Shown here one piece after another: positions 1 to 64,000 of a stretch of DNA of 64,000 nt. The DNA comes from Anaerolineae bacterium. Its GTDB lineage: Bacteria > Chloroflexota > Anaerolineae > Aggregatilineales > Phototrophicaceae. Position numbers and translations under genes: made by a program. Position 1 is the stretch's first letter. Every line of letters begins with the position of its first letter. The stretch is taken from NCBI GenBank assembly GCA_022841825.1, contig JALHQT010000007.1, positions 62,001-126,000 on the forward strand, in the 5' to 3' direction. The notes beneath the pieces are model-generated. The model did not search any database. It was not told where the DNA came from and was given only the letters and a program-made list of their open reading frames with translations.

Positions 1-27
1 AGCGCGAGGAGTCGAGGCAGGCAGGGT

Positions 28-705
28 CTAGCGCGCGTCTTCACCTGCCATCGCGACTGCCATCCGGTAGATCTCCGCGCCGCCGGGCAGCAGGTCGTGC
101 CACAGCCATGCCGGATCGAGCACAAAACCCGGCAGGATGCGCGAAGCATAGCGCCCCTGGGCATCTGCCACCGCGCTTTGGTAGTGTCCGTCCTCGCCAC
201 GAAGATAGAAGGTGACCTGCCGCCGGATCGGGTCGATCAGCCAGTACTCCGGCACGCCTGCTGCTTCGTATTCGAGAAACTTCTTGCCCCGGTCGCGCTC
301 ATCGCTCTCAGGCGAGACGATCTCGACCGCGACATCGGCAGCGCCGTTGACGTATTTCGGCGTCAGGCGGTCGAGGTGGGCAGCGAGCAGCACCATCAGG
401 TCAGGTTCGCGCGCGGGCTGGTCGTCGCCCACGTACATTGGCACGCCCGCAAGCACCAGCCGCCCGAGACTCTTCAAGTCAAGATAGATGCGCAGCAGCG
501 TTTGCAGAAAACTCAACAATTCATTGTGAGTGAAGTTGCTTGACATCGTATAGACCTCGACGACCCCGGCATTCCACTCGCTGCGTACACCTTCGATGCT
601 GTCGTATCGGCGCAGATAGTCGGCGAAGCTGATGCGCTCCGGCACGGCGGCGGCTGTCGCTGCTTCGGGAGTCTCGATTTCAGACGGGGCAAGTGTGGGC
701 TGCAT
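28..705 (-). CDS. Uma2 family (DUF820) PD-(D/E)XK nuclease-like protein
   Basis: 225 residues. The Uma2 core is visible: the REPDLMVL motif near residue 100, VEIVSPES near 127 and EYWLIDP near 152, which supply the Asp and Glu residues of a PD-(D/E)XK-type fold. The family is greatly expanded in Cyanobacteria and Chloroflexota and its role is not settled; nuclease activity is inferred from the fold. This is one of four Uma2 genes in the window and diverges from the other three. It lies downstream of the EamA exporter gene on the same strand, and no strong ribosome site precedes its ATG. Confidence 0.85.
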   Translation of the reverse strand: MQPTLAPSEIETPEAATAAAVPERISFADYLRRYDSIEGVRSEWNAGVVEVYTMSSNFTHNELLSFLQTLLRIYLDLKSLGRLVLAGVPMYVGDDQPAREPDLMVLLAAHLDRLTPKYVNGAADVAVEIVSPESDERDRGKKFLEYEAAGVPEYWLIDPIRRQVTFYLRGEDGHYQSAVADAQGRYASRILPGFVLDPAWLWHDLLPGGAEIYRMAVAMAGEDAR

Positions 706-746
706 GGTGCGATACCCTCAAACCGTTTCACTGCCTACAGTATAGC

Positions 747-1637
747 TCAAGCCGTCGCCGTCCGGCGCATCAGGAACGGCGGGCGGTAGCCTGTGACCAG
801 GAACAAGCCGGACAGGATGACCAGCAAGCCGACGAACTGCATGATGCCAATCGTCTCGCCCAGGAACAGCCACGCCCAGAAGATGCTGAAGAACGGGCTG
901 AGGAACGTCACGGTCATGGTGTTGGTCGCGCCCGCGCTGCTCAACAGTGTGAAGTAGATCAGGTAGGCGATGGCGGTCGAGACGACCGACAGCAGCAGCA
1001 TCGACACGATCACCTCGGTCGTGATCGGCTGCGTCGGCGGGTTGGTGACCGCCAGCGGCAGCATGATCAGCGCGCCTGCGCTCACCTGCCCAATCGCCAT
1101 TGAGATCGGTGCCGTGCCCTTGAAGTTGGTCTTGCCATATGCCGTGCCGACAGCGTAAAAGAACGAAGCCGTCACCATCATCACGACGCCCAGGATGAAC
1201 CAGGTCGTCACCTCTTCCGGCTGCAAACCGACGACGATCCCGACGCCTACGATGCCGATCAGCAGCCCGGCGATGCGCGTCGGCGTCAGCGCTTCCTTCA
1301 TCCACACCGCCACCACCAGCGCGCCCCACAGCGGCGTGGTGGCATTCAGGATCGATGCCATCGCGCTGCTGATGTGCAGCTCGGCGGTCGAGATGAGCGC
1401 GAAGGGGATGGCGACGTTGAGCAAGCCGAGCAGCAGGAACTTCCACCCATGCTGGCGCAGGCTGATCGACTGCCCGGTGGCGCGCGCATAAGCGATCAGC
1501 ATGACGGCGGCGACGCTGGTGCGCACGAAGACCAGCACGAACGGACCCAGTAAGGGCGCGCTGATGCCGATGAAGATGAATGACGCGCCCCAGAAAGAAG
1601 CAAGCAGGAACAACAGACCTACGTCGCGGGTTTTCAC
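747..1637 (-). CDS. EamA-family (DMT superfamily) membrane exporter
   Basis: About 296 residues with roughly ten hydrophobic segments arranged as two EamA repeats. The first contains FWGASFIF and a conserved N-terminal helix pair. The second starts near VVMMVTASFFYAVGTAYG. Members of the drug/metabolite transporter superfamily export amino acids and other small metabolites; the substrate cannot be read here. The reading frame extends upstream to a TTG at 1658, but the site AAAAGGAA lies about 8 nt before the GTG at 1637, so I use that start. Confidence 0.88.
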   Translation of the reverse strand: MKTRDVGLLFLLASFWGASFIFIGISAPLLGPFVLVFVRTSVAAVMLIAYARATGQSISLRQHGWKFLLLGLLNVAIPFALISTAELHISSAMASILNATTPLWGALVVAVWMKEALTPTRIAGLLIGIVGVGIVVGLQPEEVTTWFILGVVMMVTASFFYAVGTAYGKTNFKGTAPISMAIGQVSAGALIMLPLAVTNPPTQPITTEVIVSMLLLSVVSTAIAYLIYFTLLSSAGATNTMTVTFLSPFFSIFWAWLFLGETIGIMQFVGLLVILSGLFLVTGYRPPFLMRRTATA

Positions 1638-1723
1638 AAGCACATTCCTTTTAGGCAATGGATAGTGCCTATCGTATGCCCGCTCGTATGTTCTGTCTAT
1701 CCAAAAGTCGGATTGGTATTATG

Positions 1724-2440
1724 CTACTCCGCCTGCTCCCACGCCGCCTGGAACCAGGTGTCGAGCATGTAATCGGGATAGCCGATCTGCTGGAGGCGGC
1801 TCTGGCAGGCGTGGCGGTCGGCGCCGCTGCCGCGCCAGGTCTTGACGCGCTTGATCATCGTCTCGACGCGCTCACGCGGCGTGATGATCCAGGTGTCCTG
1901 CGGGCATTCGCCGAAGATGATCGAGTGCACGCCGTCCATCCACGCCGGGCGGCGCTTGCGGTAGGCGGCGATGATGACCGTGTCATGCGCGCCGTAGGTG
2001 GGCGAGGTGAGCGTCTTGTGGACGAACTCCAGCGTCATGCCCAGGTCGATTAGGTCTTCGACGACGCCAATCGTGTGCCCATGCACGTTGACCGAGAGCG
2101 GCTGCACAATCTCCGGGTGTTCGAGCGGCTGACCGGGACCAATGTAGCATTTGACGCCGAAGGTGCCGAACTCGACCCTCGGCAGCCCTTCCGGCTTCCA
2201 GTGGTCGATGTAGTCGTGCAGCAGCACACCGGGCAGCAGCGCGCCCATCGTGATCATGATCAGCTTGGTCATGACCTCCGACGTGCCCGCGCGTTCGCGC
2301 TGGTACGCGAAGAATTCCTGCGCCAGCCACGAAACCATCATGTGTTCGGCTTCATCGGTCACATAGAGAAACTTGAGCGGATCGCCGTCAATCGGGACGC
2401 CGACCGGGTTGCGCCAGAATTCGAGTGTGGTGGGGAGCAT
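1724..2440 (-). CDS. Phosphoribosyltransferase-like protein
   Basis: 238 residues. The segment VVEDLIDLGMTL (about residues 127-138) matches the PRPP-binding loop of type I phosphoribosyltransferases (hydrophobic run, E/D-D, then small-G-x-T-L). It is followed by a predicted strand and Tyr-Arg-Lys-Arg as in hypoxanthine/xanthine PRTases. The N-terminal half and about 70 C-terminal residues are not typical of HPRT, so the base specificity is unknown. Its position behind an ABC importer and a PfkB kinase fits nucleoside or base salvage, which is an inference. Confidence 0.65.
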   Translation of the reverse strand: MLPTTLEFWRNPVGVPIDGDPLKFLYVTDEAEHMMVSWLAQEFFAYQRERAGTSEVMTKLIMITMGALLPGVLLHDYIDHWKPEGLPRVEFGTFGVKCYIGPGQPLEHPEIVQPLSVNVHGHTIGVVEDLIDLGMTLEFVHKTLTSPTYGAHDTVIIAAYRKRRPAWMDGVHSIIFGECPQDTWIITPRERVETMIKRVKTWRGSGADRHACQSRLQQIGYPDYMLDTWFQAAWEQAE

Positions 2441-2541
2441 GAGATGTAGTCCAGAAGAGGTGAAGTGTTGGAGGACGCAAATGAGCTGACTTGTCGCATT
2501 TCATTCGCCCGTCCAATAAATGGGCGGGCGATCCCATCATA

Positions 2542-3501
2542 TCACAGGCGCGACAATTCAAGCGCGTCCCGCACCCATTCCAGCCGCCGCGCGTAATCCT
2601 CATGCGGCGGCGGCGGCGCGGGGATGCCGACCTGCTCGACCATGTACGACGCGGCGACCGAGGCATGGCAGGCAGCGGCGGCGAGTCCGTCGCCCAGCCG
2701 CGCCAGGAATGCGCCGCAGTAGGCATTGCCCGCGCCCGTGCTGTCGACGACGCGCGTCGGGTAGGCGGGGGTGCGGACGCGCTCGCGCTGCCAGAAATCG
2801 ACCGCCAGGCTGCCTTCATCGCCCATGCGCAGCGTCAGGATGCGGCAGCCCGCCGCGCCGAAGCGCGCGATGGCACCCTCTGTGTCGTCCGTCCCCGCCA
2901 TCACCAGCGCCTCGCGCAGCCCCGCCGAGAAGACAAAGCAGCTCCCCATGATCGCCGCCAGCGCTTGGGGCGAGAGGGGAGCCGCCGGGGCGCGGAACGC
3001 CTCCAGGCTGACGCGCTTGTCTCTGCTCAGGAGATCCTGCGCGAAATCGAGATCGGGTTGTTCGGGGTGGATGCCCCAGTGGAAGTGGCGCGCATCGCGG
3101 TAGTCCTGAGGGAGGTCTTTCCAGCGGCGGCGGAGCTGTTCGCCCAACACAGGCGGCGGCACGCGCCAAACCTGCGTGCGCGACTCATCCGCCTCAAAGA
3201 GCTGCCAGGCGCGGGCGGTCGGCGTGGCGCTGCGGCGGACGCCGGAAAGATCGACGCCCACCGCGCGCAGCGGCGCGAAGAGCGCGTTGTCTTCCGCCTC
3301 ATGCACACCGCCGACCAGCCCGACACCCTTCCCGTCGCGCGCTGCCAGCGCCATACCCCAGGCGGTCTGCGCGCCGCCGCCGCCCAGCACGCCCATGCGG
3401 ACATCGCCGCGCCACGTCACGATGTCGTCGAGCAGGATGCCGAAGGCGATGTAGTCGAGAATCATCATGTTGGTAGGGACGCCATTCATGGCGTCCGCCA
3501 T
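2542..3501 (-). CDS. PfkB-family carbohydrate/nucleoside kinase with GAGN in place of GAGD
   Basis: 319 residues in the ribokinase fold. The N-terminal Gly-rich stretch (about 39-44), the mid-protein HWGIHPEQPD region and the C-terminal anion-hole motif DSTGAGNAYCGAF (about 253-265) are present. The residue normally serving as catalytic Asp in GAGD is Asn259 here. A GAGN motif is, to my knowledge, also seen in MAK32-like PfkB proteins, so this may be a divergent kinase or a non-catalytic member. The first 11 codons contain a palindromic repeat (3477-3496), and the native start may be the tandem ATGs at 3468/3465. Confidence 0.8.
   Translation of the reverse strand: MADAMNGVPTNMMILDYIAFGILLDDIVTWRGDVRMGVLGGGGAQTAWGMALAARDGKGVGLVGGVHEAEDNALFAPLRAVGVDLSGVRRSATPTARAWQLFEADESRTQVWRVPPPVLGEQLRRRWKDLPQDYRDARHFHWGIHPEQPDLDFAQDLLSRDKRVSLEAFRAPAAPLSPQALAAIMGSCFVFSAGLREALVMAGTDDTEGAIARFGAAGCRILTLRMGDEGSLAVDFWQRERVRTPAYPTRVVDSTGAGNAYCGAFLARLGDGLAAAACHASVAASYMVEQVGIPAPPPPHEDYARRLEWVRDALELSRL
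3477..3496 (-). repeat. 20-bp covarying palindrome (family D), at the PfkB start
   Basis: On the minus strand it reads GGACGCCATgaATGGCGTCC followed by CTAC. It has the same 9+2+9 architecture and CTAC tail as other copies in the window. It encodes DAMNGVPT at the N-terminus of the PfkB protein, closely matching DGMNAVPT made by the murB copy. Confidence 0.8.
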
Positions 3502-3522
3502 CGGATACTCGCGACCAATCTG

Positions 3523-4218
3523 TTACCCCGCCCACAGCGAACGGGCGTCGTAGACCGCCAGCAGCGTCGAGACATATGGCGCAAGCTGCGAAAACTTCAT
3601 CGCGTTTGCCTGGTCGATGTGCGTTTTGGAGAACCCCAGCAGCAGGTACGCGGAGCGCGAGGCAAAATTGCTCCCCAAGCCGACGACGCTGTGAATGCCG
3701 TAGGGTTTGACAAAACCGTCCTGTGCCGGGATGTATGGGCTGCCCAGGGCGTGTTCGATATGGAAGTAGCGTGTCATGAAGGTGGCTTCCGGGATCGGCA
3801 GGTCGAGCGGTGCGGGCGGGATGTCCACGCCGACATCCATGCCGAGCTGGTGAATGCTGGCGCTGACCATCGGACTTTGATCCGAACCCAGATTGAGCGC
3901 CTTATGCCCCTGCGATTGGTGACGATCACACCAGGCGGGTTCGGCACCCCACGTCCCCGCCAACGCCATCCAACGCTGGCGCGCCGGATCGACCAGCCCT
4001 TTCAGCTCGGACGCCAACTCGTCGAAGCTTGTCAGGCGATAGACGCGCACCAGCGCGAACATCGGGCTGCCATCCTCTATCACGAAATCCTGATACAGCG
4101 CCTGCGTGATGGCTTGGGCGGCATCCTCGAAACTTGTCCGGTTGGTACGATGCGCCTCCATCAGCGCCCGCCCGTACTGCGTGAGAGCGGCTGCGTCGGT
4201 TTGTGTGAGGATCATCAT
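3523..4218 (-). CDS. Hypothetical protein with GAF-like sensor fold
   Basis: About 231 residues from the ATG at 4218. GAAGGA lies 9 nt upstream, which favours this start over the TTG at 4242. The C-terminal half (IHSVVGLGSNFASRSAYLLL, then a helix with FSQLAPYVSTLLAVYD) resembles the last strand-helix unit of GAF sensor domains. I recognise no catalytic motif. It sits between the ABC ATPase and the PfkB kinase on the same strand, 21 nt before the kinase frame, so it may be a ligand sensor for that locus. The function is unknown. Confidence 0.6.
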   Translation of the reverse strand: MMILTQTDAAALTQYGRALMEAHRTNRTSFEDAAQAITQALYQDFVIEDGSPMFALVRVYRLTSFDELASELKGLVDPARQRWMALAGTWGAEPAWCDRHQSQGHKALNLGSDQSPMVSASIHQLGMDVGVDIPPAPLDLPIPEATFMTRYFHIEHALGSPYIPAQDGFVKPYGIHSVVGLGSNFASRSAYLLLGFSKTHIDQANAMKFSQLAPYVSTLLAVYDARSLWAG

Positions 4219-4310
4219 CGGGGTAATTCCTTCGACAGGCAAACGTCTAATAGATCTTCACTATAGCCGAGGAAATGCGAATGAGGCGTAAATGTCGAAG
4301 GACAAGACCC

Positions 4311-5069
4311 CTACGCCATCGCCATGCCCGTGATGATGTGTTCGACCTGCTCGATGGTCGTCTCTTTGGGGTTGATGTCGTCGGCGACCTTCTTGCCGCG
4401 CCGCAGCACGACGATCCGGTCTACCACCTGGAAGACGTGATAGATGTTGTGCGCGATGAAGATGCACGAGTGCCCTTTATCGCGCGCATTGCGCACGAAG
4501 CGCAGCACTGCCTGCGTCTCCTCGACGCCCAGGTTGTTGGTCGGCTCGTCCAGGATGATCAGCTCGCTGTCGAAGTGCATGGCGCGCGCGATGGCGACCG
4601 CCTGACGCTCGCCGCCGGAAAGCGAATTGATCGGGGTGGTCGGCGGAATATTCTTGCTGATGCCGACGCGCTTGAGGAGTTCGCCCGCCGCTTCGTTCAT
4701 CATCGCCTGATCCATGCGGTTGAGGAACTTCGGCTCCTTGATCGGCTCGCGACCGAGGAAGATGTTGCGGGCAATCGAGAGCTGCGTCACCAGCGCTGAG
4801 TCCTGATAGATCGTCTCGATACCGTACTTGATGGCGTCGGTCGTGTTGCGGATTTCCGCCTTTTGATCCTGGATGTAAATCTCGCCGCTCGTCGGCTGAA
4901 GCGCCCCGGAGAGGATCTTGATCAGCGTCGATTTGCCCGCGCCATTATCGCCCAGCAAGCCGACGATCTCATTGCGCCTGATCGTCAGATTCACGTCCGT
5001 CAGCGCCTGCACCTTGCCGAACAGCTTGTTGATGTTCACCATGCGTACCAGTTCGTCGCTCATGGTCAT
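4311..5069 (-). CDS. Sugar-type ABC importer ATP-binding protein
   Basis: 252 residues with a complete nucleotide-binding domain: Walker A GDNGAGKST (about 40-48), signature LSGGERQ (about 149-155), Walker B LIILDEPT (about 170-177) and the switch His in FIAHN. It resembles the single-domain (FrcA-like) ATPases of CUT2 sugar/nucleoside importers rather than the tandem-domain RbsA type. Its first ATG overlaps the permease stop by 4 nt. The ATG at 5063 has a better-placed GGGG ribosome site and is the probable start. It energises the adjacent permease. Confidence 0.92.
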   Translation of the reverse strand: MTMSDELVRMVNINKLFGKVQALTDVNLTIRRNEIVGLLGDNGAGKSTLIKILSGALQPTSGEIYIQDQKAEIRNTTDAIKYGIETIYQDSALVTQLSIARNIFLGREPIKEPKFLNRMDQAMMNEAAGELLKRVGISKNIPPTTPINSLSGGERQAVAIARAMHFDSELIILDEPTNNLGVEETQAVLRFVRNARDKGHSCIFIAHNIYHVFQVVDRIVVLRRGKKVADDINPKETTIEQVEHIITGMAMA

Positions 5070-6085
5070 GTCCCCGCGTTATGACGGCGTTCGAGCCAGG
5101 AATGCAGCGACATCATCGCCAGGATGATCGCGCCGATGAAGATGTTGTACGCCAGCCCTGGCACGCCGACCATGACGATGCCGTTGCGCATCAGGCGCAG
5201 GATGAGCACGCCGAGCACCGTGCCGATGATCGTGCCGCGCCCGCCCGTCAGCACTGTGCCGCCGATGACGACCATCGCGATCACTTCCAGCTCGTAGCCC
5301 GTGCCGCTGTTGGGGTTGGCGGTGGCGACGCGGATGGTGCTGGTGATGCCCGCCCATGCCGCAAGCACCGCCGTCAGGATGAAGAGGGCGATCTTGGTGC
5401 GTTCGACACGCACACCGCGCGCCCGCGCCGAGCTGGGGTTGCCGCCGGACGCCTGAATCCAGTTGCCCCACTTGGTCTGCGTCAGAACGTAGCCGAGGAC
5501 GACCGCGAAGAAGATGAACCACAGTACCGAGGCATAAACGCGAAGTTCACCGATCATGAAGTCGCCGACGAGGATGTCCATCAGCGGCGACTCGGCGCGC
5601 CAATTGCCCTGCGGGAAGCCGTCGGTGAGGTAGAGCGCGCTGCCGCGCACGACCAGCAGCATGCCGAGCGTGACGAGGAACGACGGGATCTTCAGCCGCG
5701 TGACGAACAGCCCGTTGGCAAGCCCGATCAGCACGGCGACCAGGAGCGCAATCACGAAGCCGACTTCCAGTGAGGTCGCGCCTTCGTTGTAGAGTGTCCA
5801 CATGATGATGGGCGCGAAGCCGAAGACCGAGCCGACCGACAGGTCGAACTCGCCCCCCGTCATCAGCAGCGTCATCCCCAGCGCGATCATGCCGAGTTCG
5901 GGCGTGAAGGCGAGCAGGTTGCTGATGTTCGTGATCGAAAGAAAAGCGGTCGAAAAAGAGGTGAAGATGATAATTTCCACAACCAGCAGCACAAGCGGTC
6001 CAAACTCAGGTCGGGCGATCAGCCGCTGGAGGAGAGACGGCGCGTCAGCATGTGGCTCTGTGGGGATGGGGAGCGGTTTGTCCAT
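5066..6085 (-). CDS. RbsC-type ABC transporter permease
   Basis: 339 residues with eight or more hydrophobic helices of the BPD_transp_2 family. Landmarks include the GGEFDLSVGSVFG region near residue 92 and the cytoplasmic EAA-like loop YVLTQTKWGNWIQASGGNP, with GARGVRVER soon after. These are typical of ribose/xylose/nucleoside permeases. It is encoded between the binding protein and the ATPase and is probably co-transcribed with both, after two hairpins that separate it from the binding-protein gene. Confidence 0.92.
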   Translation of the reverse strand: MDKPLPIPTEPHADAPSLLQRLIARPEFGPLVLLVVEIIIFTSFSTAFLSITNISNLLAFTPELGMIALGMTLLMTGGEFDLSVGSVFGFAPIIMWTLYNEGATSLEVGFVIALLVAVLIGLANGLFVTRLKIPSFLVTLGMLLVVRGSALYLTDGFPQGNWRAESPLMDILVGDFMIGELRVYASVLWFIFFAVVLGYVLTQTKWGNWIQASGGNPSSARARGVRVERTKIALFILTAVLAAWAGITSTIRVATANPNSGTGYELEVIAMVVIGGTVLTGGRGTIIGTVLGVLILRLMRNGIVMVGVPGLAYNIFIGAIILAMMSLHSWLERRHNAGT

Positions 6086-6108
6086 AAGTCGTATCGCCTG
6101 ACCTCGAC

Positions 6109-6140
6109 ATCCGCCGCGTCCAGCTTCAGACGCGGCGGAT
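6109..6140 (-). other. Intergenic hairpin, 11-bp perfect stem
   Basis: Arms ATCCGCCGCGT (6109-6119) and ACGCGGCGGAT (6130-6140) flank a 10-nt loop. On the minus strand it lies just upstream of the permease start and just downstream of the terminator-like hairpin at 6159-6184. It has no T-run, so RNA protection or attenuation is more likely than termination. Confidence 0.6.
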
Positions 6141-6158
6141 ATGGCTGCAAAAAGAATA

Positions 6159-6184
6159 GTCCCCCCTCCGGTTGGAGGGGGGAC
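6159..6184 (-). terminator. Rho-independent terminator/attenuator after the binding-protein gene
   Basis: Perfect 11-bp GC-rich stem (GTCCCCCCTCC / GGAGGGGGGAC) with a 4-nt loop. On the minus strand it is followed by TATTCTTTTT. It lies 20 nt past the binding-protein stop and upstream of the permease, where partial termination commonly gives excess binding protein over membrane components. Confidence 0.75.
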
Positions 6185-6204
6185 GAAGCGTCTATTTGTC
6201 TCTG

Positions 6205-7164
6205 TTAGCCCGACGTGCCGCGCAGGATGTCGTCATAGAGCTGCGCTTCGTTGGCGGTGTAGAGGAAGCCGGTGATCACATCGAAGCCCGGCGGGATGCC
6301 GCTGGCTGCCATCGCCGCAATCGACAGACCCATGTACGAGGTCGCCTGTGGGTCCTGCCACTGCGCCGCGTTCACGTAGCCTTCCAGAACTTCCTGGGTC
6401 GTATCGAGCGAGTTGCCCCAGCCGACGACCGGGATTTCGCCCGGCGCAACGCCAACCTGGTCGAACACGCGCTTGATGCTGCCCGTCACCAGGTCGCCCA
6501 AGCCGATGATGGCGTCGATGTTGTCGCGGTTGGCAGTCAGGTAGTCGCTCATGCGGGTGATGATCTCCGCCTGGTCGAGCGTGGCATCGGTGACTTCGTA
6601 GGTGATGCCGAGCGGGTCAAACACGCTGGAGATGCCCTCGGTCAACTGGACGCCGTAAGTCGCGCCAGGGACTTCGACGGGCAGCCAGACGAAATCACCC
6701 GCCTCGACCAAGGCGTTATCGACCATGAACTGCGCCCAGTTGCGCCCGAAGGTGACGTTATCACCGCCGACGTAGGCGTTGAAATCGACCTGATCATCCG
6801 GCGTATTGATATTGACGACCGGGATACCCGCCGCGCGCGCTTCCGCCACGACTTCGATCAGCGAGCCGGGGTCGGGGCTGCTGGTGACGATGCCGTCTGC
6901 GCCCGCTGCGATGGCGGCGCGGATGGCTTCCTGATGCGAGGGGACGTCGCCACTGTGGAACGAGGTGCGGACTTCATTGCCCGTATCCGCTGCCCACTGT
7001 TCGGCACCGGCGAGGAAGTACGTCCAGACCGGGTCGGCGGGTGCGCCATGCGAAATCCAGTAGAAGACGCGAGCGTCCTGGGCGGATGCACCCATTGTTA
7101 TGGAGATGCCGACGAGGAGGGCGAGGACGAGCAAGAGGATCGAAAGTTTCTTACCTTTGAACAC
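6205..7164 (-). CDS. ABC sugar-type substrate-binding protein (secreted)
   Basis: 319 residues from the GTG at 7164, chosen because GGAGG lies 7 nt upstream. The frame remains open to 7191. A signal peptide (KGKKLSILLLVLALLVGISI, then ASA-QD) precedes a periplasmic-binding-protein type 1 fold. ADGIVTSSPDP and AAGIPVVNINTPDDQVDFNAYVGGD are landmarks of ribose/galactose-type binding proteins (CUT2). No lipobox Cys is visible, so it is probably secreted or anchored another way. It delivers an unidentified sugar or nucleoside to the permease at 5066-6085. Confidence 0.9.
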   Translation of the reverse strand: MFKGKKLSILLLVLALLVGISITMGASAQDARVFYWISHGAPADPVWTYFLAGAEQWAADTGNEVRTSFHSGDVPSHQEAIRAAIAAGADGIVTSSPDPGSLIEVVAEARAAGIPVVNINTPDDQVDFNAYVGGDNVTFGRNWAQFMVDNALVEAGDFVWLPVEVPGATYGVQLTEGISSVFDPLGITYEVTDATLDQAEIITRMSDYLTANRDNIDAIIGLGDLVTGSIKRVFDQVGVAPGEIPVVGWGNSLDTTQEVLEGYVNAAQWQDPQATSYMGLSIAAMAASGIPPGFDVITGFLYTANEAQLYDDILRGTSG

Positions 7165-7254
7165 GGTGGAGCCTCCATTTACCAAATACACTATATGGTT
7201 CTACCGCCCTTTAAGCCACTAAGTTGAGATCGAAGATGAGCGGGAGACGAATCG

Positions 7255-7283
7255 AGCATAACGAGGCAGCGGGGGAGTGTCAA
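7255..7283 (-). promoter_or_regulatory. Sigma-70-type promoter of the ABC importer operon
   Basis: On the minus strand, TTGACA (7283-7278) is followed after exactly 17 nt by TATGCT (7260-7255). This is near consensus and gives a 5' leader of about 80 nt before the GTG at 7164. Confidence 0.7.
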
Positions 7284-7287
7284 GCAG

Positions 7288-7316
7288 TTGGTACGAAATG
7301 CCGAATGTTCGTACAA
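7288..7316. promoter_or_regulatory. Inverted repeat upstream of the importer promoter (candidate operator)
   Basis: TTGGTACGAA and TTCGTACAA are separated by about 10 nt. They form an imperfect dyad immediately upstream of the -35 box of the importer promoter, in the region shared with the divergent HD-domain gene. It could bind a sugar-responsive regulator; no regulator gene lies beside it. Confidence 0.45.
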
Positions 7317-7432
7317 TACGCAGCCCTTGGCAACTGCCCCGCCGCCAGGGTCGCCGCGCAAGCGTGTTCAGGGACTGGCGTTCCCGGCATTTTGGCGGTA
7401 CAAGACTAACTTCATGTCAAAAGGACCCGCTT

Positions 7433-7501
7433 ATGCTCAGCAAACCCGCCGTGATCGTCGATCCGAATTTTCGCCGCACGCTGCCAGCGGACAAAACGTA
7501 G
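7433..7501 (+). pseudogene. 22-codon ORF with good ribosome site, in frame with the HD gene
   Basis: AAAAGGA sits about 8 nt before an ATG that opens a 22-codon frame containing KPAVIVDPNFRR and ending in TAG. The next codon is the ATG of the HD-domain gene in the same frame. The peptide resembles, from memory, the first residues of D-isomer 2-hydroxyacid dehydrogenases, so it may be the stub of a displaced gene that now supplies translation initiation. It may also be a leader peptide. Readthrough would add 23 residues to the HD protein. Confidence 0.4.
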
Positions 7502-8089
7502 ATGATGGACACCGACACCGCACTGCGCTTCCTGCACTTCTTCCATGAGGCGGAACGGCTGAAGAACACGTTTCGCACCTCGTGGACGACAGGCGGTCAG
7601 CGCGAAAGCACTGCCTCGCATACCTGGCGGCTCTGCCTGATGGCGGTGGTGCTGGAACACGAACTGCCCCAGGTTGACATGGCGCGGCTGCTCAAGATTT
7701 GCATCGTGCATGACCTGGGCGAAGCGATCAGCGGCGACATCCCCGCCATCCACCAGGACGCCAATGCCCCGAAAGCCGCGCGTGAACGCCAGGATCTGCT
7801 GACGCTGCTCGCGCCGCTGCCGGAAGCGACCCAGAGCGAGATCGTCGCGCTGTGGGACGAGTACGAAGCAGCGGCGACGCCGGAGGCGCAGATCGCCAAG
7901 GCGCTCGACAAGCTGGAGACGCTGCTCCAGCACAATCAGGGTGCGAACCCACCCGATTTCGATTACGTCTTCAACATCGACTATGGGCGCAGGTTCACCG
8001 ATGCCGTGCCGCTCGCCGCCGCGCTGCGCGTTCTGATCGACGAACAGACGCGCCGTCACGCCGTCGACCACAATGGGTATACGGGCTAA
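7502..8089 (+). CDS. HD-domain phosphohydrolase (YfbR/HDDC2-like nucleotidase)
   Basis: 195 residues. The metal-binding HD signature is complete: His40 in SHTWRL, His70-Asp71 in IVHDLGEA with Glu74, and a distal Asp in KALDKLETLLQH. Length and motif spacing fit the YfbR/HDDC2 group of 5'-deoxynucleotidases. The gene follows the 22-codon frame directly (TAG-ATG) and has no separate ribosome site, which suggests translational coupling. A role in nucleotide-pool control would fit the neighbouring salvage-like genes but is not shown. Confidence 0.85.
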   Translation: MMDTDTALRFLHFFHEAERLKNTFRTSWTTGGQRESTASHTWRLCLMAVVLEHELPQVDMARLLKICIVHDLGEAISGDIPAIHQDANAPKAARERQDLLTLLAPLPEATQSEIVALWDEYEAAATPEAQIAKALDKLETLLQHNQGANPPDFDYVFNIDYGRRFTDAVPLAAALRVLIDEQTRRHAVDHNGYTG

Positions 8090-8117
8090 CTGCCCTGCTG
8101 CGTTAGAAACAGGTATT

Positions 8118-8291
8118 GATCAGATCAATCCGAGGTTCATAACCATCCACAAGAGGTTACGATCACTGGTGGGATCGTTCCGGGGGCATAGGGGGGCGAG
8201 ATCGGATCACGATCATTCATGTGGGTTATGCTGGGTTAAGTTGGGAAATGATCAAGGAACGATCAAGACCCTCCATCGATCTTGATCGATC
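8118..8291. other. GATC-dense non-coding segment
   Basis: Twelve GATC sites start at 8118, 8123, 8161, 8173, 8200, 8205, 8211, 8250, 8261, 8278, 8284 and 8288, against under one expected by chance. The gap 8090-8434 holds no convincing gene. GGATCGTTCC near 8172 and GGAACGATC near 8256 form partial inverted copies. A Dam-type GATC methylase is encoded at 21570. A weak DnaA-box-like CCATCCACA occurs near 8143. Confidence 0.7.
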
Positions 8292-8434
8292 CGACCGCCC
8301 TGCTGTGGGTGCCCAACCATCTACCAGCAGCGGAACGCCGTACTCGCGAATGAGAAAGGCGCGAGAACGCCCGCGATTGCGCAAAGAGGTGATGTGGGGA
8401 GAGCCGCGACGCTCCCCCCGCACTCTTCTGCTTC

Positions 8435-9733
8435 TCAGAATCCCTCCGCCTCATACGTGATGCCGGGGAAGCTGACCGTATCCGGCGCGAGCGCAGCGTG
8501 GGCGGCTTCATCGCCCTTGAGCACATCGAGCAGGAACGCCGTCGTGAAGTGGTTGATCAGGTCGTGCGCGCGATCCATATCCCAGACGGGATCCGACCAG
8601 TTGGGCCACAAATCGTTCCATGCAGACGCAGGATAGCGACTGTATGAATCAACAAAAATATAGTGACCTGCTGATTGAAATGTCATGACCGCCTTCCGTG
8701 GGCTTGCCAGATTCGAGAAAAATTCGTCCAGCGCGAAATCGGCGAGAAAATCGTCTGCATCCACGGCCATGATCAGCACCGGTACGGTCATATCTGCCGC
8801 CCCTTCTGCGCCGAAGAGGTATATGGGGCCGTCAAGCGATACGATGGCATCCACGCGGTCATCACCGAGAGATGGCCACAGTCCGGCTGGCACCTCCTGG
8901 AGTCCAGCCAGCGTCGCGACCTGAGGCCACATGCGCTCTCCATAATCGCAGTCCGCACTGGCGATCATCACGGCAGCGGAATTTGCGGACAACCGTCCGC
9001 TCTGCATGGCTATTGCCTGGTTGGCTTTCAATTCGGTGCACCAGGCAGATTGAGATGCAGGGTTGATTTGTGCGCCACCTGCCTCGAGCGCAGTCTGTCC
9101 GCCCGCCGAGTGTCCGATTACGGCGACATGCTCAACGTCAATCAACCCTTCTAGATCACCTCCGGATGCTGTGAGCGTTTCCGCATAATCGATCTGGTAT
9201 GATGCATCCTGCGGGCGGGTGATAGCCATTTCAAAGCGCGCGCGCGCGAAGTCTTCTACCGTCCATTCCACGGTCGTCGATGAGCTGCCGACGTGATCGA
9301 CCGAGAAGACGACAAACCCACGCGATGCCAGGTGCTCGGTGAGAAAGGTGCTCTGCTCGCGATACATGAAGAAGCCGTGGGAGAAGACCACCAGCGGATA
9401 CGGGTCATTCTCCACGTTAGGCGCGGCATCGCGGATAGCGCGTCCAGTGATGATCATCGGAATCCGCGATGTCATTAACGCGATGTCATACTGGATGACA
9501 TTGTCCGTCCTGTCTGGATTGAGCGCCGGATACCAGACCCTCAATGGTAAGTCACGGTCTTCGGTTTCGATGACGTACTCGCGCGTGCCAACGGCGTATC
9601 TGCCCGGATGTGCAAGAGACGGCGCATCCGGACGCCATCCGGACACCAGAGGACCCTCCTCCTGCGCTGCCGACGGCAAGGCGAACGCCAGCAGCAGGAG
9701 CACTATCATCAGCAGTCCAATATGACGTTTCAT
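8435..9733 (-). CDS. Secreted alpha/beta-hydrolase (PAF-acetylhydrolase/dienelactone-hydrolase-like)
   Basis: 432 residues. A signal peptide (MKRHIGLL through ALPSAAQ) is followed by an alpha/beta-hydrolase fold. FSHGFF near 118 is an oxyanion-hole-type motif, and the nucleophile elbow GHSAGG carries Ser209. Candidate acid and base residues lie in the later segments AVDADDF and SAGHYIF. The layout resembles platelet-activating-factor acetylhydrolase-like esterases; the substrate is unknown. The 5' end, including the ribosome site and signal peptide, is in a 91-bp repeat shared with the next gene. Confidence 0.85.
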   Translation of the reverse strand: MKRHIGLLMIVLLLLAFALPSAAQEEGPLVSGWRPDAPSLAHPGRYAVGTREYVIETEDRDLPLRVWYPALNPDRTDNVIQYDIALMTSRIPMIITGRAIRDAAPNVENDPYPLVVFSHGFFMYREQSTFLTEHLASRGFVVFSVDHVGSSSTTVEWTVEDFARARFEMAITRPQDASYQIDYAETLTASGGDLEGLIDVEHVAVIGHSAGGQTALEAGGAQINPASQSAWCTELKANQAIAMQSGRLSANSAAVMIASADCDYGERMWPQVATLAGLQEVPAGLWPSLGDDRVDAIVSLDGPIYLFGAEGAADMTVPVLIMAVDADDFLADFALDEFFSNLASPRKAVMTFQSAGHYIFVDSYSRYPASAWNDLWPNWSDPVWDMDRAHDLINHFTTAFLLDVLKGDEAAHAALAPDTVSFPGITYEAEGF

Positions 9734-9747
9734 GAGCTTGTCCTTTC
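9657..9747 (-). repeat. Leader/signal-peptide cassette, copy 1 (91 bp)
   Basis: 88 of 91 positions match the copy at 10762-10852. It spans the ribosome site AAAGGA, the start codon and the codons for the signal peptide up to its cleavage region. Beyond it, the two proteins are unrelated. Confidence 0.9.
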
Positions 9748-9782
9748 CAGTAGAGCGTTATGACCACGCAGCGCGAAGGCAT

Positions 9783-10838
9783 TCACTGACGTGTGATCGT
9801 GCCAACGGCGACCGAAATATCGAACGTATTTGTGCTTTTCGTGTAGTGGGTGCTATAGAGATGGTGAATGCCGTCCGAGACTACAACTGAACTCGGACTG
9901 AAACCTTGGTCTTCTGCTGTCAGGATCGGGGCATCACTGTATCGTGCCCAATCGATACCATCGGCACTTGTGGCATATCCGACACCTGGATAGGTGAATG
10001 TGCCGTATCCAACATCTTGAAAGACGTAACCAGTCCCACTATAAAACATCTCGAAAATACCATCACCCACTCGCACAACGGGCAAAGCGACAAGACCCGC
10101 ATCCCATGCATCCACTTCCGTGAGAAACACCGGGTCGCTTGCTGCAAATCCCTCTTCCGTAGTGAGTGGGTCGTCATACTTGACCCAATGCACACCATCC
10201 TCGGAGACTGCTGTGCCTATTCCTCCACCGTTGTAGAATGGACCAGTCTCCGCCTGCCCCTGAAGCAGCGTATAGTAAAGTACATAACCCTCATCAGTTT
10301 GGAACACTGAGTCAACTTCAAGCCCATCATAGAAATCCCAATCCGTCTGTGCGCCGACGCTGAGAACGGGCTCCGCGTCAATTATCCACGGACCGGTTGG
10401 TGAGGTTGCAGTCGCCCGCATGACGTTGTCGGCAATACCGTTGCCCTCAGATGGTGTGAAGTACATGACCCAGGTGTCGCCGTCCAGCATCTCGAAGTGG
10501 CTGATCACCCCACGGCGCGCAGATGGGTCCTCAAGGGTGAACACCGGATTGCCCTCGTATTTTGTCCACGTCAAGCCATCATCGGAAGTCGCGTAGCCAA
10601 CAGAAATCTCCACCGAGCGCCAGCCGCTGTAGAACATGTGGAACATGCCGTTGGCATACGTGACTCGTGGGAAACCCACACCAGACGCGTCCCATGCTCC
10701 CGATTCTCCGGTGCTCAGGACGGGATTCCCCTCATAGGGAGTCAGATCGACGGAGATCGCGTCCTCCTGCGCTGCCGACGGCAAGGCGAACGCCAGCAGC
10801 AGGAGCACTGTGAGCAGCAGTCCAATATGACGTTTCAT
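9783..10838 (-). CDS. Secreted five-bladed beta-propeller glycosidase-like protein (GH43/GH32/GH130-like)
   Basis: 351 residues. The signal peptide is nearly identical to that of the preceding hydrolase. The mature part has repeated blades with YEGNPV, FYSGWR, VGYATSDDGLTW and a second FYSG...VGYATSADGIDW, the pattern of five-bladed propeller glycosidases and phosphorylases. The acidic residues cannot be assigned to one family. Its base composition looks lower in GC than its neighbours, a sign of possible transfer. The start at 10838 has AAAGGA about 7 nt upstream, inside the repeated cassette. Confidence 0.75.
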   Translation of the reverse strand: MKRHIGLLLTVLLLLAFALPSAAQEDAISVDLTPYEGNPVLSTGESGAWDASGVGFPRVTYANGMFHMFYSGWRSVEISVGYATSDDGLTWTKYEGNPVFTLEDPSARRGVISHFEMLDGDTWVMYFTPSEGNGIADNVMRATATSPTGPWIIDAEPVLSVGAQTDWDFYDGLEVDSVFQTDEGYVLYYTLLQGQAETGPFYNGGGIGTAVSEDGVHWVKYDDPLTTEEGFAASDPVFLTEVDAWDAGLVALPVVRVGDGIFEMFYSGTGYVFQDVGYGTFTYPGVGYATSADGIDWARYSDAPILTAEDQGFSPSSVVVSDGIHHLYSTHYTKSTNTFDISVAVGTITRQ

Positions 10839-10852
10839 GAGCTTGTCCTTTC
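10762..10852 (-). repeat. Leader/signal-peptide cassette, copy 2 (91 bp)
   Basis: Partner of 9657-9747 with three mismatches clustered in the signal-peptide core. Both copies end just upstream of the ribosome site, so no promoter is clearly included. Confidence 0.9.
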
Positions 10853-10875
10853 AAACGCGCATATCCAGAAAAAAG

Positions 10876-10912
10876 AACGAGCGTTACCCGCTGCTGCGCG
10901 GTAACGCTCGTT
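10876..10912 (-). terminator. Rho-independent terminator downstream of the MMPL exporter
   Basis: Perfect 13-bp stem (AACGAGCGTTACC / GGTAACGCTCGTT) with an 11-nt loop. On the minus strand it is followed by CTTTTTTCT. It lies 143 nt past the exporter stop and only about 38 nt before the next minus-strand start codon (10838), so that gene's promoter must overlap it, or the hairpin acts as an attenuator. Confidence 0.85.
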
Positions 10913-11054
10913 TGCCACTATGATTCAACTGTTGCGAGTGCCGTTTGCGAACAGCGCGTATCTCGCCACCTGCGCTCTGTATCGCTGCCTACATCATACT
11001 CCCGTAATGCGGATCGTTATCTTGTGCAAAATACCAGAATTTGCGTGGTGCTCG

Positions 11055-13643
11055 CTACGCCCCAACGGGCGACCGCACTGCTTCCGGCGTTTCGGTCGCC
11101 CCCTCGCGGCTCAACGCGCCGGGCCACCATGCCCACCTGCCGAGCAGCACCGTGATCGCCGGAACCAGCATCGTGCGCACCACGAAGGTATCGACCAGCA
11201 CACCGAACGCCACCGCAAAGCCGAGCTGAATCAGCCCTGTGATGCTGCCGGACATCAGCGCGCCAAAGGTGCCTGCCAGGATGACGCCCGCCGAGCTGAT
11301 GATCGCGCCCGTCGCGGCGACGGCGTGATGCACGCCTTCGCGCGTGCCGTGCGTATGCACTTCTTCCTTGACGCGCCCGATCAGGAAGATGCTGTAATCG
11401 ACGCCGAGCGCGACCAGGAAGATGAAGGTGAAGAACGGCATATACCACGACAGGCTCTCGACGCCGAACAGCGCGCGGAAGACGACATCCGTCAGCCCCA
11501 GCGTGAAGGCGTAGGTGATGACGACCGTCAGGATCAGGTAGATCGGCGCGATCACGCTGCGCAGCATCAGCAGCAGGACGATGAAGATACCGCCGATCAC
11601 GAAGCCCATCGTGCGCACGAAGTCGCGGTTCATCGTCTCGCGGATGTCGGCGATGATGGCGGGCTGCCCGGTGAGGGCAGCGGTATCCTGTCCTCCATAC
11701 TCCGCCAGGATCGCGCGAATTTCATCGACCGTGTCGAGCGCCTCGACGCTGTTCGGGCTGACGTTGAGGATGACGCTCAGACGGTACGCCGTGCCTTCCT
11801 CCGCCACATACTGCGCGTTGAGCTGGTCGAGCAGCCCCGCCTGGCTGGCGTCGCCCGCCGCCAGCAGCGGAGCAAGCGCCGACGGCATGAGCGTGGCGTC
11901 GGGCAGCGCGTCGAAGGTCGCCGCCAGCCCTTCCAGCGACGTGCGCAGCGAGTCCTGGCTGGCGGCAAGCAGCAGCGGGTTGGCGAACAGGTCTTGCAGC
12001 GTCGTCAGATTCTCGTCGTCCGCAACTGCCGGGAAGCGCTCGGCGAGCAGCGCCACATACTCGCTGAAAGCGTTGAGCGTGGCGACCAGGCTCTCAAGGT
12101 TGAAGCTCAAGCCCGACGCGCCTGTACTTCCCGTGCCCGGCAGATTGCTGGCGATCAGCCGGAGCTGACCGCTGACCTGCGTCAGATCGCGGAAGGGCGC
12201 GTTTTGCCCCAGCGGATCGTCGAGGCTGCGCACATCGCCGACGGTCGGCAGCGCCAGCAGCCGCGCACTCAGCGCGTTCATCTCGGCGGCGACCCCTTCG
12301 GCAGCGCGCTCGCGCATCACGATGTTGAGCGGCGCAATCGTGCCCGCGCCGAAGTTATCGCGCACCAGGTTGTAGCCGATGACCGAGCCGCTGTTCTCTG
12401 GCAGGTCGGCGAGCAGATCGTAGTTGAGCGTACTGCTCACGCCGTAGATCGCCAGCGGCAGCATGAGGGCGATGATGATTATGATGGAAAGCACGGGGCG
12501 GCTGCTGACCATCTGCGAGATGACACCGTAGAAACGCCCGGTGGCATGATGCGAGGCTTTGGCGGGCCAGAAGGCGCGCGTGCCCAGCAGCGCCAGCAGC
12601 GCCGGGACGAACGTGATGCCGACCAGCAGCATGACGACGATGCCGAGCGCCAGCACCGGACCCGACGTGTTGAACAAGCCCATCTCGGCGAAGCTCATCG
12701 CCATGAAGCCGACAAAGATCGTCCCGGCGCTGCTGACCAGCGTCTCGCCCACCTGGGCAATCGTGCTGGTCGTCGCCGTCTTCGGCTCCGGCGTATCCGC
12801 CATCTCCTCGCGGAAGCGGCTGATCAGGAACAGGCAGTAATCGGTGCCCGCGCCGAACAGGATGACGACCAGCAGCACATTGGCGTAGGTGCTGATCGGC
12901 ATACCCAGGCTGCCGAGGATGCCGACGATGCCCTGGCTGATGATGTACGCCAGCACGACGGCGATCAGCGGCAGCAGCGGGCTGACGGGTGAGCGGTAGA
13001 TGACCAGCAGCAGGACGACGACCAGCACAACCGTCACCCACAGCGTGCTGTCGGCGGTCTCCTGCCCGGACTGCGCCGTGCTTTGCGAAATGGCGAGCGC
13101 GCCTGTGATGTAGGCATTCACGCCGTCGACGGTGTGCTCTTCGAGATAGGTTTCGAGCGCGTTGTAGAGCGCCTCCCCATATTCCAGATCGCCCAGCGCG
13201 ATGTTGACGAGCGCGACGCTGTTGTTTTGCGCGACCAACTGCTGCACCAGCAGCGGCGAATCGAGCGGTGCGATGATCTGGTCGATGTAGGGTGCGAGTT
13301 CGCTCGCCTCCAACCACGCCTTCAGATCGGCAATCCAGCGCCCGGCGGGCGTAGCGGTCTGCGCGGCAAAATCGGCGGCGGCGGTGTCAAGGATGCCCGC
13401 CTCTGCCTGGACGACGACCAGGAAGCCGCCTGCCGAGTTGTCGTTCGGGAAGGTGCGGGCATAGACTTCGCCCGCCTGACGAAACGGCGCATCCGCCGGG
13501 AGGAAGGTGCTGAGGTCAGAGGTGGTGTAATCGGTGATGCGCGGCGCGAAGACGCCGATGCCCACCGCCAGCAGCAGCCAACCAACGACGACTGGCAGGC
13601 GATAGCGGGCGGCGAACGCGCCCAGAGTGCGGTAGAACGACAA
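11055..13643 (-). CDS. MMPL/RND-family exporter
   Basis: 862 residues with two repeats, each a first transmembrane helix, a large extracytoplasmic domain and a five-helix bundle. The proton-relay motif of the MMPL family appears once per repeat: GAGTDYCLFLISRFREE and GVDYSIFLIGRVKEE. Such proteins export lipids or hydrophobic compounds. The start is TTG at 13643 with AAGGA about 9 nt upstream. It is a single-gene unit bounded by the terminator at 10876-10912 and a repeat-rich gap. Confidence 0.9.
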   Translation of the reverse strand: MSFYRTLGAFAARYRLPVVVGWLLLAVGIGVFAPRITDYTTSDLSTFLPADAPFRQAGEVYARTFPNDNSAGGFLVVVQAEAGILDTAAADFAAQTATPAGRWIADLKAWLEASELAPYIDQIIAPLDSPLLVQQLVAQNNSVALVNIALGDLEYGEALYNALETYLEEHTVDGVNAYITGALAISQSTAQSGQETADSTLWVTVVLVVVLLLVIYRSPVSPLLPLIAVVLAYIISQGIVGILGSLGMPISTYANVLLVVILFGAGTDYCLFLISRFREEMADTPEPKTATTSTIAQVGETLVSSAGTIFVGFMAMSFAEMGLFNTSGPVLALGIVVMLLVGITFVPALLALLGTRAFWPAKASHHATGRFYGVISQMVSSRPVLSIIIIIALMLPLAIYGVSSTLNYDLLADLPENSGSVIGYNLVRDNFGAGTIAPLNIVMRERAAEGVAAEMNALSARLLALPTVGDVRSLDDPLGQNAPFRDLTQVSGQLRLIASNLPGTGSTGASGLSFNLESLVATLNAFSEYVALLAERFPAVADDENLTTLQDLFANPLLLAASQDSLRTSLEGLAATFDALPDATLMPSALAPLLAAGDASQAGLLDQLNAQYVAEEGTAYRLSVILNVSPNSVEALDTVDEIRAILAEYGGQDTAALTGQPAIIADIRETMNRDFVRTMGFVIGGIFIVLLLMLRSVIAPIYLILTVVITYAFTLGLTDVVFRALFGVESLSWYMPFFTFIFLVALGVDYSIFLIGRVKEEVHTHGTREGVHHAVAATGAIISSAGVILAGTFGALMSGSITGLIQLGFAVAFGVLVDTFVVRTMLVPAITVLLGRWAWWPGALSREGATETPEAVRSPVGA

Positions 13644-13781
13644 AATGGGGAGTCCTTGTCTTTGGCGAGCGTTGTGTGACGGATAATTGCCATTATACGC
13701 CCGCAGACGAGGGAGGATAGATTAAGGGTGCAGGGCGAACGAATCAAACTGATTTAAGCGCAAACTGACCCCTCCCCCTAG

Positions 13782-13953
13782 CCCCCTCCTGACAGGGGTA
13801 GGTATTTCGTACAACCCCTCACCCCAACCCCTCTCCCTTAGGGAGAGGGGCTTAAGAAGACTCTTCTGCCCCCCTTCGCCCTGACGCACAAGCGGAAGGG
13901 GCTGGGGTTGAGGGTAAACGGACAACAAAACACCCACCCCTGTCAGGAGGGGG
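13782..13953. repeat. Long inverted repeat with internal hairpin in gap 13644-13965
   Basis: 22-nt arms at 13782-13803 and 13932-13953 match at 21 of 22 positions when inverted. Between them lies a hairpin, CCCCTCTCCCTtAGGGAGAGGGG-like, of the same CCCTCACCCC family found inside murG and near 36500. The 322-bp gap holds no gene that I can support. Confidence 0.8.
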
Positions 13954-13965
13954 TTGGGGAGGCGT

Positions 13966-14694
13966 TTATGGTGTCGTGGGCGTAGGTCTCTCCAACGCAT
14001 CCGCCAGGATCGGCAGGATCGTCTCATCGTCATCGGCGGTGCTGGTCAGGTCGTTGTCGTAGGCGGCGAAATCGACCACTGGGTAGTAGGGACCTTCTGC
14101 CTGTAAGGGCGTCGGCGTCAGTTCATCCGCCCCGCTGCCGTTGATGTCGATGATGAGATCGCCCGTGCCGATGATCTGCACTTCGCCGTTGGGGTCCGTC
14201 ATCTCGCTCAGCGCCAGGAAAAGCGAGTCCAGATCGTCGGTGCCCCGCGTGACGCCATCGGCGGCGACGGCGGACAGCTCATCGGCGAAGTAGAACTGCG
14301 TCGTCAGCACTTCCAGATCGCCGACGAAGACCTTGACGTGAATGTGTGTCGGGCGTCCTTCATATGCCAGCGGTTTGAGCGTCAAGAAGGCATAGTAGCC
14401 ATCGGCATCAGTCGTCGCCGCGCCGAAATACTGGAAGCCCTCGACTCGTTGGTCAGCGCTGCTGTCGTTAGGATGATCGTAGCGTCCGTTGATATCAGTA
14501 TGCCAGATTTCGACACGCGCCCCGTCGACAGGCGTGCCGTCGGTAGTGAGCACCTGCCCCTGAATCTGGATCGGCTCGCCAGCGGCGACCGTGAGGGCGG
14601 CGTCGGCGCTGTCCTGCGCGAATGCCGCGCCACCAGAGACGAGCGCGCTCATGACGAGCAGCGGGACAAGCAGGGAGATGTGTAAGCGTTTCAC
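13966..14694 (-). CDS. Secreted intradiol ring-cleavage dioxygenase-like protein, apparently circularly permuted
   Basis: 242 residues from the GTG at 14694 (AAAAGG 9 nt upstream; the frame is open to 14784). A signal peptide ends AFAQ. In the frame numbered from 14784, all four non-haem iron ligands of the family are present: Tyr102 (GRYDHP), Tyr141, His147 and His149 (AYEGRPTHIHV). The motif that normally opens the domain, EGPYYP followed by DNDLT, is found at the C-terminus (about 230-247). This points to relocation of the N-terminal arm. Substrate unknown; probably catechol-like aromatics outside the membrane. Confidence 0.82.
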   Translation of the reverse strand: MKRLHISLLVPLLVMSALVSGGAAFAQDSADAALTVAAGEPIQIQGQVLTTDGTPVDGARVEIWHTDINGRYDHPNDSSADQRVEGFQYFGAATTDADGYYAFLTLKPLAYEGRPTHIHVKVFVGDLEVLTTQFYFADELSAVAADGVTRGTDDLDSLFLALSEMTDPNGEVQIIGTGDLIIDINGSGADELTPTPLQAEGPYYPVVDFAAYDNDLTSTADDDETILPILADALERPTPTTP

Positions 14695-14870
14695 GAGACT
14701 GAACCTTTTGCCCAGCGCTGTGGGCTTGATGACGAACGGTCTTACTCTAACCCGGATTTGTAATCTGCGTGTTACCGTGCACACGAACGACCTTAAATGT
14801 TGCTTAAATATGCCGATTTGCGGAACAATTACGCAGAGTAGCGCTGCTTAAATAAAAGGAATTTCCCATT

Positions 14871-16244
14871 ATGTACGATAAAGATTGGGCGAAGGTCGAT
14901 ATAAATTCGGTTCCGAAGATCACAACCCCCCCGCCAGGACCCAAGTCACAGGAGACACACAGCCGTGCCGCCCGCTACATGAAGGGCTACTCGTCACAGG
15001 TGACCCAGTTTCCTGTGGCGTTTGCTTCTGGCAATGGCGTGACGCTGACGGATGTCGATGGCAACGTCTATCTCGATTTTTCATCAGGCATCTATGTCAC
15101 CGGGCTTGGACACTGCCACCCGAAGGTCGTCGAGGCAGTCCAGAAGGCGGCGGGCGAGCTGATGAACTGCCACGACTTCACGACGCCGATCAAGATGAAG
15201 CTGCTCGAAAAACTGATCGAAATTACCCCCGGCGTAGGCAAGAAAAAACTTACGGGCGTCCAGCTTTTCGACTCTGGCACGACAGCCGTCGAGGCGGGGC
15301 TGCGCGTGATGCGCGCAGCGACCGGCAAATCGGAGTTTATTTCGTTCCACCGCGACTTTCATGGCAAAACGATGGGCGCTGTCGGGCTTGCGCGTCTCGA
15401 CGCCAGCCAGGGCTTGCGCGCGACCGGCTTCTTCCTGGTGCCGCGCGGCAACTGCTACCGCTGCGTCTTCAACCAGACCTATCCGCAGTGCGACCTGATG
15501 TGCGTGGACTATATCCGCACGGTCATTCAGGAAGAGACCTCGGGGCGCGTCGCCGGGATTGTGCTGGAGCCGATTCAGGGTTGGGGCGGGAGCGTGGTAC
15601 CGCCCGATGGCTGGATACAGAAGATCCGCGCGCTGTGTGACGAACGCGGCATTCTGCTGATGGCGGATGAGGTGCTGACCTGCATGGGGCGCACGGGCAA
15701 GATGTTCGCGATGGAGCATTGGGACACCGTGCCGGATGTCATGACGCTGGGAAAGGGCTTTGGCAATGGCTTCCCCGTGACCGCGATGCTGGTCGCTGAA
15801 GAGCACAAAGATGCGGTCGAAAAGATCAGCGCAAGCACCTCTTACGGCGGCAATCCGATGGCGTGTGCCGCGGCGCTCGCCAGTATTGAAGTCATTCAGG
15901 AAGAAAACTTGTGCGAGCGAGCGCTCCACATTGGGGAGGTGATGCTCAGGCGTATGCGCGAAATGGAAGCCCGCCACCCGATCATTGGAGAGGTGCGCGG
16001 CATGGGCTGCCTGCTCGGGATCGAACTCGTCAAGGACAAAAGCACCAAGGAGCCTTTCGAGGAAGCGGGGCGGCTGGTCTACCAGAAGGCATTCCGTAAC
16101 GGTCTGTCCTGGATTCCGGCGGGGCACATCCTGCGCATGTCGCCGCCGCTCATCATCGAGGATGAGCTGGCGCTCAAGGGGCTCGACATCATCGAGGAAA
16201 GCATCTATGAGACAGAACGCGAGTTGGGCTATGTCTACGCCTGA
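14871..16244 (+). CDS. Class III (omega) PLP-dependent aminotransferase
   Basis: 457 residues of the acetylornithine/4-aminobutyrate aminotransferase family. Visible motifs are GIYVTGLGHCHPKV, the cofactor-binding DSGTTAVEAGLR, the LMADEVLTCMGRTGK segment with the PLP-contacting Asp, and TLGKGFGNG with the Schiff-base Lys. AAAGGAA lies 9 nt before the ATG. It is first in a three-gene plus-strand unit with a creatininase-family hydrolase and an FGGY kinase. The amino donor cannot be assigned; 4-aminobutyrate or taurine type is plausible. Confidence 0.88.
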   Translation: MYDKDWAKVDINSVPKITTPPPGPKSQETHSRAARYMKGYSSQVTQFPVAFASGNGVTLTDVDGNVYLDFSSGIYVTGLGHCHPKVVEAVQKAAGELMNCHDFTTPIKMKLLEKLIEITPGVGKKKLTGVQLFDSGTTAVEAGLRVMRAATGKSEFISFHRDFHGKTMGAVGLARLDASQGLRATGFFLVPRGNCYRCVFNQTYPQCDLMCVDYIRTVIQEETSGRVAGIVLEPIQGWGGSVVPPDGWIQKIRALCDERGILLMADEVLTCMGRTGKMFAMEHWDTVPDVMTLGKGFGNGFPVTAMLVAEEHKDAVEKISASTSYGGNPMACAAALASIEVIQEENLCERALHIGEVMLRRMREMEARHPIIGEVRGMGCLLGIELVKDKSTKEPFEEAGRLVYQKAFRNGLSWIPAGHILRMSPPLIIEDELALKGLDIIEESIYETERELGYVYA

Positions 16245-16256
16245 GGGTAAAGCGCG

Positions 16257-17057
16257 ATGAACCTCTTTTTTGAAAAACTGACCTCGCCCGAAATCAAAGC
16301 GGCAGCGGAGCGCAACACGCTGATCATCCTGCCCGTCGGACAGGTCGAAGAACACGGTCCACACCTGCCGATTGACTGCGACTGCATCATCGCGCGCGAG
16401 ACGGCGGTTCACCTGGCGCAGACAATCGCGGCGGACATCCCGACCCTCGTGCTGCCGACGGTCTGGATGGCGTATTCGGTGCAGCAGGTCGCGCGCTGGC
16501 CCGGATTGATCACCTTCCGCGAGCCAGAGACCATGATCCAGGTGATTTATGATCTGCTGGCGTCGCTGATTCAGAACGGGTTCCGCAAGATCCTGATCGT
16601 GAACGCGCACGGCAACAACCCGGCGATTCTGGAGCTGGCGTGCCGCAAGATCGGCAGCGATTACGAGGTATTCCCCGCCGTGACCTATGCGTTGGCGATG
16701 AGCAAAGGCGTCGGGGCGAAAGTGCGCCAGTCGGCAATGGGCGGCTGCGGCGGGCACGCAGGGGAAGAGGAAACCGCCCTGCTGCTGCATCTCGCGCCCG
16801 AAACCGTGCATATGGATCGCGCCACCAGCGAAGACATCGTGCAGTATCAGACGCGCTTCTTCCCCGGCGACATTTACTCGACCATTCCCGACAAGGTGAG
16901 CGGCATCTACTGGTCAACCTGGGGAGTCGTGCCCTCGAAGACAGGGGTGTATGGCGACCCCACCGCCGCGACCGCCGCGACGGGCAAAGCCCTGTTTGAG
17001 GAGATGATCCGCACTTACGTCGAATTCACGCACGAATACTATCGACACGTATCCTAG
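16257..17057 (+). CDS. Creatininase-family amidohydrolase
   Basis: 266 residues. Metal-binding motifs of the family are intact: GQVEEHGPHLPIDCD (Glu, His, Asp ligands), NAHGNN and GGHAGEEETALLL. Members hydrolyse creatinine or related amides, or act in cofactor pathways. The gene begins 12 nt after the aminotransferase and ends 9 nt before the kinase, so all three are probably co-transcribed and act on one nitrogen-containing substrate, which is an inference. Confidence 0.87.
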   Translation: MNLFFEKLTSPEIKAAAERNTLIILPVGQVEEHGPHLPIDCDCIIARETAVHLAQTIAADIPTLVLPTVWMAYSVQQVARWPGLITFREPETMIQVIYDLLASLIQNGFRKILIVNAHGNNPAILELACRKIGSDYEVFPAVTYALAMSKGVGAKVRQSAMGGCGGHAGEEETALLLHLAPETVHMDRATSEDIVQYQTRFFPGDIYSTIPDKVSGIYWSTWGVVPSKTGVYGDPTAATAATGKALFEEMIRTYVEFTHEYYRHVS

Positions 17058-17066
17058 AGACCGCCT

Positions 17067-18536
17067 ATGCCGCTCTTCATCGGGGTTGACCTGGGGACAA
17101 CAGGCTGCAAAGCAGCCGTCTATGATGACGAGGGGGGGCTGCGTGGCGAAAGCAGTTGCGAATACGGGCTGATCACGCGCTCGGCGACCCTGATCGAACA
17201 AGACCCCCATGCGTGGTGGAGCCAGGTACGCCGAGCAATAGATGACGCGCTCACCGCCTCAGCCCTGGATCGGCGCGCTGTCGCTTCCATCGCCGTCAGT
17301 TCGCAGGGCATCTCGTTTGTCGTGGTCGATCAGTCCGGGCAACCGCTGGGCAATGCGATCAGTTGGCTGGACACACGCGCAGGGGATGAAGCCAGCGAGA
17401 TCGAGCAGCGGTTCGCACCCGAAGAACTATATGTCCTGACCGGCAAACGCGCCGCGCCGTTCTATGTCCTGCCGAAGCTGCTGTGGCTGCGCAGGCATCA
17501 ACCGGAAGTCTGGAAGCAGGCGCACAAAGTACTGCTGGGGCATGATTACCTTGTCTCCCTGCTGTGCGGCGAGTTCGTCACCGATCACTCGCTGGCGGGC
17601 GGGACGCTGCTCTATGACCTGCATAACCTGTGCTGGTCCGAGGCGCTGCTTGGCGCGTTTGACATTCCTCACGCCTTGCTGCCAGAAATACGCTGGGCGG
17701 GAACACCCGTCGGGCGGCTGCGTGCATCGGCAGCCGAAGCGCTCGGCATTCCGTCCGGCACCCTGGTCGTGGTGGGCGGGCAGGATCAAAAGTGTGCGGC
17801 GCTCGGCGCGGGCATTGCGGATGACACCGCCACGATCTCGCTGGGTACTGCTGCTGCCGTCATTCAACTGATGGACAAACCCATCACCGACCCGCAGATG
17901 CGTATCCCGACGTTTACCTTTGTTCAACCCAATCGCTGGCTGCTGGAAGGCGTCATCGCGACTGGCGCGGGCGCACTGCGCTGGTATCGAGACGCCTTCG
18001 CCAGCGGCAAAACCTATGAGCAGCTTGCGGCAGACGCGGAGTCCGCTGCCATCGGTTGTGAGGGGGTGATGTTTCTGCCGCACCTCACCGGCGCAGCCAG
18101 CCCACACTGGCGCATGAACTCACGCGCGGCGTTTCATGGGCTGCATCTTGCGACCAGCGCGCCACACCTGACGCGCGCGGTGTTCGAGGGGGTTGCCTAT
18201 CAAGTCCGCGCCAACCTCGCGGTCACCCAGGCGATAGCCGGGCAGGTGCAAAGCCTGATGGTGTTTGGCGGCGGGGCAAAAAGCGCCTTCTGGCGGCAGA
18301 TGCTCGCCGACGTTACCGCTCATGCCGTGCAGTGGACGTCCTGTGTGGAAACGGCGAGCCTGGGGGCAGCCCTGCTTGCTGGCTTCGGCAGCGGGGCTTT
18401 TCCGTCGCTCGATGTCGCGCAGGGTCATATGGTCCAGATCGCGGCAGCCCATGCCCCGGACGACCAGGCAGTCGCCCGTTATGCGGAGGCATACCTGGCG
18501 TACCAGCAAGTCGAACAGCATGTGCTGGCGCTTTAG
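17067..18536 (+). CDS. FGGY-family carbohydrate kinase (xylulokinase-like)
   Basis: 489 residues, normal length for FGGY kinases. The N-terminal phosphate loop GVDLGTTGCKAAVYDDEG, the ISWLDTRA substrate loop, GGQDQKCAALGAG and the C-terminal ATP-site motif GGGAKSAFWRQMLADV are present. Xylulokinases are the closest match by motif; the true sugar or polyol is unknown. Last gene of the aminotransferase-creatininase-kinase unit. Confidence 0.9.
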   Translation: MPLFIGVDLGTTGCKAAVYDDEGGLRGESSCEYGLITRSATLIEQDPHAWWSQVRRAIDDALTASALDRRAVASIAVSSQGISFVVVDQSGQPLGNAISWLDTRAGDEASEIEQRFAPEELYVLTGKRAAPFYVLPKLLWLRRHQPEVWKQAHKVLLGHDYLVSLLCGEFVTDHSLAGGTLLYDLHNLCWSEALLGAFDIPHALLPEIRWAGTPVGRLRASAAEALGIPSGTLVVVGGQDQKCAALGAGIADDTATISLGTAAAVIQLMDKPITDPQMRIPTFTFVQPNRWLLEGVIATGAGALRWYRDAFASGKTYEQLAADAESAAIGCEGVMFLPHLTGAASPHWRMNSRAAFHGLHLATSAPHLTRAVFEGVAYQVRANLAVTQAIAGQVQSLMVFGGGAKSAFWRQMLADVTAHAVQWTSCVETASLGAALLAGFGSGAFPSLDVAQGHMVQIAAAHAPDDQAVARYAEAYLAYQQVEQHVLAL

Positions 18537-18624
18537 TGCGGTGTTCGCCCGTGGATGCAACTCCCCGCGCGCCACCACGTAATGATCTGGTAGAGAACAT
18601 GTCATTCCAGACGGGGGACAAGCC

Positions 18625-19155
18625 ATGACGAAGACATTTGCCGAACTCGACTATGAAGGCTTGCGCTGGGAAACCCTCGGCAGCGGCTGGAAGCCTGAAT
18701 ACGCGCTGGTCGCGGACGATGGCGAGCGCATCGCGCATCTGCGGAAAGCGAGTTGGTTTCGTGAGCAGGCGTACGTGGACGCGATCGGCAACCGCTGGGT
18801 CTTCGAGCGTAAGGGCTTCTGGAAGCGCTACATCGAAGTCCGCTCCGCTGGCACGGGCGACGAGCTGGCGCGCCTGGACTACCGCTGGGATGGCTCCGGC
18901 GAGCTGGTGTTCACAAACGGTCAGCGCTATCGCTGGCAGAAGAGCAGCTTCTGGGGCAGCAAATGGGTGTGGGTGGATCAATCCGGCGAGCCGATCATGG
19001 GCTTCAAGAGCGGCGGGTTCTTCCGCTTCGGCGCTGACATCAGCATGGAAGAGGATGCCGACGCCGCCAAAGCACCGCCGCTGTTGATCTTCCTGGGCTG
19101 GTACCTGATCCTGCTCTATTACCAAGACGCTGCCGCCGTCGTCGTCGCCACGTAA
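18625..19155 (+). CDS. Hypothetical protein with LURP-one/scramblase-like beta-barrel pattern
   Basis: 176 residues. A run of short beta-strand repeats rich in Trp, Arg and Gly (for example NRWVFERKGFWKRYIEVR and YRWQKSSFWGSKWVWVD) resembles the tubby-like barrel of LURP-one-related proteins. The C-terminus (LLIFLGWYLILLYY) is a hydrophobic tail that may insert in the membrane. No catalytic residues are recognisable. GGGGGAC lies shortly before the ATG. The family assignment is tentative. Confidence 0.55.
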   Translation: MTKTFAELDYEGLRWETLGSGWKPEYALVADDGERIAHLRKASWFREQAYVDAIGNRWVFERKGFWKRYIEVRSAGTGDELARLDYRWDGSGELVFTNGQRYRWQKSSFWGSKWVWVDQSGEPIMGFKSGGFFRFGADISMEEDADAAKAPPLLIFLGWYLILLYYQDAAAVVVAT

Positions 19156-19199
19156 GCGATTCGATTGGTCGAAATGAGGCAGGCGGACAGGTTGCGGAC

Positions 19200-19252
19200 G
19201 GACGAGGCGTGCCTCGTCCCTACCGCGGGCAGACACATGGGTCTGCCCCTAC
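19200..19252. repeat. Two adjacent palindromic repeats (families D and E)
   Basis: 19200-19219 is GGACGAGGCgtGCCTCGTCC followed by CTAC (family D). 19226-19252 is a 27-nt element with arms GGGCAGAC and GTCTGCCC. An exact copy in the opposite orientation occurs at 36580-36606 (family E). Confidence 0.85.
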
Positions 19253-19278
19253 ACCCTCATCACCTCTCTTCTCACTCG

Positions 19279-19794
19279 TTACTGCTCATACCCCTCCGGC
19301 ATATGGGCGGCGTGGTCGTCCGGGATGCCGAGCAGCGTGATGTCCGCCGCGCGGTCGGGATAGGCGGCGAGGAGCTGCGCTTTCGTGCCGCCCGTGAACA
19401 TCTCCGGCATGAAGCCGGGTGCCATCGTGCAGCCGTAGAGCGAGTAGCGCCCGCCCGCCATCATGTGCCCCGCCTGCCAGACGCCCGCCGGGACGACGAA
19501 CTGCACAATCTGGTCGCCGCCCATCACCACATCGCGCGAGCTGCCATCGGGATAGAGCAGAATCAGCCGCAGCGGGTCGCCCGCATAGAAGTGCCAGACT
19601 TCATCGACCGTCAGCTTGTGGAAAAGCGAGACGCTGTACGGCACGTCGCAGTACAAGCCGACGATGGCGGTGCCATGCGGTCCGCCGCCAGAGAAGGCAT
19701 CGCGCGATTTCCACGTCTGGTGGAAGAGCGTCAGTTCGATGGGCAGCGGTTCGAGGTTATACAGGTGAATCAGGGCGCGAACTTCTTCCAACAT
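19279..19794 (-). CDS. Cupin-fold protein, DUF985 (cupin_5) family
   Basis: 171 residues from the ATG at 19794 (AAGGGAAG about 5 nt upstream). The small cupin pattern is seen in HKLTVDEVWHFYAGDPL, VVPAGVWQAGHM and the closing GCTMAPGF segment. These are typical of DUF985 proteins, which bind a small ligand with or without metal. The function is unknown. It lies downstream of the Gfo/Idh/MocA dehydrogenase on the same strand. Confidence 0.85.
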   Translation of the reverse strand: MLEEVRALIHLYNLEPLPIELTLFHQTWKSRDAFSGGGPHGTAIVGLYCDVPYSVSLFHKLTVDEVWHFYAGDPLRLILLYPDGSSRDVVMGGDQIVQFVVPAGVWQAGHMMAGGRYSLYGCTMAPGFMPEMFTGGTKAQLLAAYPDRAADITLLGIPDDHAAHMPEGYEQ

Positions 19795-19893
19795 GGGGGC
19801 TTCCCTTACAATCAAGCTAGCACCACGAAGACGCGAACGGCGCGAAGATTCGTCACTAAACTTCGCGTTCTCCGCGTCATAGCGGTTCAATCT

Positions 19894-20916
19894 CTATATC
19901 TCTTTCAGCGTCGCCCAGGCACCGTCGAGCAGCGCCTGCGTCCGTTCGGCGCGGCGGATGCTCGCCTGGGCGGCGGCGCTGGACGGGTCGGCGCAGATCG
20001 CCGCGAAGTTCGTCATCATGCGCGTGCCCTGCTTCGGCACGGCGGGCGTCAGGAAATGCTCCGCACCCTGCGGCGTGACCAGCCCGCTGCGCACGCTGTA
20101 TTCCACCGGGTACTGATCGACCGGCATCGGCGGCACCGACTCCCAGTCGAGCACCCAATCGTCCATGCTCAACATGCCGCGCTCGCCCAGGATGTCGAGA
20201 TCCATCACCAGGTTGCCGACGAGGAAGCCGACATCCCAGGTTGAGATCGTCCCGGTCGAAAGGCGCAGGACACCGCTGGCGCGCACGACCGCGCCGGTCT
20301 CGGCGTCACGACTGAGGAAACCGCTGCTCTCGACCAACTCCGCGTCATCGCCTGTGTATTCGACAATCGCGCGCATGGAATACCATGCCATGTCGCCGTA
20401 CGCCCCCGTCGCTTCTTTCGCCGGGTTGTAGCGGATGTTGTCGCGGTCGGTGTTGGGGAAGAAGAAGGCGCTGCGGATCAGGCTGGGCGTGCCGATGCGC
20501 TCGGCGATTGCCGCGCGAACCAGCGCGGTACGCGGATGATGTGTGAAGTGCGTCGCATCCATGAAGGCGACGCCGTTGGCGCGGCAGGCAGCGATGATGG
20601 CTTGCAGCGAGGCGAAGCTGGCGAACGGCTTATCGCCCAGCACATGCTTTTTCGCATTCGCCGCCGCGATGGCGATTCCCTCGCGCACGTCGGTCGGCGT
20701 CGCCACGTAAACCGCATCGACCGCGTCCGAAGCGATGAGCGCCTCCCAGGTGTCGAAGACATGCGGCACGCCATGGGCGGCGGCGAAGGCGCGCGCGTTT
20801 TCCGGGCGGCGGCTGGCGATGGCGGCGAGACGGATGCCCTGCGCGCCGCGCAGCGCCTGGGCGATCACGCCCGCGATATAACCTGAACCGATGATGCCAA
20901 GATTGATAGTCGCCAT
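19894..20916 (-). CDS. Gfo/Idh/MocA-family NAD(P)-dependent oxidoreductase
   Basis: 340 residues from the ATG at 20916, which has GAGGAG 7 nt upstream. The N-terminal Rossmann motif GIIGSGYIAG and the DKPFA segment (the family's E/D-K-P) are present. After these comes the GFO_IDH_MocA C-terminal sheet with GAYGDMAWYSM. Such enzymes oxidise sugars, inositols or aldehydes; the substrate is not identifiable. It is followed by the DUF985 cupin on the same strand. Confidence 0.88.
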   Translation of the reverse strand: MATINLGIIGSGYIAGVIAQALRGAQGIRLAAIASRRPENARAFAAAHGVPHVFDTWEALIASDAVDAVYVATPTDVREGIAIAAANAKKHVLGDKPFASFASLQAIIAACRANGVAFMDATHFTHHPRTALVRAAIAERIGTPSLIRSAFFFPNTDRDNIRYNPAKEATGAYGDMAWYSMRAIVEYTGDDAELVESSGFLSRDAETGAVVRASGVLRLSTGTISTWDVGFLVGNLVMDLDILGERGMLSMDDWVLDWESVPPMPVDQYPVEYSVRSGLVTPQGAEHFLTPAVPKQGTRMMTNFAAICADPSSAAAQASIRRAERTQALLDGAWATLKEI

Positions 20917-20958
20917 GAAAAGTCTCCTCAAAGCAAAATAGGTTGTGAAGAGTGCGAA

Positions 20959-21105
20959 GTGCGTGGTGCGCAGTGCGAAAAAACAGGATCGCGGTATCGG
21001 GACGAATTTCGGACGAGGCGCGCCTCGTCCCTACGGCGCATCAGCTATGACCCAGCACTATTCCCGTTTGGCGCATTTTCGCACCTCGCACTGCGCACCA
21101 CGCAC
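20959..21105. repeat. Family A inverted repeat enclosing a family D palindrome
   Basis: Perfect 20-nt arms GTGCGTGGTGCGCAGTGCGA (20959-20978) and its inverse (21086-21105). A family D palindrome, GGACGAGGCgcGCCTCGTCC, lies inside at 21011-21030. A similar pair occurs at 63671-63736. The right arm ends 8 nt before the acpS stop. Confidence 0.85.
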
Positions 21106-21112
21106 GCTCTCG

Positions 21113-21493
21113 TCACTCGTCACTCGTTACGCGCTTCATCGCCACTGCCACCGCCGCCGCGTGTGCTGCGGTGTGCGTCAGGCTGATGTCCCACTCGTCC
21201 AGCCCCAAGTCTGCCGCAAGTGCCGCCGCCGCGCCATGCAAATGGAGGACGGGACGCCCGCGCGCATCGCAGATGATCTCCATACTGCGCCAGCCGAGCG
21301 GTCCCACACCCGTGCCGAACGCCTTGGCGACCGCCTCTTTCGCCGCCAGCCGCGCCGCCAGCCGGTGCGGTTGATCTTCGCACTGGGCGCGTTCGCCGGG
21401 CGTGAAGAAGCGGTTGAGAAAGCGTTCGCCCATGCGCGAAATGCCCTCGCGCACGCGCTCAATCTCGATCATGTCAATTCCGCAGCGCAGCAT
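21113..21493 (-). CDS. acpS: Holo-[acyl-carrier-protein] synthase
   Basis: 126 residues, standard length. The signature GIDMIEIERVR (Mg-binding Asp) and RLAAKEAVAKAFGTG (catalytic Glu-Lys) identify the AcpS-type phosphopantetheinyl transferase. It moves 4'-phosphopantetheine from CoA to acyl carrier protein in the cytoplasm. It is transcribed divergently from the adenine methylase, sharing a 76-bp control region. No clear ribosome site precedes the start. Confidence 0.93.
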   Translation of the reverse strand: MLRCGIDMIEIERVREGISRMGERFLNRFFTPGERAQCEDQPHRLAARLAAKEAVAKAFGTGVGPLGWRSMEIICDARGRPVLHLHGAAAALAADLGLDEWDISLTHTAAHAAAVAVAMKRVTSDE

Positions 21494-21503
21494 AGATTTG
21501 AAA

Positions 21504-21563
21504 TCCTGATCATCTCATGGCATAGTGTTAACGCACATTTAATTCGACACTATTCCTGATCAT
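21504..21563. promoter_or_regulatory. Symmetric motif set between acpS and the adenine methylase
   Basis: Two direct copies of TCCTGATCAT (21504-21513 and 21554-21563), each containing GATC, flank an inverted pair ATAGTGT (21522-21528) / ACACTAT (21547-21553). The methylase ATG follows at 21570. This is a candidate methylation-sensitive or autoregulatory operator. Confidence 0.45.
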
Positions 21564-21569
21564 TCGCAC

Positions 21570-22427
21570 ATGGAATCGCTTTCACACCGTCATGATCTGC
21601 GTCCGCCGCTCAAATGGGCGGGCGGCAAACGCTGGCTAGTGCCGCAGCTCACGCGCGCCTGGGAGCCGCATCGTCATGCGCGGCTGGTCGAGCCGTTCTG
21701 CGGCGGGCTGGCGGTCGCGCTCGGCTTGCAGCCGGAGCAGGCGATGTTGAACGACATCAACCCCCACGTCGTCAACTTTTACCGCTGGCTTCAGCGCGGG
21801 TTGGCGCAGCTTCCCTTCGAGCATCCCAACGACAATGCGGCGGCACGCTACTACCAACTGCGCGGTGAATTCAATGAGATTATCGCATCGCGCGATGGAC
21901 AGGCAAGCCAGCGAGCGGCGGAACTCTTCTACTATCTCAATCGCACGGGCTTTAACGGGCTGTGCCGCTTCAACCGCAAGGGGCAGTTCAACACGCCCTT
22001 TGGCAAGCACAAGACGATCAACTACAGCGAAGACTTCACGATTTATGCCCCGGTGCTGAAGCGCTGGGACTTCCACATCATGCACTTTCGAGACATCCAG
22101 CTTTGCGCGGATGACTTCATCTATGCCGACCCGCCCTACGACGTGGAGTTCACACAGTACAGCAGCGAAAAGTTCGATTGGGAACAGCAGGTGGCGCTGG
22201 CGGAGTGGCTGGCGAAGCACAGCGGACCGGTGATCGCCTCGAACCAGGCGACGCCGCGCATCCTGGCGCTGTATGAGAGGCTGGGTTTCCGCTACATCAC
22301 GCTGTCCGCGCCGCGCCGCATCAGCCGCAGCGGCGACCGCACGCCGGCGCAGGAGATGCTGGCGTACCGCAATCTCGACCCGGCGCTGCTGACAACGACG
22401 CTGCCGCTGGCGCTGAAGTGGACGTGA
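21570..22427 (+). CDS. dam: DNA adenine methylase, Dam/D12 class
   Basis: 285 residues. Motif I/X region PPLKWAGGKRWLVPQL, FCGGLAVALGL, LNDINPHVVNFYRWL and the catalytic motif IV ADPPY are all present. The middle segment FYYLNRTGFNGLCRFNRKG is characteristic of Dam-type N6-adenine methyltransferases that recognise GATC. The recognition sequence here is inferred from family. No restriction partner is adjacent, so it looks like an orphan regulatory methylase. The ATG lacks a visible ribosome site. Confidence 0.92.
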   Translation: MESLSHRHDLRPPLKWAGGKRWLVPQLTRAWEPHRHARLVEPFCGGLAVALGLQPEQAMLNDINPHVVNFYRWLQRGLAQLPFEHPNDNAAARYYQLRGEFNEIIASRDGQASQRAAELFYYLNRTGFNGLCRFNRKGQFNTPFGKHKTINYSEDFTIYAPVLKRWDFHIMHFRDIQLCADDFIYADPPYDVEFTQYSSEKFDWEQQVALAEWLAKHSGPVIASNQATPRILALYERLGFRYITLSAPRRISRSGDRTPAQEMLAYRNLDPALLTTTLPLALKWT

Positions 22428-22523
22428 GCGCGCGACGACGCGACGAACGCCAGGAGAAACGTTGAAAGCCTGCAAATCAAGAGTACACTCAGGCTGATGT
22501 TGGCGAGGGATTAGAGCGAGCCT

Positions 22524-23132
22524 ATGGCAGTCCCGTATCCACAAACACGAGTCTCTACGCTGGATGAGTTTGCAGCATTCATCGGGCGATCAGATCATGC
22601 GGAACGCCTGTTTGAGCTGATTGATGGGGAGATCATTGAGAAGATGCCGACCTTCCAGCATGGCATGATCGCAGGCAATCTCATCACCGCCATCAACACC
22701 TACACTGTGGCTCGCAAGCTCGGTCGTGCCGCCGTCGAAGCTCGCCATCAGATGCCCGCCGAAGCCCAGGACCCCGCGCGCCCCAATTCACGCATCCCGG
22801 ATGTTTCGTACATCAGCAAGGAACGCGGGATTCCATTGGTGACCGAAGGCGCGGTACCCGCCATGCCCGATCTCGCCATCGAAATCCAATCCCCCAATCA
22901 GACGGACAAAGACATGCTCGACAGTGCGTCGTACTATCTGCACAACGGCGCGCGCATGGTTCTGCTGGTCTATCCGGATCGCATCATTGTCGAAAAGCTG
23001 CCCGCCAGCGGTCTCGAAAAGCGATTGTACGGGATCAACGATGTGATCGAGTTTTCGAGTGTCATCCCTGGCTTCACGATGCGCGTGCGCGACATCTTCC
23101 ACGACCCGCTGGAAGAGGAAGGCGCGCCTTAG
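22524..23132 (+). CDS. Uma2 family (DUF820) PD-(D/E)XK nuclease-like protein
   Basis: 202 residues. RIPDVSYI (about 87-94) and AMPDLAIEIQSP (about 112-123) supply the PD and ExxS positions; the closing strand VLLVYPDR replaces the usual YWLIDP. It diverges from the Uma2 proteins at 24135 and 29884. It follows the methylase after a 96-nt gap on the same strand. Confidence 0.85.
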   Translation: MAVPYPQTRVSTLDEFAAFIGRSDHAERLFELIDGEIIEKMPTFQHGMIAGNLITAINTYTVARKLGRAAVEARHQMPAEAQDPARPNSRIPDVSYISKERGIPLVTEGAVPAMPDLAIEIQSPNQTDKDMLDSASYYLHNGARMVLLVYPDRIIVEKLPASGLEKRLYGINDVIEFSSVIPGFTMRVRDIFHDPLEEEGAP

Positions 23133-23155
23133 CGGAGGGAACCATAAGTCGTCCT

Positions 23156-23929
23156 CTACACATTCCCCTCGCGCAGCCGCCGCGCAGCCGCGTCCGCGTG
23201 CGGGTAGCCAACCGTGTACAAATCCGCCGCTGCCGCCTCGACTTCATACGGAATGACGCGCAGATCAACCGCTACATCATCGCCCTCGAAGGTGAAGATG
23301 CCATACTCCGCGTAACCGGGCTTATCGAACGACATGCCGACGCTGCCGACGTTGATCACGCGCCAGTGCGTCAGCGGGCGATCCATCTGCACATGAATGT
23401 GCCCGCCGATGCCCAGCCGTCCCTCACGGTCGAGCAGCGCGTCATCCGCCGCCGTCACGGGCGTATCGGGCAGCAGGTAGCCCTCGTCGTCCCCCGGCGT
23501 GCCGTGATACCCGATCACCCAACCGTAGCCCGGCGCGTTCAGATCCAGCTCGCCGCGCAGCTTCGTCAGCCACTCGTACTCGGCAAAGGTGAGCTGCTCC
23601 AACCCCCACAGCAGATTGTCCGCCCAGCGGCGCGCACCCGCCACGAACTCCGCGAATGCCTCGGCGTTTTCGACCTTTGCCGGACGGGCGGCACCCGCTT
23701 TGACGAGGTAGCGGTCGGTATTGCCGCGCACGAAGCCGATCTTGCCCTCACCCCACTCCTCCGCCAGCGCCATCATGCGCTGGATGCATTCGCGCGGGCG
23801 CGCGCCAAAGGCGGCGTAATCGCCCAGCAGCCAGAGCGTATCCGCGCCGCCCGCAGCGCGCAGGTCGGCGAGCGCTGTTTCGAGCGCGTGCAGGTTGCCA
23901 TGAATATCCGACAGGATGGCGAGGCGCAT
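23156..23929 (-). CDS. Calcineurin-like metallophosphoesterase
   Basis: 257 residues from the ATG at 23929 (AAAAGGA about 8 nt upstream). The five metallophosphoesterase motifs are visible in order: LSDIHGN, LLGDYAAFG, RGNTD, YHGTPGD and GGHIHVQ. Small members hydrolyse phosphodiesters or phosphoproteins with two metal ions; the substrate is unknown. It converges on the Uma2 gene at 22524. Confidence 0.9.
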   Translation of the reverse strand: MRLAILSDIHGNLHALETALADLRAAGGADTLWLLGDYAAFGARPRECIQRMMALAEEWGEGKIGFVRGNTDRYLVKAGAARPAKVENAEAFAEFVAGARRWADNLLWGLEQLTFAEYEWLTKLRGELDLNAPGYGWVIGYHGTPGDDEGYLLPDTPVTAADDALLDREGRLGIGGHIHVQMDRPLTHWRVINVGSVGMSFDKPGYAEYGIFTFEGDDVAVDLRVIPYEVEAAAADLYTVGYPHADAAARRLREGNV

Positions 23930-23996
23930 GGGGAATGTCCTTTTCTCAACAACGAGTAACGGGTAGGCACAGGGCATGCCCTATCCGTCCGGGTAG

Positions 23997-24016
23997 GGAC
24001 GAGGCATGCCTCGTCC
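23997..24016. repeat. 20-bp palindrome, family D
   Basis: GGACGAGGCatGCCTCGTCC in the gap between the phosphoesterase and a Uma2 gene. On its left is GTAGG, the inverse of the CTAC tail of other copies. A smaller AGGGCATGCCCT palindrome lies near 23971. Confidence 0.85.
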
Positions 24017-24134
24017 ATTCGGACCATGTCGAGCACACGACGTTGCCGAAATTGTAATGCATCTTTCAATCCGAGGGGACGAACAGGCAGGCGATTTCTG
24101 CTCTGATGGAGCAATGAGATAGGGAGAATGGGCG

Positions 24135-24719
24135 ATGATCGCAGAGCCGCGCGAACACCTTGGCATGAAGATGGATGTGCTCCTCGCAGAATATGCAAAG
24201 AGTCCCGTCGAATATATCAACGGCAAGCTCAAGCCCATTACTCCTCACATGCCCTACCAGTCCTTGATCCGCCAAGCATTGTTTGGAATGTTCCTTCCTT
24301 ACGATGAGAAGGAACTCGCCGTCTTTATCGTTGGTGGCTACGTCCTTTCATCCGATGGGAATTGGGTGACAGGATCGCGTGTGCCTGATTTGACGGTCTA
24401 CAACCGAACACGCTTCATAGAGTATCAAGCCCAGGTACCGAACTGGCTCGATAAACCTTCGATGCTCGTGCCAGACTTGTGCGTTGAAGTGATTGCAAAG
24501 ACCGATCTGTATTGTGATGTGATGGAAAAGATACGTGCGTACCTCCGCGATGGCGTCCGCATCGTCTGGCTCATCGACCCTTTCGTGCGCACGGTCGCCG
24601 TCTTCACGCAGGGCAGCCAGCAATCGACCACGCTTGAGGCGGACGACATGCTCGATGGCGGCGCAGTCGTGCCGAGCTTCCGCATCCGCGTCGGCGACAT
24701 CTTCGCCGCGAAGATTTAA
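24135..24719 (+). CDS. Uma2 family (DUF820) PD-(D/E)XK nuclease-like protein
   Basis: 194 residues. NWVTGSRVPDLTVY, VPDLCVEVIAKTD and WLIDPFVRTV give the full Uma2 pattern. It is a close paralogue of the protein at 29884, sharing the NWVTGSRVPDL block and the DKP-x2-L-x-PDLCVE segment. GGGAG precedes the ATG. It stands alone upstream of the cell-wall cluster. Confidence 0.87.
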   Translation: MIAEPREHLGMKMDVLLAEYAKSPVEYINGKLKPITPHMPYQSLIRQALFGMFLPYDEKELAVFIVGGYVLSSDGNWVTGSRVPDLTVYNRTRFIEYQAQVPNWLDKPSMLVPDLCVEVIAKTDLYCDVMEKIRAYLRDGVRIVWLIDPFVRTVAVFTQGSQQSTTLEADDMLDGGAVVPSFRIRVGDIFAAKI

Positions 24720-24895
24720 GCCGATAGCTGAAATGCTGATGCACTTGATTCCTCCGTGTGCCTTCGTTCTCTCCGCGCCTCCGTGTTGAAAATCTGGCTG
24801 CAATGTTTGGAAAGTTAGAACGCGGTTTGTCTTATGTCTCCCGACAAACCTTCTGCGCTATACTCAATAGAGCATGTGCCAGAGGATGAGATTGC

Positions 24896-26230
24896 ATGGC
24901 GGATCGACCCATCGCTCCCGAATTTACTGACGCCGACGAAAGCCTGGTGGGCGTTCCCACCATTGGGCGGCGTTCGCAGGTGGTCACCCCGCCTGCCCCC
25001 CCGCGCGCGGCGGAACAAAAGCGCACCCTGCTTGCCCTCATCGATCCGTACCTCGCCGCCATCGCCCTCATGCTGGTCGCAGTTGGCGGCATGATGGTTT
25101 ACAGCACCACCTTCGACTGGTCGTTCCAGGATTTCGACGGCAATTCGGCGGCGATCTTCTTTAACCAGTTTCGCTGGATTCTGGTCGGCGTGGGTGTCGC
25201 GTTCGTCCTGATGCTGATCGACTACCGCATCTGGAAGCGCTTCGCCGTCCCGCTGCTGCTGGGGATCATCGGCGTGCTGCTGGCGGTGCTGCTCTTCAGC
25301 GATTTCCGCTTCGGCGCGCGCCGCGCCTTCCTCAACGGTTCTTATCAGCCCTCTGAGCTGGCGGAACTCGTCCTGATCATCTACATGGCGGCGTGGTTGA
25401 GCGCCAAGAACGCGCGGCTGGGATCGCTGGTACGCGGCTTGCTGCCCTTCCTGACCATCGTCGGCACGCTGGCGCTTCTGGTCATCCTCCAGCCCGACCT
25501 GAGCGCTGCCGTCATGATCGTCGCCGTCGCGGGCGTCATGTACTTCCTGGCGGGCGCGAACCTCTGGCATCTCGGCGCGATCCTGGGCATCCTCCTGGCG
25601 GGCGTCATCGTGATCAGCCAGCTTGGGCTGCTGCCCGATTACGCGCAGGAGCGCATCGACGACTACGTCGGCGGCATCAGCGATCTGACGCAGACCAGCT
25701 ACCACACGCAGCAGGCGGTCATCGCCTTCGTCAACGGCGGCTGGACAGGCGTCGGGCTCGGCAACGGGCGGCAGAAGTACGGACCGCTGCCCGCGCCGCA
25801 TACCGACAGTATCTTCGCCACCATCGGCGAAGAACTGGGCGTGATCGGCGCGTCGCTGGTGATCGGCTTGTATGTCGCCTACGTCGTGCGCGGGCTGCGC
25901 ATCTCGCGGCGCGCGCCGGACGCCTACGGGTCGCTGCTCGCCGCCGGGCTGACGATGTGGGTCGCCATCAAAGCGCTGCTCAATATCGCCGTTATGCTCA
26001 ACCTCCTGCCCCAGACGGGCGCGCCGCTCCCGTTCATCAGTTATGGCGGCTCATCGCTGGTCGCGCTGATGTGCGGCGTCGGGCTGCTCCTCAGCGTCGC
26101 GCGCGTCACGGCAAAGGAGCAATCCACGCAGAAAAGGAAGACCTTCGGTGGCAACACTGCGCATCCTGATCGCGGCGGGCGGAACGGGGGGCGGGGTCTA
26201 TCCAGCGCTGGCAATCGCAGAAGCGGCTAA
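24896..26230 (+). CDS. ftsW: FtsW/RodA/SpoVE-family peptidoglycan glycosyltransferase
   Basis: 444 residues with about ten transmembrane helices after a 45-residue cytoplasmic tail. SEDS-family landmarks are YQPSELAELVL, LQPDLSAAV, the periplasmic loop GLGNGRQKYGPLPAPHTDSIFA, and LPFISYGGSSL. It polymerises lipid II at the membrane with a partner transpeptidase. Position directly before murG and murC argues for FtsW rather than RodA. Its 3' end overlaps murG by 83 nt. GAGGATGAG precedes the start. Confidence 0.9.
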   Translation: MADRPIAPEFTDADESLVGVPTIGRRSQVVTPPAPPRAAEQKRTLLALIDPYLAAIALMLVAVGGMMVYSTTFDWSFQDFDGNSAAIFFNQFRWILVGVGVAFVLMLIDYRIWKRFAVPLLLGIIGVLLAVLLFSDFRFGARRAFLNGSYQPSELAELVLIIYMAAWLSAKNARLGSLVRGLLPFLTIVGTLALLVILQPDLSAAVMIVAVAGVMYFLAGANLWHLGAILGILLAGVIVISQLGLLPDYAQERIDDYVGGISDLTQTSYHTQQAVIAFVNGGWTGVGLGNGRQKYGPLPAPHTDSIFATIGEELGVIGASLVIGLYVAYVVRGLRISRRAPDAYGSLLAAGLTMWVAIKALLNIAVMLNLLPQTGAPLPFISYGGSSLVALMCGVGLLLSVARVTAKEQSTQKRKTFGGNTAHPDRGGRNGGRGLSSAGNRRSG

Positions 26231-27341
26231 AGCGCTCGCACCCGATGCTGAGTTTGATTTCGTCGGCAGCGTCGGCGGCTTTGAGCGCCCGCTGGTCGAA
26301 GAAAGCGGGATGACCTTCGCCCATTACGATGAAGTCCGGTCGGGACCGCTGCACGGCGTCCCGCTGCTCAAGCTGCTGAACAGCAGCCTTCAGCTCATCA
26401 TCGGCATCGTCCAGGCATTCGCGCTGCTGCTGCGCCGCCGCCCGGACGCGCTGCTGCTGACGGGCGGCTGGGTCGGGCTGCCGGTCGCGCTGGCGGCGTA
26501 TGTGCTGCGCGTGCCCAGCCTGATCTTTGTGCCGGACATCGAGCCGGGGTTGACCATCCGCGTCCTCAGCCCGTTCGCTCGCAGAATCGCCATCACCGTC
26601 GCGGACAGCGAAGCCTACTTTCGCCCCGGACGCACGATCGTCACGGGCTACCCACTGCGCGCCGATGTTCTGGCGGCGACGCGCGCCGATGCACACGCCT
26701 ACTTCGAGACCGACCCGGCACGTAAGACGCTGCTCGTCTTCGGCGGCAGCCGGGGCGCGCGCACCATCAACCACGCGCTGCTGAACATCCTGCCGCAGCT
26801 CCTAGCCCGCCCCGACCTGCAAATCATCCACATCACCGGCACGCTCGATTGGGAGGAGATACAGGAGCGGTTGAAGAACCTCACCCCCCAACCCCCTCTC
26901 CGTGTACGGAGAGGGGGAGACGAGCGAAGCGAAGCGGGGGTGAGGTCTGGTTCGCCCTACCTGCCCTACTACCGCCCGTTCCCGTACCTGCACCGCGAGA
27001 TGGGGCTGGCGTTCGCCGCCGCCGATCTGGTGGTCAGCCGCGCCGGGGCAAGCATCCTGGGCGAATTCCCGCACTTCGGGCTGCCGTCGATCCTCGTCCC
27101 CTACCCGTTCGCCTGGCGCTACCAGAAGGTCAACGCCGATTACCTGGCGGCGCGCGGGGCGGGGATCGTCGTCAAGGATGACGACATGGCGCGCGATTTG
27201 TTGGGTACAATAGTCTCGCTGCTGGATTCGCCAGCACGATTGTCCGAGATGAGCGCGGCAGCGCGCGCGCTGGGGCAGCCGGATGGCGCGGCGCGCGCGG
27301 CGAAAGCACTCTTGGGTCTCGCACACAGGGATACGGCATGA
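26148..27341 (+). CDS. murG: UDP-GlcNAc:lipid I N-acetylglucosaminyltransferase, with repeat-encoded insert
   Basis: 397 residues, longer than the usual 350-370. The GT28 N-terminus AAGGTGGGVYPALAIAE and the C-terminal sugar-nucleotide site RAGASILGEFPHFGLPSILVP are normal. It makes lipid II at the inner membrane face. Start GTG at 26148 with AAGGAAG upstream, inside the end of ftsW. Between the KNL and SPYLPYY segments an in-frame palindromic element (26879-26945) adds about 22-25 Arg/Gly/Pro-rich residues, in the link near the second domain. Confidence 0.93.
   Translation: MATLRILIAAGGTGGGVYPALAIAEAAKALAPDAEFDFVGSVGGFERPLVEESGMTFAHYDEVRSGPLHGVPLLKLLNSSLQLIIGIVQAFALLLRRRPDALLLTGGWVGLPVALAAYVLRVPSLIFVPDIEPGLTIRVLSPFARRIAITVADSEAYFRPGRTIVTGYPLRADVLAATRADAHAYFETDPARKTLLVFGGSRGARTINHALLNILPQLLARPDLQIIHITGTLDWEEIQERLKNLTPQPPLRVRRGGDERSEAGVRSGSPYLPYYRPFPYLHREMGLAFAAADLVVSRAGASILGEFPHFGLPSILVPYPFAWRYQKVNADYLAARGAGIVVKDDDMARDLLGTIVSLLDSPARLSEMSAAARALGQPDGAARAAKALLGLAHRDTA
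26879..26945. repeat. Palindromic repeat inserted in murG
   Basis: Nested inverted repeats: CCTCACCCCC (26879-26888) with GGGGGTGAGG (26936-26945), and CCCCCTCTCCGT (26892-26903) with ACGGAGAGGGGG (26906-26917). The same CCTCACCCCCAACCCC-type sequence recurs in gaps near 13830 and 36500. Confidence 0.88.
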
Positions 27342-27886
27342 TCCAGCTCGCAACGGTGATGTGGGCGCTCGCGGCATTCTTCGCCATCAATGGCTGGAGC
27401 CGGGGCTGGAACAAAGAACTGATCTCGACCGCAGGCATCATCCTGGGGCTGTTCGCGCTGTTCCAGTTTGACGACCTCCTGCGCGGGCAGCTTCTGGTCA
27501 ATTCGGGCGCTGCGACGACCTTCATCGTGCAAAGCCTGATTTTCGTCCTCATCGTCTTTTTTGCCTACCAGACGCGCGCGCTGATCGGCGATGACGCACA
27601 GCGCAGGCGCGGCGGCGGCGAAGGACGCGACAGCTTGCAGGAAAGCGTGCTGGGCGCGGTGCTTGGCTTCATCAATGGCTGGCTGATCTGGGGATCGCTG
27701 TGGTATTTCATGGACATCAACCGCTACCCGATTCCCGACATCGTCCAGCCCGCCGCCGGTTCGATCAGTGAGCAGACGCGCAACCTGCTGCCGCTGGTGC
27801 TGCTGGGCGGCGGACCGCAGGGTCCCGGCGACCTGCTGGCGGTGGCGGTGATCCTGTTGTTCTTAATCGTGCTGATAATGATTTAA
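27338..27886 (+). CDS. CvpA-like membrane protein, paralogue 1
   Basis: 182 residues with about four hydrophobic segments in a CvpA-type arrangement. N-terminal WALAAFFAINGWSRGWNKEL, then LGLFALFQFD and a conserved LQESVLGAVLGFINGWLIWG block. CvpA proteins are inner-membrane proteins of unclear role. The ATG overlaps the murG stop by 4 nt. It is a tandem paralogue of the next gene. Confidence 0.75.
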   Translation: MIQLATVMWALAAFFAINGWSRGWNKELISTAGIILGLFALFQFDDLLRGQLLVNSGAATTFIVQSLIFVLIVFFAYQTRALIGDDAQRRRGGGEGRDSLQESVLGAVLGFINGWLIWGSLWYFMDINRYPIPDIVQPAAGSISEQTRNLLPLVLLGGGPQGPGDLLAVAVILLFLIVLIMI

Positions 27887-27922
27887 CTTAGAAGTCCTGA
27901 GGACTCAGTACCAGAGGAACTC

Positions 27923-28456
27923 ATGATCGAATTCTCGATGATGTGGTGGGTGCTGGCGATCTTCTTCGCAATTGCGGGGTGGGTGCGCGGCTGGAACAAA
28001 GAGCTGCTGGCGACGGCGGGCATCGTGCTGGGTCTGTTCGCGCTCTTCCAGTTCGATACGCTGCTGCGCGGCACGATCCTGCTCAACGTCAGCCGCGATC
28101 AGACGCTCTTCGTGCAGGTTGGCATCTTCATGGTCGTCGTCTTTTTCGCCTATCAGACGCGCTATGTGCTGGGCAGCGACGGGCGGCGCGACAACCCCTC
28201 GCTGCAAGAGAGCATCCTCGGCGCGCTGCTGGGTTTCCTGAATGGCTACCTGATCTGGGGATCGCTCTGGTACTTCATGGACATCAACGAATACCCCTGG
28301 TCAACCCTGATCACGGCACCCGCTCCCGGCTCATCATCCGCCGGCGCGATTGGGCTGCTGCCGCTGGTCGTCGTCGGCGGCGGCGCAGGCGGCACTGGTG
28401 ACCTGTTGGCGGTCGCCGTCGTCATGCTCTTTCTCATCGTCCTGGTCATGATGTGA
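27923..28456 (+). CDS. CvpA-like membrane protein, paralogue 2
   Basis: 177 residues. It shares RGWNKELL-TAGI-LGLFALFQFD, FFAYQTR, SLQESILGALLGFLNGYLIWGSLWYFMDIN and GDLLAVAV with its neighbour, so the pair arose by tandem duplication. It lies 36 nt after paralogue 1 and 7 nt before murC. The gap carries a short AGTCCTgAGGACT palindrome. Confidence 0.75.
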   Translation: MIEFSMMWWVLAIFFAIAGWVRGWNKELLATAGIVLGLFALFQFDTLLRGTILLNVSRDQTLFVQVGIFMVVVFFAYQTRYVLGSDGRRDNPSLQESILGALLGFLNGYLIWGSLWYFMDINEYPWSTLITAPAPGSSSAGAIGLLPLVVVGGGAGGTGDLLAVAVVMLFLIVLVMM

Positions 28457-28463
28457 GGTATTC

Positions 28464-29843
28464 GTGATTCATCCAGGGCAGCATATTCACGTCATCGGCA
28501 TCGGCGGCAGCGGCATGAGCGCCATCGCCCGGGTGCTGATCCAGCAGGGCTACCGAGTCTCGGGCAGCGACCGCGCCGACAATGACCAGACGCGCGCGCT
28601 GGCGAGCATGGGCGCGACGGTCTATCTGGGGCACGCGGCGGAACAGATCGCGGGCGCGGATGCGGTCATCACCACGTCGGCAGTACAGGCGACACATATC
28701 GAGGTGGCAGCGGCACGCACGGCGCGCATCCCGGTCTACAAACGCTCGGACATCATTGCCGAGATCATGCAGGGGCAAGCGGGAATCGCCATCGCGGGCA
28801 CGCACGGCAAGACGACGACGACTTCGATGGTCGCCCACATCCTCCTCAGCACCGGTCACGATCCCAGCTACATCATTGGCGGGGTGCTGCGCACGAGCGG
28901 GCTGAACGCGGCGTATGGGCAGGGTGAAGCGTTCGTCATCGAAGCGGACGAGTACGACCATATGTTCCTGGGGCTGCGCCCACACATCGGCGTCATCACC
29001 AACGTCGAATGGGATCACCCGGATTTCTTCCCGACGCCGATCGCGCTTGAAACGGCTTTCCGCCGCTTCGCTGCGCTCATCCCACCCGATGGACATCTGA
29101 TCGCCTGCGCCGACGACGCCGGGGCGCGCGCGGTCGCCGAGGAACGCGCGCGGGTTGGCATTCGCACGACGCTGTACGGCATTCAGCACCCCAACGCTGC
29201 ATGGCGTGCCGCGGAGATTGAAGTATCGCCGCAGACGACGAGCTTCGACGTGCTGCGCGGGGGCGAGCGGTTGGGGCACGTACGGTTGAGCGTGCCAGGG
29301 CAGCACAATGTCCTCAATGCGCTGGCGGCGCTGATCGCGACGGATTTGCAGGACGTACCGTTCGAGTACGCGGCGGCGGCGCTGGAGAGCTTCGAGGGCG
29401 CGGGGCGACGTTTCGAAGTGCGTGGCGAGGCGGGCGGCGTGATCGTGATCGACGATTACGCGCATCATCCAACGGCGATCCGTGTCACGCTGCAAGCGGC
29501 GCACATGCGCTATCCCAAACATGCGTTGTGGGCGGTCTGGCAGCCGCACACCTTCAGCCGCACGCAGATGCTGTTTGACGACTATCTGACCGCGTTCGGC
29601 GATGCCCAGCATGTGCTCGTCACGGATATTTACGCCTCGCGCGAGCATCCGCTGCCGGGCGTGAGCAGCGCGGCGTTCGTGGCGGCGCTCAGACATCCCG
29701 ACGCCCGGCATACGCCGACGCTGGACGACGCGGTCGAAGCGCTGCTCCGGCGCGTGCGCCCGCCCGCCGTCATCCTGATCATGAGCGCAGGCGACGCCCC
29801 GCAGATCGGCATGGAGTATCTGGCGCGGAAGGGCGGCGGGTGA
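28464..29843 (+). CDS. murC: UDP-N-acetylmuramate--L-alanine ligase
   Basis: 459 residues, typical length. Motifs: HVIGIGGSGMSAIARVL (UDP-sugar Rossmann), AIAGTHGKTTTTSMVAHIL (P-loop), EADEYDHMFL, NVEWDHPDFF and the C-terminal DDYAHHPTAI with HTFSRTQ. It adds L-Ala to UDP-MurNAc in the cytoplasm. GTG start with GAGG about 6 nt upstream. Confidence 0.95.
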   Translation: MIHPGQHIHVIGIGGSGMSAIARVLIQQGYRVSGSDRADNDQTRALASMGATVYLGHAAEQIAGADAVITTSAVQATHIEVAAARTARIPVYKRSDIIAEIMQGQAGIAIAGTHGKTTTTSMVAHILLSTGHDPSYIIGGVLRTSGLNAAYGQGEAFVIEADEYDHMFLGLRPHIGVITNVEWDHPDFFPTPIALETAFRRFAALIPPDGHLIACADDAGARAVAEERARVGIRTTLYGIQHPNAAWRAAEIEVSPQTTSFDVLRGGERLGHVRLSVPGQHNVLNALAALIATDLQDVPFEYAAAALESFEGAGRRFEVRGEAGGVIVIDDYAHHPTAIRVTLQAAHMRYPKHALWAVWQPHTFSRTQMLFDDYLTAFGDAQHVLVTDIYASREHPLPGVSSAAFVAALRHPDARHTPTLDDAVEALLRRVRPPAVILIMSAGDAPQIGMEYLARKGGG

Positions 29844-29883
29844 TGCTATACTCTCCTCATCAGAGCTTGTGAGGGCAATCGCT

Positions 29884-30471
29884 ATGGTGATGCCACCAGT
29901 GCGTGAGCAAGTCGGCATGGCAATGGATGACTTCATCCGCCTGTACGATCAGGAGGGTCCCTTCGAGCTGATCGAAGGCGAGAGGAGACGACTGATGCCG
30001 AATGTCGCTGGGCATGGCGCGATCCTGAAGCTCCTCTACGATCTCTTGATCGCCTACGAGAAAACGGCGGGCATCGTCGTCCAACGCGAGCTGCCCTATG
30101 TCCTCAGTTATTCCCCGAATTGGGTGACAGGTTCGCGCGTTCCCGACCTGATGATTTACCGTGCCGAGCGCATGAACGCCTATATGCAGGAAGTGCCCGA
30201 TTGGCGCGACAAGCCCTATCTCCTCATTCCTGATCTTTGCGTCGAGATCATTTCGCCAACCGATCACTACGGCGATGTGGACGACAAAGTGACACGCTAT
30301 CTGGCGGATGGCGTGCGCCTGATCTGGGTCGTCAATCCCCGCACGCGGACCATCCATGTCTACACGCTCGGCAGCGATCACTTCCTGCGGCTGACGGTGA
30401 CGGACACGCTCGACGGCGGCGATGTAGTGGCAGGGTTCGAGATCGCCGTGCGGGATGTGTTTGAGACATAG
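29884..30471 (+). CDS. Uma2 family (DUF820) PD-(D/E)XK nuclease-like protein
   Basis: 195 residues from the ATG at 29884 (GAGGG 8 nt upstream; the frame also has an earlier GTG at 29869). The motifs NWVTGSRVPDLMIY, IPDLCVEIISPTDHY and WVVNPRTRTI match the paralogue at 24135. A TATACT box lies at about 29846. It is inserted between murC and the membrane-TPR gene, interrupting the cell-wall cluster. Confidence 0.87.
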   Translation: MVMPPVREQVGMAMDDFIRLYDQEGPFELIEGERRRLMPNVAGHGAILKLLYDLLIAYEKTAGIVVQRELPYVLSYSPNWVTGSRVPDLMIYRAERMNAYMQEVPDWRDKPYLLIPDLCVEIISPTDHYGDVDDKVTRYLADGVRLIWVVNPRTRTIHVYTLGSDHFLRLTVTDTLDGGDVVAGFEIAVRDVFET

Positions 30472-30564
30472 CAGCATCGCCCGCGTCACCCCGCCGCCCC
30501 ACCTTTCAAATCGCTGCTCGCCCGCTACAATACGCGCATCTTGCCAACCATCCGAGCAGCACCT

Positions 30565-31131
30565 ATGACCGCCCAACCGCCCACCGCCGCCACACCCCCA
30601 CCGCGACCACAGACCATCAGCCAGGTCAGCACGACGTTTCTGTTTCTCAACCTGGGAATCCTGTTTATCCTCTGCCTGCTCATGGTCGCCTGGCTGCGCC
30701 CGCTGCTGATCGACCGGGGCGTCGAGGCGACTGCCAGCACGCTCTACGCGCTGTCGGCGGGCGCGCTGATCTTCACGATCCTCTCGCGCGGCACGAAAGC
30801 GGGGCTGCTGCGCGATCACCGCGAAGGTGTGGCGCACACGCACGCCGGGCGCTACGAGCAGGCGATCCAGAGCTTTCAGAAGAGCGACGAGTTTTTGTCC
30901 GCGTCGCGCTGGGTCGATGACCTGCGCTGGCTGGTCTGCCTGGACAGCTCTGCGATTTCGTACCGCGAGATGGCGCGCTTCAACATCGGCTTCTGCCGTT
31001 TGCAGATGGGCGACACGGCGGGCGCGCAGGCGGAGTGGGCGAAGCTGCTGGCGGAATTCCCGCAGTCGCGTCTGAAGGACGAGATCGACAAGGACATCGC
31101 CCAACTCGAAGGACGAAAGCCCGCCGCATGA
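30565..31131 (+). CDS. Membrane-anchored TPR-like protein, paralogue 1
   Basis: About 188 residues from the ATG at 30565 (an upstream TTG at 30541 is also in frame). Two hydrophobic helices (FLFLNLGILFILCLLMVAW and a second near residue 65) precede a soluble helical-repeat region with HAGRYEQAIQSFQKSDEF and SSAISYREMARFNIGFCRLQ, a TPR-like pattern. TACAAT at about 30527 may be its -10 box. Its stop overlaps the DUF4258 start by 4 nt. It is related to the gene at 31684. Confidence 0.65.
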   Translation: MTAQPPTAATPPPRPQTISQVSTTFLFLNLGILFILCLLMVAWLRPLLIDRGVEATASTLYALSAGALIFTILSRGTKAGLLRDHREGVAHTHAGRYEQAIQSFQKSDEFLSASRWVDDLRWLVCLDSSAISYREMARFNIGFCRLQMGDTAGAQAEWAKLLAEFPQSRLKDEIDKDIAQLEGRKPAA

Positions 31132-31448
31132 CCGAGCTCGTTGTCCTGAAACGCATCAAAGATCAATTTGCTGCAAAAGCCTACATCTTCACTGCGCATG
31201 GCTCGGATAGAGCAGCAAAACGACTGATCAAGAGTGCTGAGATTGAAGAGGCGGTCGCAGCTTCCGAAGTGATCGAGGATTATCCGAATGACAAGTATGG
31301 TCCAAGCTGCTTGCTGATGGGAGTTACAGAATCCGGGCGTATACTGCATATCCAAGTGAGCTATCCGGAAAGTATCAAGATCATCACTGTATACGAGCCA
31401 AAGCCGGACGAATGGGAAGACGATTGGAAGACGAGGAAAGCGCCATGA
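31128..31448 (+). CDS. DUF4258 protein, probable toxin of a toxin-antitoxin pair
   Basis: 106 residues from the ATG overlapping the previous stop (ATGA). The pattern YIFTAHGSDRAAKRLI, EIEEAV...EDYPNDKYGPSCLLMG, then ILHIQVSYPESIKIITVYEP is that of DUF4258 proteins, small RelE/MqsR-like folds often encoded with a zinc-finger antitoxin. Composition appears lower in GC than the flanking genes. Toxicity is inferred from family and context only. Confidence 0.75.
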   Translation: MTELVVLKRIKDQFAAKAYIFTAHGSDRAAKRLIKSAEIEEAVAASEVIEDYPNDKYGPSCLLMGVTESGRILHIQVSYPESIKIITVYEPKPDEWEDDWKTRKAP

Positions 31449-31672
31449 GCGACTGTCTGTATTGCAAAGGCAAACTCAAACCGGAGCGTGTCACCCGCGT
31501 TCAGGAGTACGATGGGCATTGGTACATCATCGAGAATTTGCCTGCGCTGGTCTGCGAACAATGCGGCGAAGTTTACTATACGCCAGATGCGCATGACCGT
31601 GTAATCGATCTGATTCAGAACGGGACGCAGCCCATTCGACTTGAGTCCGTACCTGTCCTGGATGCAAGCTGA
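31445..31672 (+). CDS. YgiT/MqsA-type zinc-finger protein, probable antitoxin
   Basis: 75 residues. Two Cys pairs, Cys4-x2-Cys7 and Cys37-x2-Cys40, form the zinc site of YgiT/MqsA N-terminal domains. TPDAHDRVIDLIQ follows as the linking helix. There is no C-terminal HTH, so DNA binding is uncertain. Start overlaps the DUF4258 stop (ATGA). The toxin-first order matches MqsR-MqsA modules. Confidence 0.8.
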   Translation: MSDCLYCKGKLKPERVTRVQEYDGHWYIIENLPALVCEQCGEVYYTPDAHDRVIDLIQNGTQPIRLESVPVLDAS

Positions 31673-31683
31673 TCGACCACCCA

Positions 31684-32184
31684 ATGAGCCAAAAAACCAC
31701 CACCGTCGGCGCATACAGCCAGACATTCATCATCATGCAAATCATCACCGTCTCGGCGATGATCGCCCTGCTCTATCTCGTCATCCCGACTGATAGCACG
31801 CCGTTCATGCCGCTGCTGGTTGGCGCGGCGATTTACCTGATCTGGTCTCGGCTGTCGATGCTGGTGATCCTGCGGGCGCACCGCACGGGCATCCAGTTCC
31901 TGCGCGCCAATGCCTTCGCGCCCGCCATCCAGCAGTTCGAGCGGAGCTATGCGCTGTTCGCCCGCTTCCCCTGGCTGGACAACTTCCGCTGGCTGACGCT
32001 GCTCAGTCCGTCGGCGCTTTCGTACCGCGAGATGGCGCTCAACAACATCGGCTATGCCTTCGTACAGCTCAAGAAGTACGGCAAAGCGCGCGAGCGCTAC
32101 CAGCAGCTTCTCGACGAGTTCCCGGATGGCGAAATGGCGGATGCCGCCCGCAACGTCCTCGCCAGCATCGACAAACGGAATTAG
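31684..32184 (+). CDS. Membrane-anchored TPR-like protein, paralogue 2
   Basis: 166 residues. Two hydrophobic N-terminal segments are followed by AFAPAIQQFERSYALFARFPWLDNFRWL and SPSALSYREMALNNIGYAFVQ, then YGKARERYQQLLDEFPDG, a clear TPR unit. The S-ALSYREMA-NIG block is shared with the gene at 30565. The two copies bracket the toxin-antitoxin-like pair. It ends 3 nt before murB. Confidence 0.65.
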   Translation: MSQKTTTVGAYSQTFIIMQIITVSAMIALLYLVIPTDSTPFMPLLVGAAIYLIWSRLSMLVILRAHRTGIQFLRANAFAPAIQQFERSYALFARFPWLDNFRWLTLLSPSALSYREMALNNIGYAFVQLKKYGKARERYQQLLDEFPDGEMADAARNVLASIDKRN

Positions 32185-32187
32185 ACG

Positions 32188-33126
32188 ATGAATCTTGAGC
32201 TTCCCTTTCCGTTTTCGGCGCGTCTGCTGCGCAATGAACCGCTGGCACGCTACACAGCGGCGCGGCTGGGCGGTCCCGCCGATCTGCTGTATGTCGCTCG
32301 CCAGTCCATCGACGAATTGGTGACCGTCGTCCGCACGGCGTGGACGCAGGGCGTACCGCTGCGCTTCCTGGGCGGCGGCGCGAATGTGCTGGTGCGCGAT
32401 GGCGGCATACGCGGGCTGGTGCTGATCAACCGCGTCGGGGATGTGCAGTTCCACGACGACGGGACGCTCGACGTGACCAGCGGGCACGCGCTGACCGTGC
32501 TGGCGCGCAGATGCGCCGCGCGCGCGCTGGCGGGCTTCGAGTGGGCGGTCAGCGTACCGGGCACGGTCGGCGGCGCAGTCGTCAACAACGCGGGCGCGCA
32601 CGGCGGCGATATGGCGGGCAACGTCGTGGCGGTCGATCTGTACGATTTTTCACGCGGGCGCTACACGCTGACCCGCGATGAAATGGGCTATGGCTACCGC
32701 ACGTCGGTGCTCAAGAAAATCTCGACACCAACCGTGACGGACGGCATGAATGCCGTCCCTACAAGACCTCTGGTCTTATCGGCAAGACTTCAGCTCACCC
32801 GCGACGACTCCAGCGCCATCAACGCGCGGATGGAGTCATTCGTCGCACATCGCAAGAAGACGCAGCCGCCGGGTGCCAGCCTGGGCAGCATCTTCAAGAA
32901 TCCGCCGGGCGATTACGCCGGACGCCTGATCGAAAGCTGCGGGCTGAAGGGGCTGCGCATCGGAGGCGCGGAGGTATCGCCCGTCCACGCCAACTTCTTC
33001 ATCAACACCGGCACGGCGACCGCCGCCGACTACGAAGCGCTGATCACGCGCGTGCAGGCGACGGTAGCAGAGCAGACCGGCGTGACGCTGGAGACCGAAA
33101 TCGAGATTGTGGGAGACGCAGGGTAG
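32188..33126 (+). CDS. murB: UDP-N-acetylenolpyruvoylglucosamine reductase, with repeat-encoded insert
   Basis: 312 residues. FAD-binding segments LRFLGGGANVLVRDGG and WAVSVPGTVGGAVVNNAGAHG, the YGYRTSVL loop, and GASLGSIFKNPPGDYAGRL with the catalytic Ser are present. It makes UDP-MurNAc by NADPH-dependent reduction. Between YRTSVLKK and PLVLSARL an insert of about 15 residues contains DGMNAVPT, encoded by the palindrome at 32739-32758; MurB proteins normally go almost directly from one block to the other. Confidence 0.93.
   Translation: MNLELPFPFSARLLRNEPLARYTAARLGGPADLLYVARQSIDELVTVVRTAWTQGVPLRFLGGGANVLVRDGGIRGLVLINRVGDVQFHDDGTLDVTSGHALTVLARRCAARALAGFEWAVSVPGTVGGAVVNNAGAHGGDMAGNVVAVDLYDFSRGRYTLTRDEMGYGYRTSVLKKISTPTVTDGMNAVPTRPLVLSARLQLTRDDSSAINARMESFVAHRKKTQPPGASLGSIFKNPPGDYAGRLIESCGLKGLRIGGAEVSPVHANFFINTGTATAADYEALITRVQATVAEQTGVTLETEIEIVGDAG
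32739..32758 (+). repeat. 20-bp covarying palindrome (family D) inside murB
   Basis: GGACGGCATgaATGCCGTCC followed by CTAC, the same architecture as intergenic copies but with a different inner arm. It is read in frame within murB. Confidence 0.88.
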
Positions 33127-33139
33127 GCAAAGACTACCC
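33121..33139. terminator. Short hairpin between convergent murB and nucleotidyltransferase genes
   Basis: GGGTAG (33121-33126, containing the murB stop) pairs with CTACCC (33134-33139, containing the inverse stop of the minus-strand gene). The loop is 7 nt, with CTTTT a few bases further on. It is a weak bidirectional terminator candidate. Confidence 0.4.
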
Positions 33140-33889
33140 TAGCAGCTTTTCAATCTCCGCCTTGATCGCCGCGTTGACGGCAAAGTGCGCGTCGAGGAAC
33201 GCCAGGATCGCACGCGCAGACTCCGGCGTGCGCTCGTAACCCTGCGCCAACGCCGCCAATTGCGCGGCGATGCCCGGAAAGCGCGCCTCGAAGCGCCGCT
33301 CCGCCGCGAACGCATCAGCGTAACCCGCGGCGGGTGCTTCGATCTGCGCGGCAAGCTCCGCAATGCGCGTGACGGCGTAGCATTGGACGAGGAACATCGC
33401 CGCCAGCTTTTCCCCGCGACGATAGCGCTGCATCCCGACATAGAGATTGGTCAGCGCCTCGCCCAGGCACCATTCGACCGACTTCTCCGAAGGCGGTCGC
33501 GGCGTCGGCGTCAGGCGCGACGTGTCAAAACCGGGCGCGCTCCACACCACGCGACCGGGGCTGAACGGGATCGCCGCCAGTTCGTCCGGCTCGAAGACGG
33601 CGTACTCGCAGAAGATTCCATCGGCATACAGCAGCTTAAACCCATCAACCGTGTTGCGGAAGGCGTAGGCGACCGGATGCGCGCTTTCCAGCCAGTCGTG
33701 GTTGTCGAGGTAACGTGCTTTGTAACCCGGTTCGACGATGGCGAAGAAGTCGAGATCAGAATAGGCGTCGATGCGCGCCGTCTCCAGCCCAACCGAGCCC
33801 AAGCCGAGCAGCGCCAGCGCGTGACCACTGCGTTCCAGCGCCGCGCCGATGGCGTCGAGACGTACGAGGAGAGGGTATAGGGTGGACAT
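33134..33889 (-). CDS. Nucleotidyltransferase-fold protein
   Basis: 251 residues. The segment LGLGSVGLETARIDAYSDLDFFAIVE contains the G-S and Asp-x-Asp (SDLDFF) of the nucleotidyltransferase superfamily. The C-terminal two thirds are helical, as in aminoglycoside/lincosamide adenylyltransferases and minimal nucleotidyltransferases. A resistance role cannot be claimed. It converges on murB, sharing the hairpin at 33121-33139. Confidence 0.65.
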   Translation of the reverse strand: MSTLYPLLVRLDAIGAALERSGHALALLGLGSVGLETARIDAYSDLDFFAIVEPGYKARYLDNHDWLESAHPVAYAFRNTVDGFKLLYADGIFCEYAVFEPDELAAIPFSPGRVVWSAPGFDTSRLTPTPRPPSEKSVEWCLGEALTNLYVGMQRYRRGEKLAAMFLVQCYAVTRIAELAAQIEAPAAGYADAFAAERRFEARFPGIAAQLAALAQGYERTPESARAILAFLDAHFAVNAAIKAEIEKLLG

Positions 33890-33940
33890 AGGCGGAACTC
33901 CGGGGTGGATGAATTGGGAAGCGACGCCGAGGCATGAAAT

Positions 33941-33972
33941 GCCCCCGCAGGGGGTGCACCCCCTGCGGGGGC
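33941..33972. repeat. Perfect 32-bp palindrome downstream of the HNH gene
   Basis: The two 16-nt halves (GCCCCCGCAGGGGGTG and its inverse) pair without a mismatch. To the left is GCCGAGGCATGAAATG, repeated near 36645. It could end minus-strand transcription of the HNH pair, although the T-run is poor. Confidence 0.75.
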
Positions 33973-33993
33973 TTTCTCCATGACGCCTAACTT

Positions 33994-34401
33994 CTACGAA
34001 TAGCGCCCAACAGTGATCAGCGCCGCTCGTTGACTGACTTGATCAGGGTCATTAAAGTGGAGCAGTTCTACCGTCACACGCCCTTGCGCGGTAATGCCTT
34101 CGATGCTCGCATCCTTGAGACGAAAATGCTCCGACCAGACATCTTTACGCGGATTATACAGGGGTATTATATCTCCTGTCTGGTCGTCTATCGAAGTCAG
34201 GTCGCTGCCTTTGTGACGATTGCAATGAAAGCAGCTCAACGCTAGGTTTTCGAACGTCGTCTCGCCTTTGTGCTTGGTGGCGACGACATGATCGACCTCG
34301 TGAGGAAAGATGCTGACAAGTTCCGGAAAGCGACAATACTCACACAGGTGTTGAGCACGCTCACCAACCTGACGCCGGACAATAGGCGGAATATAGGTCA
34401 T
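33994..34401 (-). CDS. HNH endonuclease family protein
   Basis: 135 residues. The zinc pairs CEYC and CFHC and the core EVDHV...LALSCFHCNRHKGSD define an HNH nuclease module, here essentially the whole protein. Such stand-alone HNH proteins are common in Cyanobacteria and Chloroflexota with unknown targets. Its start overlaps the stop of the small gene at 34398 by 4 nt. GC content appears lower than the surrounding genes. Confidence 0.88.
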   Translation of the reverse strand: MTYIPPIVRRQVGERAQHLCEYCRFPELVSIFPHEVDHVVATKHKGETTFENLALSCFHCNRHKGSDLTSIDDQTGDIIPLYNPRKDVWSEHFRLKDASIEGITAQGRVTVELLHFNDPDQVSQRAALITVGRYS

Positions 34402-34649
34402 TTCTGGAGTTTGGCGAGCGCCTTGATCTTCAAATGGCGCATGAAGTTTTCCAATACCAGATAGTCATCGAGTTCGGCGTTCTCTGTTGGACTGAGGTTG
34501 CCCTCGCGGTTCAATTGCAGCAGCTCACGGACGCGCGCTTGTGCAGCCTCCGAAGGGCGATAGTCAAGAATTTGCTGAAGGGTGGGCGAAGAGGTGAGGA
34601 ACTCATCCAGGTCATCCCATGCTGCCAGGCGCTGCTTCAGCATTTCCAT
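34398..34649 (-). CDS. Small protein paired with the HNH nuclease
   Basis: 83 residues from the ATG at 34649, which has GAGGAAA about 6 nt upstream (the frame also has a TTG at 34676). It is predicted helical and charged: RPSEAAQARVRELLQLNREGNLSPTENAELDDYLVLENFMRHLKIKAL. Similar short proteins precede HNH nucleases in other genomes, as I recall, which suggests a partner or control role. No domain is recognised. Confidence 0.7.
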   Translation of the reverse strand: MEMLKQRLAAWDDLDEFLTSSPTLQQILDYRPSEAAQARVRELLQLNREGNLSPTENAELDDYLVLENFMRHLKIKALAKLQK

Positions 34650-34719
34650 TACGATTTCCTCATATAACCCTCTCAACGCAATTATATGAGTTTATGAAGC
34701 TGTACGCATCCCCCCAAAC

Positions 34720-34796
34720 ATGATCTTCATCCCCCGCCCACATGCCCAAGATCATTTGCACGAATGGCACGCCTGGGATTGAATCGAGAATGATCT
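34720..34796. promoter_or_regulatory. Three ATGATCT motifs upstream of methylmalonyl-CoA mutase
   Basis: ATGATCTT (34720-34727), its inverse AAGATCAT (34748-34755) and a third ATGATCT (34790-34796) lie within about 110 nt of the mutase start. The first two form a dyad. Each contains GATC. It is a candidate operator. Confidence 0.4.
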
Positions 34797-34826
34797 GCTA
34801 TTGTCATTTTTCCCAGGAGTCCACTC

Positions 34827-36491
<1,665 letters not shown>

Positions 36492-36810
36492 GGAATCGCC
36501 CTCACCCCCAACCCCTCTCCCGAACGGTGAGTACACCTGGGAGAGGGGCTTCCAGAGGCGCGACGGGGAATGTGTGTCTGTAGGGGCAGACCCATGTGTC
36601 TGCCCGCCGCCGCGCACCATGATCGTTTCGCCGTGCCGCCGCCGAGGCATGAAATGCCCCGGCTACATGCGCGCGCCTGCTCCGCAGGCTGAGTCGCGTA
36701 GCATTGGATTCAGCCCCCGCAGGGGGCGGTGTCGTTGTAGCCCGTCGATTTCATCGGCGGGCGTAGTAAACTCGTCTGTGTCATGACACCTATAACCGAG
36801 GATACAACAC
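36492..36810. repeat. Repeat-filled intergenic gap (several palindromes)
   Basis: There is no gene in these 319 bp. From left: a CCCTCACCCCCAACCCC-type hairpin (about 36500-36550); the 27-nt family E element at 36580-36606, exact inverse of 19226-19252; a GCCGAGGCATGAAATGCCCC copy shared with 33927; CCCCCGCAGGGGG near 36715; a GCCCGTCGATTTCATCGGCGGGC hairpin near 36740, given here by arms GCCCG/CGGGC. GTGTCATGACAC at about 36777 and GAGGA before the TIR start complete the gap. Confidence 0.75.
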
Positions 36811-37683
36811 ATGACCGACATCGCAGATGACAATGATGCCCGCTTTCAGGCGTGGCTGGAGAAAGTGTGTGCACGCCCGATGCCGAGCGACAAGATAGCA
36901 CGAGTCAAGACATATGCGCGCGAGTTAGCAGAGGGTGCAACTGAGGAATTCTGGTCCGCAAATCATTTGTCTCAGCATGTGCGGATCTCTCCAACTGACC
37001 GTTTGACTCGTCTCTCCAAAGATGAAACCGTTTCCGTCGAAGAAATCCTTGTTTCCCCAAACTGGGTACGCGGATTTCGAAGAGGCGCTTATGAAACGCG
37101 CGAAGATTGGCATCGGCATTTCTTAGTTTACGTTTTGCGACGGTGGGATTTTGAATGTGCGAAACCGGCGTTATTGCGAGCATTTGGATTTATCAACGCA
37201 GATAACATCCTTGCAAAAAGTGCATTTGATCTGCTAGCAGACTCACAGCCAGTCAACATCTTTATCTCCTATCAGCGCAAATCGAGCAGTGCGTTAGGGT
37301 TGCTGATCGTCGCGCGTATGAAGGCAGCGGGCATGGAACCATTCATCGACATGGCGCTGGTTCCAGGCGAGGCGTGGCACGCGGGATTGCAGGAGCGCAT
37401 CAAGGGTTATGACGCCCTCATCCTCCTGCTCGCACCGGAAACGCTGACATCAGAGTACGTTGTCCGTGAAATCGAATGGGCACTTGAGGCGAAGATCGAA
37501 ATTATTCCAGTTTGGCATGGCGGCTTTGTCTACGACTCCCATGATTGGCGCGGCAAAGTCCCTGACGCCCTTGATGGCTATCTCGCCAGTACGCACGCTA
37601 TCCGCGTTCTGGAAGAATCCGCGAGCGGCTACAACACCGCCATCGTCGAGCTGCTCAACCGCTTCGGCGTCACGCCCGATTAG
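36811..37683 (+). CDS. TIR-domain protein, candidate NADase
   Basis: 290 residues. Residues about 148-285 form a TIR domain: NIFISYQRKSS (box 1), PFIDMALVPGEAWHAGL, DALILLLAPETLTSEYVVREIEWAL and VWHGG. Glu220 aligns with the catalytic Glu of TIR NADases. Residues 1-145 are a helical domain that I do not recognise; it may sense a trigger. Base composition in the first half appears clearly lower in GC than the neighbours, suggesting transfer. It is a single gene in a repeat-rich area; an immune role is plausible but unproven. Confidence 0.85.
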   Translation: MTDIADDNDARFQAWLEKVCARPMPSDKIARVKTYARELAEGATEEFWSANHLSQHVRISPTDRLTRLSKDETVSVEEILVSPNWVRGFRRGAYETREDWHRHFLVYVLRRWDFECAKPALLRAFGFINADNILAKSAFDLLADSQPVNIFISYQRKSSSALGLLIVARMKAAGMEPFIDMALVPGEAWHAGLQERIKGYDALILLLAPETLTSEYVVREIEWALEAKIEIIPVWHGGFVYDSHDWRGKVPDALDGYLASTHAIRVLEESASGYNTAIVELLNRFGVTPD

Positions 37684-37729
37684 CCCGTTCGCTGTACAAT
37701 AGGCGCATATGGTGTGCGGAGCGAACCCT

Positions 37730-38608
37730 ATGCCCATCCATGCGAAAAAAAACCTCTATCCCGGTGTGAATGCTCACCTTAACAGCTTCCTGCAACTGCC
37801 TGGGAATGGCTGGGAGAGCTTTCACGCCTGCCATATCGAGGAGATCGCCCGCGCGCTGGACGTGCTGCTTCCGCCCAATTTCTACGTGCTGTCGGAGAAA
37901 TCGCTGCAAATCAGTTATGCGGGTATCGCTGAACCCTCGCGCATCGTTCGCCCGGACGTCAGCATCTTCCAGACCGCGCCGATACCTGCGCCCATGACCG
38001 AACACGCTGGCTCCATGCCCACCGCCGTGCTGCCGCTGGCAGAGACGCTGATCGACGACGAAGAAGCGCTGATGGGTGTGGTCATATACGAGATGACACA
38101 GCCGGGCGATCTGCCGGGCAAGCCCGTCACACGTATCGAGCTGCTTTCGCCCAGCAATAAGCCGCCTTTGGGCGACTTTGCCCACTATCGACGCAGACGC
38201 CAGCACACCCTGAACAGCGGCGTGGCGATGGTCGAAATCGATTATCTGCATCACCTGCCACCTGTGTTGTGGCGCATCCCCAGCTATGCCGACGATGCGC
38301 CGGGCGCTTATCCCTACGTGATCGCCATCAGTACGCCCTATCCGAGCAGCAGCCAGGGGAAGTTTGAATGGTACGGTGCAGGGGTCGATACGCCGCTGCC
38401 GTGGGTGCCAATACCGCTGGGCGCGAGCGCCGAAATCACCCTCGACTGCAACGCTGTCTATAACGGGACGTTTGAGGCACGGCGCGCGTTCAGTCTGCCG
38501 GTCGATTACGCCGTCGATCCGGTCACCTTCGAGCGCTATCGCACGTACGACCAGGCGAAGATCCACACGCTCCTGGAGCGCATCCGCGCCGAAAACCCGC
38601 TACAATAG
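37730..38608 (+). CDS. DUF4058 family protein
   Basis: About 292 residues from the ATG at 37730 (GGAGCG upstream; the frame also has an ATG at 37709). LYPGVNAHLNSFLQLPGNGWESFH, the VRPDVSIFQ segment and VTRIELLSPSNKP are typical of DUF4058, a Cyanobacteria/Chloroflexota family related in style to Uma2 (PD and ExxSPxNK elements). The function is unknown. A truncated inverted relative lies at 39735-39908. Confidence 0.85.
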   Translation: MPIHAKKNLYPGVNAHLNSFLQLPGNGWESFHACHIEEIARALDVLLPPNFYVLSEKSLQISYAGIAEPSRIVRPDVSIFQTAPIPAPMTEHAGSMPTAVLPLAETLIDDEEALMGVVIYEMTQPGDLPGKPVTRIELLSPSNKPPLGDFAHYRRRRQHTLNSGVAMVEIDYLHHLPPVLWRIPSYADDAPGAYPYVIAISTPYPSSSQGKFEWYGAGVDTPLPWVPIPLGASAEITLDCNAVYNGTFEARRAFSLPVDYAVDPVTFERYRTYDQAKIHTLLERIRAENPLQ

Positions 38609-38647
38609 AAACCAGCGCATCATTACGCTGTCCACCGAGGGGGTCGT

Positions 38648-39661
38648 ATGCGTCGATGGGGATTTCTTGCCGGGCTGCTCGGCATCTGCATAGCTGCGCT
38701 GCTGCTGGCGCCGATGAACACCCGCGCCCAGGTGCAGCCGGAAGCCACACTCTTCCCGCCCGGCGTCATTGTCACCATCATCCTCACGCCGACCGCCGCG
38801 CCCACGCTGCCGCCCGGCGTCTGCCTCTCGCCGCTGCCCCTGGGTGTAGGCGATGAGATCGGCATTCGCGGCGGCATTAACCTGCGCAACCTGCCCACCG
38901 CCAGCGGCGCGGTCGTCAACTATTTCGCGCTCCCCGTACGCGCCTTCATCACCGAAGGACCTGTCTGCGCCGACGGCTTCAACTGGTGGCGCGTGCGCGG
39001 CTTGGGCGCGCTCGCCTGGGTCGCCGAAGGCAGACCAGATAACTACTTCATCAGCCTGATCACCGACGCCGACAATCCCGTGCCATGCGTGTCCGCCCAG
39101 GACATCCGCATCGGCGAGCGCGTGCGCCTGCTGCAAGGGGTGCGCCTGCGCGAGGAGCCAAGCGAGGACGCGCGCGTGCTGACCGTTTCGCCTGCCGGGT
39201 CGCTGCTGCCTGTCATCGGCGGACCGCGATGCAGCGGCGGCTTGAACTACTGGCAGGTCGAAGCGCCCTTCGAGACGACCGACACGATCATCCAGGGCTG
39301 GATCAGCGAGGGACCCGATTACGACTACCTGATCGAACCGGAGACCCGTCCCCTTTTCGCGCTCGCGGAGTGCCTGCCGCCGCTCAACCTGATCCCGGAA
39401 CAGCGCATGGTCGTCCGCAGCACGGGCGGCATCGTTCGCAGCCTGCGCAGCGCGCCGAGCGAACGCGCGCCGCTGCTGGCGTCGCTGGTGGGGGGTGTGC
39501 AGTTGACAGTGCTCGACGGTCCGGTCTGCCGCGATAACTTCAATTGGTGGCAGGTGCAGGTCTTTGGCGGCAGCGACGATCCCATCGGTTGGATTGCCGA
39601 GGGGACACCGCGGGATCGCTTCATCGAGGAGATCCCGGAGCCGCAGCGCCCGCCGTATTGA
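38648..39661 (+). CDS. Secreted protein with three bacterial SH3-like domains
   Basis: 337 residues. A signal peptide (MRRWGFLAGLLGICIAALLL, then NTRAQ) is followed by three SH3b-like repeats. Each has an IRGG/LREEPS/LRSAPS strand, a GPVCxxxxNWW or GPRCSGGLNYW strand and a WIAEG/WISEG close. Such domains bind peptidoglycan or other cell-surface ligands. No catalytic domain is attached. It follows DUF4058 after 39 nt. Confidence 0.85.
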   Translation: MRRWGFLAGLLGICIAALLLAPMNTRAQVQPEATLFPPGVIVTIILTPTAAPTLPPGVCLSPLPLGVGDEIGIRGGINLRNLPTASGAVVNYFALPVRAFITEGPVCADGFNWWRVRGLGALAWVAEGRPDNYFISLITDADNPVPCVSAQDIRIGERVRLLQGVRLREEPSEDARVLTVSPAGSLLPVIGGPRCSGGLNYWQVEAPFETTDTIIQGWISEGPDYDYLIEPETRPLFALAECLPPLNLIPEQRMVVRSTGGIVRSLRSAPSERAPLLASLVGGVQLTVLDGPVCRDNFNWWQVQVFGGSDDPIGWIAEGTPRDRFIEEIPEPQRPPY

Positions 39662-39734
39662 GGGGTAAGGAGTGACGGGTAACGAGATTGATGTCGCGTT
39701 GCCCGCTCTGTGCTGATTGCGCACATCTAGTGGA

Positions 39735-39908
39735 CATCGAGGATTCAAGCGCGGCGGTGTAGCCCATCTCCAGAAGGCGCGGCTTGATCTCCGTGTAGAG
39801 GTTTGCCAGATAAAGCGAATGAAACTCGTGCCAACCGCCGCGCGACTGCCACAAGCTGTGGAGATGGGCGTTGACGCCGGGATAGGGGTTGTCCTGCGAA
39901 CGGATCAC
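39735..39908 (-). pseudogene. Truncated DUF4058 gene fragment
   Basis: The first about 58 codons read NPYPGVNAHLHSLWQSRGGWHEFHS and LYTEIKPRLLEMGY, matching the DUF4058 N-terminus at 37730, but the homology stops abruptly near 39735. The frame then runs into repeat-like sequence (GTTACCCGTCACTCC-type). It is a remnant in opposite orientation to the intact copy. Confidence 0.75.
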
Positions 39909-39911
39909 GAC

Positions 39912-40289
39912 TTATAACCTGCGTTTGCGGCTCTCTTCTCCCAGGATTGTGGCATCGATCTCCACCAGCTCGCCGTCGTCCGCCAGGCGATATGCCGCGT
40001 CATCGCGCTTGCGCTTGGCGATCTCGCCGCCGCTTTGCCGCATCAGCCAGCGCCGCTCCTCGCGTTCGATCTCTTTGCGCACGGCACGGGCACGCAGCTC
40101 GCTGTAGAGCCAATAGAACATGTGCAGCATGAAGACGACAAACCAGTAGTATTCTATTCCAGTGTTATAGAGGCTTGGCGACAGCATTATGATACTCATG
40201 ATGTGCATGATGGCGCTCAGACGCAGCGCCAGGCGGCGTTCGGCGCGTTTGCGAATGGCGGTGTAATCGAGATCGGGATAGTCGTTCAT
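39912..40289 (-). CDS. 2TM-domain membrane protein
   Basis: 125 residues from the ATG at 40289 (GAGGATG upstream). YPDLDYTAIRKRAERRLALRL, two hydrophobic helices and a charged C-terminal coiled region (LRARAVRKEIEREERRWLM) fit the 2TM domain family. The function is unknown. It follows the 24-codon frame at 40323 on the same strand by 33 nt and ends next to the DUF4058 fragment. Confidence 0.7.
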   Translation of the reverse strand: MNDYPDLDYTAIRKRAERRLALRLSAIMHIMSIIMLSPSLYNTGIEYYWFVVFMLHMFYWLYSELRARAVRKEIEREERRWLMRQSGGEIAKRKRDDAAYRLADDGELVEIDATILGEESRKRRL

Positions 40290-40322
40290 CACATCCTCGC
40301 TTGCGCTTGACATTCCGCACGT

Positions 40323-40397
40323 TCACTTCCCACGCCGTCGCCAGCGCCCATACACCGCGCGGATGATGGACTGATAGCAGTCGTCGTGCTGTCCCAT
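40323..40397 (-). CDS. Possible 24-residue basic small protein
   Basis: A strong ribosome site, GAGGGGGAG, lies 2-3 nt before the ATG at 40397. The peptide begins MGQHDDCYQSIIRAVYG and ends WRRRGK, so it is amphipathic and basic with one Cys. It lies 33 nt upstream of the 2TM gene on the same strand, so it may be a leader or a partner. No homologue is known to me. Confidence 0.4.
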   Translation of the reverse strand: MGQHDDCYQSIIRAVYGRWRRRGK

Positions 40398-40520
40398 GAC
40401 TCCCCCTCGGTGCGTTTCGACGCCGATGTTAGGTGTATACGATGATGCCGGGGCACGAGTTGCAAATCCTATTACAAACGTCATGACGACACATGAGGCA
40501 GTACCGCTGTAGAATGGGAA

Positions 40521-43373
40521 ATGTTGGCGCTGATGTACTCATGCGTCAGTGTCAGCAGCGTGCGAACCATGAATGCCTATACAGCACCTCCTGCCGGGGC
40601 AGTGAACCATCCTGCTCAACCTCTGAGCAGACTGCCTACGCCCGACGTATTCGTCGCCCTAAAGAGCCAACCCAGCGGATTGACCCAGGCGGAAGCCGCA
40701 CATCGTCTGGAGCAGGTTGGCTTGAACACGCTGCGACCGCCCCGGAAGACGCCAATCCTGGTCAGATTCGCGCTTAACTTCACGCATCTGATGGCGCTCC
40801 TGCTTTGGGTGGGTGGTCTTGCAGCGCTTGTTGCACAGCTTCCCCAACTGGCGATTGCCATCTGGATGGTCAACCTGATCAATGGCGTGTTCAGCTTCTG
40901 GCAGGAGTTCCGTGCCGAAAAAGCGACCGAAGCGCTGCGCAAACTGCTTCCCAACGAAGCGACCGTGATCCGCGATGGGCAGAAGCAGCGTATTCGCGCC
41001 GAGGCGCTCGTGCCCGGCGACCTGATCTGCATCGCGGAAGGCGACCGCATTTCGGCAGATGCGCGCCTGATCCAGCAGGCAGAGCTGCGCATCGACCAAT
41101 CGACCCTCACGGGCGAATCGCACCCGGTGCGCAAGACGACCGGGGCGGTCATCGACGAACATCTCACGACCGTCGAAATGCCAAACCTGCTCTTCGCAGG
41201 GACAACCGTCGTCGCCGGCAGCGGCGAAGCCGTCGTCAGCGCGACGGGGATGAGCAGCGAGTTTGGGCGTATCGCGGGCATTACACAAGGCATGGATGAC
41301 GACCTAAGCCCGCTGCAAAAAGAAATGATCGCGGCGACACGAACGGTGACCCTGGTAGCGGTGCTGGTCGGCGTGATCTTTTTCCTGCTGCTGATCCTGT
41401 TCACGCAGGTCACGCTGCTGGAGAGCTTCATCTTTGCGATGGGCATGATTGTCGCCTTCGTCCCGGAGGGGATGCTGCCAACGGTCACGCTCTCGCTGGC
41501 GCTCGCCGTCCAGCGCATGGCGCGCCGCAAAGCGTTGATCAAGCGGCTTTCGGCGGTCGAGACGCTTGGCTGCACCAGCGTGATCTGCACCGATAAGACC
41601 GGGACGCTGACGCAGAACGAGATGACCGTCACGACGATCTGGAGCGACGGACACCTGCTGCCCGTGAGCGGCGTTGGCTACAGCCCGCAGGGACAGATTG
41701 GGCAGGAAGGCGAATTCAAACCGGCAGACCTGCACGCGCTGCTGCGCGGCGCGGCGCTGTGCAACAACGCGCGCTTGCTGCCCCCCGCCGACGGGCGCGC
41801 TTGGGCGATACTGGGCGACCCGACCGAAGCTGCGCTCAAGGTCGCCGCGCTTAAAGGCGGTCTCGATCTCGATGCGGAAGCGGCGCGACTGCCGCGCGTG
41901 CGCGAACTGCCTTTCGACTCCGCGCGCAAGCGCATGACGACGCTCCATCAGGTGGCGAACAGCAGGCTGTACACCGCCCACGTCAAAGGCGCGCCCAAAG
42001 AAGTCCTCAGCCTCTGTACGCAGATCGCTCTCAACGGCGAGGTCATGCCGCTTGACGACTCATGGCGCGCCCGCGTGCTGGCGGACAACGACGCGCTGGC
42101 GAGCGCCGGGCTGCGCGTCCTGGCAGTAGCAGAGCGCGATCTCGGCGAGGTCAAGACGCTCGGCAGCCTCAAAGCCGAAACGGTCGAACAGGATCTGACG
42201 TTCCTGGGGCTGCTGGCGATGATGGACCCGCCGCGCCCGGAAGTCACCGCCGCCGTGCAGACCTGCCACCAGGCGGGAATCCGCATCATCATGATGACGG
42301 GCGATTATGGGCTGACCGCATTGAGCATTGCCCGGCGCATCGGCATCGTCAAGACGGCAGCACCGCAGATCATCAGCGGCGGCGATCTCGATATGATGAG
42401 TCTGGACGATCTCAGGATGCATCTGCGCGAGGAAGTCATCCTGGCACGCGTCGCGCCGGAACACAAGCTCAAGGTCGTGACGGCGCTTCAGGAGATGGGC
42501 GAGATCGTCGCGGTGACCGGCGACGGCGTCAACGACGCACCTGCGCTCAAGAAAGCGGATATCGGCGTGGCGATGGGCGTGAATGGGACGGATGTTGCCA
42601 AAGAAGCCGCGGACATGATCCTGACCGACGACAACTTCGCCTCCATCGTCAATGCCGTCGAAGAAGGGCGCGCCGTCTATGCCAATATCAAGAAGTTTCT
42701 GACCTACATCTTCACCAGCAACATGCCGGAGGCGGTGCCCTTCATCGCCTTCGCCTTCAGCGGCGGGCGCATCCCGCTGGCGCTGACCATCATGCAGATC
42801 CTGGCGATTGACCTCGGCACTGACCTGGTACCCGCGCTGGCGCTGGGCGCGGAAGCCCCCGAACCCGGCATCATGCAGCGCCCGCCACGCAACCGCAGCG
42901 CGCATGTCATCACGCGCGCGCTGCTGCTGCGCGCCTATGGCTACCTGGGGATGATCCAGGGTGCGATTGCCATGATCGCCTTTTACTTCTACTACTGGAC
43001 GAATGGTTACGCCGGGCAGTGGATCGACCTGCCGGACAGCGGGACGATTTACCTGGCGGCGACGGCGATGACGCTGGCGGTCGTCGTCACGACCCAGATC
43101 GGCAACCTGTTCGCGCAGCGCACCGAGATGCAGTCGGTTGTGCGCCTGCCACTCTTCAATAACCGTCTCGTCTGGATCGGCATTGCCACCGAGCTTGTCC
43201 TACTGCTGGCGGTCGTCTATCTGCCGCCGCTGCAAGCGGTCATGGGCACGGCAGCGTTCCCGGCGCAGTATTGGGTATTCCTTTTCGCCTGGACGCCCGC
43301 GCTGTTGATCGCGGATGAACTTCGCAAGTGGATGCTGCGACGGCGACATGCGCGCCGGAAAGCGAGTCATTAA
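40521..43373 (+). CDS. P2-type cation-transporting P-type ATPase
   Basis: Up to 950 residues (possible start also at 40569). Motifs: LTGES (actuator domain), PEGMLPTV in helix M4, the phosphorylation site CTDKTGTLT with Asp358, KGAPKE and TGDGVNDAPALKKADIGVAMG. About ten transmembrane helices. The M4 PEGMLPTV resembles Na/K- and Ca-ATPases rather than heavy-metal pumps. It ends directly against a TrkA-type gene, suggesting monovalent-cation homeostasis. Confidence 0.92.
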   Translation: MLALMYSCVSVSSVRTMNAYTAPPAGAVNHPAQPLSRLPTPDVFVALKSQPSGLTQAEAAHRLEQVGLNTLRPPRKTPILVRFALNFTHLMALLLWVGGLAALVAQLPQLAIAIWMVNLINGVFSFWQEFRAEKATEALRKLLPNEATVIRDGQKQRIRAEALVPGDLICIAEGDRISADARLIQQAELRIDQSTLTGESHPVRKTTGAVIDEHLTTVEMPNLLFAGTTVVAGSGEAVVSATGMSSEFGRIAGITQGMDDDLSPLQKEMIAATRTVTLVAVLVGVIFFLLLILFTQVTLLESFIFAMGMIVAFVPEGMLPTVTLSLALAVQRMARRKALIKRLSAVETLGCTSVICTDKTGTLTQNEMTVTTIWSDGHLLPVSGVGYSPQGQIGQEGEFKPADLHALLRGAALCNNARLLPPADGRAWAILGDPTEAALKVAALKGGLDLDAEAARLPRVRELPFDSARKRMTTLHQVANSRLYTAHVKGAPKEVLSLCTQIALNGEVMPLDDSWRARVLADNDALASAGLRVLAVAERDLGEVKTLGSLKAETVEQDLTFLGLLAMMDPPRPEVTAAVQTCHQAGIRIIMMTGDYGLTALSIARRIGIVKTAAPQIISGGDLDMMSLDDLRMHLREEVILARVAPEHKLKVVTALQEMGEIVAVTGDGVNDAPALKKADIGVAMGVNGTDVAKEAADMILTDDNFASIVNAVEEGRAVYANIKKFLTYIFTSNMPEAVPFIAFAFSGGRIPLALTIMQILAIDLGTDLVPALALGAEAPEPGIMQRPPRNRSAHVITRALLLRAYGYLGMIQGAIAMIAFYFYYWTNGYAGQWIDLPDSGTIYLAATAMTLAVVVTTQIGNLFAQRTEMQSVVRLPLFNNRLVWIGIATELVLLLAVVYLPPLQAVMGTAAFPAQYWVFLFAWTPALLIADELRKWMLRRRHARRKASH

Positions 43374-44024
43374 ATGCACATGATCATCGCGGGCTGCGGA
43401 AAAGTCGGGTCGGGGTTGGCGCTGCTGCTGGCGCAGCAAGGGCACACCGTCACGGTCATCGATCGTGACCCTGCTGCGCGTGACCGCCTGGGCGTGACCT
43501 TCGCGGGCAGGTTCATTACCGGGGTCGAATTCGACCGCGATGTCCTGCTCCAGGCGAAGATCGAGACTGCCGACGGGCTGGCGGCGACCACACCCGACGA
43601 TGAGACCAACATCGTCGTCGCCAATGTGGCGCGGCGATTCTTTCATGTTCCGAATGTCGTCGCGCGCATCGCCAACCCGGCGCAGGCGGATGTCTTCAGC
43701 CGCCTGGGTTTGCAGACCGTCGCGCCGACCAACTGGACGATCCAGCGCACGGCGGACATTCTGACGCACGGGCATCTGCAATCGGTGCTGACACTGGGTG
43801 GCGGCGAGATGGATGTGATGTGCGTGGATATTCCATCCGCGCTGGTCGGGCACAGTGTGCGCGAGCTAAATATCGTCAATGAGACCCAGGTGATCGCGGT
43901 CGTGCGGCACGGGCGCGCCCTCTTCCCCACCTCGGGGCTGACGCTGGAAGCGGGTGACTGTGCCTATGTCGCGGCGATGTCCAGCGGCAGTGAGCGGCTC
44001 CAGCGAATGATTCGGGTGGGGTAA
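43374..44024 (+). CDS. trkA: TrkA-type K+ transport regulatory protein (RCK N and C domains)
   Basis: 216 residues. The Rossmann motif IIAGCGKVGSGLALLL with the acidic residue in VTVIDRDP binds NAD(H)/nucleotide. The C-terminal part (LVGHSVRELNIVNETQVIAVVRHG) is a TrkA_C domain. It gates a Trk/Ktr-type potassium channel subunit at the membrane. The start codon touches the P-type ATPase stop (zero spacing). No TrkH/KtrB pore gene is visible in the window. Confidence 0.88.
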   Translation: MHMIIAGCGKVGSGLALLLAQQGHTVTVIDRDPAARDRLGVTFAGRFITGVEFDRDVLLQAKIETADGLAATTPDDETNIVVANVARRFFHVPNVVARIANPAQADVFSRLGLQTVAPTNWTIQRTADILTHGHLQSVLTLGGGEMDVMCVDIPSALVGHSVRELNIVNETQVIAVVRHGRALFPTSGLTLEAGDCAYVAAMSSGSERLQRMIRVG

Positions 44025-44053
44025 ACGACGCGATCGATTGGGGCGGCACGGGC

Positions 44054-44114
44054 GACGCATGCGTCTTTCCTACAGGCACGTCGGGTGGTCGGTGGGGGCA
44101 CGGAGGCATGCCTC
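44054..44114. repeat. Two decayed palindromes of the family D type
   Basis: GACGCATGCGTC (44054-44065) and GAGGCATGCCTC (44103-44114), the second followed by GTCC, lie between the two TrkA-type genes. The outer GGAC arms are incomplete, suggesting older copies. Confidence 0.6.
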
Positions 44115-44143
44115 GTCCGCCATACGAAAAGAGAGGCAACATC

Positions 44144-44557
44144 ATGCGGGCAATCGTGGTGGGTGGGGGCAAAGTCGGGGCATATCTGGCGCGGCTGCTG
44201 CTGGACGCGGATTATGAGGTGAAAGTGATTGAGCTGCGCCCGGCGCATCTGCATCAGTTGGAGCATGACCTGTCGCCAGACATCCTCGTCTACGGCGATG
44301 GTGCCGACCCGCGTGTGCTGCAAGCGGCGGGCATCACTCAGGCGGATGCGCTGGCGGCAGTGACGGGATCGGACGAGACCAACCTGGTGGCGGCGACGCT
44401 GGCGCGCTTTGAGTATGGCGTCTCGCGCGTGATCGGGCGCGTTAATAACCCAAAGAACGCCTGGATGTACACGCCGACGATGGGAGTCGATGTGGTGGTG
44501 AACCAGGCAGACCGTATCGGAAAGCTGATGCTGGAAGAGATCACGGCAAGGGGATGA
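44144..44557 (+). CDS. TrkA-N (RCK N) domain protein
   Basis: 137 residues from the ATG at 44144 (AGAGAGG upstream; the frame is open to 44108). AIVVGGGKVGAYLARLLL, VKVIELRP, VYGDGADPRVLQAAGI and AVTGSDETNLVAATLA give a complete TrkA-N nucleotide-binding domain. There is no TrkA_C domain. It may pair with the preceding protein as a hetero-ring, as in split two-subunit RCK systems; this is inferred. Confidence 0.87.
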   Translation: MRAIVVGGGKVGAYLARLLLDADYEVKVIELRPAHLHQLEHDLSPDILVYGDGADPRVLQAAGITQADALAAVTGSDETNLVAATLARFEYGVSRVIGRVNNPKNAWMYTPTMGVDVVVNQADRIGKLMLEEITARG

Positions 44558-44602
44558 GATATAATCTCCCGCATTCGATTTCTGAGTGCGAAAGATTATT
44601 TC

Positions 44603-45727
44603 ATGCGCCTGGGACTCAATATTGGCTATTCCGGTTCGAAGATGGAGCTGCCGCTCGCGCTGGTGCAGGAGGCAGACCGCCTGGGCTTTCACTCGATCTG
44701 GACAGCCGAGTCGTATGGCTCGGATGCCGTGACGCCGCTGGCGTGGATCGGCGCGCACACCCAGCGCATTAAGCTCGGCACGGGCATCATGCAGATGCCA
44801 GGGCGCACCCCCGCCAACACCGCCATGACCGCCATGACGCTCGATCAGCTCTCCGGCGGGCGCGTGCTGCTCGGCTTGGGCTTATCGGGTCCGCAGGTGG
44901 TCGAAGGCTGGCATGGCGTCGCCTATGGCAAGCCGCTCGTCAAGACGCGCGAATATGTCGAGATCGTGCGCAAGATCATGCGCCGCGAAGCGCCGCTCGA
45001 ATACGCAGGCGAGCACTACACCATCCCCTATCGCGGCGACGACGCGACCGGGCTGGGCAAGCCGCTCAAGTCGATCCTCGCGCCCGCGCCGCACATCCCG
45101 ATCTACCTCGCCGCCATCGGACCCAAGAACGTCCAGCTCGCCGCCGAAATCGCCGATGGCTGGCTGCCGATCTTCTTCGCGCCGGAGCACTACGACGGCG
45201 TGTTCCGCGCGGCGGTCGAGGCGGGGTTGGTTAAGAGCGCAGGTGAACCCCTCCCCCCAACCCCCTCCCCACTGGCGTGGAGAGGGGGCGAAGACGATCC
45301 CGCAAAGTCCCTCTCCACGCCAGTGGGGAGGGATTTAGGGAGGGGTCACAAGCCTTTCGACATCGCGCCTGCCGTCACGGTCATCATCGACGACGACCTG
45401 CAAAGCGCGCGCGACCGGGTGCGCCCGCAGATCGCGTTGTACGTCGGCGGGATGGGCGCGCGCGGCAAGAACTTCTACTACGATCTGGCAGTGCGCTACG
45501 GCTACGAAGACGCCGCGGAGAAGATCCAGGCGTTGTATCTGGCGGGCAATAAGGTGGACGCCATCATGGCGGTGCCGGACGAGATGGTCGATGCGGTAGC
45601 GCTGGTTGGGTCGCGCGCGCGCATCGCCGACCGCCTGGCGTTGTGGAAGGCGTCGCCGATCACGACGCTCATCATCAGCGTTTACAGCGTGGACGACCTG
45701 CGGACGATGGCGGAGCTGTGCCTCTAA
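44603..45727 (+). CDS. LLM-class F420-dependent oxidoreductase, with repeat-encoded insert
   Basis: 374 residues. The luciferase-like barrel is shown by [71 protein letters not shown] and [22 protein letters not shown]. These features match F420-dependent methylene-H4MPT reductase/LLM oxidoreductases. An insert of about 35 Pro/Gly-rich residues (from about 45247 to 45347), including [14 protein letters not shown], is encoded by a large palindrome and falls between conserved barrel segments. The physiological substrate is unknown. Confidence 0.88.
45263..45332. repeat. Palindromic repeat inserted in the LLM oxidoreductase gene
   Basis: Perfect 24-nt inverted arms at 45263-45286 and 45309-45332, core CACTGGCGTGGAGAGGG against CCCTCTCCACGCCAGTG. 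Weaker ACCCCTCCC-type arms extend outward. The whole element is about 100 bp and open in the gene's frame. Confidence 0.9.
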
Positions 45728-45741
45728 AGTGACGAGTACTG

Positions 45742-45795
45742 AGGACTGAGTGCTGAGAAAAGACCTGTTTCGTCTTTTTCTCCGCATTCAGTCCT
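45742..45795. terminator. Repeat-derived bidirectional terminator between convergent genes
   Basis: Arms at 45742-45764 and 45772-45795 pair at 21 of about 24 positions: AGGACTGAGTGCTGAG then AAAAGAC, against GTCTTTTTCTCC then GCATTCAGTCCT. The loop is 7 nt, and A/T runs lie within the upper stem. It fills the 71-bp gap between the LLM gene and the threonine synthase fusion. Confidence 0.65.
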
Positions 45796-45798
45796 GTC

Positions 45799-47472
45799 CT
45801 ACAACTTATCCACCAGCGTATCGATGAAGTCCTCGTCGATGGTCGAGCCTTTTTGCAGCACCTTCTCGACCTGCCCGCTCAGGCGCTCGCGGTCGCTGGC
45901 GGTCAGCTCCTTGGCGGTGATGACGACAATCGGGATGCTCTGCAATTCGGCGTCCGCCTTCATCGCCTCGATGACCGTGAAGCCATCGACATCCGGCATC
46001 ATCAGGTCGGTGATCACCAGGTCGGGCTTATCGCCGATCAGCATTTGCAGCCCGACGCGCCCATCACTCGCCAGCATCACCTCGTACCCGCGCGCCACCA
46101 GCAGCCGCTGGAGCAACCGCGCGGCATCCGGGCTGTCTTCGATGACGGCGACACGCCGGATCTTGCCCTCGATGTGGTCAAGTGCGCTCATCAGCTTGTC
46201 TTCCGGGAGCTGCGGGCTGGCGAAGCTGCGCTGCACATCGACCTGCCGCTGCCACTGCTCGCCCAGGATTTCGCGCTCGACCGGCAGCGTGTGCCCGCTG
46301 ACGTTGACGACCACCACCTCGTCCGGATGGATGACCCCCGCCTGCACCATCTTGTACAGCCCGGCGAACGTCACCCCCGTCGCCGGCTCGACCGAAATAC
46401 CCTCCAGCCGCGCGACCGTGCGAATGGCGTCGAACGCCTCCTCATCACTGGCATCAGCGAAGGTGCCGCCGTTCTCGCGCACATAGTCATATAGCAGTTC
46501 ATAGGCGCGCCCAGGATTGCCGGTCGCCAGCGTGGCGATGACGGTCTGCGGGTCGGTCACGGGCGTGGCGATGCGCTGCCCACGCACGAAGGCGTCCACC
46601 ATCGGCGCGCAGCCGGTCGATTGGATGATGCCGAACTTCGGCAGGCGGTCGATCAGACCCAGCGCGTGCATCTCGCGGAAGCCCTTGGCGACCCCGATAG
46701 GACCCATGCCGCCGCTGACCCCCTGCAGGAACCAATCCGGGGCGCGCCAGGGGGCACCGATGACCTCTTCTTCGCCCAAATCCTGCGCGATCTCGTATGC
46801 CATCGTCTTCATCGCTTCGATGGCGGCGACGCTCTTGATCCCCCGGTCGAGGAAGACGCCCTTGCTCTTGGCAAAGCGCGCGGCGATCTCCTTCGTTTCA
46901 TCGTACGTGCCGCCGATCTTGATGACCTCCGCGCCATACAGTGCCGCCTCGCGCATCTTGGCACCCGGCGTGCTGGCGGGGAAGAACGCCCACAGCTTGA
47001 TCCCCGCGCGCGCGCAGTACGCGCCATAGGCGATGGCGACGTTGCCCGTGCTGGCGACGACGACCTCGTCCACACCGATCTCGCGCATCGCCGAGATCGC
47101 CACCGTCGCCTGCCGATCCTTGAAGCTGTTGGTCGGTCCCTGGCGTTCGTCCTTCAGATACAGGTTGCGCAGCCCCAACATGCTCGCCAGCGCCTGCGAT
47201 TTGATCAGCGGCGTGCCGCCCTCGCCCATCGTGACGATGTTGTGCGTGTTATAGATCGGCAGTACCTCGTGGTAGCGCCACAACGTATGGCGGCGCTGAG
47301 TGAGCGCCGCCTGCCAGGATCTTGCATCGATTTGGTCGAGGTTGTATCGCGCCTCGAGGATGTTTTCGCCACATCGCGGGCAGCCTGCCACATGCTTATC
47401 CAGGGGCACACGTTCGCCGCAGTGCAGGCATTCCAGGTCGATATGGCGTGTCGTATTGGTCTGCAAACTCAA
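45799..47472 (-). CDS. Threonine synthase fused to a response-regulator receiver domain
   Basis: 557 residues. Residues about 12-40 are a zinc ribbon (Cys15, Cys18, Cys31, Cys34). About 75-425 are a PLP-dependent threonine synthase with GEGGTPLI, NSFKDRQ (Schiff-base Lys118) and VVASTGNVAIAYGAY. About 438-557 are a receiver domain: AVIEDSPD acidic pocket, phospho-acceptor Asp489 in VITDLMMPDVDG, Thr519-Ala520 and Lys541. Its TTG start overlaps the stop of the giant kinase (TTGA). Phosphorylation control of threonine synthesis is inferred. Confidence 0.92.
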   Translation of the reverse strand: MSLQTNTTRHIDLECLHCGERVPLDKHVAGCPRCGENILEARYNLDQIDARSWQAALTQRRHTLWRYHEVLPIYNTHNIVTMGEGGTPLIKSQALASMLGLRNLYLKDERQGPTNSFKDRQATVAISAMREIGVDEVVVASTGNVAIAYGAYCARAGIKLWAFFPASTPGAKMREAALYGAEVIKIGGTYDETKEIAARFAKSKGVFLDRGIKSVAAIEAMKTMAYEIAQDLGEEEVIGAPWRAPDWFLQGVSGGMGPIGVAKGFREMHALGLIDRLPKFGIIQSTGCAPMVDAFVRGQRIATPVTDPQTVIATLATGNPGRAYELLYDYVRENGGTFADASDEEAFDAIRTVARLEGISVEPATGVTFAGLYKMVQAGVIHPDEVVVVNVSGHTLPVEREILGEQWQRQVDVQRSFASPQLPEDKLMSALDHIEGKIRRVAVIEDSPDAARLLQRLLVARGYEVMLASDGRVGLQMLIGDKPDLVITDLMMPDVDGFTVIEAMKADAELQSIPIVVITAKELTASDRERLSGQVEKVLQKGSTIDEDFIDTLVDKL

Positions 47473-50400
47473 TTATCCCCGTTGTGTTTCGACAACTGGT
47501 CTTTCACATTGTCCAGGAAAACCCGCTGCCCTTCCATATCAATGTCTGGCTTGTAGATGACCTTCATCTCCGAAAGCTGCGAGATTTCGTGCTGGTTGAG
47601 CGTATCGCCCGTCACCACCATAATCGGGATGTCGGCGGTTTCCGGGTTGCTGCGCAGCTCCTGAATGACCTTGAAGCCATCCATCTCCGGCATCCGCAGG
47701 TCGCAGATGACCAGGTCGGGTCGGCGGCGCGCCACCATCGATACCCCCTCGACGCCATTGGCGGCATGGTAAATGCGGAAGCTGCCGGTTTCGCCCAGCA
47801 GGTCTTTCAACAGTCGGGCGCTCTTGTCGTCATCGTCAATGATCAGAATGCGCTCGATACGCGCTGCCTGTTCCGCCTCGCGCGTCGCATCCGCCAGCGT
47901 TTCCGGCATGAACGGCTTGCGAATGAAGCGGAACGCGCCGAGGTTATGCGCGCGCTGTGTCTCTTCCGCCAGCGATAGCACGATGATCGGCGTATCCACC
48001 GTATCGTCGCGCCCCTGGAAGCGCTCCAGCAGCGCCCACCCGCTGTGGCTGGCGAAATCCGCGTCCAGCACGATCAGCGTCGGACGCAGCCCGCTCGCCA
48101 TCGCTTCCGCCTCCATCGCCGTCGAAACGGTGAAGACCTCGAAGCCTTCCCGCTGAAGTGTGCGCCGGAGCTGATCGACCAGGTCGAGGTTGTCTTCGAC
48201 CAGCAGGATCTGCCGCTTGATATGAACCGGCGCGCGACGCCGCACCGGGATGAACTGCCTGGCAGTATCCTGGCTGGCGCTGCCGCCGTTTTGCGCAACA
48301 CGTTCCGGCGTCGCCTCCGGTGCGGGCGCGGCGGTATCACCGCCCATCGCCGCCAGCACATGCGGCGGCAGCGCGTTCGGGTCAAGCCTGCCTGTCTCGC
48401 CCGTCGGATGCTTGTCGGGTTCGGCACCTTCTTGCAGATCGCTCGCCTCTGGCTCCACCGGAATGGGTGCCGACGGGATACGGATGCTGAAGGTCGAGCC
48501 GACGTTGACGGTCGATTCGACCAGGATCGTCCCGCCCTGCATCTCCATCAGCGACTTGGCAATCGGCAAGCCCAAGCCTGTGCCGCCATGCGTCTTCGTC
48601 AGCGATGAATCGACCTGACGGAACGCCTCGAACAGCAGCGGCAGGTCTTTGTTGGCAATCCCCATCCCCGTATCGACGACATCAATCGCCAGCATGTCAA
48701 CACCGGAATGCAGATCGCCCGTCCGGTAAGCGTTGATCGTGATCGACCCCTCGTCGGTGAACTTCGCGGCGTTCGACACCAGATTGAGCAAGACCTGGCG
48801 CATTCGGAACTCGTCACCGTATGCCTTCGGCAGCCCCGGTTCCAGGTGGACGGTAATCTCAATCGGCTTGTCCTTGACCAGACCGATCCCAATCGAACGC
48901 ACCCCATCGATGACGGGCTTCAGATCGAAGTAGTCGATCTGCATGTCCATCTTCCCTGCCGCGATCTTCGCCTGGTCGAGGATGTCGTTGATCAGGTTGA
49001 GCAGATGCTGACCACTGTTGTAGATCGTGCTCAGATCCTGCTCCTGCATCTCGGTCAGCGGACCATCAATCCCCTTGAGGATCACGCGGCTGAAGCCGAT
49101 GATCGAGTTGAGTGGCGTGCGGAGTTCATGGCTCATGTTCGCCAGAAAATCGCTCTTCAGGCGGTCGAGTTCGACAAGTTGCTCGTTGGAGCGCTGCAAG
49201 TCCTCAAGGAGCTGCTGGTTCTGGACCGCCGCTGCCAGCGATCCAGACAGCGTGAGGATCAGCGTCAGCGCGTCATCTTCGAAAGCGTCGTCGCGTTCGT
49301 CTTCGATCACGATCAGCGCCACAAGTTCGTTGCCCAGCGTCAGCGGCACCAGCATTGCCGCGCCCGCGTTGCTGACAACCGGCAGGTAGCGCGGCTCCTG
49401 GCTGAGGTGATTGACCACCATCGGGCGACGATCCAAAGCGGATTCCGCCAGCAGGTTCGTCGGGTCATCCAGCCGCACCTGCGAAATCTCGGAAAGCGGC
49501 ATCAACGTGCCGGAGACCGCAGCCGGGCGCAGCTCCGTGATCGTCGTCTCGCCATCGCTCAGGAGGATCGGCAGGTAGATGGACACCGATGCCGCGTTGA
49601 GCAGTTCCTGGAGCGAGTTGACGATGTTGGTCGCCGCATCCTCGACCGTTTCTGCCCCGGATGCCGCCGACGCGACCGTGAAGAGGAAGTACATGTCTTT
49701 CGCGCGCGACTGCGATTGGTCGTACAACTGGGCGTTGTCGATGGCAACACTGATCTGCGCTGCCAGCGTCGTCAGGACGGTCACATCGTCGTCGTTAAAG
49801 AAGTTCGACTGATTGGACTGCACGTCGAGCGCGCCGATGACCGCGCCCTTGAGGATCAGCGGCACCGCCATTTCCGAGCGCGTCTTGGGCAGCAGCGGGT
49901 TGGGACGATGCGGCACTTTTGAGCTTGCGGTGTCGAGCGCGATCACTGGCTCGCCCGACGCCGTCACACGCCCGATGACCGACGGTGAGCCTTTTTCCAG
50001 CTTATGGTTTCTGGCGAGCAGTTTTTCGCCCGCTTCGCCCGTGCTGGCACGCAGGACTGCGAAGCGGTCGTCGTCGTCCATCAGGAAAATCTGTGCGTGG
50101 TCATAGGAGAAGGCGTCTTTGATCATCTCGACGATGGTGGGCAGCAGTCGCGGCAGTTCTTCCAGCGTACTGGCGAGCTGGCTGACGCGCGCCGACGTGA
50201 CCAACTGACGCTCGCGGCGCTGCGTCTGCGCCAGCAGGCGGGACGCTTCTAGACGCAGGGACGCCTGACGGGCGAACGAACGATAGACGCGCAGGTTCGC
50301 TTCCTCGTAGACATACGGCAGATCCGAACTCAGCAGGAGAATGCCCAGCGCCCGATCGGACGACCGCAGCGGCAGCACGCTGAACGCAGCGATCCCCAGG

Positions 50401-53400
50401 TTGATCAGGCTGATCCGTGCAGGTTCATCCAGCCGCGCGTCGGTCATCACGTTTTCGATGGCGACCACATCGGTGACATCGAAGACGGACCAGGCGGGGA
50501 AGTCTTCCCGCTCCAGCGTAATCCCCGTCAGGTCTGGGATTGCGGAGTCCTCGGGCTGCCATGATGCTGTCACCGTCAGCACTGCACCCGCCTCCTGCCA
50601 GCCGCGCTCATTGAGCATCAGGACCATCGCGCGCGTGATCGAGCTGTCGAGCAGGTGTTCGACGAAGGCAGTGAGGATATCGCGCTCAGAGACCGCATCG
50701 CTCAGGTCTCGGCTCGCCAGGTAGAGCATACTGGTCTCAGTCAGGTTCGACTGAATCTGATCGAGCAGGAAGAGGTTATCGGTGACGACCGAAGCGCTGT
50801 CCGCCAGTGAGCGCAGGTAGCGCGACACATTCTCATTTTGCGACTGCGGCGTGTGATAGGCGGTGACGAGGCTGCCCATCAGCGTGTTCTGACCGCGCAG
50901 CGGGGTGACCATCAGCGAGCGGATGTTGCCCAGCGCTTTGATCAATGCCCGGATCGGGTCGTCCGCCGCGAGCAGGTCGACATCCGGCACCGCGTAAATG
51001 TCCTGGAGATCGCCCAACGCGACCAGAATATTCGTGAAGTCGATGGGTCCGTTGTCCATGCTGACGCTGAAGACCTCGCTCATCGTCCCATCACGCAGGG
51101 CATAAGCAGCATGGCAATCGGGCTTGAGCCACATCAACGCCGCATCCAGCGCCTGCATCAGATCGTCCTGGCTGCCGGCGCGGCTGAGTGCCGTCGTCGC
51201 CGAATACAGCGAAGCCGTTTCCGCCAGCGCCGCTTCGGTACTGATGATCAGGTAGCGGTTGTCGAGCGTGACGGCGGCGCTTTCGACCAGCGTCGTAAAC
51301 GCCTGTTCGCGCTCCAGCGAGAACATCTGCGGTGTGCTGAACGTCAGCACCGCCCAGCCCAGTACCGAATTGTCACGCGCGCGCGAACGCATCGGCAGCA
51401 CCACCAGCGCAGCGATCCCTTGTGCCTGAAGCGCAGCTTTGTCCTCCGCCGCCATCAGTTTGGAGCTGGAAACATTGCCGATGAACTGGGATTGGATCGC
51501 CGCAAACAGTCGATCCGGCAGCGACACCGTATCGGTCTGCGTGTTGAGCGAACGGGCAAGACGCAGCCCATTCTCCTCAGTCATCAGCAGATAGACCTCA
51601 TCCGAGTTTTGCAGCGAGAGCTGGAACATGATCAGATCCAGCACATCCTCGACCTGAGCCGCTTCCGAAAGCGCGCGCGTCGTCTCGTAGAGCGTGATCA
51701 TCTCACGCAGGTTATCTTGCAGTGTGTCTTCCAGGTTGCGCAGGGTGCTGATGTTCTGGAAGGCGACGATGACCGAGTGGATGTTTCCACGCTCGTCGAA
51801 CAGAGGTGCCGCGTTCAGCAGCAGGTCGATCTCGGTGCCGTCCGGTTGAATGATCGAGACGTCATCGCTAAACGCGCCCTTGCCATTCTTCAGCGCTGCA
51901 TAAATTGGCAGTTCCGAAACCGGATACAGCACATCGGTACCTGTGCGCCGCAGGTTGTACGCCTCGACTGTGAACATCGCGTTCGGGTCAATCGGTCGCC
52001 CCATCAGTGCCTGCGCCTGCTCGTTGTGGCTACTGGGGCGCAAACTGCGACCATCCAGCACCATGACACCCACGGGCAGAGTATTGAGAATATTCTGAAG
52101 GGTTTCGCGCTCAAGTTCCGCGCTGCGCAGCAGGCGGCGGTTTTCCAGCGCGACCGCGATCTGCGAGGCTAGCGTGACGACCAACTGCTCATCGTCCTCG
52201 TTGATGTCGTCGGAGTAGAGATAACGTCCGAAGAAGAGGACACCGAGGACCTCATTCTGGACACGCACAGGAGCAGCAACATGCTTCCCCAACTCCGCGC
52301 GCGCATCGGGCGAGAGGTTCGCGAAAGCCGCATAACCGGATGGGTCGTTGACGATGACCGCCTTGCGGCTGTGGAACGCATCCATGATCGAATGCTGGAC
52401 TGTGTGAACGCCGTAGCGGGTGCTGCGGGTGATTTCGGCACGCGGCATGTACGCCGTGACTTCCTCCAGCCATTCCCCGCTTTCATCGCGCAGCAAGAGC
52501 TGCCAGGTGTTGAAATCGCCAGCATCGGCAATTCGGCTGAAGACTTCGTGCAGGCTCGACCCCAGGTCTGCGCCCACGCGGTTGGCGACCTGCCCGGCTT
52601 CGGCGAGCGCGATGGCACGCCGCGCCTGCGCCTGTGCTTCGTTGAACGATTGCAGGCTGTCAATGGCGACTGCAAGCTGGTCGGCGACCGCCTGAGTAAA
52701 GGGTACTGCCTGGGCGCTGAACGAGTCGATCTTATCGCTTTCCAGGATCAGCACGCCCAACCAGCGCTGACGTGTTTGCAGCGGGACGATCAGGACGCTG
52801 CCACTGTCGTTCTTATCCAGCCAGGACAGCAGCCCTGTCAAACCGAGCGGGGGCAGCTCATCTTTCGGGCGGTTGTAACGCAGCGCCGCGCGATAAGCAT
52901 TGAACAGACGCCCAAACGGGATGATGTCGGTGCTGATGCGCAGCGCGGGCGTGTTGGTCTGCGTGACCTTCGACCAGTCGTAGGCATTGGTGACAAAAGG
53001 TGCGTCATACGACTCATTCCCTTTCGTCAGCCAGATCGAGGCGCGCGAGAGCAGCGGCGAGGTATGGATCAGCGGGTCGATGGCTGCCGCGTAGATGGCG
53101 TCTTCGGTATCGGCTGCTGCGATGGCGCGGCTGGCATCATACAGGCGGCGGGTTTCGTCGAGCGCCTGCGCGGTCTGTTCGAGCAGGCGACGGTTTTGCA
53201 GCACCGTGCTCATCTGCCCGGTCAGCGCACGGTAGATTTCCAGGTCATCCGCCACGACCGAGCGCGGTTCTTCGCTGACGACAAAGAAGAGCGCGATCGG
53301 TTGGTTGGCGCTGTAAAGCGGGAAGACCATGCCAAACCGGTAGCGATGGTGACGCATGTAGCGGGCGAAGTCGCTCGTTCCCACTTCGCGGCTGTCCAGG

Positions 53401-56294
53401 GAAAGTGTGAGATGTTCGCGCGAACGCAGCGGCGACTCCGCACTCAGTAAGACCGGATAGACCTCGTCCGCCCCGATCACGTCGCTGCCCAACGAACGCG
53501 CCACGATGCGCATCTGGCTGGGGTAGCCCGTCGCGTCGAGGTCGCCCTCCAGCAGTGCCAGGTCAAACCCGATGGCGAGATCGTTGTTGGTGGCGACCGC
53601 CGCGCGCACCACGTCCAACGCGGACTGCGCCATGTTGACGACACGACTGCCGCTGTAAAGGCGCTCGATCTGCGTCAGCGCCATTTCGTTCTCATTGAGC
53701 AGCACGCGGTTATCGATGGTGACGCCCGCCTGGTCGATCAGCGCGTTCAACAGACGACCTTCGCGTTCGCTGAAGGTTCGTGCATGGTCATAACCGACGA
53801 TCATCACCCCGCGCCAGCGACCGCGCACGCTAAAGGGGACGATGACCCCGGCGCGCAGCCCCATGCCATGCCCCAGGATGCTGCGCAGCGGCGCATCCAG
53901 GCGACGATCCAGGTCAATATCTTCGATCAGCGTCACCTGTTCGCTGCTGATAGACCGCATGAAAGCGTGGTCATCCGCGTCGAGCTGTTCGCCCTGCAAA
54001 TCCAGCGTTTTGCTGACATGCCAGTCGGCGCTGATCGTCAGCGGCATCCCCGTGGTGGCTTCAAAATCGAACAGGGCGATGCAGCCCGCGACCGCATCCG
54101 GCATCATCGTGCTGATGATGGCGGCGATCACATCGGACAGCGACTGTGCTTCACCCAGCGTACGGCTCAGTTGATACAGCACGAAGGTTTCGGAGAGACT
54201 GCTCTGGATTTCGCCCAGCAGTCGCGCATTCTCAATCGCCAGACCGACGCGGTCGGCAATCGCCCGCAGGAACGCCATATCGCCTTCGGTCAGCGGCAGA
54301 TTGTCGGCAGTCGTCGTCTCCAGTTCGCCGACGACCACGCCGCGCACCATGATCGGAATGCGCTGACCCGCGCCGCGCGGCGCGCCAGGCTCCACCGCGA
54401 CCAGATTGTAGCGGTAGGACTGTTCGATCTCGTCGTGGTTCATCGCCTCGCGCCACGCCTGCTGGATGAACTGACGATTCAGATCATCCACCTGGCGCAC
54501 GCGCGCGTCTGCTTCTGCCGCCAACCGTGCATTCTGGAGCGCGACCGCGAGCTGATCGGCGAGGAGCTGGAAGATTTGCACTTCCTGGTCATGAAAGACT
54601 TCCGGCTGTTCGCTCTGAATATCGAGCGCGCCGACGACCCGCTGATCGATGCGCATGGGCAGCGCCATCTCTGCGCGCGTGTTGGGCAGCAGCGGGTTGG
54701 GGCGATGGACATCACCCTGGAGGACGGTGTCGTTGATGATGACTGGCTGTCCAAGCTGCGTCACCTGCCCGATGACCGAACGCGACCCGACGCCGAGCTT
54801 GTGATTGCGTGCCAGCAGTGCCGCGCCTGCCTCGCCATGACTGAAGCGCAGCAGCGCATACTCGGCGATGTCGTCAATCAGGAAGATTTGCGCATGGTAG
54901 AAGCCGAACTCGTCGCAGATCAGGTCAATGGTGCGCTGGAACAGCGTATCAATGTCGTTGAGCTTGCCCGTTTCCTGGCTGATGCGCGAGGCGATTTCGA
55001 GGTTGCGTCCGTAGCGGCGCGTGCGTACATCGATGGTCTCGTTAAGCGCGCCCATCTGCCCGCGCAGATGGTCAAATGCCTGCGTGATTTCCACGATCCC
55101 GGACGTGCCGGGCAGCGCCTGCCCCACCGCATCATCGCCCGTGATCTGGCGGGCTGCCGCCGCCGTCGCTTCCAACGGGCGCAGCCCCCGGCGCACGACG
55201 CGGTTCGCCCAGTAACTGACCCCCACGCCCACTGCCAGCACCAGCCCCAGCGCAGCGAGAGCGAAAAGCACCGCCGTATTCGGCGCTGCCGTCAGGTCAT
55301 CGACCAGCAGCACCTGCCATGCGGGACTGCCTGTCCCCTGGATCGGCAGATCGCGCAGCGCGTAGAGTTGGTCGCCGACGGGGAAATTGTCGATTGCGGC
55401 GTCCGGATTATTGGCAATCTGGGCAGCCTCGGGGATCTGAGAGACCAGCGGGACGCCGAAGCCGTTGGCGTAGCGGCGCAGATAGTTCGCCGTCAGATTG
55501 TTGGAATCCAGCAGCAGGTTGCCAGCGCCATCCAGCAGGATGATGCGGCGAGGCATGCTGTCGCCGACGACGGCGTCCTGCGCAGTCTGACGCAGCGCGG
55601 CAAACATGGGTTCGGGCGAAATATCAATCTGGATTTGCCCCGCCAGACTCATCATGTCGCCTGTGGGCATGACGGGCGCCGCGATGCGCAAAAGCGGCGT
55701 CAGCGGGTCGAAGATCTGATCGCGGTTGGGATACATGCGGAAGGTCAGATCGCTGTTGACGGCGGCACCAGGCTGAGCATTCAAGCCCAACTGAAACAGG
55801 CGCTGATCCATACTGCCCAACAGACGCGGCTCGCTGGCAATCTGAATGTCTTCATCGGGATAGTTCGTCACCTCGACCAGGACGAAACCATTGGACGACA
55901 CATAACGAACGGCGAGGATCGTCCCGCCAGCCCGCTCCAGAGATGCCACGAACGTCTGCGCGAGCGCTGTCCTCAGCCCTTCGAACTGCGTGCTCTCAGG
56001 AGTGCCCTGCGCCGCGTAGGATGCAAAGCTGCGTGTGTTATCGGCATTCGCCAGGTAGAGGGTTTCTCCACGCGCATCGTCCCACCACGCCTGAGAGTCC
56101 TCGGCGATGTGCTGGAGGACTTCATTTTGTGCCTGTTCCGCTCCCTGGCGGTTGAAGACACCCGTAAGCAGGACAACGAAAAGCCCGATCACCAGGAAAC
56201 CCAGCATCACCCCCAGAATGATCTGAGAGGTCAGGCGTCCCCGGAGGCGTTCCACCTGCGGCAGTGAAGCATTCTGTTTGCGCATCATACCCAT
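47469..56294 (-). CDS. Giant multi-GAF hybrid sensor histidine kinase
   Basis: 2,941 residues. Order: transmembrane helix (about 25-47), extracellular Cache-like region, second helix (about 340-360), HAMP, about ten GAF or GAF-like domains plus one half-GAF, and a PAS domain (about 1395-1515) between GAFs 5 and 6. Then come HisKA with SHELRTP (His2389), HATPase (NLVSNAAKF, DTGMGI, GGTGLGL) and two receivers (about 2697-2815; about 2822-2940 with ICDLRMPEMDG). The first receiver has VLDADFASHSG, an atypical acceptor loop. GAGGCG precedes the ATG. It is co-transcribed with the threonine synthase-receiver gene. Confidence 0.93.
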   Translation of the reverse strand: MGMMRKQNASLPQVERLRGRLTSQIILGVMLGFLVIGLFVVLLTGVFNRQGAEQAQNEVLQHIAEDSQAWWDDARGETLYLANADNTRSFASYAAQGTPESTQFEGLRTALAQTFVASLERAGGTILAVRYVSSNGFVLVEVTNYPDEDIQIASEPRLLGSMDQRLFQLGLNAQPGAAVNSDLTFRMYPNRDQIFDPLTPLLRIAAPVMPTGDMMSLAGQIQIDISPEPMFAALRQTAQDAVVGDSMPRRIILLDGAGNLLLDSNNLTANYLRRYANGFGVPLVSQIPEAAQIANNPDAAIDNFPVGDQLYALRDLPIQGTGSPAWQVLLVDDLTAAPNTAVLFALAALGLVLAVGVGVSYWANRVVRRGLRPLEATAAAARQITGDDAVGQALPGTSGIVEITQAFDHLRGQMGALNETIDVRTRRYGRNLEIASRISQETGKLNDIDTLFQRTIDLICDEFGFYHAQIFLIDDIAEYALLRFSHGEAGAALLARNHKLGVGSRSVIGQVTQLGQPVIINDTVLQGDVHRPNPLLPNTRAEMALPMRIDQRVVGALDIQSEQPEVFHDQEVQIFQLLADQLAVALQNARLAAEADARVRQVDDLNRQFIQQAWREAMNHDEIEQSYRYNLVAVEPGAPRGAGQRIPIMVRGVVVGELETTTADNLPLTEGDMAFLRAIADRVGLAIENARLLGEIQSSLSETFVLYQLSRTLGEAQSLSDVIAAIISTMMPDAVAGCIALFDFEATTGMPLTISADWHVSKTLDLQGEQLDADDHAFMRSISSEQVTLIEDIDLDRRLDAPLRSILGHGMGLRAGVIVPFSVRGRWRGVMIVGYDHARTFSEREGRLLNALIDQAGVTIDNRVLLNENEMALTQIERLYSGSRVVNMAQSALDVVRAAVATNNDLAIGFDLALLEGDLDATGYPSQMRIVARSLGSDVIGADEVYPVLLSAESPLRSREHLTLSLDSREVGTSDFARYMRHHRYRFGMVFPLYSANQPIALFFVVSEEPRSVVADDLEIYRALTGQMSTVLQNRRLLEQTAQALDETRRLYDASRAIAAADTEDAIYAAAIDPLIHTSPLLSRASIWLTKGNESYDAPFVTNAYDWSKVTQTNTPALRISTDIIPFGRLFNAYRAALRYNRPKDELPPLGLTGLLSWLDKNDSGSVLIVPLQTRQRWLGVLILESDKIDSFSAQAVPFTQAVADQLAVAIDSLQSFNEAQAQARRAIALAEAGQVANRVGADLGSSLHEVFSRIADAGDFNTWQLLLRDESGEWLEEVTAYMPRAEITRSTRYGVHTVQHSIMDAFHSRKAVIVNDPSGYAAFANLSPDARAELGKHVAAPVRVQNEVLGVLFFGRYLYSDDINEDDEQLVVTLASQIAVALENRRLLRSAELERETLQNILNTLPVGVMVLDGRSLRPSSHNEQAQALMGRPIDPNAMFTVEAYNLRRTGTDVLYPVSELPIYAALKNGKGAFSDDVSIIQPDGTEIDLLLNAAPLFDERGNIHSVIVAFQNISTLRNLEDTLQDNLREMITLYETTRALSEAAQVEDVLDLIMFQLSLQNSDEVYLLMTEENGLRLARSLNTQTDTVSLPDRLFAAIQSQFIGNVSSSKLMAAEDKAALQAQGIAALVVLPMRSRARDNSVLGWAVLTFSTPQMFSLEREQAFTTLVESAAVTLDNRYLIISTEAALAETASLYSATTALSRAGSQDDLMQALDAALMWLKPDCHAAYALRDGTMSEVFSVSMDNGPIDFTNILVALGDLQDIYAVPDVDLLAADDPIRALIKALGNIRSLMVTPLRGQNTLMGSLVTAYHTPQSQNENVSRYLRSLADSASVVTDNLFLLDQIQSNLTETSMLYLASRDLSDAVSERDILTAFVEHLLDSSITRAMVLMLNERGWQEAGAVLTVTASWQPEDSAIPDLTGITLEREDFPAWSVFDVTDVVAIENVMTDARLDEPARISLINLGIAAFSVLPLRSSDRALGILLLSSDLPYVYEEANLRVYRSFARQASLRLEASRLLAQTQRRERQLVTSARVSQLASTLEELPRLLPTIVEMIKDAFSYDHAQIFLMDDDDRFAVLRASTGEAGEKLLARNHKLEKGSPSVIGRVTASGEPVIALDTASSKVPHRPNPLLPKTRSEMAVPLILKGAVIGALDVQSNQSNFFNDDDVTVLTTLAAQISVAIDNAQLYDQSQSRAKDMYFLFTVASAASGAETVEDAATNIVNSLQELLNAASVSIYLPILLSDGETTITELRPAAVSGTLMPLSEISQVRLDDPTNLLAESALDRRPMVVNHLSQEPRYLPVVSNAGAAMLVPLTLGNELVALIVIEDERDDAFEDDALTLILTLSGSLAAAVQNQQLLEDLQRSNEQLVELDRLKSDFLANMSHELRTPLNSIIGFSRVILKGIDGPLTEMQEQDLSTIYNSGQHLLNLINDILDQAKIAAGKMDMQIDYFDLKPVIDGVRSIGIGLVKDKPIEITVHLEPGLPKAYGDEFRMRQVLLNLVSNAAKFTDEGSITINAYRTGDLHSGVDMLAIDVVDTGMGIANKDLPLLFEAFRQVDSSLTKTHGGTGLGLPIAKSLMEMQGGTILVESTVNVGSTFSIRIPSAPIPVEPEASDLQEGAEPDKHPTGETGRLDPNALPPHVLAAMGGDTAAPAPEATPERVAQNGGSASQDTARQFIPVRRRAPVHIKRQILLVEDNLDLVDQLRRTLQREGFEVFTVSTAMEAEAMASGLRPTLIVLDADFASHSGWALLERFQGRDDTVDTPIIVLSLAEETQRAHNLGAFRFIRKPFMPETLADATREAEQAARIERILIIDDDDKSARLLKDLLGETGSFRIYHAANGVEGVSMVARRRPDLVICDLRMPEMDGFKVIQELRSNPETADIPIMVVTGDTLNQHEISQLSEMKVIYKPDIDMEGQRVFLDNVKDQLSKHNGDN

Positions 56295-56318
56295 TTGCTC
56301 GCCTCATCAATACCCATG

Positions 56319-56403
56319 ATGAGTCACGCGTGATGAGCAATGAATGATGAGTGAAGACGACAGGTCACCACGCATCGCTCATCGCTCATCCCTCGTTACT
56401 CAT
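56319..56403. repeat. Imperfect inverted repeat (family C) in the only sizeable gap of the signalling operon
   Basis: 31-nt arms at 56319-56349 and 56373-56403 built from GATGAG/CTCATC and GAGTAACGAG-like words. About 25 positions pair. It lies between the HAMP-GAF gene and the giant kinase and may slow or process the transcript there. Confidence 0.6.
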
Positions 56404-58648
56404 TGTGACCGTTGCCATTTTCTTGCGCGACCCGCTCAAGCGCCGCGCCGTGCAGTCGAATGCTGACCTGCGGCGTACGCAGCGCCTGCCCGACTTCGCG
56501 GACGGCGGTCTGTAAGATCTCCTGGACATTCGTCTGCGCCGTCAGACGCGACGCGATGTTGTTCACCATACGCTCGCGCTCGGCAGCGCGGCGGCTCTCC
56601 TGGAAGAGGCGGGCGTTCTCCAGGCTGATGGCAAGACGTTTTGCCAGTTCCTGCGCCATATCCAGCACGTTTTCGTCGAAATCCTGCGCGGGCACTTCCC
56701 ACTCCACTGCGCCTATCGTCTGCCCACCCACGCTGATCGGGATGGCGATGGGCAGCGTCTGGTGCGGTGTCGCCGCGCCCACGATGGGCTTGCCGGTCGT
56801 CAACGCTGCACGGCGAAGCGTGACATCTTCGCCCTCCGGCTCATGTCCGGCGCTGGCGTGCATGGTCGTCACACGCTGTGCCCGCATGTAGTCCTGCCAG
56901 ACGCGCGCGGTCGCCATGCGGTTCGCTTCCTCGATTTCTTCCAGCCGGCGCACCGACTGTTCGTAGAGCCGCGCCGTCTGGATACCGACGGCAATCTGAT
57001 TGGCGATGGTCTGCAAGACGCTGACCTGCTCGCCCAGGAAGGCATCGCGCTGCTTGCTCTGCACATCCAGCACGCCGATGACAAGATCGCGAAAGAACAG
57101 CGGCAGTGCCAATTCCGCGCGCGTCTCCGGCAGGAGCGGGTTGGGACGCCAGAGATCGCTGTCCGCCGTATCGCGCGCGATCATCATGACGCGCTGCTGC
57201 ACCGCCTGACCGACCAGGCTGATGCTGCCGACGGCGAGGCGGTGTCCGCGCTTCAGCAGTTCCTGCCCGGCATCGCCAGTGCTCGCCTGCAAAATCGCCA
57301 TTTCGTTTTCGCTGTCGAGCAGAAAGACCTGTGCGTGATAGATATTCGGAAAGCGCTCGGTCAGCAGGGCGCAGATGCGGTCAAGCAGCGATTGCAGGTC
57401 GCGCTGCGTCGCCGTGAAGCGGCTGATCTCCTGCGTGGTGTCAATATCGCGGGCGCGCGCTTCCAGGCGCGTCTGCAATTCGCCCACCAGCGTCTGAACC
57501 TGATCGCGCATCAGCACGAACGACGACGCCAGCGAACCGATCTCATCGCCGCGCGTGCTGTCCGGCACGGCATGGGTGAAATCGCCCTTTCCCATCGCCT
57601 GGGTTGCCCTGCGCAAGCGCAGCAGCGGCGGCGCGAGCTGGTGATTGAGCGTGCCGAGGAGCGCCAGCACCAGCGCGCCCAGCGCCACGAACGCCACCAC
57701 CAGCGAGAAAGCGCGCGCCGTGAAGTACGCGATGGACTGCGCCTCGATTGCCGCCAGCGAGAGTTCACTGACGAAGCCCAAGCGCCCGCCCGTGATCGGC
57801 GTGTAATAGCCGAGGACGGTCTCGCCGCTCTCCAGGCGATACTGCTGCATCCCGGTTTCGCCGGAAAGCGCGCTCGCTGCCGCTGCAGACAAGCTGGGTA
57901 CCACCGCGCCATCCGGCTGCGTGACGGGGACAATGAGCTGACTTCGGTCGCTCACGAGATAACTGATCAGCGGATAATCCAGGTTCAAGCCGGTCAGCGC
58001 CGATTGCAGGATCGTCATATTCAAACGACCCACGAGCAGCCCGATCCACTCGCCGCTGCGCCGTTCCAGCACCGCCACCACTTCGATCACCTGGCTGCCA
58101 TTCTCTTCGACCACCACGACGCTTAAGTTGCTGCCCGCGACCACCGAGGCGATACCCGCGCGGAATGCGGCAGTGCCGACCTCGTTCGCGCCGACGACGG
58201 CGGTGTCGGCGGTCGTCAAACCGCGAGCGGTGATCACCTGTCCATTCGCATCCAGGAAACGAAGGCTGGTGAACTGAGTCGTGGCGGGGTCGAGCAACCG
58301 TTGAGCAAGGCGGTCGCCGATTTGATCTGGCGTGACGGAGGTCGGAAGGTCTTGCATCAGCGAGACCAGGTAGACGAGGATTTCCTGGCGGATACTGTTG
58401 TCTTCCAGCGTCGTCTGCAAGAGAGTCTGCCCATTTTCGATCAGCTCGCGGATGTTGACGGCGCGCTGGTTGCTGCTGATCTGGACATAGCGCTCGGCAG
58501 TCTGGTAACCGCTTTCAAGCGTCGCGGCGCGCACCGTCAGGAACGCGGGGACGGCGAATGCCAGCAGTGAGGCACCGACCAGCAGCGCGATCTTGAGCCA
58601 GATGGGCGCGTGCGAAAGATTTAGAAAAGCGAAGGGTCCCCGCTTCAT
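56396..58648 (-). CDS. Membrane Cache-HAMP-GAF sensor protein without kinase domain
   Basis: 750 residues. Helix 1 (about 17-40), an extracellular dCache-like domain (about 45-310), helix 2 (about 315-340), HAMP (LRLRRATQAMGKGDFTHAV...DEIGSLASSFVLMRDQ), a full GAF (about 415-580), a second partial GAF (IAIPISVGGQTIGAVEWE) and a truncated GAF start at the C-terminus (VNNIASRLT...VSIRLHG). It has no HisKA, HATPase, cyclase or receiver. It probably works with the giant kinase. The start overlaps the previous stop by 4 nt. Confidence 0.88.
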   Translation of the reverse strand: MKRGPFAFLNLSHAPIWLKIALLVGASLLAFAVPAFLTVRAATLESGYQTAERYVQISSNQRAVNIRELIENGQTLLQTTLEDNSIRQEILVYLVSLMQDLPTSVTPDQIGDRLAQRLLDPATTQFTSLRFLDANGQVITARGLTTADTAVVGANEVGTAAFRAGIASVVAGSNLSVVVVEENGSQVIEVVAVLERRSGEWIGLLVGRLNMTILQSALTGLNLDYPLISYLVSDRSQLIVPVTQPDGAVVPSLSAAAASALSGETGMQQYRLESGETVLGYYTPITGGRLGFVSELSLAAIEAQSIAYFTARAFSLVVAFVALGALVLALLGTLNHQLAPPLLRLRRATQAMGKGDFTHAVPDSTRGDEIGSLASSFVLMRDQVQTLVGELQTRLEARARDIDTTQEISRFTATQRDLQSLLDRICALLTERFPNIYHAQVFLLDSENEMAILQASTGDAGQELLKRGHRLAVGSISLVGQAVQQRVMMIARDTADSDLWRPNPLLPETRAELALPLFFRDLVIGVLDVQSKQRDAFLGEQVSVLQTIANQIAVGIQTARLYEQSVRRLEEIEEANRMATARVWQDYMRAQRVTTMHASAGHEPEGEDVTLRRAALTTGKPIVGAATPHQTLPIAIPISVGGQTIGAVEWEVPAQDFDENVLDMAQELAKRLAISLENARLFQESRRAAERERMVNNIASRLTAQTNVQEILQTAVREVGQALRTPQVSIRLHGAALERVAQENGNGHNE

Positions 58649-59781
58649 GAGACCTCCTGGGCGACATTTTCGAGACTCAGCGAGACTCGCGTATAGACAG
58701 CGCCGAGGACTTCCCGAAAATCCGACGCCGCGAGATTAATCAACGTCTGTACATCAACGATGCCCTGGAGGCGGGCGGCGCTTTCGTTCGCCTGACGTTC
58801 ACGCTGCGCCAGGGTGCGGGTCTGCTCGAACAGGCGGGAGTTCTCCAGCGCGGTGCCGAGGCGTTCCGCGACGCCGCGTGCCAGTTCGGTCTGTCGCTCA
58901 GTCAGGCGTTGTTGGGGCGGCAGCGTGAACGTCATCGCACCCAGCAGCGTCCCGCGCACGATGATCGGCACACTCAGGGTTTCGGAGGTGCCATTCGTCT
59001 CGACCATCGTCTGACCGCGCTCCATGACCGTACGCAGCGACTCCGGCAGATCGTCGGCGCGCAGCAGTTGTTCGCTCGCGCCAATGTCCAGGTCGAAACC
59101 GACGACGCTGCCGCGACGCTGGAGATAGGTGTTCCATTCCGTCCGCAGGGCTGCCAGCGCTTCGCTTTCACGTCGTTCAGCCAGCGCGGTGAGCCGGGCG
59201 AGCGCGGCGTTGGTCTCGGCGAGGCGGGCTTCGAGGCGCTGCGTGTTTTCGAGCACGGACAGCCAGCGGGCAATCTGATCGCCCGCCAGAGACAGCCATT
59301 GGCGTTCGCTGCTGCCGAATGACGCGCCGCTGTCGCTGGTGGCTTCCACAACCCCCAGCAAACGCTCGCCCGCAATGAGCGGCAGTGCCACGCCGCGCCG
59401 CGCGGGCGCGCTGATCAGACTCCGGCGCGCTTCGGGCATCGTCGTATCCACGAAGACCGGCGCGCGTTCCGCCAGCGCAGTTCTCACCAGCGGCGAAAGC
59501 TGAGACTGTTCAATTCGGTTGATGATGCCCACGCGCATGTTGAGGGGGGTGCGGCGCTTGAAGTGCGTCGGATCATCCTGGATGTAGACACTGGTCACGG
59601 CAAAGCCGAAGTCTTGTTCCAACAGGCTGAAGACCTGCGACCAGAAGGCGATCTCGTCCATGACAGCTGCTTCGCCGCCCAGCGAGAGCAGCGCCTGCAA
59701 CCTGTGCGAACCAGCGCCAGGCGCGCCCGCGAGGTGTGAAAAGCCCCCAAAGCCTTTGACGAGGCGGTCACTGGTTTTCAC
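58645..59781 (-). CDS. Cytoplasmic GAF-domain sensor protein
   Basis: 378 residues with no signal or membrane segment. GAF 1 spans about 42-178 (VTSVYIQDD, RGVALPLIAGERLLGVVEATS). After a coiled linker (LEARLAETNAALARLTALAERRESEAL) comes a half-GAF (LSVPIIVRGTLLGAMTFTLP). A short tail, LINLAASDFREVLGAVYTRVSLSL, looks like the start of another GAF. It has no output domain. Start and stop overlap both neighbours by 4 nt. Confidence 0.85.
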   Translation of the reverse strand: MKTSDRLVKGFGGFSHLAGAPGAGSHRLQALLSLGGEAAVMDEIAFWSQVFSLLEQDFGFAVTSVYIQDDPTHFKRRTPLNMRVGIINRIEQSQLSPLVRTALAERAPVFVDTTMPEARRSLISAPARRGVALPLIAGERLLGVVEATSDSGASFGSSERQWLSLAGDQIARWLSVLENTQRLEARLAETNAALARLTALAERRESEALAALRTEWNTYLQRRGSVVGFDLDIGASEQLLRADDLPESLRTVMERGQTMVETNGTSETLSVPIIVRGTLLGAMTFTLPPQQRLTERQTELARGVAERLGTALENSRLFEQTRTLAQRERQANESAARLQGIVDVQTLINLAASDFREVLGAVYTRVSLSLENVAQEVS

Positions 59782-61397
59782 GATGGGCTGCCTCCGTTCT
59801 GATGACCGTCATGAGCAGGTTCCAGCTTGCCGAGGCGGACTGAGCCGCGCTTGGCACCCAGTGTCTCGCCCAGTTCATGCAGGGTGATGTTGAGCAGTTC
59901 GTCGACGCTGCCCGCGCTGCCGAAGCGCGCAGAAATCTGGTTCAGGCGCGCTTCCTGCGCTGTGGCGGATTGGGCGTCTTCGTAAAGCCGCGCGTTTTCC
60001 AGACTGACGCTCAGGCGCTCCAGCACTGCGCGCGCTGCCGCGATGTCATCGACCAGCATAGGCTCGCGGCGGTCGATTTCGACGGCACCGATCACCGCAC
60101 CACGCAGGGTCAACGGCAGCGCCAGCCGCGTCCCCCCCTCGTAAGGCTCATAGACCAGCTTGCCCTCTCCAGCCTGACGCATGGATGCTGTCCAGTCGGC
60201 GTGCGTACTCAGGTGATCTCCTTCGAGCGTAACGCCGGAGAGGTTGTCGGATTCGTTGAGGAAGTCGCGCCAAGCCTGCCCGGTCAGCTCGCGGTTGAGG
60301 CGCTGAATCTCGCTGAGGTTCTCGCGCGATTGCTGATAGAGCGCCTGGTTTTCGCGGACAGTGGTGTCCTGCTGCTCGAACAGGCGGGAATTACGAATAC
60401 TGGTCGCCAGCAGGTTCGCCAGCGTTTGCAGCGCGCGGACGACATTATCGTCAACAGCGGCTTCGTCGCGGCTTTGTACGTCGAGCGCGCCGATGATCAT
60501 CGCGCCATCGCGGATCGGCACTGCCAGTTCCGCGCGGGTATCCGGCAGCAGTTCATTGCGGTAGCGCACGTTGTCGGCATCGCTGTCGCGCGCGATGACG
60601 GGCTGACCGCTGGCGGTCACGCGCCCGATGACCGAACGCGACCCGACCGCCAGGGAGTGCTTGCGGTCGAGCAGCAAGCGTCCCACCTCGCCTGTGCTGG
60701 CGACCAGCACGGCATTCTCACGCGCCTCATCCAGCAGGAAGACCTGGACATGGTAGAAGCCAAATCGTTCGCGGATCGACTGGATGGCGCTTTCCAGCAG
60801 GGATTGCAGTTCCAGATTCTGGCTGGTGGTCTGCGCGACCTCGGCGGTCGATTGGAGGAGCTGGGCATTGCGCAGACTGTCGCGGGCTGCCCCCTCGGCA
60901 TTAAAGATGAAGTATCGGGTGCCCAGGCTGACAATCGTCAGCACGATCAACGGTGCCATAACTTCGCTGCCGAGGATCGCCAGGTCATTGGGGTTGTCCT
61001 GGGCAATACTCACCGCGACAAAAGCAAAGCGCACCATCACCAGCGCGTTGACGAGCAGATATTGCAGACGATCTCCCAGCACTGCCGCCGCCAGGACGCT
61101 CACGACCGCAATCACCAGCAGCGCGGGTGGCGGGACCAGTGTGGCTGCGGTCAACGTCAGCAGCAGCCCGAAAGTGGCGGCGCGCAGATTGCCCCGGTTG
61201 GTCAGGATGAGCCAACCGGAGCACATGAGAACGACAAAGATCGGATAGAGCAGGCGCGGGAAGAGTGGAATGCTCTGCTGGGCAGAGACAAGCATGACCG
61301 GCACAATCCCGATACCGCCCACGGCGATGCCCAGAACCGCCAGAATGCGCAGGAAGAGCGAGCGCAGCCCGCCGAGGACTTGTGTCTGCGTGTTCAT
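59778..61397 (-). CDS. Multi-helix membrane GAF sensor protein
   Basis: 539 residues. The first about 170 hold five or six hydrophobic helices, a membrane sensor module that I do not recognise by name. A full GAF follows (about 190-350; FGFYHVQVFLLDEARENAV, GSRSVIGRVTASGQPVIARD, LPDTRAELAVPI). Next are a half-GAF (LALPLTLRGAVIGAVEID) and a C-terminal truncated GAF (LNQISARFGS...RGSVRLG). No kinase domain. Overlaps both neighbours by 4 nt. Confidence 0.87.
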   Translation of the reverse strand: MNTQTQVLGGLRSLFLRILAVLGIAVGGIGIVPVMLVSAQQSIPLFPRLLYPIFVVLMCSGWLILTNRGNLRAATFGLLLTLTAATLVPPPALLVIAVVSVLAAAVLGDRLQYLLVNALVMVRFAFVAVSIAQDNPNDLAILGSEVMAPLIVLTIVSLGTRYFIFNAEGAARDSLRNAQLLQSTAEVAQTTSQNLELQSLLESAIQSIRERFGFYHVQVFLLDEARENAVLVASTGEVGRLLLDRKHSLAVGSRSVIGRVTASGQPVIARDSDADNVRYRNELLPDTRAELAVPIRDGAMIIGALDVQSRDEAAVDDNVVRALQTLANLLATSIRNSRLFEQQDTTVRENQALYQQSRENLSEIQRLNRELTGQAWRDFLNESDNLSGVTLEGDHLSTHADWTASMRQAGEGKLVYEPYEGGTRLALPLTLRGAVIGAVEIDRREPMLVDDIAAARAVLERLSVSLENARLYEDAQSATAQEARLNQISARFGSAGSVDELLNITLHELGETLGAKRGSVRLGKLEPAHDGHQNGGSPS

Positions 61398-62608
61398 ATG
61401 CCGCTCTCCTCACGCTGGCTGGGATCACCCAGGCGGATGACGATACGCTCGGTCCTGAGCAGGCTTTGCAAACCCCGCGCGGCTTCTACCAGCAGGTCAT
61501 CCACGCGATTGAGCGCCAGGAAGCGCGTGCCGACCTGATCGAGCAGGCGCACCTGCTCGGTCGCCCGCTCACGTTCGCGTCGCACTCGGACATCTTGCAG
61601 GAAGATGGAAAGCTGCGAGGTCACCGTAGCGACGAGATCCAGCGTGTCCGGCGTAAATTGACGCCCTCGCGTATACAGATCGAGACCGACTGAGCCGATC
61701 AGTTCATCTCCCACCACCAGGGGCGTGATGATGAGCGCCTTCGTCCCCAAGGAATTCAGGAGTTCACGCACGCGCGGCGAGATGCGCGGGTCAGTTTCGA
61801 CATTTTCCAGCAGCAGAGGCGCTTTACGTCCCTTGAGCAGCTCGGTGAAGACTGGATTATCTTTTGCTTCGATCTGCGCGCCGACAACGCCTTGTGCCGG
61901 GTACTCCGCAGCAACAGTTGCCGAAATGCCGTCACTATTGATAATCACCACACCCGCATGGTCGGCAGCGGTGATCTCGACCAGGCTCTGCATCGTCAGC
62001 GTCATGACGGGACCGTCTTCGTCTTCGCTCCCGACGGCATCCGACAGGGCGCGCAGCGCTTCGAGCACGCGAATCTGATTGGCGAGGCGATCATTGTTTG
62101 CCTGCACATCCGTCAGCAGTTTCTGGTTCTGGATGATGACTGCCGCCTGCGTGACAAAGGCGTCATACAGCCGCATCGTCTGGTCGTCGAAGGATCGCGC
62201 ATCGTGATAGATGAGGAGCAGGACTTCGCGCAGAACCATGCCATCGAGCAGCTTGAGGACGACCGCCGTCTGCCCGCCCATCTCGCGGATCAGCGGGGCA
62301 GCAGGGCTTGAGTCAAATGTGCTGCTGGTCAACACCTGAACGAGATCGTCACCCGGGGCGTAGGTGTACTTCTCGCTCAGGATGCGATCCTGCGCCTGTT
62401 CGTCCATGCTCTGCATGGTGTAGCGCAGTCGCGCGGTATGGTCTTCCTCGACATGCACATGCAAAACCGCGTCGGCATCCATTGCCAGCACGCCGCGTAA
62501 AGTCAACAGGACATCCGTGATGTCCTGTGTCAGTAAGAGGGCGCGGCTGATCTCATATAAAGACTGAATTTCCTGTGCAGCCGCCTGGGGCAGATGTGAT
62601 GTGGACAC
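61394..62608 (-). CDS. Double-GAF cytoplasmic sensor protein
   Basis: 404 residues from a GTG start. GAF 1 spans about 13-165 (IQSLYEISRALLLTQDI, AVVLKLLDGMVLREVLLLIYHD). GAF 2 spans about 185-340 (ADHAGVVIINSDG, APLLLENVETDPRISP, ALIITPLVVGDELIGSVGLDLY). A truncated GAF forms the tail (GTRFLALNRVDDLL...ERIVIRLGD). No output domain. It follows the receiver gene by 3 nt and overlaps the next gene by 4 nt. Confidence 0.87.
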   Translation of the reverse strand: MSTSHLPQAAAQEIQSLYEISRALLLTQDITDVLLTLRGVLAMDADAVLHVHVEEDHTARLRYTMQSMDEQAQDRILSEKYTYAPGDDLVQVLTSSTFDSSPAAPLIREMGGQTAVVLKLLDGMVLREVLLLIYHDARSFDDQTMRLYDAFVTQAAVIIQNQKLLTDVQANNDRLANQIRVLEALRALSDAVGSEDEDGPVMTLTMQSLVEITAADHAGVVIINSDGISATVAAEYPAQGVVGAQIEAKDNPVFTELLKGRKAPLLLENVETDPRISPRVRELLNSLGTKALIITPLVVGDELIGSVGLDLYTRGRQFTPDTLDLVATVTSQLSIFLQDVRVRRERERATEQVRLLDQVGTRFLALNRVDDLLVEAARGLQSLLRTERIVIRLGDPSQREESGI

Positions 62609-62611
62609 GGC

Positions 62612-63055
62612 TTACTTCCATTCCCAGACTTCTTCGCCTGCCAGCAGGGCGCGGATCTGGTTGGGGAAGCGGTCGGGGTCGAGCGGCTTGCCCATGAACC
62701 CGTTGAAGCCTGCTTTGCGCGCTTTACGCATCTGGTCTTCGCTCGCTTCCGCGGTGACGGCGACGACGATGGTGTCCTTGAGGCGTGGGCTGGCGCGCAG
62801 CTTTTGCAGCGCCTGGTAACCGTCTTCGTAGGGCAGGCGTATATCCAGCAGGATCAAATCGACGCGCGGCAGCGTATCGGCAAACTGAACGACCTGCCAA
62901 CCGGAGGTCTTCCATTCGCAGCGCTGCACCCCCATAAACGCCAGCATCCGCGCAATCAGGACGAAATTCGGGACGTTGTCTTCGACGACCAGAACGTGGG
63001 CATCGCCGGGTTCGATAGGGGTGTGTGCCTTCGCCCCAACTGCTTCGCTCATCAT
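62612..63055 (-). CDS. Stand-alone response-regulator receiver protein (CheY-like)
   Basis: 147 residues. ALVVEDN-type acidic pocket (VLVVEDNVPN), phospho-acceptor Asp in LILLDIRLPYEDG, the conserved Thr in VAVTAEAS and Lys in GFMGKPLDP. It has no output domain, only a short N-terminal extension and a C-terminal WEWK. AGGAGATAA precedes the ATG. It probably shuttles phosphate in the operon's relay. Confidence 0.92.
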   Translation of the reverse strand: MMSEAVGAKAHTPIEPGDAHVLVVEDNVPNFVLIARMLAFMGVQRCEWKTSGWQVVQFADTLPRVDLILLDIRLPYEDGYQALQKLRASPRLKDTIVVAVTAEASEDQMRKARKAGFNGFMGKPLDPDRFPNQIRALLAGEEVWEWK

Positions 63056-63430
63056 TTATCTCCTGACGTAGCCCATGATGTCATTGGGCAGTTTATCAAT
63101 ATCGATGGGTTTGCGAATGAACCCGTCACAGCCCGCCTCGCGCGCCTGTATCTCGTCTTTCTCCATCGCATTGGCAGTCAGAGCGACGATGGGGATGCCA
63201 GTCATCTCTGGCATCTGCTTCAAATTGCGGGTGGCAGTCAATCCATCCATATCCGGCATACTGATGTCCATAAGGATGATGTCTGGCTGCTTTGCCCGCG
63301 CCATTGCGATGCCGCTGATGGCGCTATCTGCCTCCAGGATTTCGAACTCGAAATCCGACGCCATCAGTACCCGCCGTACCAGCAGTCGATTATCGGAATT
63401 GTCTTCAATGTAGAGCACACGGGTCATCAC
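63056..63430 (-). CDS. Stand-alone response-regulator receiver protein, first gene of the signalling operon
   Basis: 124 residues. VLYIEDNSDNR, the acceptor Asp in IILMDISMPDMDG, VALTAN and GFIRKPIDID give a complete receiver. GAGGAG lies 7 nt before the ATG at 63427, which is a better start than the GTG at 63430. It ends exactly where the next receiver begins. The arrangement resembles DivK-like relay proteins in size. Confidence 0.92.
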   Translation of the reverse strand: MMTRVLYIEDNSDNRLLVRRVLMASDFEFEILEADSAISGIAMARAKQPDIILMDISMPDMDGLTATRNLKQMPEMTGIPIVALTANAMEKDEIQAREAGCDGFIRKPIDIDKLPNDIMGYVRR

Positions 63431-63510
63431 GCCGCTCCTCGTGTTGGATCGTTTGGTGGGATTGCGCGCCTGCTATGCGAAATTGGGTAGCAGGCAATTC
63501 TCACCCCTTC

Positions 63511-63516
63511 ATTATA
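63511..63516 (-). promoter_or_regulatory. Candidate -10 box of the signalling operon
   Basis: TATAAT on the minus strand, about 80 nt upstream of the first receiver gene. No good -35 is seen at 16-18 nt (nearest TTACAG/GTTACA), so an activator or an alternative sigma factor may be needed. Confidence 0.45.
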
Positions 63517-63670
63517 CGGGTGGTTGGGAAGTCTGTAACTTAAAATATCTAAATGATCGTCTATAGGTTTCTTTACGCTACCGCAATGTTGCCAGCACCC
63601 TCTACCCGTCGTCGGGATCGTGCGCTAGAGTCGTAGTCAATGCGTCATGTGTGCTCAGGATTTGTGCGTA

Positions 63671-63736
63671 GTGCGTGGTGCGTAGTGCGGATAGGCACAA
63701 GTTGCGCTTTCGCACTGCGCACTACGCACCGCGCAC
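63671..63736. repeat. Family A inverted repeat
   Basis: 19-nt arms GTGCGTGGTGCGTAGTGCG (63671-63689) and inverse (63718-63736) with one mismatch. This is the same element as at 20959-21105. It lies in the 340-bp gap 63431-63770, which otherwise holds only the divergent promoters. Confidence 0.85.
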
Positions 63737-63770
63737 CCTGTTTTCTATTCTTATTAAGGGTCGCCTCACC

Positions 63771-64000
63771 ATGCGTTCCATCATCGATTTTAGTCAGGGT
63801 TGGCTGTACGCTGCGCAGGAACTGCCACTGGGCGCGCCAGACGGCGAATTCGCGGCGGTCACGCTGCCGCACAGCAACAAAATCGTTCCGCATCACAACT
63901 TCGACGTCAGCGAATACGCTTTCGTCTCGACCTACCGCAAGCGCTTCACGCTGCCGGAGCCGCTGAACGGACGCCGCCTCTTCATCGATTTCGAGGGCGT
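63771..64000 (+). CDS. Glycoside hydrolase family 2-type N-terminal domain (partial, runs off the window)
   Basis: 76 codons seen. VTLPHSNKIVPHHNF and STYRKRFTLPEPLNGRRLFIDFEGV match the N-terminal jelly-roll (sugar-binding) domain of GH2 beta-galactosidases/glucuronidases, where a Y-R-K-x-F strand precedes L-F-x-D-F-E-G-V. AAGGG lies about 10 nt before the ATG. No signal peptide is seen, so it is probably cytoplasmic. The catalytic domain lies beyond the window. Confidence 0.8.
   Translation, partial: MRSIIDFSQGWLYAAQELPLGAPDGEFAAVTLPHSNKIVPHHNFDVSEYAFVSTYRKRFTLPEPLNGRRLFIDFEG

Follow-up and report, generated by a model that had tools for sequence, protein, structure and literature searches.

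Local recombination at gene ends as the probable source of a leader common to a tandem-array hydrolase and an unrelated propeller gene in Chloroflexota

Two neighbouring genes of a Chloroflexota genome, one for an alpha/beta hydrolase and the other for a protein predicted to be an unrelated five-bladed propeller, were found to carry nearly the same leader. Based on comparisons with related loci, we consider it probable that this likeness arose by local recombination at gene ends, most simply gene conversion, into which unrelated neighbours in hydrolase arrays, the propeller gene being one, have been drawn.

A near-identical leader on two neighbouring genes

The window, i.e., the whole 64,000-nt stretch of DNA analysed (G000:C7:62001-126000), belongs to a source genome of 5.9 Mb, referred to as G000. 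It contains a direct repeat of 91 nt (9657-9747 and 10762-10852) in which 88 of the 91 bases (97%) agree, and the two copies, 1105 bp apart from start to start, lie in the same orientation and are read on the minus strand. Each copy starts with 14 nt of RBS region, continues through the ATG into the signal peptide and breaks off within codon 26. The features concerned are as follows.

10869-10909, minus strand: terminator-like hairpin with a T run, 30 nt upstream of the start of the propeller gene
10762-10852, minus strand: leader copy 1 (propeller gene: RBS region, start codon, signal peptide)
9783-10838, minus strand: propeller gene, 351 aa, predicted GH130/GH43-like five-bladed fold
9734-9782, minus strand: spacer between propeller and hydrolase genes, 49 bp, its last 14 bases being part of leader copy 2
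9657-9747, minus strand: leader copy 2 (hydrolase gene: RBS region, start codon, signal peptide)
8435-9733, minus strand: hydrolase gene, 432 aa, PAF-AH_p_II-like

Both signal peptides begin with MKRHIGLL and, judged by eye, resemble those of the Sec type. The hydrolase was matched by PAF-AH_p_II (52.4 bits, above the Pfam cut-off of 20), and its translation has GHSAG, in agreement with G-x-S-x-G, the nucleophile elbow motif of alpha/beta hydrolases. The propeller stayed below the Pfam cut-off (GH32N, 20.7 vs. 22.1 bits). Its structure model, built from 6 sequences (pLDDT 78, pTM 0.81), has five blades, and in a structure search against the PDB only, the best solved matches were GH130, GH117, GH43 and putative glycosidases, the Foldseek comparison with a GH130 phosphorylase giving E = 3.5e-13 and TM-scores of 0.63 (query) and 0.74 (target). 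On this model, the protein is a glycoside-hydrolase-like five-bladed propeller, unrelated to the hydrolase.

The repeat of 88/91 bases over RBS, start codon and signal peptide, as described in the initial annotation, was thus recovered at the same positions. Its statements that homology ends at the mature proteins, and that these are an alpha/beta hydrolase and a beta-propeller glycosidase, also stood: the repeat stops in codon 26, the proteins are unrelated, and their identities agree with Pfam for the hydrolase and with the predicted fold for the propeller.

No tRNA was found in the window and no Rfam match in 7000-14000, and a promoter scan of 8300-11100 returned one site, the chance mean being 1.5. 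Elsewhere in the window, 47469-56294 (minus strand) codes for a hybrid histidine kinase of 2,940 residues in which two receiver domains and six or more GAF stretches were recognised, and 45799-47472 (minus strand) is a single reading frame that combines a PALP domain, of pyridoxal-phosphate enzymes, with a response-regulator receiver domain, a pairing that is to our knowledge unusual.

Distribution of the leader

In a search of the whole G000 genome with the window leader, for which 40 of 73 first-look candidates were scored, the second copy was recovered with E = 2.5e-37 and the next match had E = 0.05, so that chance is excluded as the source of the repeat. Since the only two copies in G000 lie on neighbouring genes, the leader is no genome-wide cassette, and the further copies before other secreted genes for which the initial annotation had proposed a search did not appear in this genome. 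The proposal of gene conversion or cassette capture therefore survived in its local form only: local exchange fits, but a mobile cassette does not, as there are two copies only and, in the genomes compared, leaders matched only where the genes are adjacent.

When a hydrolase leader of G032, a genome of the same genus, was used as query against 98 genomes of the family, it matched in the G032 array itself, hydrolase h1 (95%), a partial copy at the contig end (96%) and the propeller leader (80%), and its identity to the two copies of the window was 86% and 84%. Of the 98 genomes, 23 had at least one match at E ≤ 0.01, all matches outside both array loci being weaker than E = 1e-6; the best of these (E = 4e-6) covered 58 nt on the signal peptide of a G096 gene, and the second best (E = 7e-5) covered 31 nt at the start of a beta-lactamase-like gene of G032. 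Self-comparison of 1.6 Mb (27%) of G000 gave 42 start-to-start pairs lacking other protein similarity. Among the 14 pairs inspected, only the window pair covers a plausible start and signal peptide, and most of the others were, by appearance, repeats within over-long reading frames. One of the inspected pairs, C1_129/C1_146, has a common N-terminal stretch plus about 700 nt upstream.

Among 154 genomes of the order, 28 were found to carry the propeller (E ≤ 1e-20) and 43 the hydrolase (E ≤ 1e-40); a comparison by eye of the places listed put 13 genomes in both groups, and only in G000 and G032 are the two genes adjacent. Propeller and hydrolase leaders match within the genome in both of these, and no such match at E ≤ 0.01 was found in any of four genomes in which the genes lie apart (G009, G016, G051 and G059), part of their hydrolases being taken into the comparison. 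As for the hydrolase family itself, 37 of the 39 named relatives retrieved with its alignment bear Chloroflexota names (Anaerolineae, Aggregatilineales, Caldilineaceae, Litorilinea etc.), the other two being labelled Planctomycetota and Trueperaceae.

Leader comparison with a second locus of the genus

The genes of G032 run in the order propeller, hydrolase h1, hydrolase h2, after which contig C32 ends in another leader. Comparison of the four leader types identified seven sites (-3, 13, 28, 49, 61, 62 and 66) that split by genome and none that split by gene, sites 13 and 28 falling where the G032 propeller leader aligns poorly. The leaders of the window propeller and window hydrolase differ at 3/91 positions, those of the window hydrolase and the G032 hydrolases at 14/91, and those of the two propellers at 24/88. 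Over codons 12-26, the within-genome differences were 0/44 in the window and 3/44 and 4/44 in G032, and the between-genome differences were 6/44 for the propellers and 7/44 and 6/44 for the hydrolases. Over 97-98 nt, the G032 propeller leader is 80-81% identical to those of its own hydrolases. Two observations count on the other side: the first half of this leader differs from the G032 hydrolases at 15/44 and 16/44, which speaks against exchange and is read by us as a patchy tract, and no hydrolase tail lies behind the propeller of the window or of G032, which speaks against an exchange of array ends. The initial annotation had named as adverse to its proposal the combination of only two copies with homology running well into the mature regions of relatives; the copies are indeed two only, but the homology in G032 does not run into the mature parts.

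Starts with MKRH were found in hydrolases of three genomes (G000, G032 and G011), whereas all 13 other propeller leaders compared, from 12 genomes, lack them, which makes the hydrolase the likelier leader donor; judging from these sequences, the transfer likely ran from hydrolase to propeller. Because the 13 other propeller leaders look, by eye, like signal peptides of their own, the leader would have been replaced rather than secretion gained, and the earlier suggestion that new proteins gain secretion in one step was not sustained.

A one-off event with no continuing exchange, either a short duplication (e.g., by template switching) or a single substitution of the propeller for a hydrolase body, would agree with the presence of only two copies in G000 and with a block that is sharply bounded at the RBS and codon 26. 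However, a single event before the split fails to explain both genomes, given the likeness of the G032 propeller leader to those of its own hydrolases and the difference of 3/91 within the window pair vs. 14/91 between the hydrolase leaders of G000 and G032. A pair of independent one-off events would explain both, and altogether we regard a one-off origin as unlikely.

Conserved ends and divergent middles of the tandem hydrolases

Tandem hydrolases with repeats at the gene ends occur in several genomes, and the last codons of the window hydrolase are those of the array 3' end (..TTAFLLDVLKGD..YEAEGF). Between h1 and h2 of G032, identity is 92% in the leader, 81% in the tail and 53% in the middle. 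In G017, one gene pair has a common leader and other pairs have common tails, indicating that the two gene ends move separately.

Fourfold sites were compared in ten within-genome array pairs, picked after the loci had been inspected and with the L192 pair left out. These pairs lack independence, as four G017 genes on two contigs supply six of them. Agreement was 42/73 for the leader, 115/166 for residues ~28-62, 208/645 for the body and 190/253 for the tail; only two of the pairs (one from G032, one from G017) have a common leader, at 93%. The corresponding values for nine pairs with related bodies across genomes were 9/36, 56/147, 364/938 and 102/222. Elsewhere in the order, in other families, two pairs of genes from one locus each were compared, of which only that of G098 is new, that of G120 having already been seen as L192; they agreed at 45/57 in the tail, 23/35 in residues ~28-62 and 39/134 in the body. 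In G110, where the two genes lie on different contigs, the bodies are alike too (60/116). Within-genome copies are thus more alike at their ends, synonymous sites included, as in concerted evolution, and not in their bodies.

The body tree joined the window hydrolase with a G017 gene (100/99), G032 h2 with another G017 gene (100/100) and a G013 gene with a G009 gene (100/100), the union of G032 h1 with a third G017 gene reaching only 57/72, and it rejected the tested within-genome groups (AU p = 6.5e-4, 1.1e-6 and 2e-63). Together with the fourfold sites, these cross-genus groups indicate that several middles are older than the genera and that the ends are younger. The tail DNA tree, which has low power, did not reject the cross-genome pairs (p = 0.05-0.41) and did not join the tails of G032 h1 and h2. 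Recent tandem duplication with a fast-changing middle was rejected on the grounds that fourfold agreement in the body, where the middles are saturated, is no higher in the array pairs (208/645) than over all cross-genome pairs (6349/19748) and that closer body relatives occur in other genera.

Tandem genes with repeated spacers, and repeats that flank single hydrolase genes in several loci, would also suit a site-specific system, such as integron-like cassettes or a phase-variable expression site, that moves bodies or leaders. The common stretch, however, contains coding sequence at either end, and every gene comes with an RBS and start of its own, which makes such a system very improbable. 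Selection for the same signal peptide and RBS without recombination would fit two genes with Sec-type-like starts and hydrolase leaders that are hydrophobic and similar in kind, but it is hardly credible for 88/91 bases, third codon positions included, at the E-value of the second copy, when other propeller and hydrolase leaders of the family lack a DNA-level match. Creation or homogenisation of the repeat by the assembler, to which draft assemblies and a G032 contig ending inside a repeat copy might point, deserves next to no credence in view of the same order and common leaders in two separate genomes of differing sequence and of window genes that are both complete and in frame.

Further repeats were observed around this family. 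Long reading frames with internal repeats matching the hydrolase, perhaps fused tandem hydrolases, occur in L201, L207 and L209, and direct repeats of 50-114 nt flank or lie near single hydrolase genes in L097, L107, L112, L113, L119 and L216, those of L097 and L119 containing the hairpin described below.

Unrelated genes carrying hydrolase ends

On G032:C69, a beta-lactamase-like gene (PF00144, 114.6 bits), cut by the contig start, has the last ~22 codons of a hydrolase behind its stop codon. A DUF4397 gene of G013 lies between two hydrolases and has behind it a hydrolase fragment made up of the final ~13 codons plus the spacer. On G032:C8, a PAF-AH-like gene and an Abhydrolase_1 gene have 199 nt of spacer and N-terminus in common (79%); as alpha/beta hydrolases, though of different Pfam families, the two could be distant kin, and part of the spacer repeat recurs before a beta-lactamase-like gene and further genes. 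These end fragments would be consistent with body replacement or end exchange across unrelated genes.

A second cluster was noticed at G032:C8:134000-152000 (L314/L315), in which hydrolase-like and other genes have an N-terminus in common (..KRGCLFY.KRG..) and several of the spacers hold a repeat of 55-75 nt. Three long tandem genes upstream of it presumably resemble MalT-type regulators.

The hairpin upstream of the propeller gene

The first 31 bases of the window hairpin are identical to those of a hairpin before a hydrolase on contig C3 of G000, and the hydrolase at C7:38120 is preceded by a variant of it. A motif scan of 1.6 Mb of G000 returned just three sites, one ahead of the propeller and two ahead of hydrolases, which would not suit an ordinary terminator. 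No such hairpin precedes the window hydrolase, and its 49-bp spacer holds no terminator-like site. From these matches before hydrolases, the propeller seems to hold a hydrolase-type 5' region larger than 91 bp.

In an alignment of ten such hairpins, 93% of the cells were paired and three pairs had changed on both sides; among 500 shuffles, 94 reached the two-sided pair count and none reached the covariation score. The E-values of the hairpin model R1 in G000 are not independent, as its three strong matches there were training rows. In 98 genomes, R1 gave eight non-training matches at E < 1e-4, two of which were placed by coordinates alone: two lie before hydrolases, three before other genes with signal-peptide-like starts (SnoaL-like, GH26, and one with a sub-cut-off CshA match only), one behind a hydrolase and two behind other reading frames. 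R1 does, however, also match ordinary gene ends, and it gave no match at E ≤ 0.05 in 12 other propeller loci (L091 left out) and the G032 array. A loose hairpin scan was positive for 16/35 hydrolase upstream regions vs. 53/299 control genes.

The hairpin may act in ending upstream transcripts or in gene control. As a tentative extension that we hold to be unlikely, a 5' module of hairpin, RBS and signal peptide might pass by recombination between secreted-protein genes of these Chloroflexota, with array positions as expression-and-export sites that receive unrelated enzymes and the hairpin as a common attenuator.

In L094, L095, L096, L098, L099 and L112, a conserved TACTTTAGTA..CTACAC stretch, perhaps a promoter or operator, lies upstream of the hydrolases, 55-80 nt before the start, instead of the hairpin.

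Proposed mechanism

The reading that we favour is recombination at gene ends. The hydrolase is one of a family that stands in tandem arrays in Chloroflexota, and recombination between neighbours would keep copying the gene ends, i.e., the RBS and signal peptide at the 5' end and, at the 3' end, the final ~45-60 codons together with the spacer. Too divergent to recombine, the middles would stay distinct, and non-homologous genes landing in an array would be drawn into the exchange. The propeller gene would be such a gene: its 5' region would be of hydrolase type, and its leader would have been re-homogenised with that of the hydrolase behind it once the lineage had separated from that of G032. 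The molecular step is probably gene conversion, and co-transcription may occur.

If true, this would be a natural bacterial case of homologous exchange that is confined to gene ends and crosses non-homologous neighbours, and a system in which to measure the minimal shared sequence for exchange and the spread of leaders and 5' control regions. It would also be a warning for annotation that a signal peptide may have a history unlike that of its protein.

Comparison with known systems

Concerted evolution and the swapping of secretion signals are already known kinds of change, and the bacterial array form with non-homologous neighbours was not found in the titles and abstracts searched. In mycoplasmas, clustered families of variable surface proteins carry a conserved 5' end on differing bodies and switch by DNA inversion at an expression site. 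The hydrolase arrays resemble them in the conserved 5' end and differing bodies of clustered genes, but nothing tested in the arrays points to inversion.

Terminal reassortment of type III effectors was reportedly described by Stavrinides et al. in 2006. According to PMC6460904, it places an N-terminal secretion signal on otherwise unrelated proteins, and the window pair, with a common N-terminal signal on two unrelated mature proteins, is in this respect of the same kind. In contrast to the type III signals of dispersed genes, the leaders here look like those of Sec type, belong to direct neighbours and appear to have been made alike repeatedly.

Long-lasting concerted evolution in prokaryotes, with paralogs within a genome more alike than orthologs and recurrent gene conversion inferred, is described as rare and as affecting whole gene families (26 genes) in PMC6053082. 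Unlike those cases, only the gene ends are affected here, partly between non-homologous genes.

The Hessian fly SSSGP-1 tandem cluster (PMC2955719) combines a conserved promoter, UTRs and signal peptide with strongly differing mature parts, and concerted homogenization of the ends has been proposed for it. The hydrolase arrays likewise consist of tandem genes for secreted proteins with conserved ends and different mature parts. In contrast to the small salivary proteins under positive selection in that insect, however, the arrays encode bacterial enzymes whose middles are old and common to several genera, and they include a non-homologous neighbour.
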